Shown here: positions 1 to 64,000 of the stretch, in pieces | Position numbering within the stretch: the first letter of the stretch is position 1 | Layout of the letters: every line of letters begins with the position of its first letter | NCBI GenBank assembly: GCA_963924555.1 | Contig: OZ004589.1 | Coordinates: 2,108,001-2,172,000 of the forward strand | Direction of reading: 5' to 3' | Origin: Crambe crambe | Lineage: Eukaryota; Porifera; Demospongiae; Poecilosclerida; Crambeidae | DNA: 64,000 bases | Made by a program: the position numbers and the translations under genes | The notes under the pieces: generated by a model | The model's input: only the letters and a program-made list of their open reading frames with translations | What the model was told of the DNA's origin: nothing | The model's database searches: none

Positions 1-720
1 CAAATATTCCAGTGTATCCAGCAATCTTTACCTAATATCCAAAATAATTGACCATCTTCTGGAACACGGAAGAAGACTGCCTAAATCCGCCCCTGGTGTA
101 TGCAGGGACAGATGAAAAAGTATTTATTATTAATTCTCCTGGCCAGCTCAATGGCATAGCAATAACTTTAGCAGACCAATGATTATCTCTTTTTACATCG
201 ACTCTTTAGAGGATTGACGAGTAGAAAAGATCGTAGCTGGTAGAATTTGGAGTGCAGATATGCTTACTGTAGCTTAAGTGGTTCGCGAGATGTGGTTGTC
301 TAAGAAGAGTAAAAGAAGAATCCAGCAACTTACCTGCTTGCCGCATTTCTGAAACAGTAAGCTCCCTGATCCTAAAACTTGTTCTGCACTTCATAGTATG
401 CTCTAGTAAGAAGGATAATCATTCACAGTAACTTTTGTTAAGTCCAAGTGGGGGAACTGAAATTTCACTTTTCTTATGCTTCTATTACACTAAAGATCTT
501 GCTGGATTATAAAACGACCATAGTACTTACAAATCTGTTATTACTTTGTAAAGTCCTGTGTGACTAGGAATTGTATTATTTGACTAGTGTATAGTGTATA
601 GTTTGAATATCAGAGAGTGTGGTAGCACTCTCTATATAGGGTTAGTACGGAATGGGCGTGGCTTCTCTCATTAGAACAATACAAACTAGACTCTCTGTAT
701 CTCTTCTATTCTTGGTACAG
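1..720. other. Intergenic or intronic DNA, no gene seen
   Basis: No convincing coding exon is visible. The only open frames are short and have no family resemblance or conserved splice context. The last 70 bases are pyrimidine-rich and end in a good 3' splice site (TTCTTGGTACAG) just before the candidate exon at 721. Confidence 0.4.
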
Positions 721-825
721 GCTCAACTAAACTTCTTACATCTGGAAAACAATGCAGAAGATGATGATATAACCGCTCAAACTCCTCCAGAAAAGCGTCA
801 ACGATCGGTACCAGCCGCCACCTAA
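721..825 (+). CDS. Candidate terminal exon of an unidentified upstream gene
   Basis: An open stretch of 34 codons plus a TAA stop follows a pyrimidine-rich tract and an AG acceptor. It reads as an acidic patch (NAEDDD) followed by a basic nuclear-localisation-like motif (PPEKRQR). A CAT microsatellite (about 849-870) and an AATAAA polyadenylation signal (about 877) follow the stop, as expected for a last exon. No protein family is recognised and the 5' exons would lie outside the window, so this is a splice-context prediction only. It could equally be chance open sequence. Confidence 0.3.
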   Translation, partial: AQLNFLHLENNAEDDDITAQTPPEKRQRSVPAAT

Positions 826-1034
826 ATCTAAAATTTTTATGATTCGTTCATCATCATCATCATCATCATCAGATTCAATAAAAATTCTTTGACGGCTGTA
901 ATCCTTTCACATACGACAATGAAATTCATATCAACTTGTGCAGTTATAACCACACAATGTGCTTTTACCATCGTTATATCCACAGTTTCCCTTCAAAACA
1001 ATCACTGACTCATATCAAACGACTTTTCATTATA

Positions 1035-1417
1035 CGCAGTGTCTACTGAGCCGGTACCGGCATCGGAATTTTCTTCTTGGAGTGCCGGCAGGACAATAAT
1101 AGCTAATACATAGACCAGCGAACCTACTATTCACGCACTGTTGTGACTCCAAGGCTAGGCAACACTCGCCCAAAGGGCTCCCTAAGGCGACCAAAGAGCT
1201 TGAGGTTAGAAGTATAAATATCGCTTTCAAACAGATATTTGCAGCGTTGCCACTGTGGCGCATCGGTTAGTGCCGTGTGCTATTGAACGTGCTGTCTCGG
1301 GTTCGATTCCTGAATTGGACATTTTTTTCTTTTTCAATCTTTGAAAATTTTCTAAGTGTCCTGCCGGCACTCCACAAAGAAAATTCCGATGCCGGTACCG
1401 GCTCAGTAGACACTGTG
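1035..1417. mobile_element. Mutator-type foldback (MITE-like) element, about 383 bp
   Basis: The two ends form long terminal inverted repeats. About 57 of the first 60 bases (CGCAGTGTCTACTGAGCCGG...) match the reverse complement of the last 60 (...CTCAGTAGACACTGTG). The nine bases TTCATTATA lie directly outside both ends (1026-1034 and 1418-1426), as a target-site duplication would. Long TIRs plus a 9-bp duplication are the signature of Mutator-like elements (established knowledge); the assignment is inference, since no transposase is present. The interior contains a tRNA-Asn-like sequence with pol III box A and box B. Confidence 0.75.
1249..1320 (+). pseudogene. tRNA-Asn-like relic inside the foldback element
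   Basis: The 72-nt stretch closely follows the layout of metazoan tRNA-Asn: box A (TGGCGCATCGGTTAGTGC), an anticodon-arm region reminiscent of GCTGTTAAC but altered, and box B (GGGTTCGATTCC). The D and T arms can pair. The acceptor stem does not pair well and the anticodon loop is enlarged, so a working tRNA is unlikely. It is probably a captured or SINE-derived tRNA that supplied pol III promoter boxes to the element. Confidence 0.6.
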
Positions 1418-1875
1418 TTCATTATAACTATGTCAGCCAATTTAAAATGACATCATTTATCATGTGCGCGCATCTGTCACTATCACATGCACGTATGCAA
1501 AAGCCCTATATGCTAACTTCAACCAGACTTACTGACTGGAGGCACCAGTCCCTAAAGTTACAAACAGGCTCCATGGCTACTACTGCAACTGATAAAGGAT
1601 ACTCTTGGTTTCAATTCATGGCCTGACTTACCAAGGGGGGGTTTTCATTCAGAAACAGGGTGAAGGAAAGAGTCGCGCTAGAATTTTCGTTCCATGCAGA
1701 GTCATTCGTACAATAGGAAATCATTCAGTAATTGAACAATGTTTAGAACTAACAGCTAAAAGAGAAATGGTGAAAAATAATCTAAATCCATTTCATATGA
1801 GAGGGGAATACAAACTATAGTATTTGTAGTAGCAGGAAAGAGACTTTCTTTAGTTCGATAATGTTTACTCTTATC
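1418..1875. repeat. 3' flank of MCO1, duplicated downstream of MCO2
   Basis: No gene is seen. About 1680-1850 resembles 6600-6830 (shared GCTAGAATTTTC, AATAGGAAATCATTCAG and related blocks), each lying just beyond the 3' end of an MCO gene. The MCO1/MCO2 tandem duplication therefore included downstream DNA. Confidence 0.6.
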
Positions 1876-4212
1876 TCAATTTGGATAAAGCACAGCAGTA
1901 GCCATGATATAAATGAGGGTCAGAATACTCAGAGGTTTAATAGCATAGGCAGAACAGGTTCCCTTATGGTTGTTGTAGTCTTCAATGGTCCACTCGAAAT
2001 TACCGTGCTTTTCGATCTTGTTTGGAGGGCAACTGTGTTGAGTGTATGGGTATTCTTCTATTAGCACCCCCATGCCTTCCAGCTGATGCACCTCAATATG
2101 ACAATGGAGGAACCAGTAGCCTGGATTATCAGCCTTAAAGACAACTACCACGTATCCACCAGCTGGAACAATCACCGTGTCTTTCTGAATGGCAGTATTA
2201 CGGATGCGGCCATTTGTCCCAGCTTTGTTCATCACAGCCATTGGAGTTACTCCACCTTTCCATCGTGGATCTCTACACATCAGATCTTCTCTACAATCGA
2301 TATCCGGCGAGTTTCCTTGGAGTATTCCATTGGAAGAATAGTTTCCATGTTCAATATGCACTATGTGAAAACTATGTCCATGAAGATGTATAGGATGAGA
2401 AAATGCAGTTGTTGCCCTAAATACCATCATGATCGTTGGTACTTGACCAGATCTAAAGTTATCATTTTCGGCAATTTTTTCAACATATGTGCACTTGCAA
2501 TCAGTTGAAGATGATTCTCGCATACACTTGTTACAAGTATCCACATTATCATTAGTGTCTCTCTGATCTCGGGCAAGTTGTCCACAGTTGGTCTGATAGG
2601 GAGTAATGGGCAATTGAAAATTTCTACCACTAACTGCACTGGTCGTGCTCTCCCCTTCGAAACCAAAGTTGAAGAATTTCACGTTATCGGTGGTGGTGGT
2701 GAACTCTGGAAGGTTTTCATTACTGAGAGGCATAAGAGGTGTCAAGTCAGTCAGATGTATGCAAGAGGTATATATATTTTCTGTGAAATTCCTGAATGGA
2801 CAATTAAGGACCACACAGTTTTTCTGTGCTGTGCATGGACGTGAAGATGATCTCACTCCTGAATATCCATTGATCCAAAGTGAGGGTGGAACAGATGAGT
2901 ACCTCAATACTGCAAAAGCTGTATTACGATTACCCCTGATTTGATCCAGTGTTTGAGCACGGATCCAGTAATTATTAGGTGAAATATTATTAGTGTCCAC
3001 AAGGAAATCGTATCTTTCTCCACTATGCACGATTATGAAGTCGACATCCACCGGAGTGATGAAATGTCCGTCAGTTGCTATCACTCGTAGAATGTGTTGA
3101 TCAATAGAGAATTTATAGGCATATAAGCTCTGAGCACCAATGACTCTAAATCGATAGATGCTTTCGTGAGTGACAGTGAATTCACTGAGGGGTGTATAAA
3201 GATTTAATTGACCATCCATTCTTCCTCTTCCATTGATGAGACCGGACCAGTATGGAACTGGCCCCACTTCAACACCATCCGCACTTCTACTTCGGCCGCT
3301 TAGTACAGAGGTACTATTTGGAACATCTCCAAGATTTGTCATTCTATAGAATCCAAGGGTGGAATGGATTTTCACAAAGAGATCTAGTGATGCCTCTCTT
3401 TGCCAATCCAAAAGTGTCAATGTATGATTCTCAGGAAGGTCAATTATGTTATCACCTCGGGCTATGTCATCTGGCTTAATCAATGGTTCTATTATATTCC
3501 GAAACCTGTTATCTTTCTCACGAACAACCAAACCTCCAAATAGTCCATCAGTCCTTTGTGCTCCAACGTGTGAGTGATACCAGTGGGTTCCAGCAGGTGT
3601 GGCCCTGAAAACATAGTCAAAGAAAGCACCAGGGCCGATAGGATACTGCGAAATGAAACCCACTCCATCCATCCATGGTTTGTTTCTCTGATGCATTCCA
3701 TGCCAGTGGATGGTAATTCCTTCACTGGTGAGACGATTGTACACACGGACTTTGACAAGTTTATCTTCAGTAACGATCAGAGTGGGACCAGGAATACGAC
3801 CATTCACTGCTATATACTTGCGGTACGAAACTCCATCTACTGTCATGGGTATACTGCAGTTTCTGCTGGTAAAATCCTCATCATTACTTAGACTTCCCAA
3901 ATAGCATTGTCCTCTACGTTCAGGACTACTTGAAGTGGACGGAACAGATGGATGATACCCTAAGCGATCAATGTAATAAACAGTACCAGGTGTACCCCTG
4001 ATCAGCAGGTCGCCATCTTGGTCTTTTGCATAGCTGGTGAAGGTTTGCAACTCTTCTATCTGCAGTTCAAACTCACATGTTGTGAAGTTTACAGGGCAAT
4101 CACATGCTTCTTGCTGATCTGGGCAAGGAACTTTTTCACTCTGTCCAGGTTGGAATTGTTGGAACTGGAAAATGAGAAGCAAAACAATGAGCATTCTTGC
4201 TTTTTGCATCAA
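1876..4212 (-). CDS. MCO1: secreted laccase-like multicopper oxidase, intronless
   Basis: The 778-residue single-exon ORF has a signal peptide (about 1-25), then a short Cys-rich segment (CPDQQEACDCP). Three cupredoxin regions follow with all four copper motifs: HWHG at 169, HWYHSH at 210, HPIHLHGH at 606 and HCHIEVHQLEGM at 703. These give eight trinuclear-cluster histidines and the type 1 set His606, Cys704, His709, with Met714 as probable axial ligand. Family members oxidise phenols or metal ions with one-electron steps and reduce O2 to water. The last 20 residues are hydrophobic with no basic tail, which suggests a GPI anchor (inference). It is the nearest paralogue of MCO2. Substrate cannot be told from sequence. 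Confidence 0.93.
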   Translation of the reverse strand: MMQKARMLIVLLLIFQFQQFQPGQSEKVPCPDQQEACDCPVNFTTCEFELQIEELQTFTSYAKDQDGDLLIRGTPGTVYYIDRLGYHPSVPSTSSSPERRGQCYLGSLSNDEDFTSRNCSIPMTVDGVSYRKYIAVNGRIPGPTLIVTEDKLVKVRVYNRLTSEGITIHWHGMHQRNKPWMDGVGFISQYPIGPGAFFDYVFRATPAGTHWYHSHVGAQRTDGLFGGLVVREKDNRFRNIIEPLIKPDDIARGDNIIDLPENHTLTLLDWQREASLDLFVKIHSTLGFYRMTNLGDVPNSTSVLSGRSRSADGVEVGPVPYWSGLINGRGRMDGQLNLYTPLSEFTVTHESIYRFRVIGAQSLYAYKFSIDQHILRVIATDGHFITPVDVDFIIVHSGERYDFLVDTNNISPNNYWIRAQTLDQIRGNRNTAFAVLRYSSVPPSLWINGYSGVRSSSRPCTAQKNCVVLNCPFRNFTENIYTSCIHLTDLTPLMPLSNENLPEFTTTTDNVKFFNFGFEGESTTSAVSGRNFQLPITPYQTNCGQLARDQRDTNDNVDTCNKCMRESSSTDCKCTYVEKIAENDNFRSGQVPTIMMVFRATTAFSHPIHLHGHSFHIVHIEHGNYSSNGILQGNSPDIDCREDLMCRDPRWKGGVTPMAVMNKAGTNGRIRNTAIQKDTVIVPAGGYVVVVFKADNPGYWFLHCHIEVHQLEGMGVLIEEYPYTQHSCPPNKIEKHGNFEWTIEDYNNHKGTCSAYAIKPLSILTLIYIMATAVLYPN

Positions 4213-6843
4213 GTATAGTATAGTATCCTTGTAGTTCTGATGTACAATATTTTTTATTTAGCTATTTAGTATTACAGCAATCCTCTTGTGGGTGGACGAG
4301 TGACCATATGATTGTGAAATGTGATATAGCAATTCTCTTGTTGACTGAGAGCTATGAATGACAGTGATCATGATGTGATATAGCAATTCTCTGTTGGGTG
4401 GACCAGTGACAAAAAAATGGGCGTAATGATTAGCAGTGATTATGATAATCCTTTTAAGCACCAAGTATTGATCTGTGGTCATCATCATTATTTTGACCTG
4501 CATGTACCGTATTTCATCAACTATATTAGTAAAATCCTTCAGGGAAATGCAAAGCATTTTGGCAAGTGAAGCTTTGACGTCACCATAATATTATTGCAAA
4601 GGACAGAACCAGAAAAACGTATGTACGACAATAATTATGTATATTATTAATAACACCCTCTCATTCGACCCCCTAGTGGCTTGCTTCATTTGCAATTACT
4701 GTATTTCGAAGTTTTTACTTTCATAATTGCAAGATGGATACACACATGTTCATGTCATAACAGCTAACTGAGTTGAGCAGATACTAATATATACATGAAA
4801 AATATAAAGCTTGATAGCATAATAAGTCCACTGAACAGCTGCAAATTACATACAAAGAAAAAAAATAGATTCTTCTGCATAACTATGAGAGTCCCTATGG
4901 CTGTTTAGAGAGCATTCAGCTAGTATGCATAAAGGCTATATACTAGTCTATATAGCTCATTATTAATTCTGGTGTTTGTCCTTCTACTTTATATCTGCAT
5001 CTGTAGTCTCTTACCTTATCACCTATTTCACTCAATTTGAAGGCCTGAAGTTTATATGTATGTATGTATGTATACATGTGACATTACAAATATCATGTAT
5101 AGTAGCTTTAATCCTACAATCATGATTGATCATGACATAGCAGCCTGCTTTATAAAGCTGCAGGCTACCTTAATATCAGCTAGTATCATACCTAACCAGT
5201 TGCACTTTTTAGTCTACACTTTCTGGCTACTACTTGGGTAAAATTGGTCCCGACATTTTGTACCAACTTTTAAGTTAGAAATTACTTTGTGTTGTAGTGG
5301 ATACAAATCCACTGCAAATTACATAATTATGAAAGAAAAAGACTCTATTATACTACATAATTGTAATGTGGTGTGGTCTAAATAGAGGTACTGATACATA
5401 GTATATATGCATGTACTACAGTAGATTCCAGTGATCTTGCAACATGAAATCCAAACCACCAAAACCAAAATTTACATAGCCTCCTTTCAAATGGCTTTGG
5501 AGTTGGGCTACTTGAAAGGAGGCTGAGTTTTGCTGTTATCATTTGGAGTTTTATCATAGGACATATTCATTGTGGTTATCTTGATCTCATGGGTGGGTAA
5601 TATCAGCATAATTATTCTTTTGCCCCAGGGATACAAAAGGTGTTGTAATTAAGGAGGCATGGCTTTATAATGTTTGATGCTGGGAAGATACTTTATTCTT
5701 CCCTGTAGAACACCTTTAAAAATAGTTCATTGATTGATTCTAGCTAATGGAATCCAATTCTGCAACATTCTGAATTGTAGGCACTATAGGCTTTTGCATG
5801 CAGTTCTGTATATTTCATTCAGCCTGCAGCCTTGTGGAATATTCCCACCTTTGGTGTGGATTCCGAGGTGTTCAGATTGTAGCTTTACACTATTGTCTGC
5901 CTATTCCAAGTGCAAATTCCAAACTCCTCTCCTGCAAGCCTCAACTTGTTTAGAGGTATGACAGACTGTACTGTGTTGGCAGGTATAATCACATGACAAA
6001 TCACATGTAGTTGACATTTGATGACATAGCACTGAATTGAATTTGTATAACACCTACGTAATAGTATCATGCCAACAGGAAGATGGCCGGACAAACTGCA
6101 GTGTTGTCTGGACATTTGTCCTATGTCATATTTGCCCTTGTAACTATGTATGATTATATATAAGAGTCTCCAGGTTTTCATTTTGACCTGTGATTTTCAA
6201 AGTCCTACGATGCACTTTTCTCTGATATTACATGGCAATGCCACATGCAAGTGTAGCTAGCACTGCATGGCTATAGCTATGATAAGTTGATATGTGGAAC
6301 TATCCTTGTAACTTATCGAGGGAAGCTGAATGGACCTCTTTTTCAATGCAGCTACTTTAGTCAAATCTTTGATGTGTATGCTTCTGGATTATAAAACCAC
6401 AAAGCTGAGGTCTTCATGTGTGTGGTTTTATATCCATCCTGTCTGTGGTTGTCTTAAATAATATTCATCATGCTTGTGGTCCTGGCAAGAATAAAAAACT
6501 AATATCTGTTATGCCTCCCTAAGTGGCTTGTTGTGTGGTTGTATGGATGAATGTTACGATTTGGCTCATATACCTGTACAACTAGACAACAAGTCAGGTA
6601 AACAAGCTAGAATTTTCATTCTATGTAGAGTCATTCATACAATAGGAAATCATTCAGCAATTGAACAGTGTGTAGAACTAACAGTTAAAATAGCAGTAAC
6701 TCTAAATCCATTTTCATATGATAGCTAGCATAGTAAAGAAACTAGACTTGCTGGGGAAAACAAACTATAAACTTTCTTGTGTGTTCATAGTAACAGGAAA
6801 GAGATATTAGACTTTCTTTAATTCGATAATGTTTACTCTTAAC
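4213..6843. other. MCO1-MCO2 intergenic region
   Basis: No gene is seen in 2.6 kb. It holds a degenerate ~60-bp tandem repeat at about 4271-4413 (units containing TATAGCAATTCTCTTGTGGG) and a perfect 13-bp hairpin (AGCCTCCTTTCAA at 5478-5490, complement at 5512-5524). The 3' flank copy shared with MCO1 is at about 6600-6830. The MCO1 promoter should lie just right of 4212. Confidence 0.6.
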
Positions 6844-9186
6844 TCAATAAAGCATAGCAGTAGCCATGATATAAATGAGGGTCAGAATACTCAGAGGTTT
6901 AATAGCATAGGCAGAACAGGTTCCCTTATGGTTGTTGTAGTCGACAAAGGTCCACTCGAAATTACCGTGCTCTTCGATCTTGTTTGGAGGGCAACTGTGT
7001 TGAGTGTATGGGTATTCTTCTATTAGCACCCCCATGCCTTCCAGCTGGTGTACCTCGATATGACAATGGAGGAACCAGTAGCCTGGATTATCAGCTTTAA
7101 AGGCAACCACCACGTATCCACCAGCTGGAACAATCACCGTGTCTTTCTGAATGGCAGTATTACGGATGCGGCCATTTGCCCCAGCCTTGTTCCTCAAGGG
7201 TATTGGAATTACTCCACCAGTCCATTGTGGATTTCTACACATCAAATCTCCTCTGCAATCAATATCTGGCGAGTTTCCTTGGAGTGTTCCATTGGGGAAA
7301 TACCTTCCATGTCCGATATGCACAATATGGAAGCTATGCCCATGAAGATGTATGGGATGAGAAAATGAATTTAATCCTTCCTCATGATCTCCTGTTGCAC
7401 TAAATACCATCATGATTGTTGGTTCTTGACCAGGTTTAAACTTTTCATTTTCGGCAATTTTTTCAACATACGTGCACTTGCAATCGGCTGAGGATGATTC
7501 TTGCATGCACTTGTTACAAGTGTCCACGTTATCATTAGTGTCTCTCTGATCTCGGGCAAATTGTCCGCAGTTGGTCTGATAGGGAGTAATGGGCAGTTGA
7601 AAATTTCTACCACTAACTGCACTGGTCGTGCTCTCCCCTTCGAAACCAAAATTGAAGAATTTCACGTTATCGGCGGTGGTGGTGAACTCTGGAAGGTCTT
7701 CATTACTGAGAGGGATAAGAGGTGTCAAGTCAGTCAGGTGTATGCAAAAGTAATTTGTATCATTCCTGAATGGGCAATTAAGGACCACACAGGGCTGTTG
7801 TGTGCAATCACGTGATGAAGATGTCACTCCCGAGTATCTATTGGTCCAATCTATGGGTGCAGTTGAGTATTTCAATACTGCAAGGGCTGAATGATCCTCC
7901 CCTTGTTCCAGTGTTTGAGCACGGATCCAGTAATTATTAGGTGAAATATTATTAGTGTCCACAAGGAAATCGTATCTTTCTCCACTATGCACGATTATGA
8001 AGTCGACATCCACCGGAGTGATGAAATGACCGTCAGTTGCTATCACTCGTAGAGTGTGTTGATCAATAGAAAATTTATAGGCATATAAGCTCTGAGCACC
8101 AATGATTCTGAATCGATAGACGCTTTCGTGAGTGACAGTGAATTCACTGAGGGGTGTATAAATGTTACTGGCCCTCCTTCCTCTTCCATTGATGAGACCA
8201 GACCAGTATGGAACTGGCCCCACTTCAACACCATCTGCACTTCTACTTCGGCCGTCTGGTTCAGAGTTCCTCATTGGAACGTCTCCAAGATTTGTCATTC
8301 TATAGAATCCAAGGGTGGAATGGATTTTCACAAAGAGATCTAGTGATGCCTCTCTTTGCCAATCCAAAAGTGTCAATGTATGATTCTCAGGAAGGTCAAT
8401 TATGTTGTCACCTCGGGCTATGTCCTCTGGCATGATCAATGGTTCTATTATATTCCGGAACCTATTGTCCTTCTCACGAACAACCAAACCTCCAAATAGT
8501 CCATCAGTCCTTTGTGCTCCAACGTGTGAGTGGTACCAGTGGGTCCCAGCAGGTGTGGCCCTGAAAACATAGTCAAAGAAAGCACCAGGGCCGATAGGAT
8601 ACTGCGAAATGAAACCCACTCCGTCCATCCATGGTGTGTTTCTTTGATGCATTCCATGCCAGTGGATGGTAATTCCTTCGCTGGTGAGACGATTGTACAC
8701 ACGGACTTTGACGAGTTTATCTTCAGTAACGATCAGAGTGGGACCAGGAATACGACCGTTCACTGCAATATACCTGCGATACGAAACTCCATCTACTGTC
8801 ATGGGTATACTGCAGTTTCTGCTGGTAAAATCCTCAACATTAATTAGACTTCCCTCCAAATAGCATCGTCCTTGACGTTCAGGACTATTTGAATTGGACG
8901 GAACAGATGGATGGTAGCCGGTGCTATCAAGGAAATAAACATCACCAGGTGTGCCCCTGATCAGCAGGTCGCCATTTTGGTCTTTTGCATAGCTGGTGAA
9001 GGTTTGCAACTCTTCTATCTGCAGTTCAAACTCACATGTTGTGAAGCTTGCAGGGCAATCACATGCTTCTTGCTGATCTGGGCAAGGAACTTTCTCACTC
9101 TGTCCAGGTTGGAATTGTCGGAACTGGACAGCAAGAAGCAGGAGAAAGAACAGACCATTCATTCTTGCACTTTGCATAAATTCCAT
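6844..9186 (-). CDS. MCO2: secreted laccase-like multicopper oxidase, intronless
   Basis: The 780-residue ORF is a close paralogue of MCO1 across its whole length. It has a signal peptide (hydrophobic run about 12-22), the EKVPCPDQQEACDCP segment, HWHG near 175, HWYHSH, HPIHLHGHSFH and HCHIEVHQLEGM near 707. All type 1, 2 and 3 copper ligands are present. It differs from MCO1 mainly in the linker around residues 300-460 and before the HPIHLHGH motif (a DHEEGLN insertion). The C-terminal hydrophobic tail (LSILTLIYIMATAMLY) again suggests GPI anchoring. The Met start chosen is the first in frame; a start at residue 4 is also possible. Confidence 0.93.
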   Translation of the reverse strand: MEFMQSARMNGLFFLLLLAVQFRQFQPGQSEKVPCPDQQEACDCPASFTTCEFELQIEELQTFTSYAKDQNGDLLIRGTPGDVYFLDSTGYHPSVPSNSNSPERQGRCYLEGSLINVEDFTSRNCSIPMTVDGVSYRRYIAVNGRIPGPTLIVTEDKLVKVRVYNRLTSEGITIHWHGMHQRNTPWMDGVGFISQYPIGPGAFFDYVFRATPAGTHWYHSHVGAQRTDGLFGGLVVREKDNRFRNIIEPLIMPEDIARGDNIIDLPENHTLTLLDWQREASLDLFVKIHSTLGFYRMTNLGDVPMRNSEPDGRSRSADGVEVGPVPYWSGLINGRGRRASNIYTPLSEFTVTHESVYRFRIIGAQSLYAYKFSIDQHTLRVIATDGHFITPVDVDFIIVHSGERYDFLVDTNNISPNNYWIRAQTLEQGEDHSALAVLKYSTAPIDWTNRYSGVTSSSRDCTQQPCVVLNCPFRNDTNYFCIHLTDLTPLIPLSNEDLPEFTTTADNVKFFNFGFEGESTTSAVSGRNFQLPITPYQTNCGQFARDQRDTNDNVDTCNKCMQESSSADCKCTYVEKIAENEKFKPGQEPTIMMVFSATGDHEEGLNSFSHPIHLHGHSFHIVHIGHGRYFPNGTLQGNSPDIDCRGDLMCRNPQWTGGVIPIPLRNKAGANGRIRNTAIQKDTVIVPAGGYVVVAFKADNPGYWFLHCHIEVHQLEGMGVLIEEYPYTQHSCPPNKIEEHGNFEWTFVDYNNHKGTCSAYAIKPLSILTLIYIMATAMLY

Positions 9187-9885
9187 TCAGCAACAGAATG
9201 TCAGATACAATTAGACATACAGTTAATATGTTATTAATGGTGCAGTGTTCCTACTATTTGATGTATATTCTGTTAATTCCTTCCTGTATGGGAGGCCAGT
9301 GATGGAAAGCGGAGTGGGAATTGTAACTGGAGAGTGACACACATCTCAAGATTACTATAACCATAACCTTGTCTAATCATACTGGGTGGAAAATGGGAGT
9401 AGAACTTCACTTGATAAAAGCTGGACTGGAATGTGATAGTCTATTTCTATTGCTTGGATACTAGAAAATTATTCTGTGGATCTTACTAGCAAAACCTAAT
9501 TTATGTTTGAGGGTTGGTCTGTACCTGCAAGGTTGCCTGTTTTTCCACTTACTGGGTCAAGTGTGACATACTAGGCAACCAGGGTTTTAGTAGTTAAGAA
9601 GACTATGCCCACTTTGCTAGACCATGTGGCCACACAATCACAATCACAACATTTTTGATTTTGAATTGGAAATAATAACAACAATGTATGCACGTGTAAA
9701 TAGAGTCCTGGAGTCTTGGAGGGTGTTGAGCTTCCTTTAATTATACTTGAACCCTGTTAATTAACCCAGACTTTCTGTTTACTGTGTGTATGACTTTCAT
9801 AAAATCATAGCAGTGATTGAGTATTCTATAGGGAAGCACAAAGTGTGTATAACGAAAAGGTTAAGATTGCATTAATGGCACGCAG

Positions 9886-11648
9886 GGGCTCTTGGATTCT
9901 CAATGATTTTTATGCTCCCCATAGATGCCTGTTTCCTTACCCCCTGCCTATGTCTAATGCCGGACAATGGGGAAATGATTTCTGGTGGAATGGAATGCCT
10001 GAAATTGATAGCAGAGAAACAGAGCAATTCTGAAATGACACTCTTTGACAGGTGAGTACTCGTTACTTTAGTGTCTAGCTAGCTCATAACATTTAATAGT
10101 TATCATTGTGCTGTCATAAGAATCCAAAAAGATAGCAAATCTACTGAAAGGTTCAAAATTGGGAAATTTGATAACATTAATTAATAATGTTATTTTTTAA
10201 AAGCAAAAAAAAATCTACTATTCAATTCATAGTAGTATGTGGGGAAGCCTAGGGGGTGGAGTTTCATGGATTTTATGCAGTGGACAAATTTGAAATTGAA
10301 GCTTGATGGTATTATGTTATTGTGTTGCAGTTTGGTGGAGTCTTGCCAAGATCCCATGGTCTTCACCACTCTAGTGCTGATTCGGGTATTGCTAATGAAA
10401 AATAAGATCCCTGAGGGTACTTGGGACTTTGTACTCTGTACCCTGACCACCATCACACAGGTACTAAACATTCTTGGCTATTAATCCATAAACTCAAGAG
10501 TATTGGGGCTGAAATTGGGTGTGGAGATGACCCAACCATTATAGAACGCGTTTGAGGCGATTTCATGTTTGAGAAATGGGTAATGGAACTATATCCCACA
10601 CATGCTTCTGCAGAATCTCCCTTTTCTGCTATAGAGTACATACATAATTCAAGCCTGAATATATCACAGAAGTTATTATGGGTGCCACTAAAATATCCAA
10701 TATGGTGTGAAATACATACTATAAGTGTGCAGTGTGCACTTTCATTGCACACTTTCATATTGCAGTATAAAAAGCAGCTCAATACATATTATCTGGTATC
10801 TTTTATCATTGATGTTATTATGGCAGCTGGTAGCTGAGACGGACGTATCATGCAATGTGAACCTAACAGTGCTCCTTTGCACCATGTTGGATTTCTGTCA
10901 CGACATCTCTCTCTACTTTGCTTCCCCTCACTCCCACTCAGAACAATCGACAGAATGGGAGGAGTTCTTCCAACCTGCCCTACTTGAATGTCTCCTTCCT
11001 CTGTTAATGAAACGAGCTAGTGAGTTCAGAAGTACAATAATAAAACAGGATATGGATTAGGAAATTTCCATGTACGAAAATTGTATTGGTAATTGTATAA
11101 TATAAAGAACAAGCTTTTCTTTTTTTTTCTTAGCAATTTATAATGAACATACCCTAATAGATATACCCTAATAAATAGATCAGGTATGTTAGATTAGATA
11201 CCCTATAGACAGATTAGGGTATGTTATAAATTCCAGGAATTATGACATAGGAAGGGTATGAACCACAATTCCATGAAATTCACGAAAATTTTAGCCCACG
11301 GAAATTTCCTGCTATAAAATATTAACTTTAGCAATTCTAAATTGAAAATACCTTATTTAATAAGATTTCATAGTTTTTTATTCTATAAATTGTGCTTTCA
11401 ATCTACAGCTTCAGCAGCTACTGAGTATGAGAATGCCAGTCCTTGTCTGGTGCTGCAGAAGTACTACCTCTGTAGAGCTCTCAGTGGTCTTTCTCTCACA
11501 AGTGCACCTAGCAAACCTGTTGATCTGGAGGAACTAGTGGTTGACGTAATGGTGTCCAAGTTCTATCCCCAGCAAGTCATTGCTTATCAGTTGTCTCAAA
11601 GGTACAAACTTCGAGTGTCTCCCTCCTTTTCTGTACTTGGCTATTGTA

Positions 11649-11693
<45 letters not shown>

Positions 11694-14600
11694 TTGTATA
11701 TGCATAATCTCTATTATTAGTCCCAGGTAGAAAATTAAACATGAAATTGTCCCGATCTTCTGTCATGTATTCTACTGGTTGATAATTGTACTATACCAAC
11801 ACCAAATTTCAGTCCCTGAGTCTATAGACTTTAGTAGCTGGTAATGTGTCAATATAATTCTCACTTGACTCTGCAGATCTCTGGACATGTATATGATCCA
11901 CAGCGAAGAGGACCCACCTTCTTCAAATTTATCCAAGACCCCTATGAAGTAGGCATAATCTTTTGACCTCAAAATTTAATATGTACCCAAAATTCTTGTG
12001 GTGAGATTGGTGAAGGATAGGAGTGTGTTCTACCTATAATATAGTCGGTGGAATTGTGTGCAAATGATGTATAGGAAATCCATTGAAGTATCATGGGCTG
12101 GACCAGCTATTCCATTCCATCATTCCAACTAAATACAACTATTTTGAATTCACTTGGCAAATTTGGATCAGCCATTGGTGGTTATATGCTGGTTCTGATA
12201 GGTGTCTTTACATTATATAAATAAGACTTGTTACAGAGTCAGCATGAGATATGGGGAGATATTTCATGAGCTGAAGGCAGAGTGAAATATCTCGCCATAT
12301 CTCATAGCTGAGGAGTGTAATAATTACAGTGCACAACATATGTCACAACAACAAGTCTAAGGAGTGTTTATAGCCATCATAAACATACGTCTGTAGGAAG
12401 CTGTTGAATATAACTGTTGAATATGGGGATTCATTCAACGGCTTGTCTATGGGGAAAATGTACTAGTGGGCGTGGTCTGTAAGAATTAACCAGTTTATAC
12501 AGTTAATTTAGGTGTCAAGATTTATGCATGTCTATATATTGGCTGTCTTTAACGATATACGTACACATTCCTTGCAGATTGAAGGACCTTCAAGAGATTT
12601 TTAATAAAGCCCTGGAGAAGATCAATATGGATGAGGTGTTCATGGAGGACAACAGTCTTGATAGCACCTCCATAGTTTCTAGAACAGATGATTTCTACTT
12701 TGACAATGTCTACAGTGAGACCACTTCCTACGTCTTCCTGTGGCTCATCATGACGGAAGCTGTCGGCCACTGCAGTCCAGAAGTAAGGAGATGATATGAC
12801 ATACACACTTCGGTTGTCAAACTGTCACTAGAAATCCTTGTATAAACTTAAACCATTTCACAGTATCATTTAGTTGACACAAGTACACCAGAACAATAGA
12901 ATTACTTCACCAATACTCCTTGCTCTTGAACATAGACAACTGAAATGAAAAGGGATCATGCTACAAAACTTTAAACCCATTCCACTATATAGATTTCAAG
13001 TATTTTATCATTATAAAATGGTTGTTTAGTTGAATGTAGGTTTGAGGTCATATAATGGAAGATGTCCCCCCCCCCCCCCCCCTTTGGATTAAGAAGGGGA
13101 GGGGCTGGGGTATCTTTATAGTTTTATGATTCGAAACTTTTTTGTGCAGGTAAGAGTCGCACTGATAGACTGGTTGAAAGAACAGTCCTTATTTGAGCTT
13201 TTCCTACATGGTCTTTTCAAGTACCTGAACGAGGGCTCAGGAAAACAAAGTTCACTGACAGGTCAGGGCCAATCATTGTCCAGCAAGAGTGTAGGTAGCT
13301 AGTATTGAAGGCCCTCCATGGAAGCTGAAAAAATGGTGAAAAACAGTCTAGATTTGCTCTATCAACAATTTATTGACTTCAGCTCCCAAAGCCACTATGA
13401 CAGACTGTTGCAAGCCCTGTGCTCTGTGCTTAATAATGATATGTGTTGCCTTTCTATACATGCAGTGACACTTCATCCGTCGCTGGAACAATTGGCGTGT
13501 GTTGCTTACTCAGCAGTCGCTAAACATCTTCCCTCCATGCTGCGTCAGTGGCACCTCGGTCTTGACAGACAGACCAGCACTTTAGTCAACAGGTGTGTAC
13601 ATTTAGAAGCAGATCGGCAAAGGGAATGGGGTTGGTTTACTTAGCAAAAATCCCTCTGAAATTAGAGAATGTTCCTTATGATAATTGCCATTTTGATGAT
13701 CTATAGGTGTGTGTGGGGTGCGGGGATTACTGTGTTCCACTCTTTGTATAGAATAAAAAAATAAAATCATGGCTACTACTACCTTCTGTAGATTCACCAC
13801 AAAGTATGTGAGTCCAGCGCTACAGCAAGCAGAGCTTCAGAGCATCAGCAAGTCTAACACCACCATTGGGAACCTTGAGGTACACGTCTATACAGGTGTC
13901 TCGGAAGTCGCAGTGATTTATAAGGTGGATGAGTTTAGCATTGAGCTATTTGTGTGCCTGCCGGACAGCTATCCACTTCAGCCCCCTTCTATCAGAGAAG
14001 GAAAGAAGGTGAGGATGGATGCAGCACAGTGGAGAAAATGGATGCTACAGCTCACCATTTTTGTGACTAACCAGGTAATCAAGTTATGAACGTGAAGTCA
14101 ATAAACATTTGTTTTCTGTTCCTTAAAAATCAGGCACTTCACCGAAATTTGATGGTGTTTTTTGGTAGCTCCTATATACATTATAATAAGTGAAGTTTTA
14201 AGCTTATGTGCATGTGGCAGATATACCTTCATTTAGCTCTATAACCACTTTTTAAAATTTTTTATGATCAGAATGGATCTCTGATGGATGGTTTGCTGTT
14301 ATGGAAAAATAACCTAGACAAGCATTTCTCCGGAGCAGATGATTGCATGATCTGTTTCAGTGTCATCCATGCCACAAACTATTCACTTCCGAAGATGGTT
14401 TGCAGAACATGCAAGAAAAAGTTCCACTCTGCTTGCTTGGTGAGTGTCCTTATGTCTCATAATAATATGGAATATAGCCAAATCCAGGTACAGAGGATTG
14501 CAGGTTGGTTGAGGGGAAAGTTGACATAATATACCACTAGCCATTGTTCAGAACAATAGCTGGTGGCCTCTTACATAAACAAGCAAAGTCTTCTCCCTCA

Positions 14601-14758
14601 ACCAACCTGCAATCCTCTGTAATATTATTATAATTTATTTTTTGAATTTACTATAGCTAACATGATAATGTGATAATGTGATATTAATTTTCCTGCAGTA
14701 TAAGTGGTTCAGCAGCAGTACCAAGAGCAGCTGCCCCCTATGCAGAAACATTTTCTAA
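9886..14758 (+). CDS. LTN1: Listerin (LTN1) 3' exons: RWD and RING E3 ligase C-terminus, 5' part absent
   Basis: Ten exons join in phase without a stop: 10331-10460, 10827-11019, 11409-11601, 11877-11948, 12578-12782, 13150-13261, 13352-13592, 13792-14074, 14272-14439 and 14699-14758, about 551 residues. An eleventh candidate (9886-10051) joins in phase upstream but is less certain. The C-terminus is Listerin's signature: an RWD-like region ([12 protein letters not shown]...), then the RING-CH-type finger [19 protein letters not shown]...[17 protein letters not shown]...CPLC. Listerin ubiquitinates nascent chains stuck on 60S ribosomes in ribosome-associated quality control. The N-terminal ~1000 residues are not in the window; MCO2 lies immediately upstream on the other strand. 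It is probably a truncated duplicate, possibly expressed. Confidence 0.8.
11648..11691. repeat. TCTG microsatellite in a Listerin intron
   Basis: About eleven tandem TCTG/TGTC units. The duplicate unit carries a longer version at about 20706-20767, interrupted by a TCTA. Confidence 0.9.
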
Positions 14759-15811
14759 TTACAAAATACATTATAATTTTCAGCCAGCTGAAAGCTGTAA
14801 TATAAACACATACATTATTGGTAAAGTGTCAAAATCACACTGCAGCAACATAGACAATGTTTGTATTTTTGTTATAAGAAATTTAAATAATCTTATAGCC
14901 CGTTGCCATGGTAACGGACGATTTAAGTCATTGTGTTGAGATAGCTAGGTGCCCTTAAATATGTACAATTTCAGTAAAATTTCCTTTAGCCAAGTATTTA
15001 ATTCTAGCAAAGTGCCACTGTGAATGCATAAGTAAGAGATTGTACCCAAGCCCGCTTTTTTCACGGGCGGTGGAAAAACGAAGGGCCTGGTATCAATTGC
15101 ATGCGCATGCGCTCCATCCCTACCCTGCAGAATGACAGGAAGGTATATCGTGTTTAATAATGGTCACACATGGGATTTTCAGCTAGGAATCGATGACCTT
15201 TAACCTCTAAAATACCTATTATCCATGGCATCCATTCCATGTGCACAAGTAAGTGATGCATTATGTATAAAACTAGGGTATGTTCGTGTAACATATTCAA
15301 TCGGCGAGCGAAGCAGTTGGTGAAAGTCATTTGTACTTCGACTTATTGGACTAAGCCTAAGATATTGCAGTGGTTGTGGCAGCTGCATACACAGGAGGCT
15401 GTATAATGCTTACCACAATCACTTAGAAAGCCATGCGCCTACAATCCACTTAGCGCCTCTATGACAAAATACTGTAGAAAGCAATAAGCCCTAGCTATTT
15501 TTGTTCAAGTACAATGGGCACGTTTCATTTGTGGGGTCAAAGGTCAAACGAACGTGCGCATGCGTATTATTAGCTATGCCCGCTAGCTATTGACGTACGT
15601 ACGTATACATATATATATCTCGAGCTCCCGTTGACATGACCAGAGAGTGGCTCGCTTCGCTCGCCAATTAATTGTACATGGCTCTTATTAATTTTATACA
15701 ACTAGCTATAGCACACTAAGTGACTGTAATAACTAGGAAATCATTGATTTAATTAATTATTATAACAGGGAAAAAATTAACACAATGTGTATGTGTGTAG
15801 CTATTAGGTAA
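14759..15811. other. Region between the tail-to-tail Listerin and MCO3 genes
   Basis: No gene is seen. The Listerin copy and MCO3 converge here. A segment at about 15421-15470 (GCGCCTACAATCCACTTAGCGCCTC) has an inverted relative at about 26577-26630, so it belongs to a dispersed repeat. An ACGT/AT microsatellite lies at about 15594-15620. Much of the region is duplicated at 23100-24600. Confidence 0.55.
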
Positions 15812-18235
15812 CTAGCAATTTTTACAACAACAGATAATGCATGTAATCACTAAGATCACAATCCAAATGAAGATAACCAGAGGTGCTACTATTGCGGCTA
15901 TAATATTTACAGGTACAGGCCTAGGTACACAGGTAATGCCTCTCCTTACATGCACATCATAATCTTTTATTTCCCAGGGGAAATTCCCTTCCGCTTTCAG
16001 GTGATCAGGAGGTATTCTGTGTTGGCCAGAGTTGTATTCTTCTATTAGCACCCCCATGCCTTCCAGCTGGTGCACTTCAATATGACAATGGAGGAACCAG
16101 TAGCCCGGATTGTCCGCTTGGAATGCAACCACCACGTATCCACCAGCTGGAACGATCACTGTGTCTTTCTGAATAGCAGTGTTACGGATGCGACCTCTTG
16201 AACCTCTAACTCGTTGTTCCACCTTATCTGGCATTCCATTAGCCCAATCAGGGTTCCTACAGGTGACACCCCCACAGTTGACATCTTGTGAGTTTCCAGT
16301 TAGTTGGTTTTGTGCATCATAGTCCCCATGTTCAATGTGCAGAATGTGAAAACTGTGCCCATGAAGGTGTATGGGATGAGAGAAATCATTTCGTCTCGAA
16401 GCCATGTCTCCCACTGCACTGAATACCATCATTATTGTTTTAGGTTCCCCGTCAGGATTGAACATCTCTTGTCCAGCAATTGTCTGCACATTTATACATT
16501 TGCAGTCACGAGGATTTCTGCTATCCTCGGGTGGGCAATTAATGCAAGTATTTATGCCACTACCAACTCGATTATCTCTGTCATACTGTCCACAATTTGT
16601 CTGGTAAGGCACAACAGGCAGTTGGAAGTTCTTCCCATTAACAGCGCTGGTTGTGCTTTCTCCTTCAAACCCAAAGTTGAAAAACTGGAGACAGTCTGGG
16701 CAGTCATGAGTTGTGGTGAATTTAGGTAGCTTGTTTTCAGGGATCGGGGAAAGGGCCCGCAGTTGTGTTAGGTGCATACAAGTAGTGTATGGGTCACTAG
16801 AGTCCTTAAAGGGACAGTTGAGAATATAGCACTGGTTTCTTGTATCACAGAGGCGCCGAGAACTTGTCACTCGTGAGTACATATTCATCCAACTGAGATT
16901 TTCATCTGGATTATTACCGTACCATAGGATGGCTAGAGCTGAATGTTCCCTGTTCCTCAAACTCTGTGTCTCTAGCGTTTCAGCTCGAATCCAAAAGGCA
17001 CGTCTGTCAAAGTTTCCTGTGCTGATGACAAAATCATACCTCTCCCCACTATGGACGACTATATAGTCCACTAGGACTGGCTCAATGAAATGACCATCAG
17101 TTGCTATCACATGTAATTGATGGTCGTCAATTGAGAGCTTGTAGGCATATAAGCTCTGTGCGCCTATCACTCTAAACCGATAGAGACCGTTACCACGCAC
17201 AGTAAATACACTGAGGGGAGTTTGTATGGATCCATTGAATCTTCCTCTCCCATTGATGAGACCCGACCAATATGGAACTGCACCTACTTCAACGCCATCT
17301 TCACTCCTTGATCGTGGATCGTAAAGAGAATCTCTATTGGTTGGAACTTGACCAATAGGATTGTCTGGATGAAAGCCAAGAGTTGAGTGGATCTTGACAA
17401 AGAGATCTAAAGAAGCCTCTCGCTGCCAATCAAGAAGAGTTAGAGTGTGAAGTGAAGGAGAGTCAGTAATTTCTTGCTGCGAGTTTGGGAGAATTCTATC
17501 TCTTACCTCATTTAGACGAGTATTGTCCTTCTCACGAACAACCAAACCTCCAAATAGTCCATCGGTCCTTTGTGCTCCAACGTGTGAGTGGTACCAGTGG
17601 GTCCCAGCGGGTGTGGCCCTGAAAACATAGTCAAAGAAAGCACCAGGGCCAATAGGATACTGCGAAATGAAGCCCACTCCATCCATCCATGGTGTATTTC
17701 TCTGATGCATTCCATGCCAGTGGATGGTTATTCCTTCGCTGGTGAGACGATTGTACACACGGACTTTGACAAGTTTATCTTCAGTAACGATCAGAGTGGG
17801 ACCAGGAATACTACCATTCACTGCGATATACCTGCGGTACGAAACTCCATCCACTGTCATGGGTATACTGCAGTTTCTGCTGGTAAAATCCTCATCATTG
17901 ATTAGACTTCCCTCCAGATAGCATCGTCCTTGACGTTCAGGACTATTTGAACTGGATGGAACAGATGGATGGTAGCCGGTGCTATCAAGGAAATAAACAT
18001 CACCAGGTGTACCCCTGACCAGCAGGTCGCCATTTTGGTCTTTTGCATAGCTGGTGAAGGTTTGTAACTCTTCTATCTCCAATTCAAACTCGCACGTTGT
18101 GAAGCTTGCAGGGCAATCACATGCTTCTTGCTGATCTGAGCAAGGAACTTTCTCAGTTAGTCCAGGTTGGAATTGTTGGAACTGGACAACGAGAAGCAGG
18201 AGAAGGAACAGACCACTCATTCTTACACTTTGCAT
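15812..18235 (-). CDS. MCO3: membrane-anchored laccase-like multicopper oxidase, intronless
   Basis: The 807-residue ORF starts with a signal peptide (MQSVRMSGLFLLLLLVVQ). Subfamily 1 copper motifs follow: HWHG near 172, HWYHSH, HPIHLHGHSFHILH and HCHIEVHQLEGM from His716, so all ligands are intact. The first 250 residues are nearly identical to MCO1 and MCO2, whereas the middle (about 250-620) is clearly diverged, which suggests partial gene conversion. Instead of a GPI-like tail it ends in a true transmembrane helix (about 770-800) and a short Cys-rich cytosolic end (CIICCCKNC), a likely palmitoylation site. The catalytic part would face outside the cell. Substrate unknown. Confidence 0.93.
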   Translation of the reverse strand: MQSVRMSGLFLLLLLVVQFQQFQPGLTEKVPCSDQQEACDCPASFTTCEFELEIEELQTFTSYAKDQNGDLLVRGTPGDVYFLDSTGYHPSVPSSSNSPERQGRCYLEGSLINDEDFTSRNCSIPMTVDGVSYRRYIAVNGSIPGPTLIVTEDKLVKVRVYNRLTSEGITIHWHGMHQRNTPWMDGVGFISQYPIGPGAFFDYVFRATPAGTHWYHSHVGAQRTDGLFGGLVVREKDNTRLNEVRDRILPNSQQEITDSPSLHTLTLLDWQREASLDLFVKIHSTLGFHPDNPIGQVPTNRDSLYDPRSRSEDGVEVGAVPYWSGLINGRGRFNGSIQTPLSVFTVRGNGLYRFRVIGAQSLYAYKLSIDDHQLHVIATDGHFIEPVLVDYIVVHSGERYDFVISTGNFDRRAFWIRAETLETQSLRNREHSALAILWYGNNPDENLSWMNMYSRVTSSRRLCDTRNQCYILNCPFKDSSDPYTTCMHLTQLRALSPIPENKLPKFTTTHDCPDCLQFFNFGFEGESTTSAVNGKNFQLPVVPYQTNCGQYDRDNRVGSGINTCINCPPEDSRNPRDCKCINVQTIAGQEMFNPDGEPKTIMMVFSAVGDMASRRNDFSHPIHLHGHSFHILHIEHGDYDAQNQLTGNSQDVNCGGVTCRNPDWANGMPDKVEQRVRGSRGRIRNTAIQKDTVIVPAGGYVVVAFQADNPGYWFLHCHIEVHQLEGMGVLIEEYNSGQHRIPPDHLKAEGNFPWEIKDYDVHVRRGITCVPRPVPVNIIAAIVAPLVIFIWIVILVITCIICCCKNC

Positions 18236-20247
18236 AAGTCAATATACGTGACCGATAGGAGAATTTTTAATCATTTTTAAAAATTTGCGCAGTAGGGCTA
18301 TATAGTCTAATTATAATGAATATCAACATAGCAAAAAAAAATTTAATTTTCGCTACAATGCAAATCAACCCATTCAGCGACAGAATGTCAGGTACGATTA
18401 GTATGATTGTTATTAGTTATCCTCTAGTGTGTAAATGGTGCAGTGTTCCTATTATTTGATGTTTATTCCTTCCTGTGTGGGAGGCCAGTGATGGAAAGTG
18501 GAGTGGGAATTGTAACTGGAGAGTGACACACATCTCAGATTAACTATAACCATAACCTCATACTGGGTGAACAGGATGGAAAATGGGAGTAGAACTGGAT
18601 AAAAGCTGGACTAGTTGGTGGCCACATGTACAGTACAAAAGCATTGCATTTCTATTGCTTGGATACTAGAAGTTAAAGTTCAATTACTGTGGATCTTACC
18701 AGCAAGACCTTTATTTTTGAGGGTTGGTCTGTACCTGCAAGGTTGATTGCCTGCTTTTCCACTTACTGGGTCAAGTGTGACATTCTAAGATTTGAGGCAA
18801 CTGGGTATTTTTAGTAGTTAAGACTATGCCCACTTTGCTAGACCACGTGGCCACACAATTACAATCACGACATTTTTGATTTTGAATTGGAAATAAAAAT
18901 AACAATGTATGCCACAAAAAATCTAGACTCTTGGTGGGTGCTTGAACCCTGTTAATTAACCCAGACTATCCGTTTACTGTGTGCATGACTTTCATGAAGT
19001 TATAGCAGTGATTCAGTATTCTACAGGGAAGCACAAAGTGTAGTGTTACATACGTACGTAGCTACAAAGTGTGTAAGTATAATCATAGATACATATTAGC
19101 CTTACGGGGATTGGAAACTCCGTACTTTAGAAATGATAACATCAGTGTTTGTCGGTGCGTGGGCAATGGCGCACGCGTCTACAATTGGCGGGTACGATAT
19201 GTGATAGTACTTGAAAAAAGGGGTCTTATCGTGCAAAAATTCAAAATGGAGTTGTTGGTACCCCTTTTCTCAAGTACTATCACATATATCCATGCAGTGT
19301 CTATTTCACACCTCAAGTTTCCTTATTATACTTGCAGTAAATGCAAGAAGTTCTAAACATTAGCACACTACAGCCTATGATGTAGCTGTTAGCATGGAAG
19401 AAGACTGCAACACTCAAAGTGGTAAGTCAGGAAAGGGGCCCAACGAATGGACCTTGAATACCACTATTTCAGTGATTGTATCTCTTATAAGCAACCAGGC
19501 AGGTAATTTTGCATTTTATAGCACACTATAACTTATTGGTGATATTTTGGTGTATTTTATCAGGTTTTTAATATATCCAGTGAGCCAGAAAAGGGGCCCA
19601 AGAGTAAAAAATATGGTATAATTGCCTATTACTTCCATTATCTGGCTAATTTTTACTATAATTGTAGTTTCTTATTCACCACAAAATTAAAACATCCCTT
19701 AGCTAACAGCTTATTTGCCTCGCTAAAATTATCGCTGTTCCATTTTGACACTACATGAATTTTCCTTAGCAACCACCCAATGGCGGAAACCTGCTCCTTC
19801 AACAACATGGATGTGGTCAAAAATTGGCACACTCCCCATAAGGCTATGGTATAATGGATTAGGAAATTTCTATGTAAGAAGTAATTGTATACTAGCTTTT
19901 CTTTTTTTTTTCTTAATGAAACATACCCTAATAGACATACCCTAACAGATTAGATACCCTTATAGACAGATTAGGGTATGTTAGATTAGATACCCAGATT
20001 AGGGTATGTTAGATTAGATACCCTAATAGACAGATTAGGGTATGTTAGATTAGATACCCTAAGATAGATTAGAGTATGTTATAAATTCTATAATTATGAC
20101 ATAGGTTACAAGTATGAACCATAATTCCATGAAATTCACGAATATTTTATCCCATGGAAATTTCCTGCTATAAGATATAACTTCAGCAATAAATACTTTA
20201 TCATTTAATCACAACTGCAAGATTTCAAATTGTGCTTTCATCTACAG
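18236..20247. other. MCO3 upstream flank and rearranged Listerin 5' part
   Basis: 18430-19075 matches the MCO2 upstream flank. From about 19090 to 19850 the sequence is unrelated to unit 1 and replaces its first Listerin exons. It contains a 28-bp inverted repeat hairpin (ATATGTGATAGTACTTG... at 19197-19224, complement at 19260-19287). Homology to unit 1 resumes at about 19855. No gene is seen. Confidence 0.55.
19921..20080. repeat. Palindromic minisatellite, ATACCCTAA/TTAGGGTAT units
   Basis: Four to five copies of a ~37-bp unit (TTAGATTAGATACCCTAATA then GACAGATTAGGGTATG) in an intron of Listerin copy 2. Each unit is a near-palindrome holding ACCCTAA and TTAGGGT. Copy 1 has a shorter version at 11146-11237, so the array expanded after the duplication. 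Confidence 0.85.
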
Positions 20248-20706
20248 CTTCAGCAGCTACTGAATATGAGAATGGCAGTCCTTATCTGGTGCTGCAGAAG
20301 TACTACCTCTGTAGAGCTCTCAGTGGTCTTTCTCTCACAAGTGCACCTAGCAAACCTGTTGATCTAAAGGAACTAGTGGTTGACGTAATGGTGTCCAAGT
20401 TCTATCCCCAGCAAGTCATTGTTTATCAGTTATCTCAAAGGTACAAACTTCAAGTATCTCCCTCCTTTTCTGTACTTCCATGGCTATTGCAGTGGTGGAT
20501 CTAGGAGTGGGCATTTCAGGCACATGCCCCCCCCCCCCCCTTTTTGGTGTGGCCACTTATAATAATTACAGTGGTGCATGACAGTTTGCAAGTTAGCTGG
20601 TTAGCCAAAGCCGGGTAAAAAAAATTTTCGCACGCAAGCGCGCGGATATTTTTTCCATAAGCCTGTGTGCCCCCCCTTTTTGAAAATCCTGGATCCACCA
20701 CTGTAT

Positions 20707-20767
<61 letters not shown>

Positions 20768-23085
20768 TTGTATATGCATAATCTCTGTTAAGAAAATTAA
20801 ACTAGCCATTTCATGAAATTGTCCCGATCTTCTATCATGTATTCTACTGGTTGATCATTGTACTATACCAACACCAAATTTCAGTCCCTGAGTCTATAGA
20901 CTTTAGTAGCTGATAATGTGTCCATCTAGTAATTTATCACTTGACTCTGCAGATCTCTGGACATGTATATGATCTACAGTGAAGAGGACCCACCTTCTTC
21001 AAATTTATCCAAGATCCCTATGAAGTAGGCATAATCTTTTGACCTCAAAATTTAATATGTACCCACAATTCTTGTGGTGAGATTGGTGAAGGATAGGAGT
21101 GTGCTCTGTCTATAGTCATGCAGTGCAAATGATGTAGGAAATCCATTGAAGTATCATGGGCTGGACCAGCTGTTCCATCATTCCAACTAAATACAACTAT
21201 TTGAATTCACTTGGCAAATTTGATCAGCCATTGCTTGTTATATGCTGGTTCTGATAGATGTCTTTCCTATACACCAGTTTATATACAGTTAATTTAGGTG
21301 TCAAGATTTATGCATGTCTATATTGGCTGTCTTTAACGATATACGTACACATTTCTTGCAGATTGAAAGACCTTCAAGAGATTTTCAGTGAAGCCCTGGA
21401 GAAGATCAATATGGATGAGGTGTTCATGGAGGACAACAGTCTTGATAGCACCTCCATATAAAACAGATACTTTGACAATATCTACAGTGAGACCACTTCC
21501 TATGTCTTCCTGTGGCTCATCATGACGGAAGCTGTTAGCCCAGTCCAGAAGTAAGGAGATGATATGACATACACTTCAGTTGTCAAACTGTCACTAGATA
21601 TCCCTGTATAAACTTAAACCACTTCACAGTATCATTTAGTTGACACAAGTACACCAGAACAATAGAATTACTTTACCAATACTCCTTCCTCTTGAGCATA
21701 TAGACAACTGAAGTGAAAAGGGATCATGCTGACAGGTCAGGGCCAATCATTGTCCAGCAAGAGTGTAGGTAGCTAGTATTGAAGGCCCTCCATGGAAGCT
21801 GAAAAAATGGTGAAAAAAAGTCTAGATTTGCTCTATTCAAAAACAATAATTTATTGACTTCAGCTCCCAAAGCCACTGTGACAGACTGTTGCAAGCCCTG
21901 TGCTCTGTGCTTGATAATGATTATGTGTTGCCCTTCCATACAGTGACACTTCATCCATCGCTGGAACAATTGGCGTGTGTTGCTTACTCAGCAGTCGCTA
22001 AACATCTTCCCTCCATGCTGCACCTCAGTCTTGACAGACAGACCAGCACTTTAGTCAACAGGTGTACATTTAGAAGCAGATTGGCAAAGGGAAGGGGGTT
22101 GGTTTACTTAGCAAAAATCCCTCTGAAATTAGAGAATGTTCCTTATGGTAATTTCCATTTTTATGATCTACGTATAGGTGTGTGTGGGGTGGGGGATTAC
22201 TGTGTTCCACTCTTTGTATAGAACAAAAAAAATAAAATCATGGCTACATACCTTCTGTAGATTCACCACAAAGTATGTGAGTCCAGCGCTACAGCAAGCA
22301 GAGCTTCAGAGCATCAACAAGTCTAACACCACCATTTGGAACCTTGAGGTACACGTCTATACAGGTGCCTTGGAAGTCGCAGTGGTTTACAAGGTGGACG
22401 AGTTTAACATTGAGCTAATTTTGTGTGCCTGCCGGACAGCTATCCCCTTCTATCAGAGAAGGAAAAAAGGTGAGGGTGGATGCAGCACAGTGGAGAAAAT
22501 GGATGCTACAGCTCACCATTTTTGTGACTAACCAGGTAATCAAGTTATGAATGTGAAGTCAATAAACATTTGAATAGTTCCTTAAAGATCAGGCACTTCA
22601 CCGAAATTTGATGATCTTTTTAGTAGCTCCTATGATTGTTAGAATAAGCTTATGTGGCAGCTATACCTTCATTTAGCTATATAAACAATTTTATGATCAG
22701 AATGGATCTCTGATGGATGGTTTGCTGTTATGGAAAAACAACCTAGACAAGCATTTCTCCAGAGCAGATGACTGCATGATCTGTTTCAGTGTCATCCACG
22801 CCACAAACTACTCACTTCCGAAGATGGTTTGCAGAACATGCAAGAAAAAGTTCCACTCTGCTTGCTTGGTGAGTGTCCCTATGTCTCATAATAATACTGT
22901 AATAATAAGTATGGGAATAATCATAGCTACATCCACGTAATAACTAGTTGCATATAATATAGGTGATTTTAATTTTATTTTTTGAATTTAGATAATGTGA
23001 TAATGTGATATTCATTTTCCTGCAGTATAAGTGGTTCAGCAGCAGTACCAAGAGCAGCTGCCCCCTATGCAGAAACATTTTCTAA
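20248..23085 (+). pseudogene. Listerin (LTN1) copy 2, decayed 3' fragment
   Basis: Exons matching copy 1 are recognisable at 20248-20440, 20953-21024, about 21361-21461, about 21880-22062, 22262-22540, 22702-22869 and 23026-23085. They are broken in several ways. The exon at 21361 reads into TAA after SLDSTSI because of a deletion. Copy 1's exon 13150-13261 is deleted. Nine bases are lost in frame after KHLPSML, and the RWD exon is frameshifted ([15 protein letters not shown] instead of [13 protein letters not shown]). The RING exons remain open and keep all zinc ligands. In one place copy 2 looks ancestral: its DYVLPFHTVTLHP resembles other Listerins better than copy 1's [14 protein letters not shown]. 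Confidence 0.85.
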
Positions 23086-24063
23086 TTACAAAATACATTA
23101 TAATTTTCAGCCAGCTGAAAGCTGTAACATTATTCGTAAAGTGTCAAAATCACACTGCAGCAACATAGACAATGTTTGTATTTTTGTTATAAGAAATTTA
23201 AATAATCATATGGCTAGCTATTGAGGTAGTAGTTTGTGAGTATAGTGGGCTTAAATAAAAACCATCAATAATCCCTCCTTGTTCAATAGCAATTCCTATC
23301 AGCCACCACTGATGAGTGTTGTGATAAGAGCCAGACAAAAGTCATTGCTGTTTCAAGTGTTGAGATAAACCAGGTGCCTTTAATATGTACAATTTTAATA
23401 CAGCCAGTAAAATTTTCTTTAGCCAAGTATTAATTTTAATTCTAGTAAAGTGCCACTGTGAATCCACAAGTAAGAGGTTGACCTAGCTTCGTACCCAGGC
23501 CCGCTTTTTCATGGGGCGGTGAAAAAACGAAGGGCCTGGTATCAATTGCATGCGCATGCACTCCATCCCTACCCTGCAGAATGACAGGAAGGTATTATCA
23601 TGTTTAATAATGGTCACACAATATGGGATTTTCAGCTAGGAATCGATGACCTTTAACCTCTAAAATACTATTGTTTAAAGGGAAGTGGTTCTGGAAGGAG
23701 AATTTTATCTAAAACCACTAATATTTCCTCCACAAATCTTAGTGAGTGCCTATTATCCATGGCATTCATTCCATGTGCACAAGTGATGCATATGCATAAA
23801 ATTAATTATTGTACATGGCTCTTATTAATGCTGTTTGTACATGGCTCTTATTAATGTCTCTAAGTAGGGATGGCAAATCAAAGTCCATAGGACTGTATAA
23901 ACTAAAAACTCTTCTACCCTTACTCTACAGGTTCTCAGAAGGCTACAATGAATCATTATACCTACACAGTAGAGACAAAAATCTAAAATTCATTCGCTAA
24001 CATACGAAGAAAAAAAAACGACATCTAAAATTGACTTTTGTTCAGTTTATTCATAATAATAAT
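23086..24063. other. Listerin copy 2 downstream region
   Basis: Matches 14759-15700 in pieces, with insertions at about 23230-23340 and 23680-23750. A short direct duplication (TGTACATGGCTCTTATTAAT) occurs at 23812 and 23839. No gene is seen. Confidence 0.5.
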
Positions 24064-24470
24064 GAGCGCAAATGAACGCAAAAAATTTCTTCTAAATAAA
24101 AAGTGAAGTAGGGATAGCCATAAAATTCAGCTGCATTCCTATCACTCCTAGCCCTCCTAATTTCAATAACCACGCCTCCCAACTTAAATCCCTACTCTTC
24201 ACTCCCCCTTCAGCAATAAGTGAGTCACGTAACCCCTTACCCGTACCCATCACCAAACTCAGCAATAATATTATCATTACAAAACTACTATTCCTACTTC
24301 ACTCCTACTTCACTCCTAGGCCTGAAGGGGGAGTGAAGAGTAGGGATTTAAGTTGGGCGATATATATAGGCGTGGTTATTGAAATTTAGGAGGGCTAGGA
24401 GTGATAGGAATGCAGCTAAATTTTATGGCTATCCCTACTTCACTTTTTATTCAGTTTCTGCGCTCACTTG
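24064..24470. mobile_element. Foldback (MITE-like) element, about 400 bp
   Basis: Arms of about 150 bp are inverted copies of each other: AAAAAGTGAAGTAGGGATAG... at about 24098 pairs with ...CTATCCCTACTTCACTTTTT ending about 24450. The centre carries extra copies of the 'CCTACTTCACTCCTA' motif. The corresponding place in unit 1 (about 15690) lacks it, so it inserted after the segmental duplication. No coding capacity and no target duplication clear to the eye. Confidence 0.7.
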
Positions 24471-24596
24471 TACAACTAGCTATAGCACACTAAGTGACTG
24501 TAACAACTAGGAAATCATTGATTTCATTATCAATCCAAATTACGGAAAAAATTAACACAATGTGTATGTGTGTAGCTATTAGGTAACTAGCAATTT

Positions 24597-25768
24597 TTAC
24601 AACAACAGATAATGCATGTAATCACTAAGATCACAATCCAGAGGTGCTACTATTGTGGCTATGATATTTGAAGGTGCAGGTACACAGGCAATGCCTCTCC
24701 TTACATGCACAGCATAATCTTTTATTTCCCAGGGGAAATTCCCTTCTGCTTTCAGGTGATCAGGAGGTATTCTGGGTTGGCCAGAGTTGTATTCTTCTAT
24801 TAGCACCCCCATGCCTTCCAGCTGGTGCACTTCAATATGACAATGGAGAAACCAGTGGCCTGGATTGTCCACTTGGAATGCAATCACCACATATCCACCA
24901 GCTGGAACGATCACCGTGTCTTTCTGAATAGCAGTGTTACGAATGCGACCTCTTGAACCTCTAACTCGTTGTTGCATCTTTTCTGGCATTCCATTAGCCC
25001 AATTAGGGTTCCTACAGAGGACACCCCCACAGTTAACATCTGGTGAGTTCATAATTAGTGCACCGGCGTCGTCATACTCCCCATATTCGATGTGCAGAAT
25101 GTGAAAACTATGCCCATGAAGGTGTATGGGATGAGAGAAATTATTTCGTCTCAGAGTCATGTCTCCAATACCATCATTATTGTTTTAGGTTCCCCGTCGG
25201 GATTGAATATCTCTTGTCCAGCAATTATTGTCTGCACATTTATACATTTGCAGTCATGAGGATTACTGCTGTCTTCGGGTGGGCAAGTATTTATGCCACT
25301 ATTAACTCGATTATCTCTGTCATACTGTCCACAATTTGTCTGGTAAGGCACAACAGGCAGTTGGAAGTTCTTCCCATTAACAGCGCTGGTTGTGCTTTCT
25401 CCTTCAAACCCAAAGTTGAAAACTGGGAACAGTCTGGGCAGTCACGAGTTGTGGTGAATTTAAGTAGCTTGTTTTCAGGGATCGGGGAAAGGGCCCGCAG
25501 TTCTGTTAGGTGCATACAAGTACGTAGTGTATGGGTCACTAAAGTCCTTAAAGGGACAGTTGAGAATATAGCACTGGTTTCTTGTATCACAGAGGCGCTG
25601 AGAACTTGTCACTCGTGAGTAGCTACATACGTATTTGTCCAACTGAGATTTTCATCTGGATTATTACCATACCATACTGATAGGATGGCTAAAGCTGAAT
25701 GTTCCCTGTTCCTCAAACTCTGTGTCTCTAATGTTTCAGCTCAAATCCAAAAAGCACGTCTGTCAAAA
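24597..25768 (-). pseudogene. MCO4: 3' half of an MCO3-like gene, frameshifted
   Basis: Only the region matching MCO3 residues ~410-807 remains; homology ends abruptly at about 25768. Reading frames shift at least three times. One base is lost near 25420 (AAAACTGGG against AAAAACTGGA). About ten bases are lost near 25160 (MCO3's FSAVG segment). A deletion near 24640 replaces the membrane helix with an unrelated end. HPIHLHGHSFHILH and HCHIEVHQLEGM are still readable. The 5' half, including the first two copper motifs and promoter, is missing, so it cannot encode an oxidase. Confidence 0.9.
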
Positions 25769-27396
25769 TTAGTCGTTAGTCCACTGTAAACAAATTCACA
25801 TCATCGGTTGACAAATATTCATAATCCACACTCACTTCAACATACAATGCACACATGAAGCTGTTTAACTATCATTCTGGTAGTGATCATAGTGGTGCTG
25901 GTGGTGGTGGTGGTTACAGGAAGTGTGGTGTTCACAGGTGTGGTGTGTGCTCCTCAAGTGGTGTGGGAACAAGGTAAAACATGAACAAGTCACAATGGTC
26001 ATTAAAAGTAAAATGCAATAAATTGAAAGTAACATCTAAATATCTACAGGCAGACTCAAATCACTTCTTCATATATAACATCATTTATTTCCTCTCTCTC
26101 TGCCATGAAGGTGGTGTAAGGCTCGTTCCTCACCATTTCACACACCTCCACTCTCTCCTCCTGCACCAACATGGCTGTATGCTTCATTGTTCATTGTCTC
26201 TATCACTTGCAGTTCTTGCACATCTTCATACTCCCTATCAACATCACCTTCCCTACCCAGAATAGACCTAGTGTGGGTATACTATAAGAGTGACAATTGC
26301 TATAGAATGAGAGTTATGGAAGTGAAAAAATATTTGTCATCATTATGGGATGAAGGAGCAAGAGGCTTATGAGTCAGATGTCAGTCTTGGTGACTGATGG
26401 GCAGCCTATAGTCCTTATAGGTCCTGATCAGAGCTTGGTATTATGTGTGCACAGTAAATACAATGACTGTGTATATCAGATGCAGAGACGTGTCGTGTGT
26501 ATAGTAGCGCCTGCGCGTGCATAATGCGCATGCTACAATAATTATTGTAATCAAGCTAGATTGTTTTCTACAACCTTTTGTCATAGAGGCGCTAGGCTTA
26601 TCAAAGTGAATTGTAGGCGCTTGGCTTATCTAAGTGCTTGTGGTAAGTATTTACAGCTTTTGATGCATGGAGCTTTCTGGTTGGAACCACCACTTAATAT
26701 GACTCTTGTCTCTAACACAATATCAAGCACTGGAGCCTTCACTTGCTCACTGTCTATAGTTAAAGTAGTAGTTGTAGCTTATCTAATACATAGCTATAAA
26801 CTAAACAGCAAAGTCTTCTAATGAGTTGTAGCACTAAAGAATACTTTAAAGAGTTGTAGCACTAAAGAATACTTGCTTGCTCGCTCGCTGTCAACTAAAT
26901 GTTGAACATTGCCCTAGTTCTTCTTGATAGCCATAACTCCCGACTGCTTCATCCTATATCTACGATCTTGGTACCGTATTGAAGCTCTACACCTGATCTA
27001 AGGAATGGTATTGTTCAAGCCTTCGTGGACGCTTGACAGCCACCGACTGCTTCATCCTATATCTACAATCTTGGTACCATCTTGAAGCTCTGCACCTCAG
27101 TTAAGGAATGGTATTATTCAAATTGAAGAAAAGCTCAAATCCTAACTGTCAATTGCCGTTCGAGTGCCTTCATGGACGACTCAAATTCTCGAACGCTTCG
27201 TAGACAGCAGTTAGTTTATACACTTTGTAGACACTACTCCACGCAGGCTGAACATCTTGGTCATTCCTCCACATCTCCAACCATCACTCACAGATGGTGA
27301 TTGAATAACAGAGGCTAGCAATTATGGTAGCTAGGTCCAGTTAAAGAGGTCAAAATCTTAAAAATGGCAGCTGCTATCTAGTTAATATAGGATGAC
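25769..27396. other. Non-coding region with short tandem duplications
   Basis: No supported gene. There is a two-copy ~103-bp tandem repeat at 26940-27140 (CCGACTGCTTCATCCTATAT...), a 29-bp two-copy repeat at about 26822-26875 (GAGTTGTAGCACTAAAGAAT), and a GGT-rich run at about 25890-25920. An inverted relative of the 15421 segment is at 26577-26630. Confidence 0.5.
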
Positions 27397-27893
27397 TTAC
27401 TGGTGAATATAACAACACAACATGACAAATATTATGATGAGGAGTAGGATTATGATCACAACTGCTACCCCAACGATACTCTCTGTGGTGGAGAGAGGGG
27501 TGGAAGAGGTGGAAGAGGTGGGAGGGGTAGTAGTGGCAGGGGTAGTAGTGGCAGGAGAGGTAGGGGTGCTGACGGTGGTGGTGATGGGAAGGGTTGTGGC
27601 ATCGGTGGTGATATCAGTGGAAGAGGTGGTGATATTGGCAGTGGTAGGAGAGGTATCAGTTGTGGTTTTATCAGTGGTGTTATCAGGGCCCATAACGGGA
27701 TCACCACTACCTGAGCTCTCATTTGGCACCGTTTGAGCACTGAAAATGAACCAGTCAGTGTAAATAGATAGCTATTGTATATAGCTGGAGCTAGTTAATT
27801 AACTTGTTGATGGAATAGTATTGGTAGGTGTTCTTACCTTAGTCCAATGTTATAGAGGAGTAGAGCAGAAATTATAAGTGTGATTAAGTCCAT
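27397..27893 (-). CDS. Small mucin-like type I membrane protein, two exons
   Basis: Exon 1 (27838-27893) encodes a signal peptide starting MDLITLIISALLLYNIGL. A 98-bp GT-AG intron joins in phase to exon 2 (27397-27739), giving about 132 residues. After predicted cleavage near GLS-AQT comes about 75 residues of Ser/Thr/Pro-rich sequence (TTT, STPTSPATTTPATT), a candidate for dense O-glycosylation. A hydrophobic helix (GVAVVIIILLLIIIFVMLCC) and a tiny cytosolic end (YIHQ) complete it. No enzyme domain is seen. The role is probably a surface glycoprotein spacer or coat (inference). The start and splice sites were chosen because together they give a clean signal peptide. Confidence 0.65.
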
Positions 27894-28031
27894 ACTTCTC
27901 ACAATTATTATTGTACCAGCTAGCTGCACAGGTCTAAAGAGAGAGAATTCCACAAGCTATGCAGTCCAAATACACTAAGATAGCCCAACAGCACTGCTAT
28001 ACTTCACCACCATCTTGCTGCATAAGAAAAA

Positions 28032-31000
28032 GGGGAATGTTACGCAAAATTCAAAATTGAGTCATTATTGATATAGCGTTGTAGTTCATACCTCGGGGAG
28101 TAAAAATGGTTCTTGGCCGGAAGCCAAATTCTAAACAATCGCTTAGTTACGCGCTGATAATAGAGCATTGATTATCTCCTAATCTGGTGGGTAACTTTGA
28201 AGTTAGATTTCAATATTGCTCCGAGAGTTTCAAGATCTTATTTTGCTCACATAAACATCTAGCTATGCTTTGTCTCTCTTTGAAGCCAATCTAGAGTGCT
28301 TTGGTTATTAATCTGTTGGTAATAGCTAAGCACTCTGCTGATTTTACAAGACTGCAAGAAAAAACTTGAAGCTTACTTATCTGATTCATCAATATTCTGA
28401 GATAATGCTGTATAATAATCTCTCTGTTCCCATCATCTTTTGCTCAGCCTCAGCCTGGACTAGGAAAGTTGCTCCAACTTAAAGCTTGTTCATAGCTAAA
28501 GCGGTTACAGAGATATCATCATTTGTAGTAAGAGTGTCCCTTACATCATCAATTCAAAAGTCACTGCGTGGTTAGGATGAAGAAGTGACCCTTTCTTTTA
28601 GTCATTCAAGCCACTTGCGCTTAGCTACTACTTACAAGGTCAGTAAGTGAAACTACTACTGCGCTACTACTCCTAGTATGTAAAGGTAAGTTTTAGTAAG
28701 CCTAATTATATTAACAGAAAGTTACCACTCATCTTTAATGCCTAAGAACTAGACAAAAGGAGGCAGGGAAGTTGTTTTTAAACAAAAGTTATAACCTGCT
28801 TGGAGCACCTTGTAGGTTATGGTTTTTAGCTGGTAATTTACAATGTAAGAACCCACTGGGGTATAGTTGTTTAACTAGTTAGGTACCTCTGGGTTGTAGA
28901 TTATCAACTTCCCTTCCAGATGTCTTGTTGCCTTCATAAGTAAATGAAAGTAAAGATCTGGGTGTGAATTCTTGAGGCCTGTTATTAGCAGTGTTCTTGC
29001 ACCCAGCAATTTGGCACTGCCGCGAAAAAGTGACACTGCATCGCTGGCCCCCCTCCCTACTACCCTCTTCACACCCAGATCCTTGGAAATCAAATTTAAC
29101 TGCATGACTGTGTGTTCCCCTCAGACTGGTCTGGACTGTAGTAAAACTTGTTTTTTGGTGCTGGTGCTTATGGAACTTAAATAAGGCAGATGTGCAGTCC
29201 CTTTCACACTGGCACACGTTAGGATGTAGCAAAAAATTAACTGCATAGCTTGTGCATAGTGAAGTAGTTAAACCTCACATGTTAAAGTAAAAGTAAAGCT
29301 TGTAATGTGTGTTCCTCTAACCAAGTCTGGGCTGTAACATAACGGGTAAGAAGTGTGTATTCCCCATACACTTGGTCAGAGCATAGTATCAAAGAAATAT
29401 TTAGCATGTGGAACTTAAAATAAGGCAGAGAATGTGCATTTCCTAGTTGTGCCAGTGCGTTAGGGGGTAAAAAGAAAACAATTGCAGAGCATGTGCATAA
29501 CTGAGAAGCCTCAATGTAAATTAAAGTTAACCCTGACCTGTGTGCTCCTCCAGACCTAGTCAAGGGCGTTGAATAAAAAAGATTAAAGAAATACGTAGAA
29601 ATCTGTGGACTGTGGTTGCAGTGACGACTCTGCTCAGTGCTCCTTGTTTGGACATGACCTGCTATTGTGACCTTCTTCCCTACAGGTACCACAGCGTCTG
29701 CTCTTCTTCATTGGGAGAGGAGGGGGAGATGAAACTTCCTCACCATCATTCATGGCTACAGTGACTGGGATACCTGCTCTGCTGTTTGGCTTTGTAACAG
29801 AAGGTTGTGGGCAGGTGACATCTCGGTCTCCCTCTGGGCAAACTCCCGGATCTGTTCAAACAGCTGGCAGCTCTGCTGAAAGGCCCTTCGGCTCCACTCA
29901 TTCAGGATATTCACTGGGATCTGGAGACGTCAATGAAGACTTCAATTCACCTCCTCTTCATCTGATTGGGTCTTCATGTACACCACTCCAGGTTCACTAC
30001 CTGGAAACCTGAAATGGTGCAACTTTTTGATTCCTTTGATTCCAGGAAGCTTCCTGAAGCGAATGGCAAAGAAGGTTGTCCAGTCAAAAACAGGAACAAC
30101 AGTGGTACCATCTTCGATAGCAACAAGTTGGGCGAAGTTGCATTGAGCCAAGTCGTTTACAACCTGTGCAATGGCCTGCAGGCTCCTCACCTTGGTCCTT
30201 CGATAGAGCCGCTTGAACAGACCAAAGCACCAGTCCGGAGCAAACTTTGTGTGCCCTACCACAAGAAAAGACAAGGTTATCTGGGTGTGTCGTCCTGTCA
30301 TTGCACACCAGGCCAGGTACCAGAGCATGCAGTTGTTCTTGTTCTGGCCCGTGCAGTTGTCGGCATGGAGAAATACCTCCTTCTCTCCAAGGCCATGGTG
30401 GTCAAAGAAATAGTCCAGCTGACTGATGACGGTGTTGGCACCCTTGCCACAATCTCCTGCCTCGTCACAAAGAAAATTCACCTGACGAGGCAGCACTTCG
30501 CAATTCACCCCAAAAACTGAACACTTCCTTGCAGTCAGGAAGTAAATTGGGCCCGGCTGTAGTGGGTAAGATGGGAGATACACCTGTTGGGCGTAGTCAA
30601 AGCTGTAGTGTGCCTGGATGTCTCAGGTGTTTGTGATGCAAGAGGAGGTGGCTGAAAGTTGTCGTTGGCACTGTTGAAAAACTCCCTGATGCTGTGCTTA
30701 CAGTCATCACAGGTGGTCTTGTAAAATGATCGCTCACACTGCACTATCCTGAGGTGCTCCCGAGCTTCCTCCACCACACTTGACTTCTGCCTCTCAGGAC
30801 AATTCGCAGCCTTCAGGATTGCCGAACTGTTTTGTTGGCAAGTCCAGCACAGGTCCGTCATTGGCTTCATCAGCCTAATGGATGGAAGTTGTTTTCTCCA
30901 AAGCTGGCAAAAAGTGGAGTTAGCAACAGTGTGAATGGAGTCATTTCCTGCAGCAGCATCTTGGTATACTCTCCAGATAGCTCTCTTTGTGGTACTGGAT

Positions 31001-31364
31001 GGCAGTAACTTGACATCATCTCTACTGTAACCAGGTACACGACCAGGTAGAAGCAGAGCATGCTGTTCTGTGTAGTTCAGTAGGAACCGAACAACGTACT
31101 CCATGCATGTGAGAGTGTGCATTGGAAGTTGCTTGGTATTACCGTGTACCCTGGGAGTTAGTCCATTCTTGCTAAGGGACATGGTGATGTTGTACAGCTT
31201 CTTGCTAACCCCATGCAAAAATCTGAACATCTGACTGCACACAGATTTTCCCTGGTGGTAGTAGGAAGTGTACACTCTCCTCCTCTCGGAGTATCTGCGG
31301 GAAATCTCCCGTTTCCAATCCCAGGCAGAGTATAGTATCTATGATTTAATGCGTAACATTCCCC
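28032..31364. mobile_element. DNA transposon remnant with 15-bp inverted repeats
   Basis: GGGGAATGTTACGCA at 28032-28046 recurs as its exact reverse complement at 31350-31364. The pair brackets the DUF7869-like gene on the minus strand. The gene begins within about 20 bp of the right repeat. The left 1.6 kb has no gene and contains a degenerate ~235-bp tandem repeat (TGGAACTTAAATAAGGCAGA at about 29171 and 29408). No target-site duplication was recognised, so the boundaries are a proposal. Confidence 0.55.
29634..31339 (-). pseudogene. DUF7869-like transposon gene with C-terminal zinc knuckle, frameshifted
   Basis: An open frame starts at about 31339 (ILYSAWDWKREISRRYSERR). It continues through a Cys-containing helical region (LCWTCQQ...CERSFYKTTCDDC). 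At about 30625 it needs one frame change to continue as DIQAHYSFDYAQQV, then a DDE-like core: HADNCTGQNKNN at about 30290, GHTKFAPDWCFGLFK and a conserved C-terminus ending 29942. Further downstream, partly in other frames, are NILNEWSRRAFQQSC and a CCHC knuckle (CGTCREEGHNSRSC), with stop at 29634. The family is known as an abundant uncharacterised domain in animal genomes and is probably transposase-derived. The frame changes suggest decay, though unrecognised introns are possible. Confidence 0.65.
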
Positions 31365-32828
31365 CCTTTCCTAAATCCTGTCACAGTTCTTTCACGCGGG
31401 GTTGTACAGTAGAGATTTTGCTATGAGAGCTACAACTCCGATTTACCAATTAAGACTGTGCTTTTGGAACTGTGAAACAGTGATGGCTATATACTTATAG
31501 CCTGAAACTATAACACAGCACACTTACATGTAAACTGCTATACACTATACACTCAATTGCAAACATAGCTAGCTATACACAAATCATCAACATGCTGTCC
31601 AGACAGGAAGTTCAATGAGGTGCATGCATACTATCAAGTGAGTTCTAGCAGAGTTAGCTATATGTGTGTAGTCATTGAGATACATGTATTATAGCTATTA
31701 TTTGTAAGTGTCCTTTTTCATGAGGTGTAGTACGTATGAACCGTCATGAGCTGACATGCTTATTTTGCAGCATTAATTTTTATTATAATTGCCATGGACA
31801 CTGATTTCATACACATTGATAGCTCTGACCAGTGGTAAATGAATATGATAATAATTTCTCTGCCTTCTTCCATCCTACTGCCTATCCTCTGGTTTACAAT
31901 AATTTCTCTGCCTTCTTCCATCCTACTGCCTATCCTCTGGTTTACAGCTCCTGATGCTGTTGTGATGACATCAAAACGTCAGGTGTAATTTGACACGTGT
32001 TTGTGGCTACAGCTCAATAAAAAAGGTAGTCATTAAAATAACATGCCCCATCACGTGAAGCCTTATGAACGTCATCAAGTGGTTTGTAGTGTGGTTTCAT
32101 AATATACATCCTGACATTCCACAATCATGCAGGTACTTAACTGAACTTACTTCCTTTAGACTAGATTAATTGTATAAGCAAGAGGTTGACCATTCAGCAA
32201 TTTGTCCATTGCTAGCTACACTCAATAGCATGAATCAAGGACCAATATTCATTTTATAGAAGTATACAGATATGTACTAAAAGCTCAGTTATGATGAAGT
32301 CAGTCAATCCTGTAATCCTGTTTCACTCACTTTGAAGGTGGATCAGGTCCCAAAGTGTCAGGCTGGACTGCATGCTGCTGTATTATGCTTGCACCACTTT
32401 TAAGAACATAAAATATGATTCTAGTGACTGACCTTTAGCTACTCATTGCTGTACACTGCATACTCCAATACTGTATAATTTATATCATAGCAGACCTCTA
32501 TCCACTTTAGCTTGCACCATGACTCCATGAATGATGTTATGTAATCCCCTACATGCACACACGCTGAAAACGGGGGAGGAGGGGAACACTACAACATTGC
32601 TGTGTGATGAATTTGCACTTGTTAATTAATTTTGGTTCTTCACTGGTTATCCCCACTTTTCAGTAATTGTCTCCATTCCAATGGTAATAAGTTAGCTAGT
32701 TCCTCTATATTATTGCCAAGTGTTTTGTAGTTCAGTATAAATATTGTATGATGGCTGAAAATACTAAGTCATTTCTATAAATCAGGAAGTCTATAAAACC
32801 ACAGTATATAAATAAAATTAAGCGTGAC
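31365..32828. other. Intergenic region
   Basis: No gene is seen. A perfect two-copy tandem repeat of 48 bp (ATAATTTCTCTGCCTTCTTC...) lies at about 31851-31946. Confidence 0.6.
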
Positions 32829-35800
32829 CTAACAATTTTGACCTAACAATTTTGACCTAACTGTCTTAGCAGTTCCTGCCAATCCAGATTCTTCCAGAGC
32901 TTGAATCAAACCTTCTACAGTTGGATCTTTGTCTACATTATCCATCCTCTGCAGCCATGCATGAACCATATCTTCTGGAAGTTGTTTCATGTTGTCAAGA
33001 TTTGGTAAATGAAGACCAAGTGCCAACCCCACTTTAATAATATCTCTTCTTCTTACAAACTTCAAACACTGAGAGATGTCATGTAAATCCTTCATTTCTG
33101 TGCACCACAAGAAAATAAAATGAATGTATAGAATCCCCTGATTATGGAGAGGTTATTTGGAGGTAAAAGAAAAAAATTAAGAAGAAAAGTATACTAGCAG
33201 TCACTTCTGTTGTTGTTGTTGTTGTTGTCGTTGTTGTTGTTGTTCAGAGGTTTGGAGTTTCCTTTATCATGTATAATGATTAATTCTTCAGTTTAATAGC
33301 TATATCTCACCTAGTTTGTGCTCATATGGTGGTGATGGTGGTTCGTAGGAATCGATTCTCCTTAGGCCTATAAAAAATTATGATGAAATAAAGGTTCTAG
33401 CTATTATAACTAACTGCATGGTAGGAGCATACTCAGCTCAGTCCAGTACAAGGGTGATATATTAGCTCACTTTGCTCACAATGATACTACCTACCTGAAA
33501 AATCTGTAGGCATGTCATCCTCAATATATATGGTGAAGAAGAACCTCTTCTTAGTCGTTCCATCAATCTTCACTCGATATTCCAAAGGCTTTTTAACACG
33601 TCCTTTTTTCTTCCAAATCGCCTTCAGTTCAGAGTGAATCACAGTTTCTTTCCCAAGATGGGTTTCATCGACATCTTTTTTGCTAATCTATAATAATAAA
33701 TTATTATAATTAAGTTAAGTAGCCTCAAGACTCTTATAGCTATAGCTTGTACCACAGAATCTTTTAACAGAAAGACTCTCCAACCGTCCTTAGAATCGTA
33801 GCCATCCAAGGGTACATCCAATGCAATTTCATCTCCTTTGAAGTACAATGTTTGGTCTGTGCTACGCCAAGCCCCCTTTGAGTCATAATAATCACGAACT
33901 ATCTGTATAATGATATATTTATTGAGATCAAAAGTGAAACAATGACACTTCTGAATAAAGGACTATGCAGCCATTTTGTCCTTTGTAGAGAGGTCGTCTT
34001 TTCTTGGAAGTAGCTAAAGTGTAAGTGAAACAGTTATCATGAAACTTCTTAATAATGGACACAATGGGACCAGCCATTTTGTATCTCGGAGGTAAAAATG
34101 TCTTTGCACTTAGCTATCAAAATATATCCCTAAGGTTTGTCCTCTTTTGGAGTGTCTATTATTGGAGGTTCTACTCTGTTATATAAACTTACAGTTATGT
34201 GTGTATCATCACACCATGTGACAGCAAAGTGTATCTCTCTGCTTGTAGGTGGTCCCATGTGGAATACACCAGACCAGTAGAGACGTTGATCAGATCCCTG
34301 TTGTACGTTACCTACTCCACTAAAGTGATTCAAATCTATGACTCCATAGGAACTGTGTTTACTGAAACTCCCTGTGTTCATGATCTTGAAGGAGTATGGA
34401 AGACCTTTCTGGGCACATGAGGCTCTGACCATAAATAGACGAGAGCTATTCTCAGGCATAGCACAATGCTGTATTTCTAAAGTCACTGGCTCCTGGAATT
34501 TGCAAATTGGTACTGATTTTATCCAAAATACAGGACTGACCAGCGTGGTGTTCTCTGGGAAGGTGTACTGACCAGAGACAGAGGCTTTTATGATGATTCT
34601 GCAGATATCAATGCCTTTTGGAAGAGCAGACGCTGGGACTTTGAGCCTTAATCCATAGCCTTTCCAGTCAAATTGCTTAGAATAACCATTGATCACATCA
34701 ATGGACACTTCTTTAATCACCACCACTCCCTTCAAGTCACCAGAATCTGAACAAGAAAAGAAATTAGTTAAAAACCAAACATTAATAAGATGAATTTGAT
34801 CTAAACTGACCCTATACTAACTATACCAGTCTGCATACCTCTGTCTTGCTCTGTGTACAGAGGGGCAATAAACTCCAGAAGCATACTGGGCAATGTGCTT
34901 GGCTTTCCTCTTCTGAATGAATTGACTGGGGGATTGAATAAGTCGCCAGTGATTCCAACTTTCTGTAATTGGTAGATTGAGTGTTCTTTGAAGTAGGATA
35001 TATATATATTCCAGGCAACATGGACCACCATGTAAAGTAGTGGGAGATATAGTGCATATTCTATGATAGAGTCTGAAAAAGGGAGTGGCTTGTTGTAGTG
35101 ATGCCAAGAATTGACAAGTGCTAAATTAGCAAATATCAGAGCATCTGTGTAGTTCAGGAGGTTGTTTTTTGCATTATATGGCTGAAACACAATTACCAAA
35201 GCAATCATAAGCATACAAAGTTTAAGCTGCATCAGCAATCTTGATACAAGGTCACTCATGAAACAGTCAGCAGCTATGAAAAATAAACGGAAAAGAAAAT
35301 ACAGTCCAGCAAAGAAACGCATATTCTCTTTGTAACACCCTTGAAAAGCATCCAGTAACATATTGATCCTTTCAACAGGATACAGTGCCCATAAAAAGGA
35401 GATTCTGCACAAACACTGCTCAAAGATCTTGAGGGGTAAGACCAAGAGAAACACTGGAGGGGCAAGTACGAATACAGTAAAGATGAAAGCTGATGGCAGT
35501 TGGTAGTAGTAGAAATAATTGGGATCAGTTGACTCATATTGTCCTGCATAGTAAACTCGTGATGGATAAACTGTAGCATCATCTTCGTCCATCAGAGGTT
35601 GTGTTTTAACAATGCGTGATAAAGTGAGACTAAACTTAGTGTATGATAGGAGAATGAATGTTGGAAAAGCGTGTTCAAGAATATTTTCCCTCAGAAAAAG
35701 ACATTTTTTCAACCCAAAGACTATAACTATCACAATCAGTGGGGAAAGTGCTAATCCATAATCCAGCAACATAACTGTCAGAATGTCAAAGGTTGGACTC

Positions 35801-38652
35801 AAACAGAATGGGGGGAGCAAATTTTCAAGGAACTCCAAGTTGAATAAGCCATAAATGGTTTTGTAATTGGTTGTTATCTTGGCACTTGTTTCAAGATGGA
35901 AGGAGCTTGAGACCATCTGGCAGTAAAGGATAAAGGCATGGGCTGGTCCATTAGTGAGATGTAAATCAAAAGAAATGAGGGCTGAAAACAGAAAGATGCT
36001 GGGATAGTACGTTGAAATGAGATATTTGGCAATACTAGCATATAGATTGCTATTAGTGCACTCTACGCATTCGTAGATTTCAGAGTTGACAGCAGGTCCT
36101 AAACCACTGGTACATTCGCCGCATATTACTCCTGTCCTGTTATTGTTACATACAACATCATTTAAATCTGCAGACTTCTTGGGCAGAGTGATGTCAGACT
36201 GTGTTTTACCACAGAAACTTGAGGGACACTTGCCTACAAAATACTTATCACTATCGTTCAATGATCCTATCCAATGATTAGCAGCGAGTTTCGCTTCTAC
36301 TGCCAAGCGCTTCAATGTATCCCGATCACATTTAACACTTCCATTGTATGAACAACATTTACAGACACCACCCGTCTCTTTGAATCCTGGTGGACAAGGA
36401 ATAAACTTCACCCTGTCAGCCCTGAATGTAGCTACCAGAATGTTATCACCTGGAGCATTGATGAGGAGATCAACCTTATCTGATCTGTTTAAACTCACTT
36501 TGCCTTCCATGGCATAGGCTTGCTTACCACCATATGTGTAACTGAGAATAGTGCTATTCGTTACATCAATATTGTAATCGTTTTTGATAGAGATCGGCAA
36601 CATAAAGACTTGACCAGGGAAAACTTGTATGTTATCGGATCGAAGTCTTATGTAACTCGGTTCCGTCGTTATCTGCTTAGAACAGTTTACTTGTAAAATA
36701 TCATCATAGTATATCCAATAATCATCATCCCAGCAGAATACAGACTGGATTCCTTCGTAGCCATTACCCCCAGCCCACGAACAGGGACGTAGTGATGAAG
36801 AGTGTATAGAATTACCTCGTTGACGATTTTGATCAAGGTTATTATGAAACTGAAAAGTTGCAGTCCATTCTTCAGGGGTAAAAGAAGGGTCAACATGTCG
36901 TATGAAACAGTTCGGTTGTGTCCTTGAATCGTCCATTTCGATGTACTTGTTATAAATAGCTCCACCTTTGTCCGTAGCAGTGTTATTATCAAAGAATATT
37001 TTTGTGTCTTGATCAATCAGGATGTAAGATGCACCTAGCAATGATATAGCTCCTCCTCTATATCCACTATTATCAGTAAAATTCACAATGCTTTGAGCGA
37101 AGTTCACAGCACTTCCTGTGAGAGCCAAGGCAGTGCCTGAATTGTCACGAAAATAAATTTCTCCTTTGAAAGCCACGTTGAGAACTTGATGGATGTATAC
37201 GGCACCTATTCCCAAGGTGTGTGGGAAGTCTCTCTTGTCCAGCAAATCTGCATATGAAACACTATTACCTTTAAAAGAACAGCTCGAAACCACCACATTC
37301 ATCATGATACCTTTAGTGACAAGAGGAAAAGCACTGATATGTAAAGCGCCGCCTAATTTAGCAAAGTTGCTCTGAAAAGTTACGTTTTCTAGTTTCAAAA
37401 ATGCTTCCTTCCCGATATCTGTGTACTGGAGAGCTGGTGACACTGATAAACCACCTCCGTACATTGCCGAGTTAAAAAGAAATTTGCTATGGATTATTTC
37501 AATATAATTGCCATGCTTGGAATTGGAGATATTTTTATATACATAATGTCCGATTCTCATTCCACCACCTCCAGTTCCAGTCTCAAGGGTATAGCTACAT
37601 TCGTTATCACTCAAAATACAATCTGTAATATATGCCGAGTTGTCCGTCGCATTATCGTGGAACTCCAAAAAGAGTCCGCCACCCCACTGAGCCTTGTTAT
37701 TTGTGAAACGACAGTTAGAAATATGAAAGACATTATTTATAGCACCACCTTTGACAAATACAGACAACCCGCCTCCTCGACCAAAGGCCTGATGGTTGCT
37801 TCTATCAGGTACAATATACGTTTGAATTCGTACCGAACTGATCGTTTCAGGTCTCTCTTCACTAGCCTCATTACTGGCTACATTATTAGAAAAAGTTGAA
37901 TTCATGAAGAAATAATACGCCCCAACAACAGGGTGTGTATTGAATTTATTGCTGCAGTATTTCTCACCAGGAATACAGTAGGAAAACTCCACATAGAAGC
38001 CACCACCGCCATATGAATTAGGCGGTGTTACCTTGTTATCCATAAACACACTATTCTCAATGGTGTTATTGCCCCCTGTGTCATACATCACCACACCTGT
38101 TGCATTAGGACTGAGACTAACATTTACATGCTTCATGTGGACATTTGCACACAAGTAGAAGTAGAGACCAACTTTAAATTCGTAGAGCAACACTTCAGAA
38201 TGAACGGAGTTGGTTACTCTCCTGCTGGTACTGCGTCTTGTCACTTTTCTACTGGTACTATGTCTCGTTGCTGCACAGTATTCGAATGTTACACCCACAA
38301 TTTCAAGGTTAGATACATTGACAAAGGCCAGTCCAGTTTCTTCTCCATCACATGAGATAACAGATTCAGATCCAGAAAGTGCAAGAAATTTCAAGTGTTT
38401 AAAAGGATCAACTGGTTTTCTAAGAGTGTAGAAGGTATTTGGTTGGAGAATATAGTTGGTGGAGTCCATTCTGTACTCAAAGGCATATTCAAGGGACTTA
38501 CAAGGAATCCTTGAGGAGTTTGAAGTGTGACACTCGAAAGAGTCCTCTGCAGTGGCTGGATCGATATAAATGTTGTGGAGATGGGCTTCTACAGTGCTAG
38601 TGGTGACGACAACCAAAAGCGAGACAGTAAACATCATTCCATACACAGCCAT
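32829..38652 (-). CDS. Beta-helix ectodomain / multipass membrane / ZU5 / Death-domain receptor
   Basis: Six exons join in phase (38652-34839, 34746-34193, 33902-33753, 33687-33495, 33367-33311, 33097-32829), giving about 1678 residues. A signal peptide (1-23) precedes a long ectodomain of Asn/Gly-rich repeats (NNxAxxGGGL/I motifs, about 150-610) typical of right-handed beta-helices. Cys-rich segments follow, including CKCCSYNG and GVICGECTSG (~843), then eight or nine hydrophobic helices (~880-1220) with the DAFQGCYK motif. The cytosolic part has a ZU5 domain (VPASALPKG, LVSPVF, PVTLEIQHCA), a second beta domain (position of UPA) and a C-terminal Death domain (LGLHLPNLDN...HAWLQRM...LIQALEESG). 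ZU5-UPA-Death occurs in UNC5, PIDD and ankyrin and signals through Death-domain adaptors. It is probably a surface recognition receptor (inference). Confidence 0.85.
33208..33244. repeat. TTG trinucleotide microsatellite
   Basis: About twelve TTG units with one TCG interruption, in the last intron of the receptor gene. Confidence 0.9.
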
Positions 38653-40317
38653 TTCCGCGCTAGCTAGAGGGGGATCCCCTTAGAATTGTTTCGCTGACTG
38701 ATTAGGCCACTCAAGAATAAACCAACTCACAGTGCTGTTTCGGGGGTGTGTCTAAGTTAAGTGCTTGTAATTGCATTGTGCATGTGACGTACGTCAACGG
38801 TGCATATCGCATGCTGTATATACGTATACAGTGGTACAGCGGTTTTCCAAAACCTTGCAACAGGAAAGCGGAAAGCGGAAGTGATTGGAGCGAACTGGTT
38901 GGTCAGATTGCTTATATTGATCATGTGACTCGCTTTCTGCAGTTGCAAGATTTTGGAAAACCGCTGTACGTGGTTTGCAGGTTGCTTGACACAGTACTTC
39001 AGTCAGCAAGGTCACATGGACCAATCAGATTCATGCTGACATCATTGCCTGCAAATCTGATTGGTTCATGTGACCTCGGTGGCTGCAGTACTAGTGTCTA
39101 CTGTATATATCTGTAGCTGTACGCGCGCGCATGATTACATGCACACGTGATATCGAGCGTCTTTATACGCGCACGCGCGAGCGAGTAATTTCACAGGCAG
39201 CTGTTTTGACTTTATTAAAAAGAGCCTAAAGATAGGCAATCAGGGCTTATTGCAACTTTTGTGGCTTGGCATTTCAATGGATAGATCCAGCTAAAAATAC
39301 TTGTCCATAATTTTGGCAGTTGTTAGCTAGCCACGTCTTGAGGGACTATTAATTTCATGTCTGCTTCAGCGATAGGCTCAGGTTGTAAAGGTGTAGCTAT
39401 GCAGTTCCTTCATTTGCTTCACTATAATTTTGTCTCAGTGGTTGAGGAGAACTGCCATGCTGTTCTTTGAGCTTTCAACTTTGGGGTGAGCCATTAGCTA
39501 ATGCAGTGTGAGCTTGTGTCTGAGATGACAAGTGTCACTGAGAGAGGCAAATTCAAACACAATGGACTACCAGCCCACCATCAAGGGGAAGTACCAGTTG
39601 AGCATTAAGTCCACATCCAGGGGAGTCCATTCTCTGTAGCTAGCTAGTTGCAAAGCTGCCCCTTGAGAAGCTTGGCACTCAAATCCTAACCATAAGTGGA
39701 GCAAATAGCTAGACCAGTAAGTGGGACTCAAGAAGTGGTGGTAGCTAGCATCATCTCCATTTCTACTCGTAGTGGAGGTCAGGGACAGTTTGAATGACAT
39801 TGTCCTTGTTGCATGGCAGCTGGATGGTGAGGGTAACATCCTTCACCTTGTAGCAGATATTTGTTCAGAAGTTAACTGAAAAGTGGTATAGCTAGCTAGC
39901 TTCCTCTCTGTAGTCGGTAAAAAGTTTATCGATTCCTGTATGTCGGTGGGAGTTATCCTAGCCTTACCAATAATTTTGTGAAATCATTTGGTCACAGGGC
40001 AGTGGACCAGGAGAATTAAGATGTAGCAGCTATGCATGTGTGTGATACAAACATTATCTTCAAGTGTTCACTAATTATACTATTTTCTGTATATTTTACT
40101 TCCTATTAGCTATGTCATTTTCATTGCAAGTCCCTTTTTCATGCAGCTTTTTTTTCAAAATTTCAATTAAAAAACAAACAAACAAAACAAATAAATAATA
40201 ATAATAATAATAATAATAATATGAGCATGTAAAAGTATAATCCAGAGTTGAAAGTTTAGAAACAGAAAAGTCGGATACAGGAAAAAAGACATAAAGATAT
40301 ACAGGAAGTAAAACCCA
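38653..40317. other. Intergenic region with a double hairpin
   Basis: No supported gene. Two adjacent inverted repeats lie upstream of the receptor start. GTACAGCGGTTTTCC... (38834-38861) pairs with 38942-38969 (27 of 28 bases), and AGGTCACATGGACC... (39009-39031) pairs with 39054-39076. An alternating CG/CA run (about 39120-39182) and an AAT microsatellite (40192-40220) follow. Confidence 0.6.
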
Positions 40318-42626
40318 TTACTGACAAGTGGAGTAAAAAAGTAAAGAAATGAGAGTCAGCACTGACCAATGCCCAGCAATTTCTCTCCTACTTGAACTAT
40401 CTGGTACACTCTTATAGTATTGTTTTTGACTGATAGAAAATCCACCACATTTGGGGAAGCCTGGAGGAGCAGGGTTATGCCTTGACTCCACTTCGTTAAT
40501 GGCCACAGCCATTCCCTGCAGTACATGAGAAATGAAATGGCAATGCAAGAACCAGAATCCAGGATTGTCTGACCGAAAGTGGAGCACGACGTAGCCACCA
40601 CCAGGAACGATAATGGTGTCTTTACGAACAGTTTTATCACTAATAGTGAAAGTTGGAGAAGACCCATTCCAAGATGGGAGACTGCAGCGTGGATCATTAC
40701 ATCTGATGTCTGAAGAACGAGTTTGTAGTGTTCCATTGCCACCATTATATGGTCCATAGCTGATATCCACCACATGGAAGTGGTGTCCATGCAAATGCAT
40801 TGGGTGCGAGGAGCCCTGACCACCACCAGTAATGAATTCATTCCCAACCAAACTGAGGACTAATCGAACTGTCTTATTGAAAGTAGCTACTAACGTCACG
40901 GACATGAGTACAGTGGCAAGAATTGTCACAAGGTGTATTAACATCACAAAATTCTGCTGGATTGATGGATTCTTTCTGTGTCTGGAGTGGGAAAGGAGGA
41001 AGTTGCATGTTTCGTCCATTCATAGAAATGGATATTGCTCCCATGTTGAAGAAGAGTTCACAATCAGGACAGTTTTGGTCGACATTGGCAGAAGGGAGCT
41101 CGCTGCTTGGTGTAGGCCATAACATGCGAAGTTCATGTGCATTGATGCATTGACGGATGTTGTAGGAAAGATGGAAGGAGCGAAAGGGACAATTCACTGC
41201 TACACAGCCACCCATGTTACCACATGTCGTAACATCAAAAGGAATAGAGATGTTCTTGATTTGTTCATAACTTGTAGAACGTGGAGGAGGAGCAGGATTG
41301 TAATGGAGTATTCCTTCGGCAAAATTCCCCAGAGACTGGTAAGGAGGACCACTGGTAAAGTTGACTTCGAGAGTTTCAGCTCTTATCCAGTAATCATTGA
41401 CATCTCGTCGTGGCTTATTGGCTTTGAGAAGGAAATCGTACCTTTCTCCAGTGTGAAGAATGACAAACTGTGCTTCCACTGGTTCAATGATGGATCCATC
41501 AGTTGAGATGATAGTAAGGTTATGTTCATCAATGGAAAACTTGTAGGCAAACTGACTCTGAGCTCCTATCAGTCTGAAACGGTATATATTGCCACTTTCG
41601 ACATTGAATATCTCTAATCTGGTTCGTTCATAAGATACATCCTTGTTCCGTCCCTTGCCATTGATCAAACCAGAAAAGAAAGGGATGTGGCCAAGAGACA
41701 GTCCATCTGCACTAACCGTTCTTAGATAACGTTTGTATGGCTTGGCCACACCCAGTTCTAATTGGGATCTCCCCCGCCAGCTTGCCAGGATACAATCCAC
41801 TTTTTGGAGGAGTGTATCGCTCTATATGTGACACTTTATCCCACTCATGTAGATTCAGAGTCTGGTTTCCTGGACTGTCTACGATCGTTCCAATATTAAG
41901 AGCATTTTCGAGCATTGCTCTACGTTCAGCCGATTCACGGACTATGAGAGCTCCAAAAAATCCATCAGCTCTCTGAGTCACACTATGAGAATGGTACCAG
42001 AATGAGCCTGTGGGAGCGGCTTTGAAGTAGTATTGGAATGACTCCATGGGACCGATTGGACATTGAGTGATGTGTATGGCTCCATCCATCCACGGCGTGT
42101 TCCTCTGGTCCATACCGTGCCAGTGGATAGAAATGGCTTCCGTAATCATTCTGTTTATCACGTTAGCTATTATGACCTGTCCTTCATGCACCACCAAAGT
42201 TGGTCCTGGGACTAGTCCATTGACAGCTATAACCGCTCGATATGTCCTTCCATCTACAGTCAGAGGTACAGTACACTTAGCGCTGGGAAAATCTTCATTG
42301 AAAGTAGCACAATCACTACCCCCAGGGATGAAAGAAGGCAACAGATATCCTGTTCTGTTGATATAAAATGGCTTCCCTTCTCCCTTCAGTCTTCTTTGAG
42401 TTTGAGTGTCCAGTTGATCAACTGGTACATAACCTATAGTTTCTTCTATCTTATACGCTGTGAATGTTTGTAACTGTTCGATAGCAAGAGTGAACTCACA
42501 CTCATCTGCTGTTTCCCTACACTTGCAAACTTTATGCTGTGTACCACATGGGACAACATGACGATCAATGACTGCATTGGCCAGTGAAATGGTGATAATC
42601 ATAAGGACCAAGTACTTCGTAGCCAT
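40318..42626 (-). pseudogene. MCO5: subfamily 2 multicopper oxidase with two frameshifts
   Basis: Three overlapping open frames cover a complete MCO: 42626-41712 (signal peptide MATKYLVLMIITISLANA, HWHGMDQ, FWYHSHSV), 41800-40874 (middle cupredoxin) and 41019-40318 (HPMHLHGHHFHVVD, HCHFISHVLQGM, GPI-like tail). The frame changes near 41755, where a segment present in MCO6 is also shortened, and near 40890 (SSYFQ-stop against FNKTVRLVLSLVG). All four copper motifs are intact, including the type 1 His in HCHFISH, so inactivation is recent or the indels are assembly errors. Introns are unlikely because no sequence is left over at the junctions. Confidence 0.85.
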
Positions 42627-43405
42627 CGTGTTTACTTCCTGGTATATAAAATCACTCCTTTGCGCACGCGCGATACATCAAAACAACAAGTGGGCGTGTA
42701 CGTATTTAGAGCGACCCTTGTAGAAGCTAGCCTATAGGAGTACGAGTGTCCATTGTGCAGAGTTTAAGTAAGTTACCCAGACCAGGTAGATATAAAAATT
42801 CGACCCCAGTTTTTCTGTGTTTAGTTGCGTTGATTGTTAGCTGGCTAGCTAGACTACACCTTTCTCTTAAAGCAGATCGATTCCTGATAGCCAATTAAAA
42901 TAGCTAGGTGCTGGTTCTTATAAGGCTCTATAACATAGTTCCAGTAAGAAGTTCGGGGATCTAATCTCTAGGCTTACTTCTAGGTGCCAAGTGAACACAA
43001 GTAGCTTACCAATGGACTGAACTAGTCGTCCAGGCTTCAAAGTGCTCTGTTCCAAGAAAACCAGTCTAGAATTTATGCCTACAGCTAGTACACTATGCTT
43101 ATACCCTAGTTGGCTAGCTATGATATAGAGCAGAGTTGAATTGCATACATTAATATTACTGCTATGCTCATAATTAGTACATTAATGCTTAATATAGCAC
43201 ACAATCTGAAACATCATATAGCAGAGTTGTACATAGCTACTCGGTCTGTAATGTCACTGTAATCGCCATGTAAGCTATAGTGTTCATAATCTAACCCTGA
43301 TGAGAATAGTAGCTATAGGCTATTCATACCTCAATACTAATAATGTCTACAACTACTTAAAAGGAATGATAACCTTTTTTCCCATAATGTAGGAAAGCCA
43401 CAACA
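42627..43405. promoter_or_regulatory. Shared head-to-head upstream region of MCO5 and MCO6
   Basis: The two genes diverge from this 779-bp gap, so both promoters must lie here unless 5' exons exist. No TATA box or known factor site was recognised with confidence. MCO6's ATG is preceded by AAGCCACAACA. Confidence 0.4.
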
Positions 43406-45748
43406 ATGGAGTGCTTCAAACTCTCTTTGCTTCTATTAGTCTTCAGCTCAATGGCTATCGCTATCATTGACCGTCACATCGTCCCGTGTGATACCCAGCG
43501 CAAGGTTTGCGAATGCAGAGAATCGGCTAACGAGTGCGAGTTCACCCTTCTGGTAGAAGAACTGCAGACATTCACTGCGTATGAAGTTGAAACGAATAGT
43601 GGTTATGTGCCCATTGATCAAATTGATATACAGACTCAGCGCACAAGAGAAGAAGAAGGCAAGCCATTTTACATCAACAGCATGGGAACCATAACACCGT
43701 CTTTCATCTCCAGGGATGATGACGGAGATAGTGATTGTATTACCTATGATGAGGATTTTGATGGAGCAAAATGCACAGTACCTCTCACTGTGGATGGTAA
43801 AACCTTTCGGCCGTTCATCGCCGTCAACGGATTAGTTCCAGGACCGATTTTGGTGGTGTATGAAGGACAGGTCATAATAGTTAACTTGATAAATGGATTG
43901 GTTACAGAAACCATTTCTATCCACTGGCACGGTATGGACCAGAGGAACACGCCATGGATGGATGGAGCCATACACGTTAATCAATGTCCAATCGGTCCCA
44001 TGGAGTCGTTCCGATACTACTTCAAAGCCGCACCCACAGGCTCATTCTGGTATCACTCTCACAGGGTGACTCAGAGAGCCGATGGACTTTTCGGAGCTCT
44101 GATAGTCCGTGAATCGGCTGAACGTAGAGCAATGCTTGAGAATGCTCTCAATGTTGGAATGATCATAGACAGTCCAGGAAACCAGACTCTGACTCTGCAT
44201 GAGTGGAATCAAGAATCCAACTTGGACAGGTATACTCGCGTCAAGGGAGATGTTGGATTCTTTCCGGGCAAACCCATAGGGGATGTCCCCGTACCACCAA
44301 GTGAACAGATGGGTCAACAATACGAACCGTTTGAAGCCACTTTTGGTCCAGATGGACTTGAAGTTGGAGACACACCTTTCTTTTCTGGTCTGATTAATGG
44401 CAAGGGACGGAACAAGGATGTACCTTATGAACGAACCAGATTAGAGATATTCAATGTCGAAAGTGGCAATGTGTATCGTTTCAGACTGATAGGAGCTCAG
44501 AGTCAGTTTGCATACAAGTTTTCCATTGATGAACATAACCTTACTGTCATCTCAACTGATGGATCCATCATTGAACCAGTGGAAGCACAGTTTATCATCC
44601 TTCACACTGGAGAGAGGTACGATTTCCTTCTCAAAGCCAATAAGCCACGACAAGATTACTGGATAAGAGCTGAGACTCTCGAAGTCAACATTACCAGTGG
44701 CCTTCCATACCAATCTCTAGGGAATGTTGCCGAAGGAATACTCCATTACAATCCTGCTCCTCCTCCACGTTCTACAAGTTATGAACAAATCAAGAACATC
44801 TCTATTCCTTTTGATGTTACGACATGTGGTAACATGGGCGGCTGTGTAGCAGTGAATTGTCCCTTTCGCTCCTTCCATCCTTCCTACAACATCCGTCAAT
44901 GCATCAATGCACATGAACTTCGCATGTTATGGCCTACACCAAGCAGCGAGCTCCCTTCTGCTGATGTCGACCCAAACTGTCCCGATTGTGAAATCTTCTT
45001 CAACATAGGATCTGACACAGACTCCATGAATGGTCGCAACATGCAACTTCCTCCTTTCCCACTCCAGACCCAGAAAGAATCCATCAATCCAGCAGAATTT
45101 TGTGATGTTAATACACCTTGCAATAGCGATGATGATGAAGCATGTCCCTGTATTCATGTTCGCAGTATCACCTCATTCAACAAGACGATTCGATTTGTCC
45201 TCAGTCTTGTTGGTAACGACGTCTTGGAAGGGGAGGGCTCTACACACCCAATACATCTCCACGGACATCACTTCCATGTGGTGGACATTGGTTATGGACC
45301 TTATTACGCCAACAACGCCACCCTAAGGACGCGTTCCTCAGATATCAGATGTAGCGATCCACGTTGCAGTCTCCCTTCTTGGAATGGGTCACGCCCAACT
45401 TTCACCATTGATGATAAAACTGTTCGTAAAGACACTGTCATCGTTCCTGGTGGTGGTTACGTCGTGATTCACTTTCGATCGGACAATCCTGGATTCTGGT
45501 TCATGCACTGCCACATCATACCTGACCTGCTGGAAGGCATGGCAGTGGTCATCAACGAAGTGGAGTCACGACATAACCCAGCCCCTCCGGGTTATCCAAC
45601 ATGCGGTGGATTCTCCATTGGTCAGGACCAATTCTACAATAGCCTTGCATTCGATCCAGACAACTCCGGCACAAGAGAAGCATCAAGTTTGTGGTTGCTG
45701 ATGGTTTCGATACTTGTATATCTAACATCTGTGACATTTGTGTTTTAA
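43406..45748 (+). CDS. MCO6: laccase-like multicopper oxidase with Asp at a type 1 copper position
   Basis: The 780-residue single-exon ORF has a signal peptide (MECFKLSLLLLVFSSMAIA) and a Cys-rich segment (CDTQRKVCECRESANECEF). HWHGMDQ is at 173 and FWYHSH near 213, followed by HPIHLHGHHFHVVD and HCHIIPDLLEGM from His701. All eight trinuclear-cluster histidines are present. The third type 1 ligand, normally His in HCHIxxH, is Asp707 (codon GAC at 45524-45526). Cys702 and Met712 remain. The type 1 copper should therefore be altered or absent, changing redox potential or activity. The C-terminus (WLLMVSILVYLTSVTFVF after a small-residue stretch) fits a GPI signal. Large blocks are near-identical to MCO7. 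Confidence 0.93.
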   Translation: MECFKLSLLLLVFSSMAIAIIDRHIVPCDTQRKVCECRESANECEFTLLVEELQTFTAYEVETNSGYVPIDQIDIQTQRTREEEGKPFYINSMGTITPSFISRDDDGDSDCITYDEDFDGAKCTVPLTVDGKTFRPFIAVNGLVPGPILVVYEGQVIIVNLINGLVTETISIHWHGMDQRNTPWMDGAIHVNQCPIGPMESFRYYFKAAPTGSFWYHSHRVTQRADGLFGALIVRESAERRAMLENALNVGMIIDSPGNQTLTLHEWNQESNLDRYTRVKGDVGFFPGKPIGDVPVPPSEQMGQQYEPFEATFGPDGLEVGDTPFFSGLINGKGRNKDVPYERTRLEIFNVESGNVYRFRLIGAQSQFAYKFSIDEHNLTVISTDGSIIEPVEAQFIILHTGERYDFLLKANKPRQDYWIRAETLEVNITSGLPYQSLGNVAEGILHYNPAPPPRSTSYEQIKNISIPFDVTTCGNMGGCVAVNCPFRSFHPSYNIRQCINAHELRMLWPTPSSELPSADVDPNCPDCEIFFNIGSDTDSMNGRNMQLPPFPLQTQKESINPAEFCDVNTPCNSDDDEACPCIHVRSITSFNKTIRFVLSLVGNDVLEGEGSTHPIHLHGHHFHVVDIGYGPYYANNATLRTRSSDIRCSDPRCSLPSWNGSRPTFTIDDKTVRKDTVIVPGGGYVVIHFRSDNPGFWFMHCHIIPDLLEGMAVVINEVESRHNPAPPGYPTCGGFSIGQDQFYNSLAFDPDNSGTREASSLWLLMVSILVYLTSVTFVF

Positions 45749-46590
45749 GATAATTATTGGTTTCTATAGCTACATACCACGACATTTTGTACTAATAATT
45801 CTTATGATTGATCTTTAAATTTTTATCTCATTTAATATTTATTATAAAAAAGGTCAAAATTCCAACTATAATTTATTCATGGGAAATTAGTAACATAATA
45901 CATAGTATGGCAGATTTTATATGGTAAATTGCCATGGTAACACATAATGAATATTGTGCAGGATCTAGGAGTTAGACCCTATAGGGGTGAAAATTCCTCT
46001 CCCATGAGACCAACATAATAGCTAGCCACATCACATTTTCGTAGCTAGCAATGAAATGCAGTCTCTGTCTAGTAGTCGTAGCTATAGCTTCCTATTCTTA
46101 TAGCACGTACTGCATGCAATATTAATAATAATAATAATACTTATAGCAAGCATGCATGCTAGACACTTTAATTTCTAATGATATGCCATAACTATTAGTG
46201 TTACATGGACAGTTACAATAATCGTGTCTCAGATTTAATTAGTTCAAATGCCAAAGGCCTACACCCATGATGTTTTAGTGCATGGATGTTGTTTTCCCCC
46301 ATTATCTATAATACTAACTAATGTCTCCAATCAAGATAAAACTTATGAAGCTATGTCCTTGTGGTAAGAGATTGTCATGAAAACTAATTGACTTGGTCAT
46401 AGCTATAAGATAAATTGTCTGAGTTAAATATATCTGAACTGAAGCCAGTGTGCATGGGTTCTAAACTTAATCAGCTAGTTACGTAGTTATTAGCTACATT
46501 GAATATTGGTACATCATAGATTGCTTAAACTGGACTGCTTCACTATTAGAGCTAGCTGAGCTTCTTCCCACAGATTATTTCAACTGAAAA
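45749..46590. other. MCO6-MCO7 intergenic region
   Basis: AT-rich, no gene seen. It includes a short TAA microsatellite (about 46123-46139). The MCO7 promoter should be at its right end. Confidence 0.6.
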
Positions 46591-48912
46591 ATGACTGCAA
46601 AAATCCTTGGATTTTTCTTTCTCTTTGCCATCTCCAACTCGCTGGCCACAGCTGCCATTGACCGTCACGTTGTGCAGTGTGATACACAACGCAAAGTTTG
46701 CGAATGCAGAGAAACTGCAGATGAGTGTGAGTTCTCCCTCCTCATTGAAGAGTTGCATACCTTCATGTCCTATGAGGTGAAGAGGATGTCTACTGATGGG
46801 GTCATTCTAACCAGGGAAGAAGAGGGAAAGCCATTTTATTTTAACAGCACTGGACACCTGATACCTTCATTTCTTTTCAGGGATGATGAAGACGATACTG
46901 ACTGTGTCATCTTTGATGAAGATTTTAGTGGAGCGAGATGCACCACTCCGCTCACTGTTGATGGTAAAACGTACCGACCTTTAATTGCTATCAATTCGTT
47001 AATCCCCGGACCCACTCTGGTGGTGTACGAAGGACAAGTCATTATAGCTAATGTGATGAATGAAATGATCACGGAAACCATTTCTATCCACTGGCACGGA
47101 ATGCACCAGAGGAATACACCATGGATGGATGGAACCACGCAAATTACTCAATGTCCAATTGGTCCCATGGAGTCATTCCGATACTACTTCAAAGCCAATC
47201 CTACAGGCACATTCTGGTACCACTCTCACACCGTGACTCAGAGAGCAGATGGACTTTTTGGAGCACTCATAATCCGTGAATCGGCTGAACGTAGAGCAAT
47301 GTTTGAGAAGGCTCTCAATGTTGGAATAATCATAGACAGTCCAGGAAACCAGACTCTTAATCTACACGAGTGGAACAGAGAATCAAATTTAGACCGACAC
47401 ACGCGCGTCAAAAGTGAAATTGCATTCTTTCCAGGTAAGCCATTAGGAGAAATCCCTTTGCCACCAAATGAACAGATGTCTATGCAATACAAACCTTTTG
47501 AGGAAGTATTCGGTCCAGATGGACTCTCAATTGGAGACACACCTTTCTTTTCTGGTCTGATCAATGGCAAGGGACGGAACAAGGATGTACCTTATGAACG
47601 AACCAGATTAGAGATATTCAATGTCGAAAGTGGCAATGTGTATCGTTTCAGACTGATAGCAGCTCAAGAGCAATATGCCTACAAGTTCTCCATTGATGAA
47701 CATAACCTTACTGTCATCTCAACTGATGGATCCATCATTGAACCAGTGGAAGCACAGTTTGTCATCCTTCACACTGGAGAGAGGTACGATTTCCTTCTCA
47801 AAGCCAATAAGCCACGACAAGATGTCAATGATTACTGGATAAGAGCCGAGACTCTTGAAGTCAACCTTACCAGTGGCCTTCCTTACCAGTCTCTGGGGAA
47901 TATTGCTGAAGGTATACTCCATTACAATCCTGCTCCTCCTCCACGTTCTACAAGTTATGAACAAATCAAGAACATCTCTATTCCTTTTGATGTTACGACA
48001 TGTGGTACCATGGGTGGCTGTGTAGCAGTGAATTGTCCCTTTCGCTCCTTCCATCCTTCCTACAACATCCGTCGATGCATCAATGCACACCAACTTCGCA
48101 TGTTATGGCCTACATCAAGCAGTGAGCTCCCTTCTGCCGATGTCGATCCGAACTGTCCAGACTGCGAATTCTTCTTCAATATTGATTCAAGTACAGATGC
48201 TATAAATGGTCGCAACATGCAGTTTCCTCCTTCCCCACTCCAAACTCAGAAAAAATCCATCAATCCAGCAGAATTCTGTGACATCAATACACCTTGCAAT
48301 GATGATGCATGTCAATGTATCCATGTTCGTGAAATACAGTCATTTAATCAGACAATACGATTTGTCCTCAGTCTTGTGGGTGATGATGTCTTGGAAGGGG
48401 AAGGCTCTGCACACCCAATGCATCTCCACGGACATCACTTCCATGTGGTAGACATTGGTTATGGACCTTACCATGCAAACAATGGCACCCTTAGGACGCG
48501 TTCCCCAGACATCAGATGCAGCGATCAACACTGTAGTATCCCATCTTGGAATGGGCCACCCCCAACTTTCACCATTGATGATAAAACTGTTCGTAAAGAC
48601 ACTGTCATCGTTCCTGGCGGTGGTTACGTCGTGATTCACTTTCGATCGGACAATCCTGGATTCTGGTTCATGCACTGCCACATCATACCTGACCTGCTGG
48701 AGGGCATGGCAGTGGTCATCAATGAAGTGGAGTCACGACACAACCCAGCCCCTCCTGGTTTTCCAACGTGTGGCAGATTCTCTATTAGCCAGGACCAATT
48801 CTACAATAGCCTTGCGTTCGATCCAGACAACTCCAGTATAAGGGAAGCACCAAGTTATTGGTTGTTGATGGTTTCAGTAATAAGTGTCTGCTTATACATT
48901 TTAAATTTGTAA
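46591..48912 (+). CDS. MCO7: laccase-like multicopper oxidase with the same Asp substitution
   Basis: The 773-residue ORF is MCO6's tandem paralogue. It has a signal peptide (MTAKILGFFFLFAISNSLATA), CDTQRKVCECRETADECEF, HWHGMHQ near 168, FWYHSH, HPMHLHGHHFHVVD and HCHIIPDLLEGM. The position normally held by the type 1 His is Asp701 (GAC at 48691-48693), as in MCO6. The DNA from about 47,550 to 48,130 and around the last motif is almost identical to MCO6, while the N-terminal 130 residues differ, a pattern suggesting gene conversion. It ends in a hydrophobic GPI-like tail (YWLLMVSVISVCLYILNL). Confidence 0.93.
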   Translation: MTAKILGFFFLFAISNSLATAAIDRHVVQCDTQRKVCECRETADECEFSLLIEELHTFMSYEVKRMSTDGVILTREEEGKPFYFNSTGHLIPSFLFRDDEDDTDCVIFDEDFSGARCTTPLTVDGKTYRPLIAINSLIPGPTLVVYEGQVIIANVMNEMITETISIHWHGMHQRNTPWMDGTTQITQCPIGPMESFRYYFKANPTGTFWYHSHTVTQRADGLFGALIIRESAERRAMFEKALNVGIIIDSPGNQTLNLHEWNRESNLDRHTRVKSEIAFFPGKPLGEIPLPPNEQMSMQYKPFEEVFGPDGLSIGDTPFFSGLINGKGRNKDVPYERTRLEIFNVESGNVYRFRLIAAQEQYAYKFSIDEHNLTVISTDGSIIEPVEAQFVILHTGERYDFLLKANKPRQDVNDYWIRAETLEVNLTSGLPYQSLGNIAEGILHYNPAPPPRSTSYEQIKNISIPFDVTTCGTMGGCVAVNCPFRSFHPSYNIRRCINAHQLRMLWPTSSSELPSADVDPNCPDCEFFFNIDSSTDAINGRNMQFPPSPLQTQKKSINPAEFCDINTPCNDDACQCIHVREIQSFNQTIRFVLSLVGDDVLEGEGSAHPMHLHGHHFHVVDIGYGPYHANNGTLRTRSPDIRCSDQHCSIPSWNGPPPTFTIDDKTVRKDTVIVPGGGYVVIHFRSDNPGFWFMHCHIIPDLLEGMAVVINEVESRHNPAPPGFPTCGRFSISQDQFYNSLAFDPDNSSIREAPSYWLLMVSVISVCLYILNL

Positions 48913-50486
48913 ACTTTTTAACAGTTTTTTGAGATATCTGTAATTATCATTACTTATTTCTAATGATAGATTTAAGCAAAAAAACAAACATTTCTAATTT
49001 TTATATACCAGATCATACAATAGGAAATGCTTAATATAGCTATGCATTCACATTGCCCCTTGATCATTCACTATAACGGTCTCAATTCTTAACCAAATTT
49101 CAAATTTCAAACCCAGCAGAGAGAGTGGATAAGCAGTTCTTTGTTAATGCATTGAACTAGTGTTTAATGGTGCCAATACATAGTAACTGAGGCATGTGCT
49201 ACTATAAGCACTAATTAACCACAAACACTACTGCGCTAAAATAACAGATAGTAAACCACAATAGTAGCAGCACATCTAAAATCCATGGCTAGCATGATTA
49301 AAAAACAAATCACGGCAACTCAGGAACCAAGCATGGGAATGAGCCAATATTTTGCATACAATAACTATGAGGTAAGGTCTAAAAAGTTACGATTTGTTTT
49401 AGTTCATATCTATTCTAGATTTTCCAGAATGCATGGTCCTGTGTGGATATGTAGAAAAGTAAAATACAAATCAACAAAAACTCATTGTAATCTTGATAGA
49501 AATATGTATAGGAAGCTTCATAACAAAAATTAGCCATAGAATCCAAGCGGTCTTTGAGATGCAACGCAATTTACCTTGAGAATGAAATCTGTTGTGGCAT
49601 CTGTGAAATTCATCAGGCACTCTTCATTTTTGGTGTGTGTAGTACTATTTTAGTATGTAATAACTTGGTCTAAGTTAGATATCTCGAAGGCAAATAGTTT
49701 TAAAGCTATTCTTCCATAGCAACCATGCGTGGGTGGGATGTATCGGCACCCTTAAGAATTGAGAAAGTTATAGCAGTTATAGTGAATTATCAAGGGGCAA
49801 GGTGAATGCAAATACACTTTAATATGTATCATTTATGCATCACAAGCTATTGCATAACCATACAAATGCCTAGCATTGTGCATGTGATGTGGGTAGCAAC
49901 CAATGCTGAAAGGACAAGCCATTGCATAATCAAATGCTAGCCCAGTGCATGTGATGTAAGTTATTATATAACCAAAAGCTAGCCTAGTGCATGTGACGTA
50001 GGTAGTGTTACAAGCTATTGCATAACAAATGCTAGCACTGGGCATGTGACCAACCAGCATTGCATAATCACATGCACATACAAATTGTGCATGCCCAATC
50101 TGTGGCTATAAGGGGATGGAATGGTCACCCAGGAATCACAACACAGCCCCTCCAGGCATATGCATGCCTAATAACTATGATGGTCAAGATCTTCCCGACT
50201 TTAACGTCACCATTGAAACTGAGTAATGGACACACTAGGGACCCAGCCTTTCTTTTTTCCTTCATAGAGAGGTTGTAAGTTTTTTTACGTAGATACCCTC
50301 TTTCATCATTAACAGACTGTGCTAATTGAGAAATAGCAAATACATTCTTTTTTATATTGAAAATTTTCTTATAAGGTAAAAAGTTGAGAATGTTTACATA
50401 ATTATGCAGAGTCAGAGTGCAGCTATAATACAGCTGAATAACAATCTATGCAGGATCTTGAGATCAATGTTGAAAGCTTAATACAG
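48913..50486. repeat. Intergenic region with a degenerate ~60-bp tandem repeat
   Basis: No gene is supported. About four diverged units built around TTGCATAACCAAATGCTAGC and CAGTGCATGTGATGTAGGT occupy about 49836-50075. The rest shows nothing recognisable. Confidence 0.6.
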
Positions 50487-53400
50487 CTACACAGTGTCTG
50501 AAGCATTAGAGTGATCATTATTAGTTCTTTGATGTGGTGCACTAATGATTCTAGAGGCCAACTCCACATCTAGTTCTGCTTTCCATTTGAGTTTGTTTCC
50601 GGATACCATGGACTCGAGCTTCCATTTTTCCGAAGGAAAACGCTTCATACCCATCTCCAGCACCGTTTCAAATTTACTTCTATCGTTACACGCACTGCAT
50701 ACCTATGTAGAAATGTAGGTGCTGTTACAGACACCTGTAGGCATTTCAACCCCTTAATAAGAGACTGGTCTCAAGGCTTACTCAGAGCTAGCTATAAATA
50801 TTATTATTAGCTATAACATGCATGGGTAGCTATCTTTTTTACTGTAGCAATATTGAAAAATTGCCAGATAGAGCTCTTTTTAGGGCTTACTCAGAGCTAT
50901 GGATAGCCATAACATGGGTAGCTATCCCTTTTACTGCTAGCAAATTTGCCAGAAACTGGTCGCTTACTCAGAGCTATTATATATAAACTGTAACATGCAT
51001 GGGTACCTATTCCTTTTCATATCCTTTGATTTTACCCCTTTTTACTGTAGCAACATGAACTACAGGCATGAAAATTTACTAACTGGTTGTTATGCAATGG
51101 TAGGGATAAACACAGTGATTGAGAAACTAGTATGACCACTGCCTGTACAGTGGAACTTCCAATGTAGGACACTCCAAAAAAAGGACAACAAAGGAGAGGA
51201 CAAAAGGCAGCGTGTGTGTCATTATTTCAGAGGCTCCACTGTAGTGGATGTTATAATCTTAAACTCCAAGTATAAGGCTATAATAATTACCATTAATAAC
51301 TCCTCAATAGTTCCCAAAGTTGGTTCCAATTTGCACTGCTCAATGATGTTCCAAAAGTAGAATGCCCTCTCCATGTCTCTACAGCCCTTACAGCAGTACA
51401 ATAACTTGTTTATCAATTCAATATCTGGTTGAAGTCTCGGGTAGTGTCTGACAAACTCTCGCCAATAGTCGTAAATGGCAAGATTATAACTGTGGAACTG
51501 CTTGCTGGAAGCGAGTGCATTCGTGATCGCCTTGAAACTGTCCAAGTTCAAATGGGAGCCGTGTTCTGATATCCTGTCCATGGTTTTGTACACTTCTTTC
51601 TTTTCAGCGGTTCTAGCGTAGGCCCCAAGTAGAAGATTCCAGGCCTCAATATTAGAGAGGAAACCACACTTCTCCATTGCCTTCAGGAGAAAAGAAAGAT
51701 AAAATCTGTTTGCATCACTTGATCACATCACTATAATATCTGCTCTAACTTTCTCAATTCTTGATTAAATTTCACATTTAAAACACCAATAGCTCTAGAC
51801 CTGATCACCCACTCTATGAACTGGTTCTTGAATTTTTAAGAATTGATCAAGAGAATCAAGTGAACACGAATAGACTGTAACTATATACTGAACTTATGTC
51901 CTGTATAGTGTCAAGAAACTACCATAAAATTAATGCTGTCTGGACATGCACAGACTAACATTGTGACTGATGATAGCCAATGGCTTTAGCCAAGAGTGAA
52001 CGTTCGGATCTTCATTATACTACCCCCAAAAAACCAGATTCAGGAAAAAAAAAACACAAAAAATTTGGGTTTCTAAAAAGAGCTCATTTGAGTTTTTTTT
52101 TGGGTAGTATGATGAAGTCATGGACGTTAAAAAATCTGCATGTCTACCCTTAAAGAAATTGGACCAGATGAATAAATGGTTAGGGAAATAGGCTAGAAAA
52201 TATTATCTTATGTCAGGCTGTATTTTTAATCCTCTCATTCACCTCTCTGATAGTGTTGATGTTCCAGACAGCTTCTTCCCTATGCTCAGCAGTGTGGAGG
52301 TAGTAAGAAATGCCAAGGAGATCTTTGTACTCGTTGTGACCAAGAGTGATGTTGTAGAGCTCTGCATGTCTCAAAGTGCACCGAATAATCTAGCCAAGGG
52401 AAAGAACACAAGGTACATAAGAGCAGCCAGCCTTGTTGCATCTTTCCTGCCCCAGAGTAAAAATTACTGACATATGGTTAAGAGGTTAACACTATCATGA
52501 TCATACCATAAATTGGTAAAGGGTCCATAATAAAATTGGTAAAGGGTTAACAGTACTTTTAATCAAATGGGTAAAGGGTCCACAGAGAATATGCTACAGT
52601 ATATCAAGTGTACTTAATAAACCCTCTCTACCTTGTAAACTTGAGTTGGTGGAACTTCACCACATTCTCTTGCCCACTTGGTGAATGACTTTGGGTCCAG
52701 TTTCTGGCCATTTCTTCTCATCCCCTTCACGACAACCCACAGAGTGTCCACATAGTCTTTGTCAAAACAGGACAGCAGTCGTATTGCCTGCACAGACAAG
52801 AGGAAAGAGATCGTGGATCAAAATGGATTTAGTTGGTCCAATCACAATTTGGCATCCCCCCTTCATTTTCTAGTAATTTATACTAGTGCAACACAGGGCT
52901 ACTTACCCCTCTATTGATCTTGTGGAGGAAATACTGGACAATATGTACTCATGCAGCTCATGCATGCTTCACCATACCTTCCTGGTCTATCACACCTCCC
53001 TGCCGTACCATACCTCCCTGCTGTATCATCTATCACACCTCCCTGGTCTATCATACCTTCCTGGTCTATCACACCTCCCTACTACATACCTGCTGTACCA
53101 TGCCTCTCTGCTGTATCATACCTCCCTACCTCCTTGCTGTATTATACCTCCCTACCTCCTTGCTGTATCATACCTCCCTACCTCCTTGCTGTATCATGCC
53201 TCCCTACCTCCTTGCTGTATCATACCTCCCTACCTCCTTGCTGTATCATACCTCCCTACCTCCTTGCTGTATCATGCCTCCCTACCTCCTTGCTGTATCA
53301 TGCCTCCCTACCTCCTTGCTGTATCATACCTCCCTACCTCCTTGCTGTATCATGCCTCCCTACCTCCTTGCTGTATCATACCTCCCTACCTCCTTGCTGT

Positions 53401-56400
53401 ATCATACCTCCCTACCTCCTTGCTGTATCATGCCTCCCTACCTCCTTGCTGTATTATACCTCCCTACCTCCTTGCTGTATCATGCCTCCCTACCTCCTTG
53501 CTGTATCATACCTCCCTACCTCCTTGCTGTATCATGCCTCCCTACCTCCTTGCTGTATCATACCTCCCTACCTCCTTGCTGTATCATACCTCCCTACCTC
53601 CTTGCTGTATCATACCTCCCTACCTCCTTGCTGTATTATACCTCCCTACCTCCTTGCTGTATTATACCTCCCTACCTCCTTGCTGTATCATACCTCCCTA
53701 CCTCCTTGCTGTATTATACCTCCCTACCTCCTTGCTGTATCATACCTCCCTACCTCCTTGCTGTATCATACCTCCCTACCTCCTTGCTGTATTATACCTC
53801 CCTACCTCCTTGCTGTATCATACCTCCCTACCTCCTTGCTGTATCATACCTCCCTACCTCCTTGCTGTATCATACCTCCCTACCTCCTTGCTGTATCATA
53901 CCTCCCTACCTCCTTGCTGTATTATACCTCCCTACCTCCTTGCTGTATTATACCTCCCTACCTCCTTGCTGTATCATGCCTCCCTACCTCCTTGCTGTAT
54001 CATACCTCCCTACCTCCTTGCTGTATCATACCTCCCTACCTCCTTGCTGTATCATACCTCCCTACCTCCTTGCTGTATCATACCTCCCTACCTCCTTGCT
54101 GTATCATACCTCCCTACCTCCTTGCTGTATCATACCTCCCTACCTCCTTGCTGTATCTACGTACCTCATTTGTTGCAGCATCTGGGACCAAGAAAAACTC
54201 CTTCCACAGGCACCCGAAAAAATCCTTGGTTAGGAACTGCTTAATGATATACCTCATTCTTGCTTTTGCTTCGGACTCTATGATTTCATGCTTGACCGAG
54301 CAGTTTTTCTTGAAAGAAGGAAGGAAGAATTGTCTGAGTGCAATTGCCTGGAGGCGTATGGCAGCATTGACTGCACGTACGATGTAAGCAGAATCGAAAA
54401 ATGTTGCATCCATCCATTTAGTTTTCTGTGTAGAAGGGAGAGTAATATTTAATTTAAATAGGATTCTCCACACAATTAAAATAAAATGAAGGGATTTCCC
54501 CACAGTATTATTGGGATATGCATGAAAAATTCTGCAGAATCATTTGCACCACATTTTAGCCCGAGTGCTTGCTATTAAGTCGTGTAACTTGCTCAATGCT
54601 TGACCAAATTCCAAATTTCAAATACCAGCAAAAGATAATAGGAACTTATAACAACAACAGAATTGAGCTGTTGAAAATGAATGCAAAGTTTTCAGCATAA
54701 CTTACGGTACTCTCCATACACTTGTCCCAGAACATGTGGCAAAGAGCAGCAGCTTGTCTGAAGGATTGCTTGCGTGCCAAACACTCAAGAAGCAAAGCCA
54801 ACGTCTTTGGTTGAATCTCCAGCTCCAGACTAAAGAAAGAAAGAAACAAACAAACAAACCGAAGAAGATCCACGAGATCGAATAAATTCTCTTGATACTT
54901 AGCTACTACATTATAAAGCTCAATAAAATAACAATTCTTAAACAAACAAAGATTAGATCTTCGAATAATGGACCCATTGTTGTTGAAAGATGTAGCTGCT
55001 TTTGAGTTTTTCACTCACTTTTTGTGCGCATGTAGAAAATCGAGTGCTGGCTGCATTTCATCAGCAAGGGCTAGTCCATTCAACATGGCTATCTGAATGG
55101 CTGGCTCACACTGTGATACGTCCCCATAATTCTACAAAGGTTAAAAGTTCCTATAAATGATCTGACACTAATAAGAGTGAACATGAGACCTATAAAGGTT
55201 AAAGTCCACCAATTTTTACAGCATAACATTAGAGAGCTCAGCTCTCCTCTACTGTATGCACCTTTTCTACAAACAGTCGCAGGTCTTTGACATTCTTCAA
55301 TTTCCCCAAACATTCCAGTCTGATGGTGTCTAGCTCTACACTGCGTCCTCCTTCAGTTGGAGAGAACAAGTCACAAACTGCGAGGGTTTCCTTTACGTGT
55401 CCATTATCAAGGAAGGCTGTAGCACATGCACAGAGGAATGATTCACCATCCTGTAAAAATCAGCAAATATCTAATAACACTCAGTAGTGACATACACCAC
55501 ATATCCCATCTGTCGGCCAGAAAACTGGCATCTACTAAAATCACAATAAATCACGTTAGCTATGTAACCTTGCACGCAAATGAGGCAGTTAGCTTTGGCG
55601 ACTAAGATGGCTTATGGCTGAAGCTGCTAAGCAGTTAGGCTAGGCCTAAGTGGCAACACTACGTATACTATAACTGAATAAGGAACTCTCCTTCTATTCA
55701 GGACACACTGTGGTTCAATAGGTAGCAACCAATTCTGCTACATAATTATGTTACACACCTCAGGCTCTATGTTCGAGTTGTATGAATCTCTCACGAAGTC
55801 CAAAGCCTTGACTATCGTGTTGTTGGTCATCAAAGCCTTTAGGTAATGAACACAACACCTGTACCATTCAAGAGGTGGAGGTAAAAAAAGTATCATACCT
55901 CTATTTGATACTCCCTCTAATAAGGAACACTTCTATTTAAAGGAATGATCCAATTACAGAGATTGCCCTATAATAAGGAGAGAAATCTAATTCTAATCAG
56001 AGAGGAGGCAGCTCTATTAATTCTAGCCACTCATAGTCACAGGATTTTTAAGCTAGGGGTTAGAGTTCACCACATTAATTTTTCCAACCATTTATTGGAA
56101 TGCAACCAAATTACAGTTTTAAGTATTACAGGGTACTTTCAAATCTTTATAATGACCAATCAAATTGAGTGTCTTCTGAAAGCTACTAGTAAATTATAAT
56201 CAAGAGTTAAAGAGGGAACGACTTACACTGACTCCATTGCTTAATCATGAGACTTACTGTGGCTCCATTGCTAGTGTCATCCTTTCCATGTCTTCCTTCA
56301 CTGCATCTGCAAGATCAGCACTTTTCATATGCTCACACATTGCCATGACAACAGTATACAGTTCAGAAGTGGCACGATTGAACTTCTTCTCCCTTTCCCA

Positions 56401-57852
56401 AATATCCATCACCAATTCATAACGTCCTTGGCTGAGGAAAGAATTATACCTTCATTTTGAGAGATCTTTAAAGAGATGTAAACACCTGTCTGAATACAGT
56501 GACTATGAGCCTATGAGAATCTCATTAGGAATGGTATAACAGGGGCAAGCACAGTGATCCCCAGGAAACCTACAATACATCAGTGATGATCAGCCATAGG
56601 GTTAACACGTACACACATTTATTTCAATTGGGTATGCTCACAACGCTTTCAAAGTGGTCTAAAACGCGAAAGCATCACATCCACTAAACAATAGAACTTC
56701 TCTTGTACAATGATTACAACCAAGCAACAACCAGTCTCAATAGGTCTTCCTTTCTTTGCCAAGCAATATTTATTAAGCTAACTATTCACTTGTTAATGTG
56801 CAAAAATGCCATATTTCAGTGGGTAACCTCACAACTATACTTTTCAAAATAAAGTGGTTTATTCAGTGGGTAAACTCCCAGCAATATATTTTGTCGATAA
56901 AGAGGTCACTTACCATACCCACTGGAAGAGCTTATTATTGTCAGTTGTCCATCTGAGCCATTGTGGCATACCACGCTTAACTATCAGTGATGATGGTTGA
57001 TCTTCTGATTCATAATGATCTGCTGTTAGTGAAGATGGTTGTTCCCCATGATCTACTGCTGGTGACAACTGGTCCAGTTCTCGATGATCTACAAATCTGC
57101 ATACTCCTACAGACTACATCAAGTTGAAATTTACTATTGCTATCTCATCGGTGACAAGAGTACCATCTGATCCTCCTCTCCACAGACAATTACTTACTTC
57201 ATCCCTTGCTACACCAGCCTAGCACCCAAAGACTATTATTGCTACTAGTCAGCCCCAGGCACTTCCACAACTCCAGCACAAGGGTCTGATAACACACAAT
57301 ACTTCGACTTGTTTTCGTTTAAATCGATGAATATCATTAACTGATGCATTATGATGTTTAATGCATTTCATGACATGTGGTAGCTATAACAACCATAAAA
57401 ATTATTACGGGATTGGGAGGCCATTTTCTTCGTGCGAGATGTGTTGCTACGACAAACAAGACGTCTTAAAACACCAACTAAAACGTCATATTAGGCCTGG
57501 AACAAGTTGAAGTATTGTGTGTTACCAGGGAGTTGCGGAAGTGCCTGAGGCTGCCAGACATTATTGCTACATCTTTTCCCCTCCCCCTTCCTTCTGGCCT
57601 GAGAACGCAACTACTTGCTTCACAAGCACAATATGTAAAGTAATGGCACCTTTCAGTCTGAAGTCTTTATCCTAACCACTCCTTACATAATTACACCCCT
57701 TTCCATTTCTAGAATCCCCCAATTTGCTGAGAAGTGCATTCACTAGCACATATGTGGACCTTTAATGCAAGACTACTCACATAATGTCCTCTGAGTCTTA
57801 AATTTCTTTTCAGTAGCAGCTTCCTCCCTGCACGAGATAAACACTGCAACAT
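50487..57852 (-). CDS. Probable mitochondrial PPR-like helical-repeat protein, 13 exons
   Basis: Thirteen exons join in phase with GT-AG introns: 57852-57781, 57113-56914, 56431-56258, 55858-55759, 55450-55262, 55131-55019, 54829-54706, 54425-54165, 52933-52907, 52787-52632, 52389-52243, 51680-51291 and 50702-50487. This gives about 722 residues. The N-terminus (MLQCLSRAGRKLLLKRNLRLRGHY) is a classic mitochondrial presequence. The body is all-helical with PPR-like units (AWNLLLGAYARTAEKKEVYKTM, INKLLYCCKGCRDMERAFYF), implying an RNA-binding role in mitochondrial gene expression (inference). The exact orthologue was not recognised. Exon 9 is only 27 nt. An in-frame upstream ATG at 57937-57939 would add 29 residues, but the presequence fits the start used. 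Confidence 0.78.
53105..54155. repeat. 26-bp satellite filling an intron of the PPR-like gene
   Basis: About 40 tandem copies of CTGTATCATACCTCCCTACC+TCCTTG sit between exons 8 and 9. They end about 10 bp from the exon 8 splice donor. Units differ almost only at two sites, giving three variants (CATA, CATG, TATA). CATG is concentrated in the left half and TATA in the right. Because 26 is not a multiple of 3 and the unit has no plus-strand stop, all three plus frames stay open for about 440-480 codons; these are not genes. Confidence 0.95.
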
Positions 57853-57929
57853 CGAGACACCACTCACACACAGTGCAGTGATTAGGAAAACATCGTCAAT
57901 ACAATACGCACCCTTCTTTCTAGTTGCTG

Positions 57930-58077
57930 TTGATTTCACTTCCCTTCGAACTTCCGTGAAATATATCCGTGGGGCGTGGCAGGTGCTAGAGTGAAGCTAT
58001 CTGCTCTACGCGCGCTCTCTATCACGAGCCACGCCCCACGGATATATTCACGGAAGTTCGAAGGGAAGTGAAATCAA
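57930..58077. repeat. Foldback element upstream of the PPR-like gene
   Basis: TTGATTTCACTTCCCTTCGA... (57930-57980) is matched by its reverse complement at 58028-58077, with about 47 bp between. It lies 78 bp upstream of the PPR-like gene's ATG, so it sits in the promoter or 5' UTR. It is probably a MITE. Confidence 0.75.
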
Positions 58078-58242
58078 TTGCGCGCCGCCGGCGCCGGCCA
58101 TGCGCGCGCATCGCATGCGATATGCATTGTCTAGCGTAGCCAGACCCTTCACCAACTCAAGGGTCTGACTCTTGGTGAACAGTGATGATATGGGAGAACT
58201 CTGAAGGACTGGAAACAAAAAACTACCAGAAATCATAAGAGC

Positions 58243-58706
58243 ATGAAACTATCAACGCCATCATGTTTTTCATTAACAATTTGTTTTGAAATCTCCAATT
58301 ATGTGTCATTCAGTTCAACTGCAACCAGGTCAGGTTCCCTCAAACTAATTCACTCAAGATCTATCTTCAACTCCCAAAGGTACTCCTATTTTGACAGGCT
58401 GACTAGACTATGGAACTCTCTGCCATCAATTATTAACCTTAGGTGCTCCTGCCATCAAATCCAAAGATTACTTTTGGCCAATAACACTTATACATTCCAT
58501 CTTGTCTGCCCTTTTTGAAACTCCAATTCTAATTCTATGCTCACATCAAAACATGTAACCATTAACCAATCTTGCTTGTTTGTGTTTTCTCTTTCCTCTC
58601 CTGGTCACCAGGCCAGTTCTAGTTGACCCTCAGCCCGCTCTCATTACCCGTTGCAACTTAGCTCAACTCTTAAATGTCATGTAAACCACAGAAAATAATA
58701 ATAATA
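58243..58706 (+). mobile_element. 5'-truncated non-LTR retrotransposon (LINE) tail
   Basis: An open frame of about 90 codons carries the conserved C-terminal end of LINE reverse transcriptases (TRSGSLKLIHSRS...RYSYFDRLTRLWNSLPS). The following sequence ends in an AATAATAATAAAG tail, typical of L2/CR1-type 3' ends. The rest of the element is missing, as expected for 5' truncation. Confidence 0.75.
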
Positions 58707-58998
58707 AAGGAGAAGAAGAGACTGGCATTTATGACATGAAATGAACAGGGATTGAAATTACTGACTAGAAAATGTGACCATTCAACTTATGAATTTAATA
58801 ATTTTCCTACGGGCCCACGCCCACGCTTGTTCCAATGATGTCTTTCGACCATGCATGGTAAGCACTGAGCATGCGCGCTTGCCCAACAAATCACGATCAC
58901 GTTCACACTTAAAAGCTGGTGGACACCGCAAATAATTTAATCAGTCTACTTGGGTTTTTATAAATCTGACTAGAAGTTTCTCAAGATAACCATCAACC

Positions 58999-59703
58999 AT
59001 GACTGCACAGTGGATGGTGGTAATTTGCATTGCAGTTTTTTCTCTATCACCTCAAAGTGTTATTTCGCAAACTCCTGCAAGTTGTAGTGATACACAAAGT
59101 CTTCAGAATATGGAATGCTGTCCTAACAATTGTGGTGGACCAAGTCGTGGTAGGTGTGCAGACATATCTCCACCATCAAGTTTCAACATGGCTAGTAGCT
59201 ACTGATGTACGTGCAAATTGGCCACACTACTTCAGGCGAGCATGCAGTTGCAATAGTAACTATGGAGGATATAATATGACTGCAGTAGGTGCAAGTACGG
59301 ATATTATGGACCAAACTGCATCAAGGATGAAAATTGTCCACGAAAGTCCATTCATGACCTCAATGATACGCAGTGGCAGAAGTATATCGGAATACTGAAG
59401 ATGACAAGAACTTACCCCTCTGGTTATAAAGTAATTTTGGATGAAAATCGACCCAGGTCCACTAATATCATGACAGTTGACATAAAACCATATGTCTGGC
59501 AACATCATTATGCTGCTAAAAACAGCAAATGTAATGGTAAGGCTCTAGCTACATTAGCTAATCACGCACACACGTACACACACGTGCATGTATGCCTGAT
59601 AAAACACACACATTGTTTTAACCTACTGAATTTTGCAGGTATGGATTGTCCGAAAATAGACTATGCGCATGAGGCTACTGGATTTCCAACATGGCACCGA
59701 CAG
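58999..59703 (+). pseudogene. Tyrosinase copy 1, frameshifted and cut by a transposase
   Basis: The first 65 codons match the downstream tyrosinase almost exactly, from the signal peptide MTAQWMVVICIAVFSLSPQS to SSFNM. A net 4-base insertion then gives a stop at 59203; a 5-base insertion near 59275 restores the frame. The exon ends at 59536, an intron follows, and the second exon (59639 on) reads GMDCPKIDYAHEATGFPTWHRQ. There, inside the CuA copper site, tyrosinase sequence stops and P-element-like transposase begins in the same frame (59704). CuB is absent. About 45 bases of 5' flank are also shared, so the whole gene start was duplicated. Confidence 0.88.
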
Positions 59704-60971
59704 TTCGTTGCATTTGCATGTGATGGAGCTACACCTAATCGGAAATTTTTTAAGATGCATGGAAATGGGAGTAAGTTGATATACAAAACACCAAATATCT
59801 ACAGTGATGATCCAGGAGGTGAAATCTATTTTTTTGCGGATGTACCTCACCTTCTAAAGACGACTCGTAATTGTTGGTCAAATTCATTTGCCCACCTTTG
59901 GTCTAGAGCTCTTTGGGTAGGTGATATTATAATTAGTATAGAATGTATTTGAGAGCATTTATTTAATCATGCTACAGAAGGATGGCAAGCACATAAGCTG
60001 GTGTCATTTACAGGACCTCTATGATAAAGACCTTGCTAGACCTTCTGGACTGAAGTTACTGCCAAAAGTAAAGAAAGAGCATGTCAAGTTGAATTCGTAC
60101 TCCCGAATGAGAGTTGATCTTGCTGCTCAAGTAAGTGTAATACATAGTTTAGTGCAACCTATCTAGTGATCACCCCAGGGACCATGATTTGTAGAGATGA
60201 CCACTACAATGCTGGTTATGCTGTGGTTGTTTTTAATCTTAGGTTCTGAGTACCTCTGTGTACTCAGCATTGACTTTGTATGATGATGAAGAAACATCCG
60301 AAACTCGCAAAATGTTCGACCGTTTTTTTTTGGCTGCCTTAATGTGAGATGTACTTCAGAAGGCAAGCAAAAAAGAAAGCCAGGTTTGTGTCCTTATTAT
60401 AGTCCAAGTGATTCCAGATTTGCTGTGAGTGTGTATATCAGTGTTGCTAATGAGCATGATTATGTGTTCCTGTGCAGTGGCTAAAGGATCACTTCTTGGC
60501 ATATCTTTGTGAGTGGGAGAACAGTGTTAAGAGTAGAAAGACCTATACACCTGCTCAAAGAAACAAAATGTTATTATCTCAACAGACTAGGGAAGGACTA
60601 AAGATCACAGGTATGTCATGTATTGGTGTGCATTGCATGCAGGATAATCAATGCAATCTCTCTTGATTATAGTTCATTCATTTATTGAACTATCCAATGT
60701 TCTATTTGGAGTCCCTGGAGTTGAGTATATACTGAGCGAGAAGTTTTGTCAGGACTCGGTGGAATCTTTTTTTGGCAAACAGAGAGCACGTGGGGGGCGG
60801 AATGAAAACCCCAATGTCAAACAGTTCATGGACAACACTGTGTCCTTACGGGTTCAAGGTTCTGCTGCCCTAGAACCAGCAAGAGGAAATTGCCAAAAAA
60901 GAGCTTCAAGCTGCAATGTTCCTGACAATACACCCTCACCTAAAAGAAAGAGATGCAAAAGATCATTGTGA
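59704..60971 (+). mobile_element. P-element/THAP9-like transposase remnant
   Basis: Exon-like blocks at 59704-59916, about 59977-60131, 60243-60385, 60478-60611 and 60671-60971 spell a P-type transposase. They contain FACDGATPNRKFFKMH, YFFADVPHLLKTTRNCWSNSF, WCHLQDLYDKD, CEWENSV and CQDSVESFFGKQRARGGRNENP, with a basic end (SPKRKRCKRSL). A T9 homopolymer near 60322 puts the third block out of frame, so the copy is probably inactive. The THAP DNA-binding N-terminus and terminal repeats were not found. The family moves by cut-and-paste via a DDE/RNase H-like fold. Confidence 0.8.
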
Positions 60972-61122
60972 AAACTTTATTCTTTTATTAATCCTAGCTA
61001 GCAGTTTTGAATTTCAATGTCATTTTGTATTTCAATGTCATTTTCTGAAGGTTGTATTTCAACGTCGTCATTTTCTGATTGTTGTGTTTCTGATGATGAT
61101 TGTTTTTTTGTTTCAGATTGTT

Positions 61123-62098
61123 TCAGACTCCTCTGGTCTTGCGAGTACCAGCAGCTTTCTTCTTATATTCTTCAAGCCAAGTTCCAGCTATAGAAAATCC
61201 ACGTATTGTAACCCATAGACCTATAATTTCTTTTAACAGACAAATGGCATCATCTTCATCAGTAATATCACATGACAGGAGCACCCACAGAAACTGGACA
61301 TCATCATCACCAGCAACAGCATCTATCACCAACTCCCTTTTTCCTGGTAGAGATAGAGAACTCTCAAGTATTGATAGCAATTGTTTCTGCATTTTCATTT
61401 CAATTCTTTGAACAGTCTATACGCCTCATCGTTGATTTCAAAGAGCCCACCACGACTACTCCATTCAAGTGTATACGACAGAAAAGAGCTTTCATCACCA
61501 TTTACAGCCATTTTACTGAGACATTCTACAAATTCCACAGATTTCTCAGAAAATGTTTTTCATGCTTCTTCAGCAGTGACATTGGAACATAACCAGCTGC
61601 ATATCGGGCAATCTGCTCTTCTTCCTCAGAAAGCTCTTGTGGCTGAAGCGAAGCATTCATAGCAATTGCTGCCTGGGATGGAACTTCAAAATATGTCTTT
61701 AGAACACCCTCAAATAGTTTCACATTAACTTGCTGCTCAATTAAAGGATCAAATCTCTTTCTCTTCACCACAGAATAAAACTTACTCCAAATATCTCTCA
61801 ATTTTTTAGCCCGAATTTGATGAAAAGATCGCCATAGCTTCTCTCTTAAAACAGACTTGGCTCTACAGGTTTTAGCAGCAGAGATGCAAGAAGATACAGA
61901 CTGCTCAATTGCTGAAAAGAGTGAAGTAGCAAAATCATCAAATTTCTTTAGCATGCAGTTTTCTGTCAGTTGATCCAAGAATAGTCTAACATCTTCTCTA
62001 ACCTTCTTATTTCTCTCGCTTAAGTCCACAGATTCAGTCAGAATGGAGCAAAAAGCAGCTCTAACAAGCCCAGTAGACATACTCACTTGGGGGGTCAA
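61123..62098 (-). pseudogene. Unrecognised repeat-family protein convergent with the transposase
   Basis: An open frame from 62098 to 61526 (MTPQVSMSTGLVRAAF..., Lys/Glu-rich helical, with EEQIARYAAGYVPMSLLKKHEK) continues after frame changes near 61545 and 61420. It goes on as KSVEFVECLSKMAVNGDESSF, LEWSSRGGLFEINDEAY, VQRIEMKMQKQLL, DDDVQFLWVLLSCDI and IGLWVTIRGFSIAGTWLEEYKK. No catalytic motif is seen. The style is that of a multicopy mobile-element-associated protein, but I cannot name the family. It faces the P-like transposase tail to tail, about 150 bp apart, so the two may belong to one element. Confidence 0.55.
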
Positions 62099-62324
62099 AA
62101 GTCAATCTTCACGTGACCGTGACAAGGATGGAACGTTCAATCCAATGAGGCGTTTCCAATCCTACTATGATACCACAGATGCGTTACCAATTGACCTTTG
62201 AACCGTGGCTGACTGACGTACGTACGTACGTACGTATGTACAAGCGCGCGTACTAGTATTGCTCATGTAGCATTGTTGGGGTTTTGTAAATCTGACTAGC
62301 AGTTCCTCAAGACAACCATCAACC
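62099..62324. promoter_or_regulatory. Tyrosinase upstream region
   Basis: The last ~45 bases before the ATG (TAAATCTGACTAGCAGTTCC...) match those before tyrosinase copy 1. A CGTA/ACGT microsatellite occupies about 62216-62241. No specific regulatory site was identified. Confidence 0.45.
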
Positions 62325-64000
62325 ATGACTGCACAGTGGATGGTGGTAATTTGCATTGCAGTTTTTTCTCTATCACCTCAAAGTGTTATTTCACAAATTC
62401 CTGCAAGTTGTAGTGATACACAAAGTCTTCAGAATATGGAATGCTGTCCTAACAATTGTGGTGGACCAAGTCGTGGTACATGTGGAAACATAGATCTACC
62501 ATCAAGTTTCAACATGACTGGTACTGATGCACGTGCAAATTGGCCACATTACTTCAGGCGAGCATGCAGTTGCAATGGTAACTATGGAGGATATGACTGC
62601 AGTAGGTGCAAGTATGGATATTATGGATCAAACTGCATCAAGGATGAAAATCGTCCACGAAGGTCCATTCATGACCTCAATGATACAGAGTGGCAGAAGT
62701 ATATTGGAATACTGAAGATGACAAGGACTTACCCCTCTGGTTATAAAGTAGTTTTGAATGAAAATCGACCCGGGTCCACTGATATCACGACAGTTGACAT
62801 AAACCTACATGATTTATTTGTCTGGCAACATCATTATGCTGCTAAAAACAGTAAATGTAACGGTAAGGATCTAGCTGCATTAATCATGCATACACACGCA
62901 TGCATGCCTGATAAAACACACAAAAACTATCAACTGTTTTAACCTACTGAATTTTGTAGGTATGGATTGTCCAAAAATAGACTATGCACACCAGGGTACT
63001 GGATTTCCAACATGGCACCGACAGATTATATTGTGGTTTGAGTGGGAAATTCAATGGATGCTAGAAAGTATGGGGGATCAGAATTACTACACATTCAGGA
63101 CCCACTACTGGGACTGGCAAAGAGAGACACAGATGGCCAATGATGATATCTTTGTTCGTAATAGACTAGGAGAGAGGCAAATCGTAAACAGTCAGCCTCA
63201 GGTGCGTGGTGACTTGTTTGATGGTGGTTGGAACACCATTTGCTGGTATAATGGCAGTGGTAATGTGATAATGCCAAAAGGCACCACATGTGATCCCAGA
63301 ATAAACACTGGGCCTTTGCTTCGTTGTCCCTTGCTTGACAATAAAGATCCTTGTAATAGAAACAATACTGACTGGCCTACTAGAGCTGATGTTGATAAAG
63401 CACTCAGTAAACAACAGTATGACACTCAACCTTACAATACACTTGCAAATGAAAAGAGCTTTCGTAATTCTATTGAAGGCTTCGACAGTAGTGTCAGCAT
63501 TGATGATTGTAGAAGCGATTCACTATGCACATGTGAAGGAAGTTCTGATTGTACAGGTGATAACCCAGGAATGCCACTAAAACAAAGCCTCCACAACTTA
63601 GTAAGTATATATATGTATAGCTATGACAGCTACACAAATGGAAACAATAGTTTTTTGTAGATCCATATCATTGTTGGCAAGGTAAATTTGAAATCTGATC
63701 TTCGCAATGACATGAAAGGTGTGATGGCTGATGTTGCTGCCTCTCCAAATGATCCACTTTTCATCAACCACCACACCATGGTTGACTGTATCCTTGAGGG
63801 GTGGCTACAGCGTAATCCAAATGCTCAGTACCCTCAGGCTGACGATATACCCAGGGGACATCAGAAGGATGATTACATAGTTCCCTTCTTTCCGCTCTTC
63901 AAACATAGTGATATGTTCAAAACTGCAGATAATTTTGGCTACTCCTGTGATTTATTTTCTCCTGTTTCTCCTAGTGGACCAACCAGAGGTGGGAATGATA
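62325..64000 (+). CDS. TYR-like tyrosinase, runs off the window end
   Basis: Exons 62325-62862, 62960-63600 and 63661 to beyond 64000 join in phase, giving 506 residues so far. A signal peptide (~1-23) leads to a Cys-rich, EGF-like region (ECCPNNCGG, CSCNGNYGGYDCSRC). The dinuclear copper site is complete. CuA has His169/170 in DLFVWQHHY, His190 and His199 in FPTWHRQ; CuB has His391 and His395 in SLHNLIHIIVG, plus His430/431 in FINHHTMVD. The order matches vertebrate tyrosinases, with THYWDWQ after CuA. The reaction is o-hydroxylation of monophenols and oxidation of catechols to quinones. The 60-bp intron 2 splits CuB. It is secreted or membrane-bound; the C-terminus is outside the window. 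Confidence 0.92.

Follow-up and report, generated by a model that had tools for sequence, protein, structure and literature searches.

The MCO cluster of the sponge Crambe crambe includes two multicopper oxidase genes, MCO6 and MCO7, in which a histidine ligand of the type 1 (T1) copper is encoded as aspartate, and the question raised by this locus is whether such genes are decaying or are being kept in an altered role. Both were found in the window, that is, the whole stretch of 64,000 nucleotides analyzed here. MCO6 (43406-45748, plus strand; 780 aa) and MCO7 (46591-48912, plus strand; 773 aa) were delineated from open frames and Pfam matches as three-domain multicopper oxidases, each encoded by one exon with an uninterrupted frame of 2.3 kb from Met to stop, which bears out the sequence-only reading, where both frames had been taken as intact. 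All three domains (Cu-oxidase_3, Cu-oxidase and Cu-oxidase_2) score above the curated Pfam cut-off in both products, and MCO6 and MCO7 are members of the multicopper oxidase fold family.

Translation and alignment place a GAC codon at the T1 His position of both genes (45524-45526, plus strand, Asp707 of MCO6; 48691-48693, plus strand, Asp701 of MCO7), so that the loss of the T1 His claimed earlier is confirmed. The translated motif is HCHIIPDLLEGM in MCO6 and MCO7, HCHIEVHQLEGM in MCO1-4 and HCHFISHVLQGM in MCO5. The HCH segment, in which two trinuclear His flank the T1 Cys, is encoded at 45506-45514 in MCO6 and at 48673-48681 in MCO7 (both plus strand). A base error was rejected as unlikely because the same codon occurs in two genes whose products have different residues at 138 of 764 aligned positions. 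In the alignment of MCO6 with its best PDB match by sequence (8r7i, titled as blue laccase BP76 from a termite) the loop is free of gaps and the Asp corresponds to the last His of HCHFMYH. On this ungapped pairing with the T1 His, a location of the Asp outside the T1 pocket was rejected, a possibility that the sequence-only reading had named as refuting its own claim. At the same column (five residues after the Cys; Cys+5) of a 32-row alignment, His is found in 30 rows and Asp solely in MCO6 and MCO7, two of the 30 His rows (L016 and L018) being misaligned at this column and having HCHMENH and HCHMEHH as their own motifs. In the available excerpts on Fet3p (PMC7044228, PMC4203857), its T1 copper ligands are given as H413, C484 and H489, the last of them at Cys+5, and the ligand spacing of Fet3p (413-416-418 and 483-484-485-489) is that of MCO6 (614-617-619 and 701-702-703-707). 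By alignment, the Asp of both proteins is in the T1 ligand column. Excerpts on fungal laccases describe the Cys+5 His as touching the substrate and consider it the electron acceptor (PMC12347638, PMC10306062, PMC4323517). Compared with MCO5, there is no new His common to MCO6 and MCO7, and a replacement His in the chain was rejected on this basis. The complete T1 set of a laccase or an active multicopper oxidase (His, Cys and the His at Cys+5) is interrupted by Asp in both proteins, which, as far as their motifs tell, fail a defining laccase feature.

The remaining copper ligands were all found, as had been asserted for the trinuclear His and for the T1 Cys and Met. The eight trinuclear His are present in both proteins (positions 173, 175, 217, 219, 617, 619, 701 and 703 of MCO6), as are the T1 ligands His614, Cys702 and Met712 (MCO6 numbering). 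The HPIHLHG segment of MCO6 (45245-45265, plus strand) provides the remaining T1 His614 together with two trinuclear His, and its equivalent in MCO7 is HPMHLHG (48412-48432, plus strand). The survival of these ligands is a weak sign of selection, because at the 18% residue change observed between MCO6 and MCO7 the chance that 11 given residues are all unchanged is 0.11, and for the 8 ligands in the Asp-bearing region it is 0.45.

Three other members of the cluster, MCO1 (1876-4209), MCO2 (6844-9186) and MCO3 (15812-18235; all on the minus strand), are intact and keep the T1 His. The His is also kept in MCO4 (24639-25797, minus strand), a C-terminal part most similar to MCO3 and spread over more than one frame, and in MCO5 (40318-42677, minus strand; motif HCHFISH), the nearest relative of MCO6 and MCO7 in the window; the frame of MCO5 shifts twice (near 41780 and 40870), which may reflect a broken gene or an assembly fault. 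The earlier statement that MCO1-5 keep His holds for all five motifs, but as MCO4 is partial and MCO5 frameshifted, three genes (MCO1-3) are left as intact comparators with His. Within the MCO5-7 branch both intact genes carry Asp, and the sole His-bearing gene, MCO5, is broken.

The Asp codon lies inside an 83-nt block that is identical in MCO6 (45452-45534, plus strand) and MCO7 (48619-48701, plus strand), and the two genes are therefore not independent cases. Inside this block MCO5 and MCO6 match at 67 of 83 positions. A run at least as long as the block was obtained in 1 of 2000 shuffles (a procedure that assumes even divergence), and two independent losses of the His were rejected on these grounds. 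The shared tract fits a single origin of the Asp, the tract having either been copied from one gene to the other by gene conversion or descended from a recent common ancestor. Divergence between MCO6 and MCO7 is uneven, with dS of 1.37 in alignment columns 0-199, 0.14 in columns 340-550 and 0.16 in columns 712-800, and with codon differences at 107 of 177 positions at the start vs 12 of 77 in the core (Fisher p 1.6e-11). Over the wider MCO5-MCO7 interval (40318-48912), near-identical and diverged tracts are interleaved, a pattern of the kind left by repeated gene conversion.

The dN/dS ratios were estimated by simple codon counting with bootstrap intervals. The comparison of MCO6 with MCO7 yielded dS 0.49, dN 0.105 and dN/dS 0.21 (bootstrap 0.17-0.27), and the ratio for MCO5 vs either of them is 0.20. 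In the Asp-bearing columns 650-800, 23 synonymous and 13 other changes separate MCO6 from MCO7 (dN/dS 0.15; 0.07-0.30), and in the narrow core around the Asp (columns 712-800) there are 8 synonymous and 4 other changes, with a dN/dS interval of 0.02-0.55. The values of 0.21 overall and 0.15 in the Asp region argue that MCO6 and MCO7 are not freely decaying. The ratio near 1 that had been named as evidence to the contrary was not observed, the overall value being far below 1. The claim that these are selected rather than decaying genes stands on dN/dS, both overall and in the Asp region, but its argument from ligand survival turned out to be weak. On the other hand, the purifying selection may reflect maintenance of the fold alone, and a large share of the changes behind the pairwise dN/dS may be older than the His-to-Asp change.

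To place the Asp in a broader context, the residue at Cys+5 was surveyed in prokaryotic genomes and viral contigs, with eukaryotes represented as PDB chains only. The pattern Gly-x-Trp-x-x-His-Cys-His-x-x-x-(His or Asp), run on 249 genomes of one prokaryotic phylum, returned 89 motifs in 71 genomes, all 89 with His (hand count), and two matches with the reversed control. The Asp-only version had no match in 395 genomes of another phylum, a result without a denominator as the His motifs there were uncounted (reversed control, one match), and none in the viral contigs searched, among which no MCO relatives were found either. A search of prokaryotic genomes for relatives found 310, and among the best 80 of these 310 loci, 42 HCH rows were listed with His at Cys+5 in 33; the other nine (7 Asn, 1 Ala and 1 Pro) were set aside, as their context (LWYHCHVNV and similar) resembles the domain-1 motif. 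The 27 aligned frames, out of 48 listed full-length prokaryotic ones, share 20-25% identity with MCO6. No natural His-to-Asp change at this T1 position was mentioned in the titles and abstract beginnings retrieved by searches of open-licence papers for lost or altered T1 ligands.

A metal-free model of MCO6 was built with AlphaFold2 on the 32-row alignment (mean pLDDT 68.9, pTM 0.75). The region of interest is modelled with pLDDT of 84, 78 and 79 for residue blocks 691-700, 701-710 and 711-720, and the T1 loop consists of a strand (696-702), a helix (705-709) and a strand (713-718). Foldseek matched the model to ascorbate oxidase, BP76 and fungal laccases (E down to 6e-36), with query TM-scores of 0.45-0.55 and a whole-chain rmsd of 6-12 A; the domain placement in the model is therefore uncertain. 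The predicted helices at residues 2-17 and 761-779 (the latter with pLDDT 60-69) suggest an N-terminal signal peptide and a C-terminal anchor, either transmembrane or GPI, so that both proteins would be displayed on the cell surface.

The reading that we prefer, although we judge it to be evenly poised between right and wrong, is that the T1 site is impaired, that ordinary laccase turnover has ceased or dropped sharply, that the trinuclear site is still loaded, and that both proteins serve another task, making them 'pseudo-laccases'. It is favored because the Asp is aligned to the T1 His with no new His and all other ligands complete, because dN/dS is 0.21 overall and 0.15 (0.07-0.30) in columns 650-800, because all 89 prokaryotic motifs have His, and by analogy with the Cys484Ser variant of Fet3p (PMC5796215) and with beetle MCORP (PMC4203857), both as excerpted. 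Mechanistically, the solvent-side T1 ligand, which accepts the substrate electron in the laccases studied, is replaced by Asp in both proteins. Without the His at Cys+5, a normal blue T1 centre would form poorly or not at all, and little or none of the ordinary laccase turnover would remain. The trinuclear cluster, with its complete set of ligands, would still load copper. The two proteins, presumably secreted and tethered to the cell surface, would then be kept for binding copper, O2, a partner or the matrix, and would act beside the intact His-bearing MCO1-3. Overall, as selection has maintained the altered proteins, MCO6 and MCO7 have probably given up the usual laccase role.

The best-surviving alternative, which we regard as possible but unlikely, is that both proteins still work as oxidases, with a T1 centre that has been rebuilt. 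Asp, Cys, His and Met would then hold the copper, with an altered color and a lower potential suited to donors that are oxidized easily, for example Cu(I), Fe(II) or a catechol. Aspartate can bind copper, and the Asp of MCO6 and MCO7 could do so. The retention of Cys702, His614 and Met712 and the low dN/dS in the Asp region speak for such a site, as does the role of acidic residues near T1 in serving iron in Fet3p (E185, D283 and D409; PMC11817551, excerpt). On the other hand, no Asp was seen in the 89 prokaryotic motifs or in the 395 genomes (with His uncounted there), the predicted model is metal-free, and in laccases the exposed His also provides the contact for electron transfer (PMC10306062, excerpt), for which Asp is no obvious replacement. 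The more specific proposition of a natural multicopper oxidase, selected in two genes, whose T1 copper has Cys, His and Asp as ligands and a Met close to it and feeds a full trinuclear cluster, appears to us slightly more doubtful still. If true, the Asp-ligated T1 of MCO6 and MCO7 would be a naturally retuned electron-entry site. The copper of nitrosocyanin has a carboxylate ligand, and nitrosocyanin is not a multicopper oxidase. This red copper protein, named in an excerpted source (PMC4059628), has a cupredoxin site that does not belong to the usual blue class.

We consider it improbable that the pair lost function together recently and that the low dN/dS mostly predates the change. Such an early decay would be in line with the presence of two other broken genes in the cluster (MCO4 and MCO5), with the few changes in the core around the Asp, and with the chance survival of other ligands (P 0.11 and 0.45). 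However, both frames have stayed open over 2.3 kb each, and the 23 synonymous and 13 other changes in columns 650-800 (dN/dS 0.15; 0.07-0.30) accumulated after the tract split. It is highly improbable that a different His, from within the chain or from a partner chain, completes the T1 copper and keeps the chemistry normal. Although the sequence is compatible with a donor from a partner chain, no His was gained in both genes vs MCO5, and the loop, modelled as strand 696-702, helix 705-709 and strand 713-718, is gap-free vs BP76.

MCO6 and MCO7 were compared with the closest known systems. The termite BP76 (8r7i), an animal three-domain laccase that ranks first among the PDB matches by sequence and second by fold, has the same three domains and copper motifs as MCO6 and MCO7, but keeps the T1 His (HCHFMYH) where these have Asp. 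A sponge laccase of this animal three-domain group is known from Suberites domuncula, as cited in a review (PMC7036934, excerpt). The insect MCORP, according to excerpts of PMC4203857, is likewise an animal MCO paralogue that is kept in genomes with a damaged T1 site, and it is essential in a beetle, yet has no detectable oxidase activity. Stinkbugs survived knockdown of their MCORP gene (PMC7044228, excerpt), and the analogy is therefore not uniform. Furthermore, MCORP is described as being without the His-Cys-His tripeptide and most ligands (PMC4203857, same excerpts), whereas in MCO6 and MCO7 HCH is present and a single ligand is missing; on their motifs, these two are not MCORP-like in ligand loss. 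The plant SKU5 and Bp10 are also MCO-like proteins with an incomplete ligand set, but SKU5 is reported there to be without T1 and T3 ligands (PMC4203857), unlike MCO6 and MCO7, which retain all trinuclear ligands. The Cys484Ser variant of Fet3p, which has lost its T1 copper and retained 2.7 of 3.8 Cu per molecule (PMC5796215, in the part available), is a model for a multicopper oxidase with an empty T1 and a loaded trinuclear site, although it is engineered and changed at the Cys rather than at the exposed His. With so many ligands gone, MCORP and SKU5 give no separate view of electron entry at T1. The two kept genes, with one ligand changed and normal paralogues adjacent, amount to a natural single-residue experiment with two possible outcomes: a carboxylate can take the place of the His in a rebuilt T1 centre, or a trinuclear copper site is maintained despite losing its usual source of electrons.

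Several other features of the window were recorded. A Tyrosinase domain (PF00264) is encoded in the frame at 62884-63657 (plus strand), within 59275-63660, and represents a second kind of phenol-oxidizing copper protein beside the MCO cluster; the frame at 59275-59952 (plus strand) resembles it by eye, with no Pfam match. The region 29945-30622 (minus strand) encodes a DUF7869 domain, perhaps part of a transposon, and 34804-38679 (minus strand) is a single frame of 1292 codons with a Chlam_PMP repeat match and, by eye, hydrophobic stretches near its end. A minisatellite with a 26-bp unit (40.3 copies, 97% matches) occupies 53109-54157 and is open in all three forward frames.
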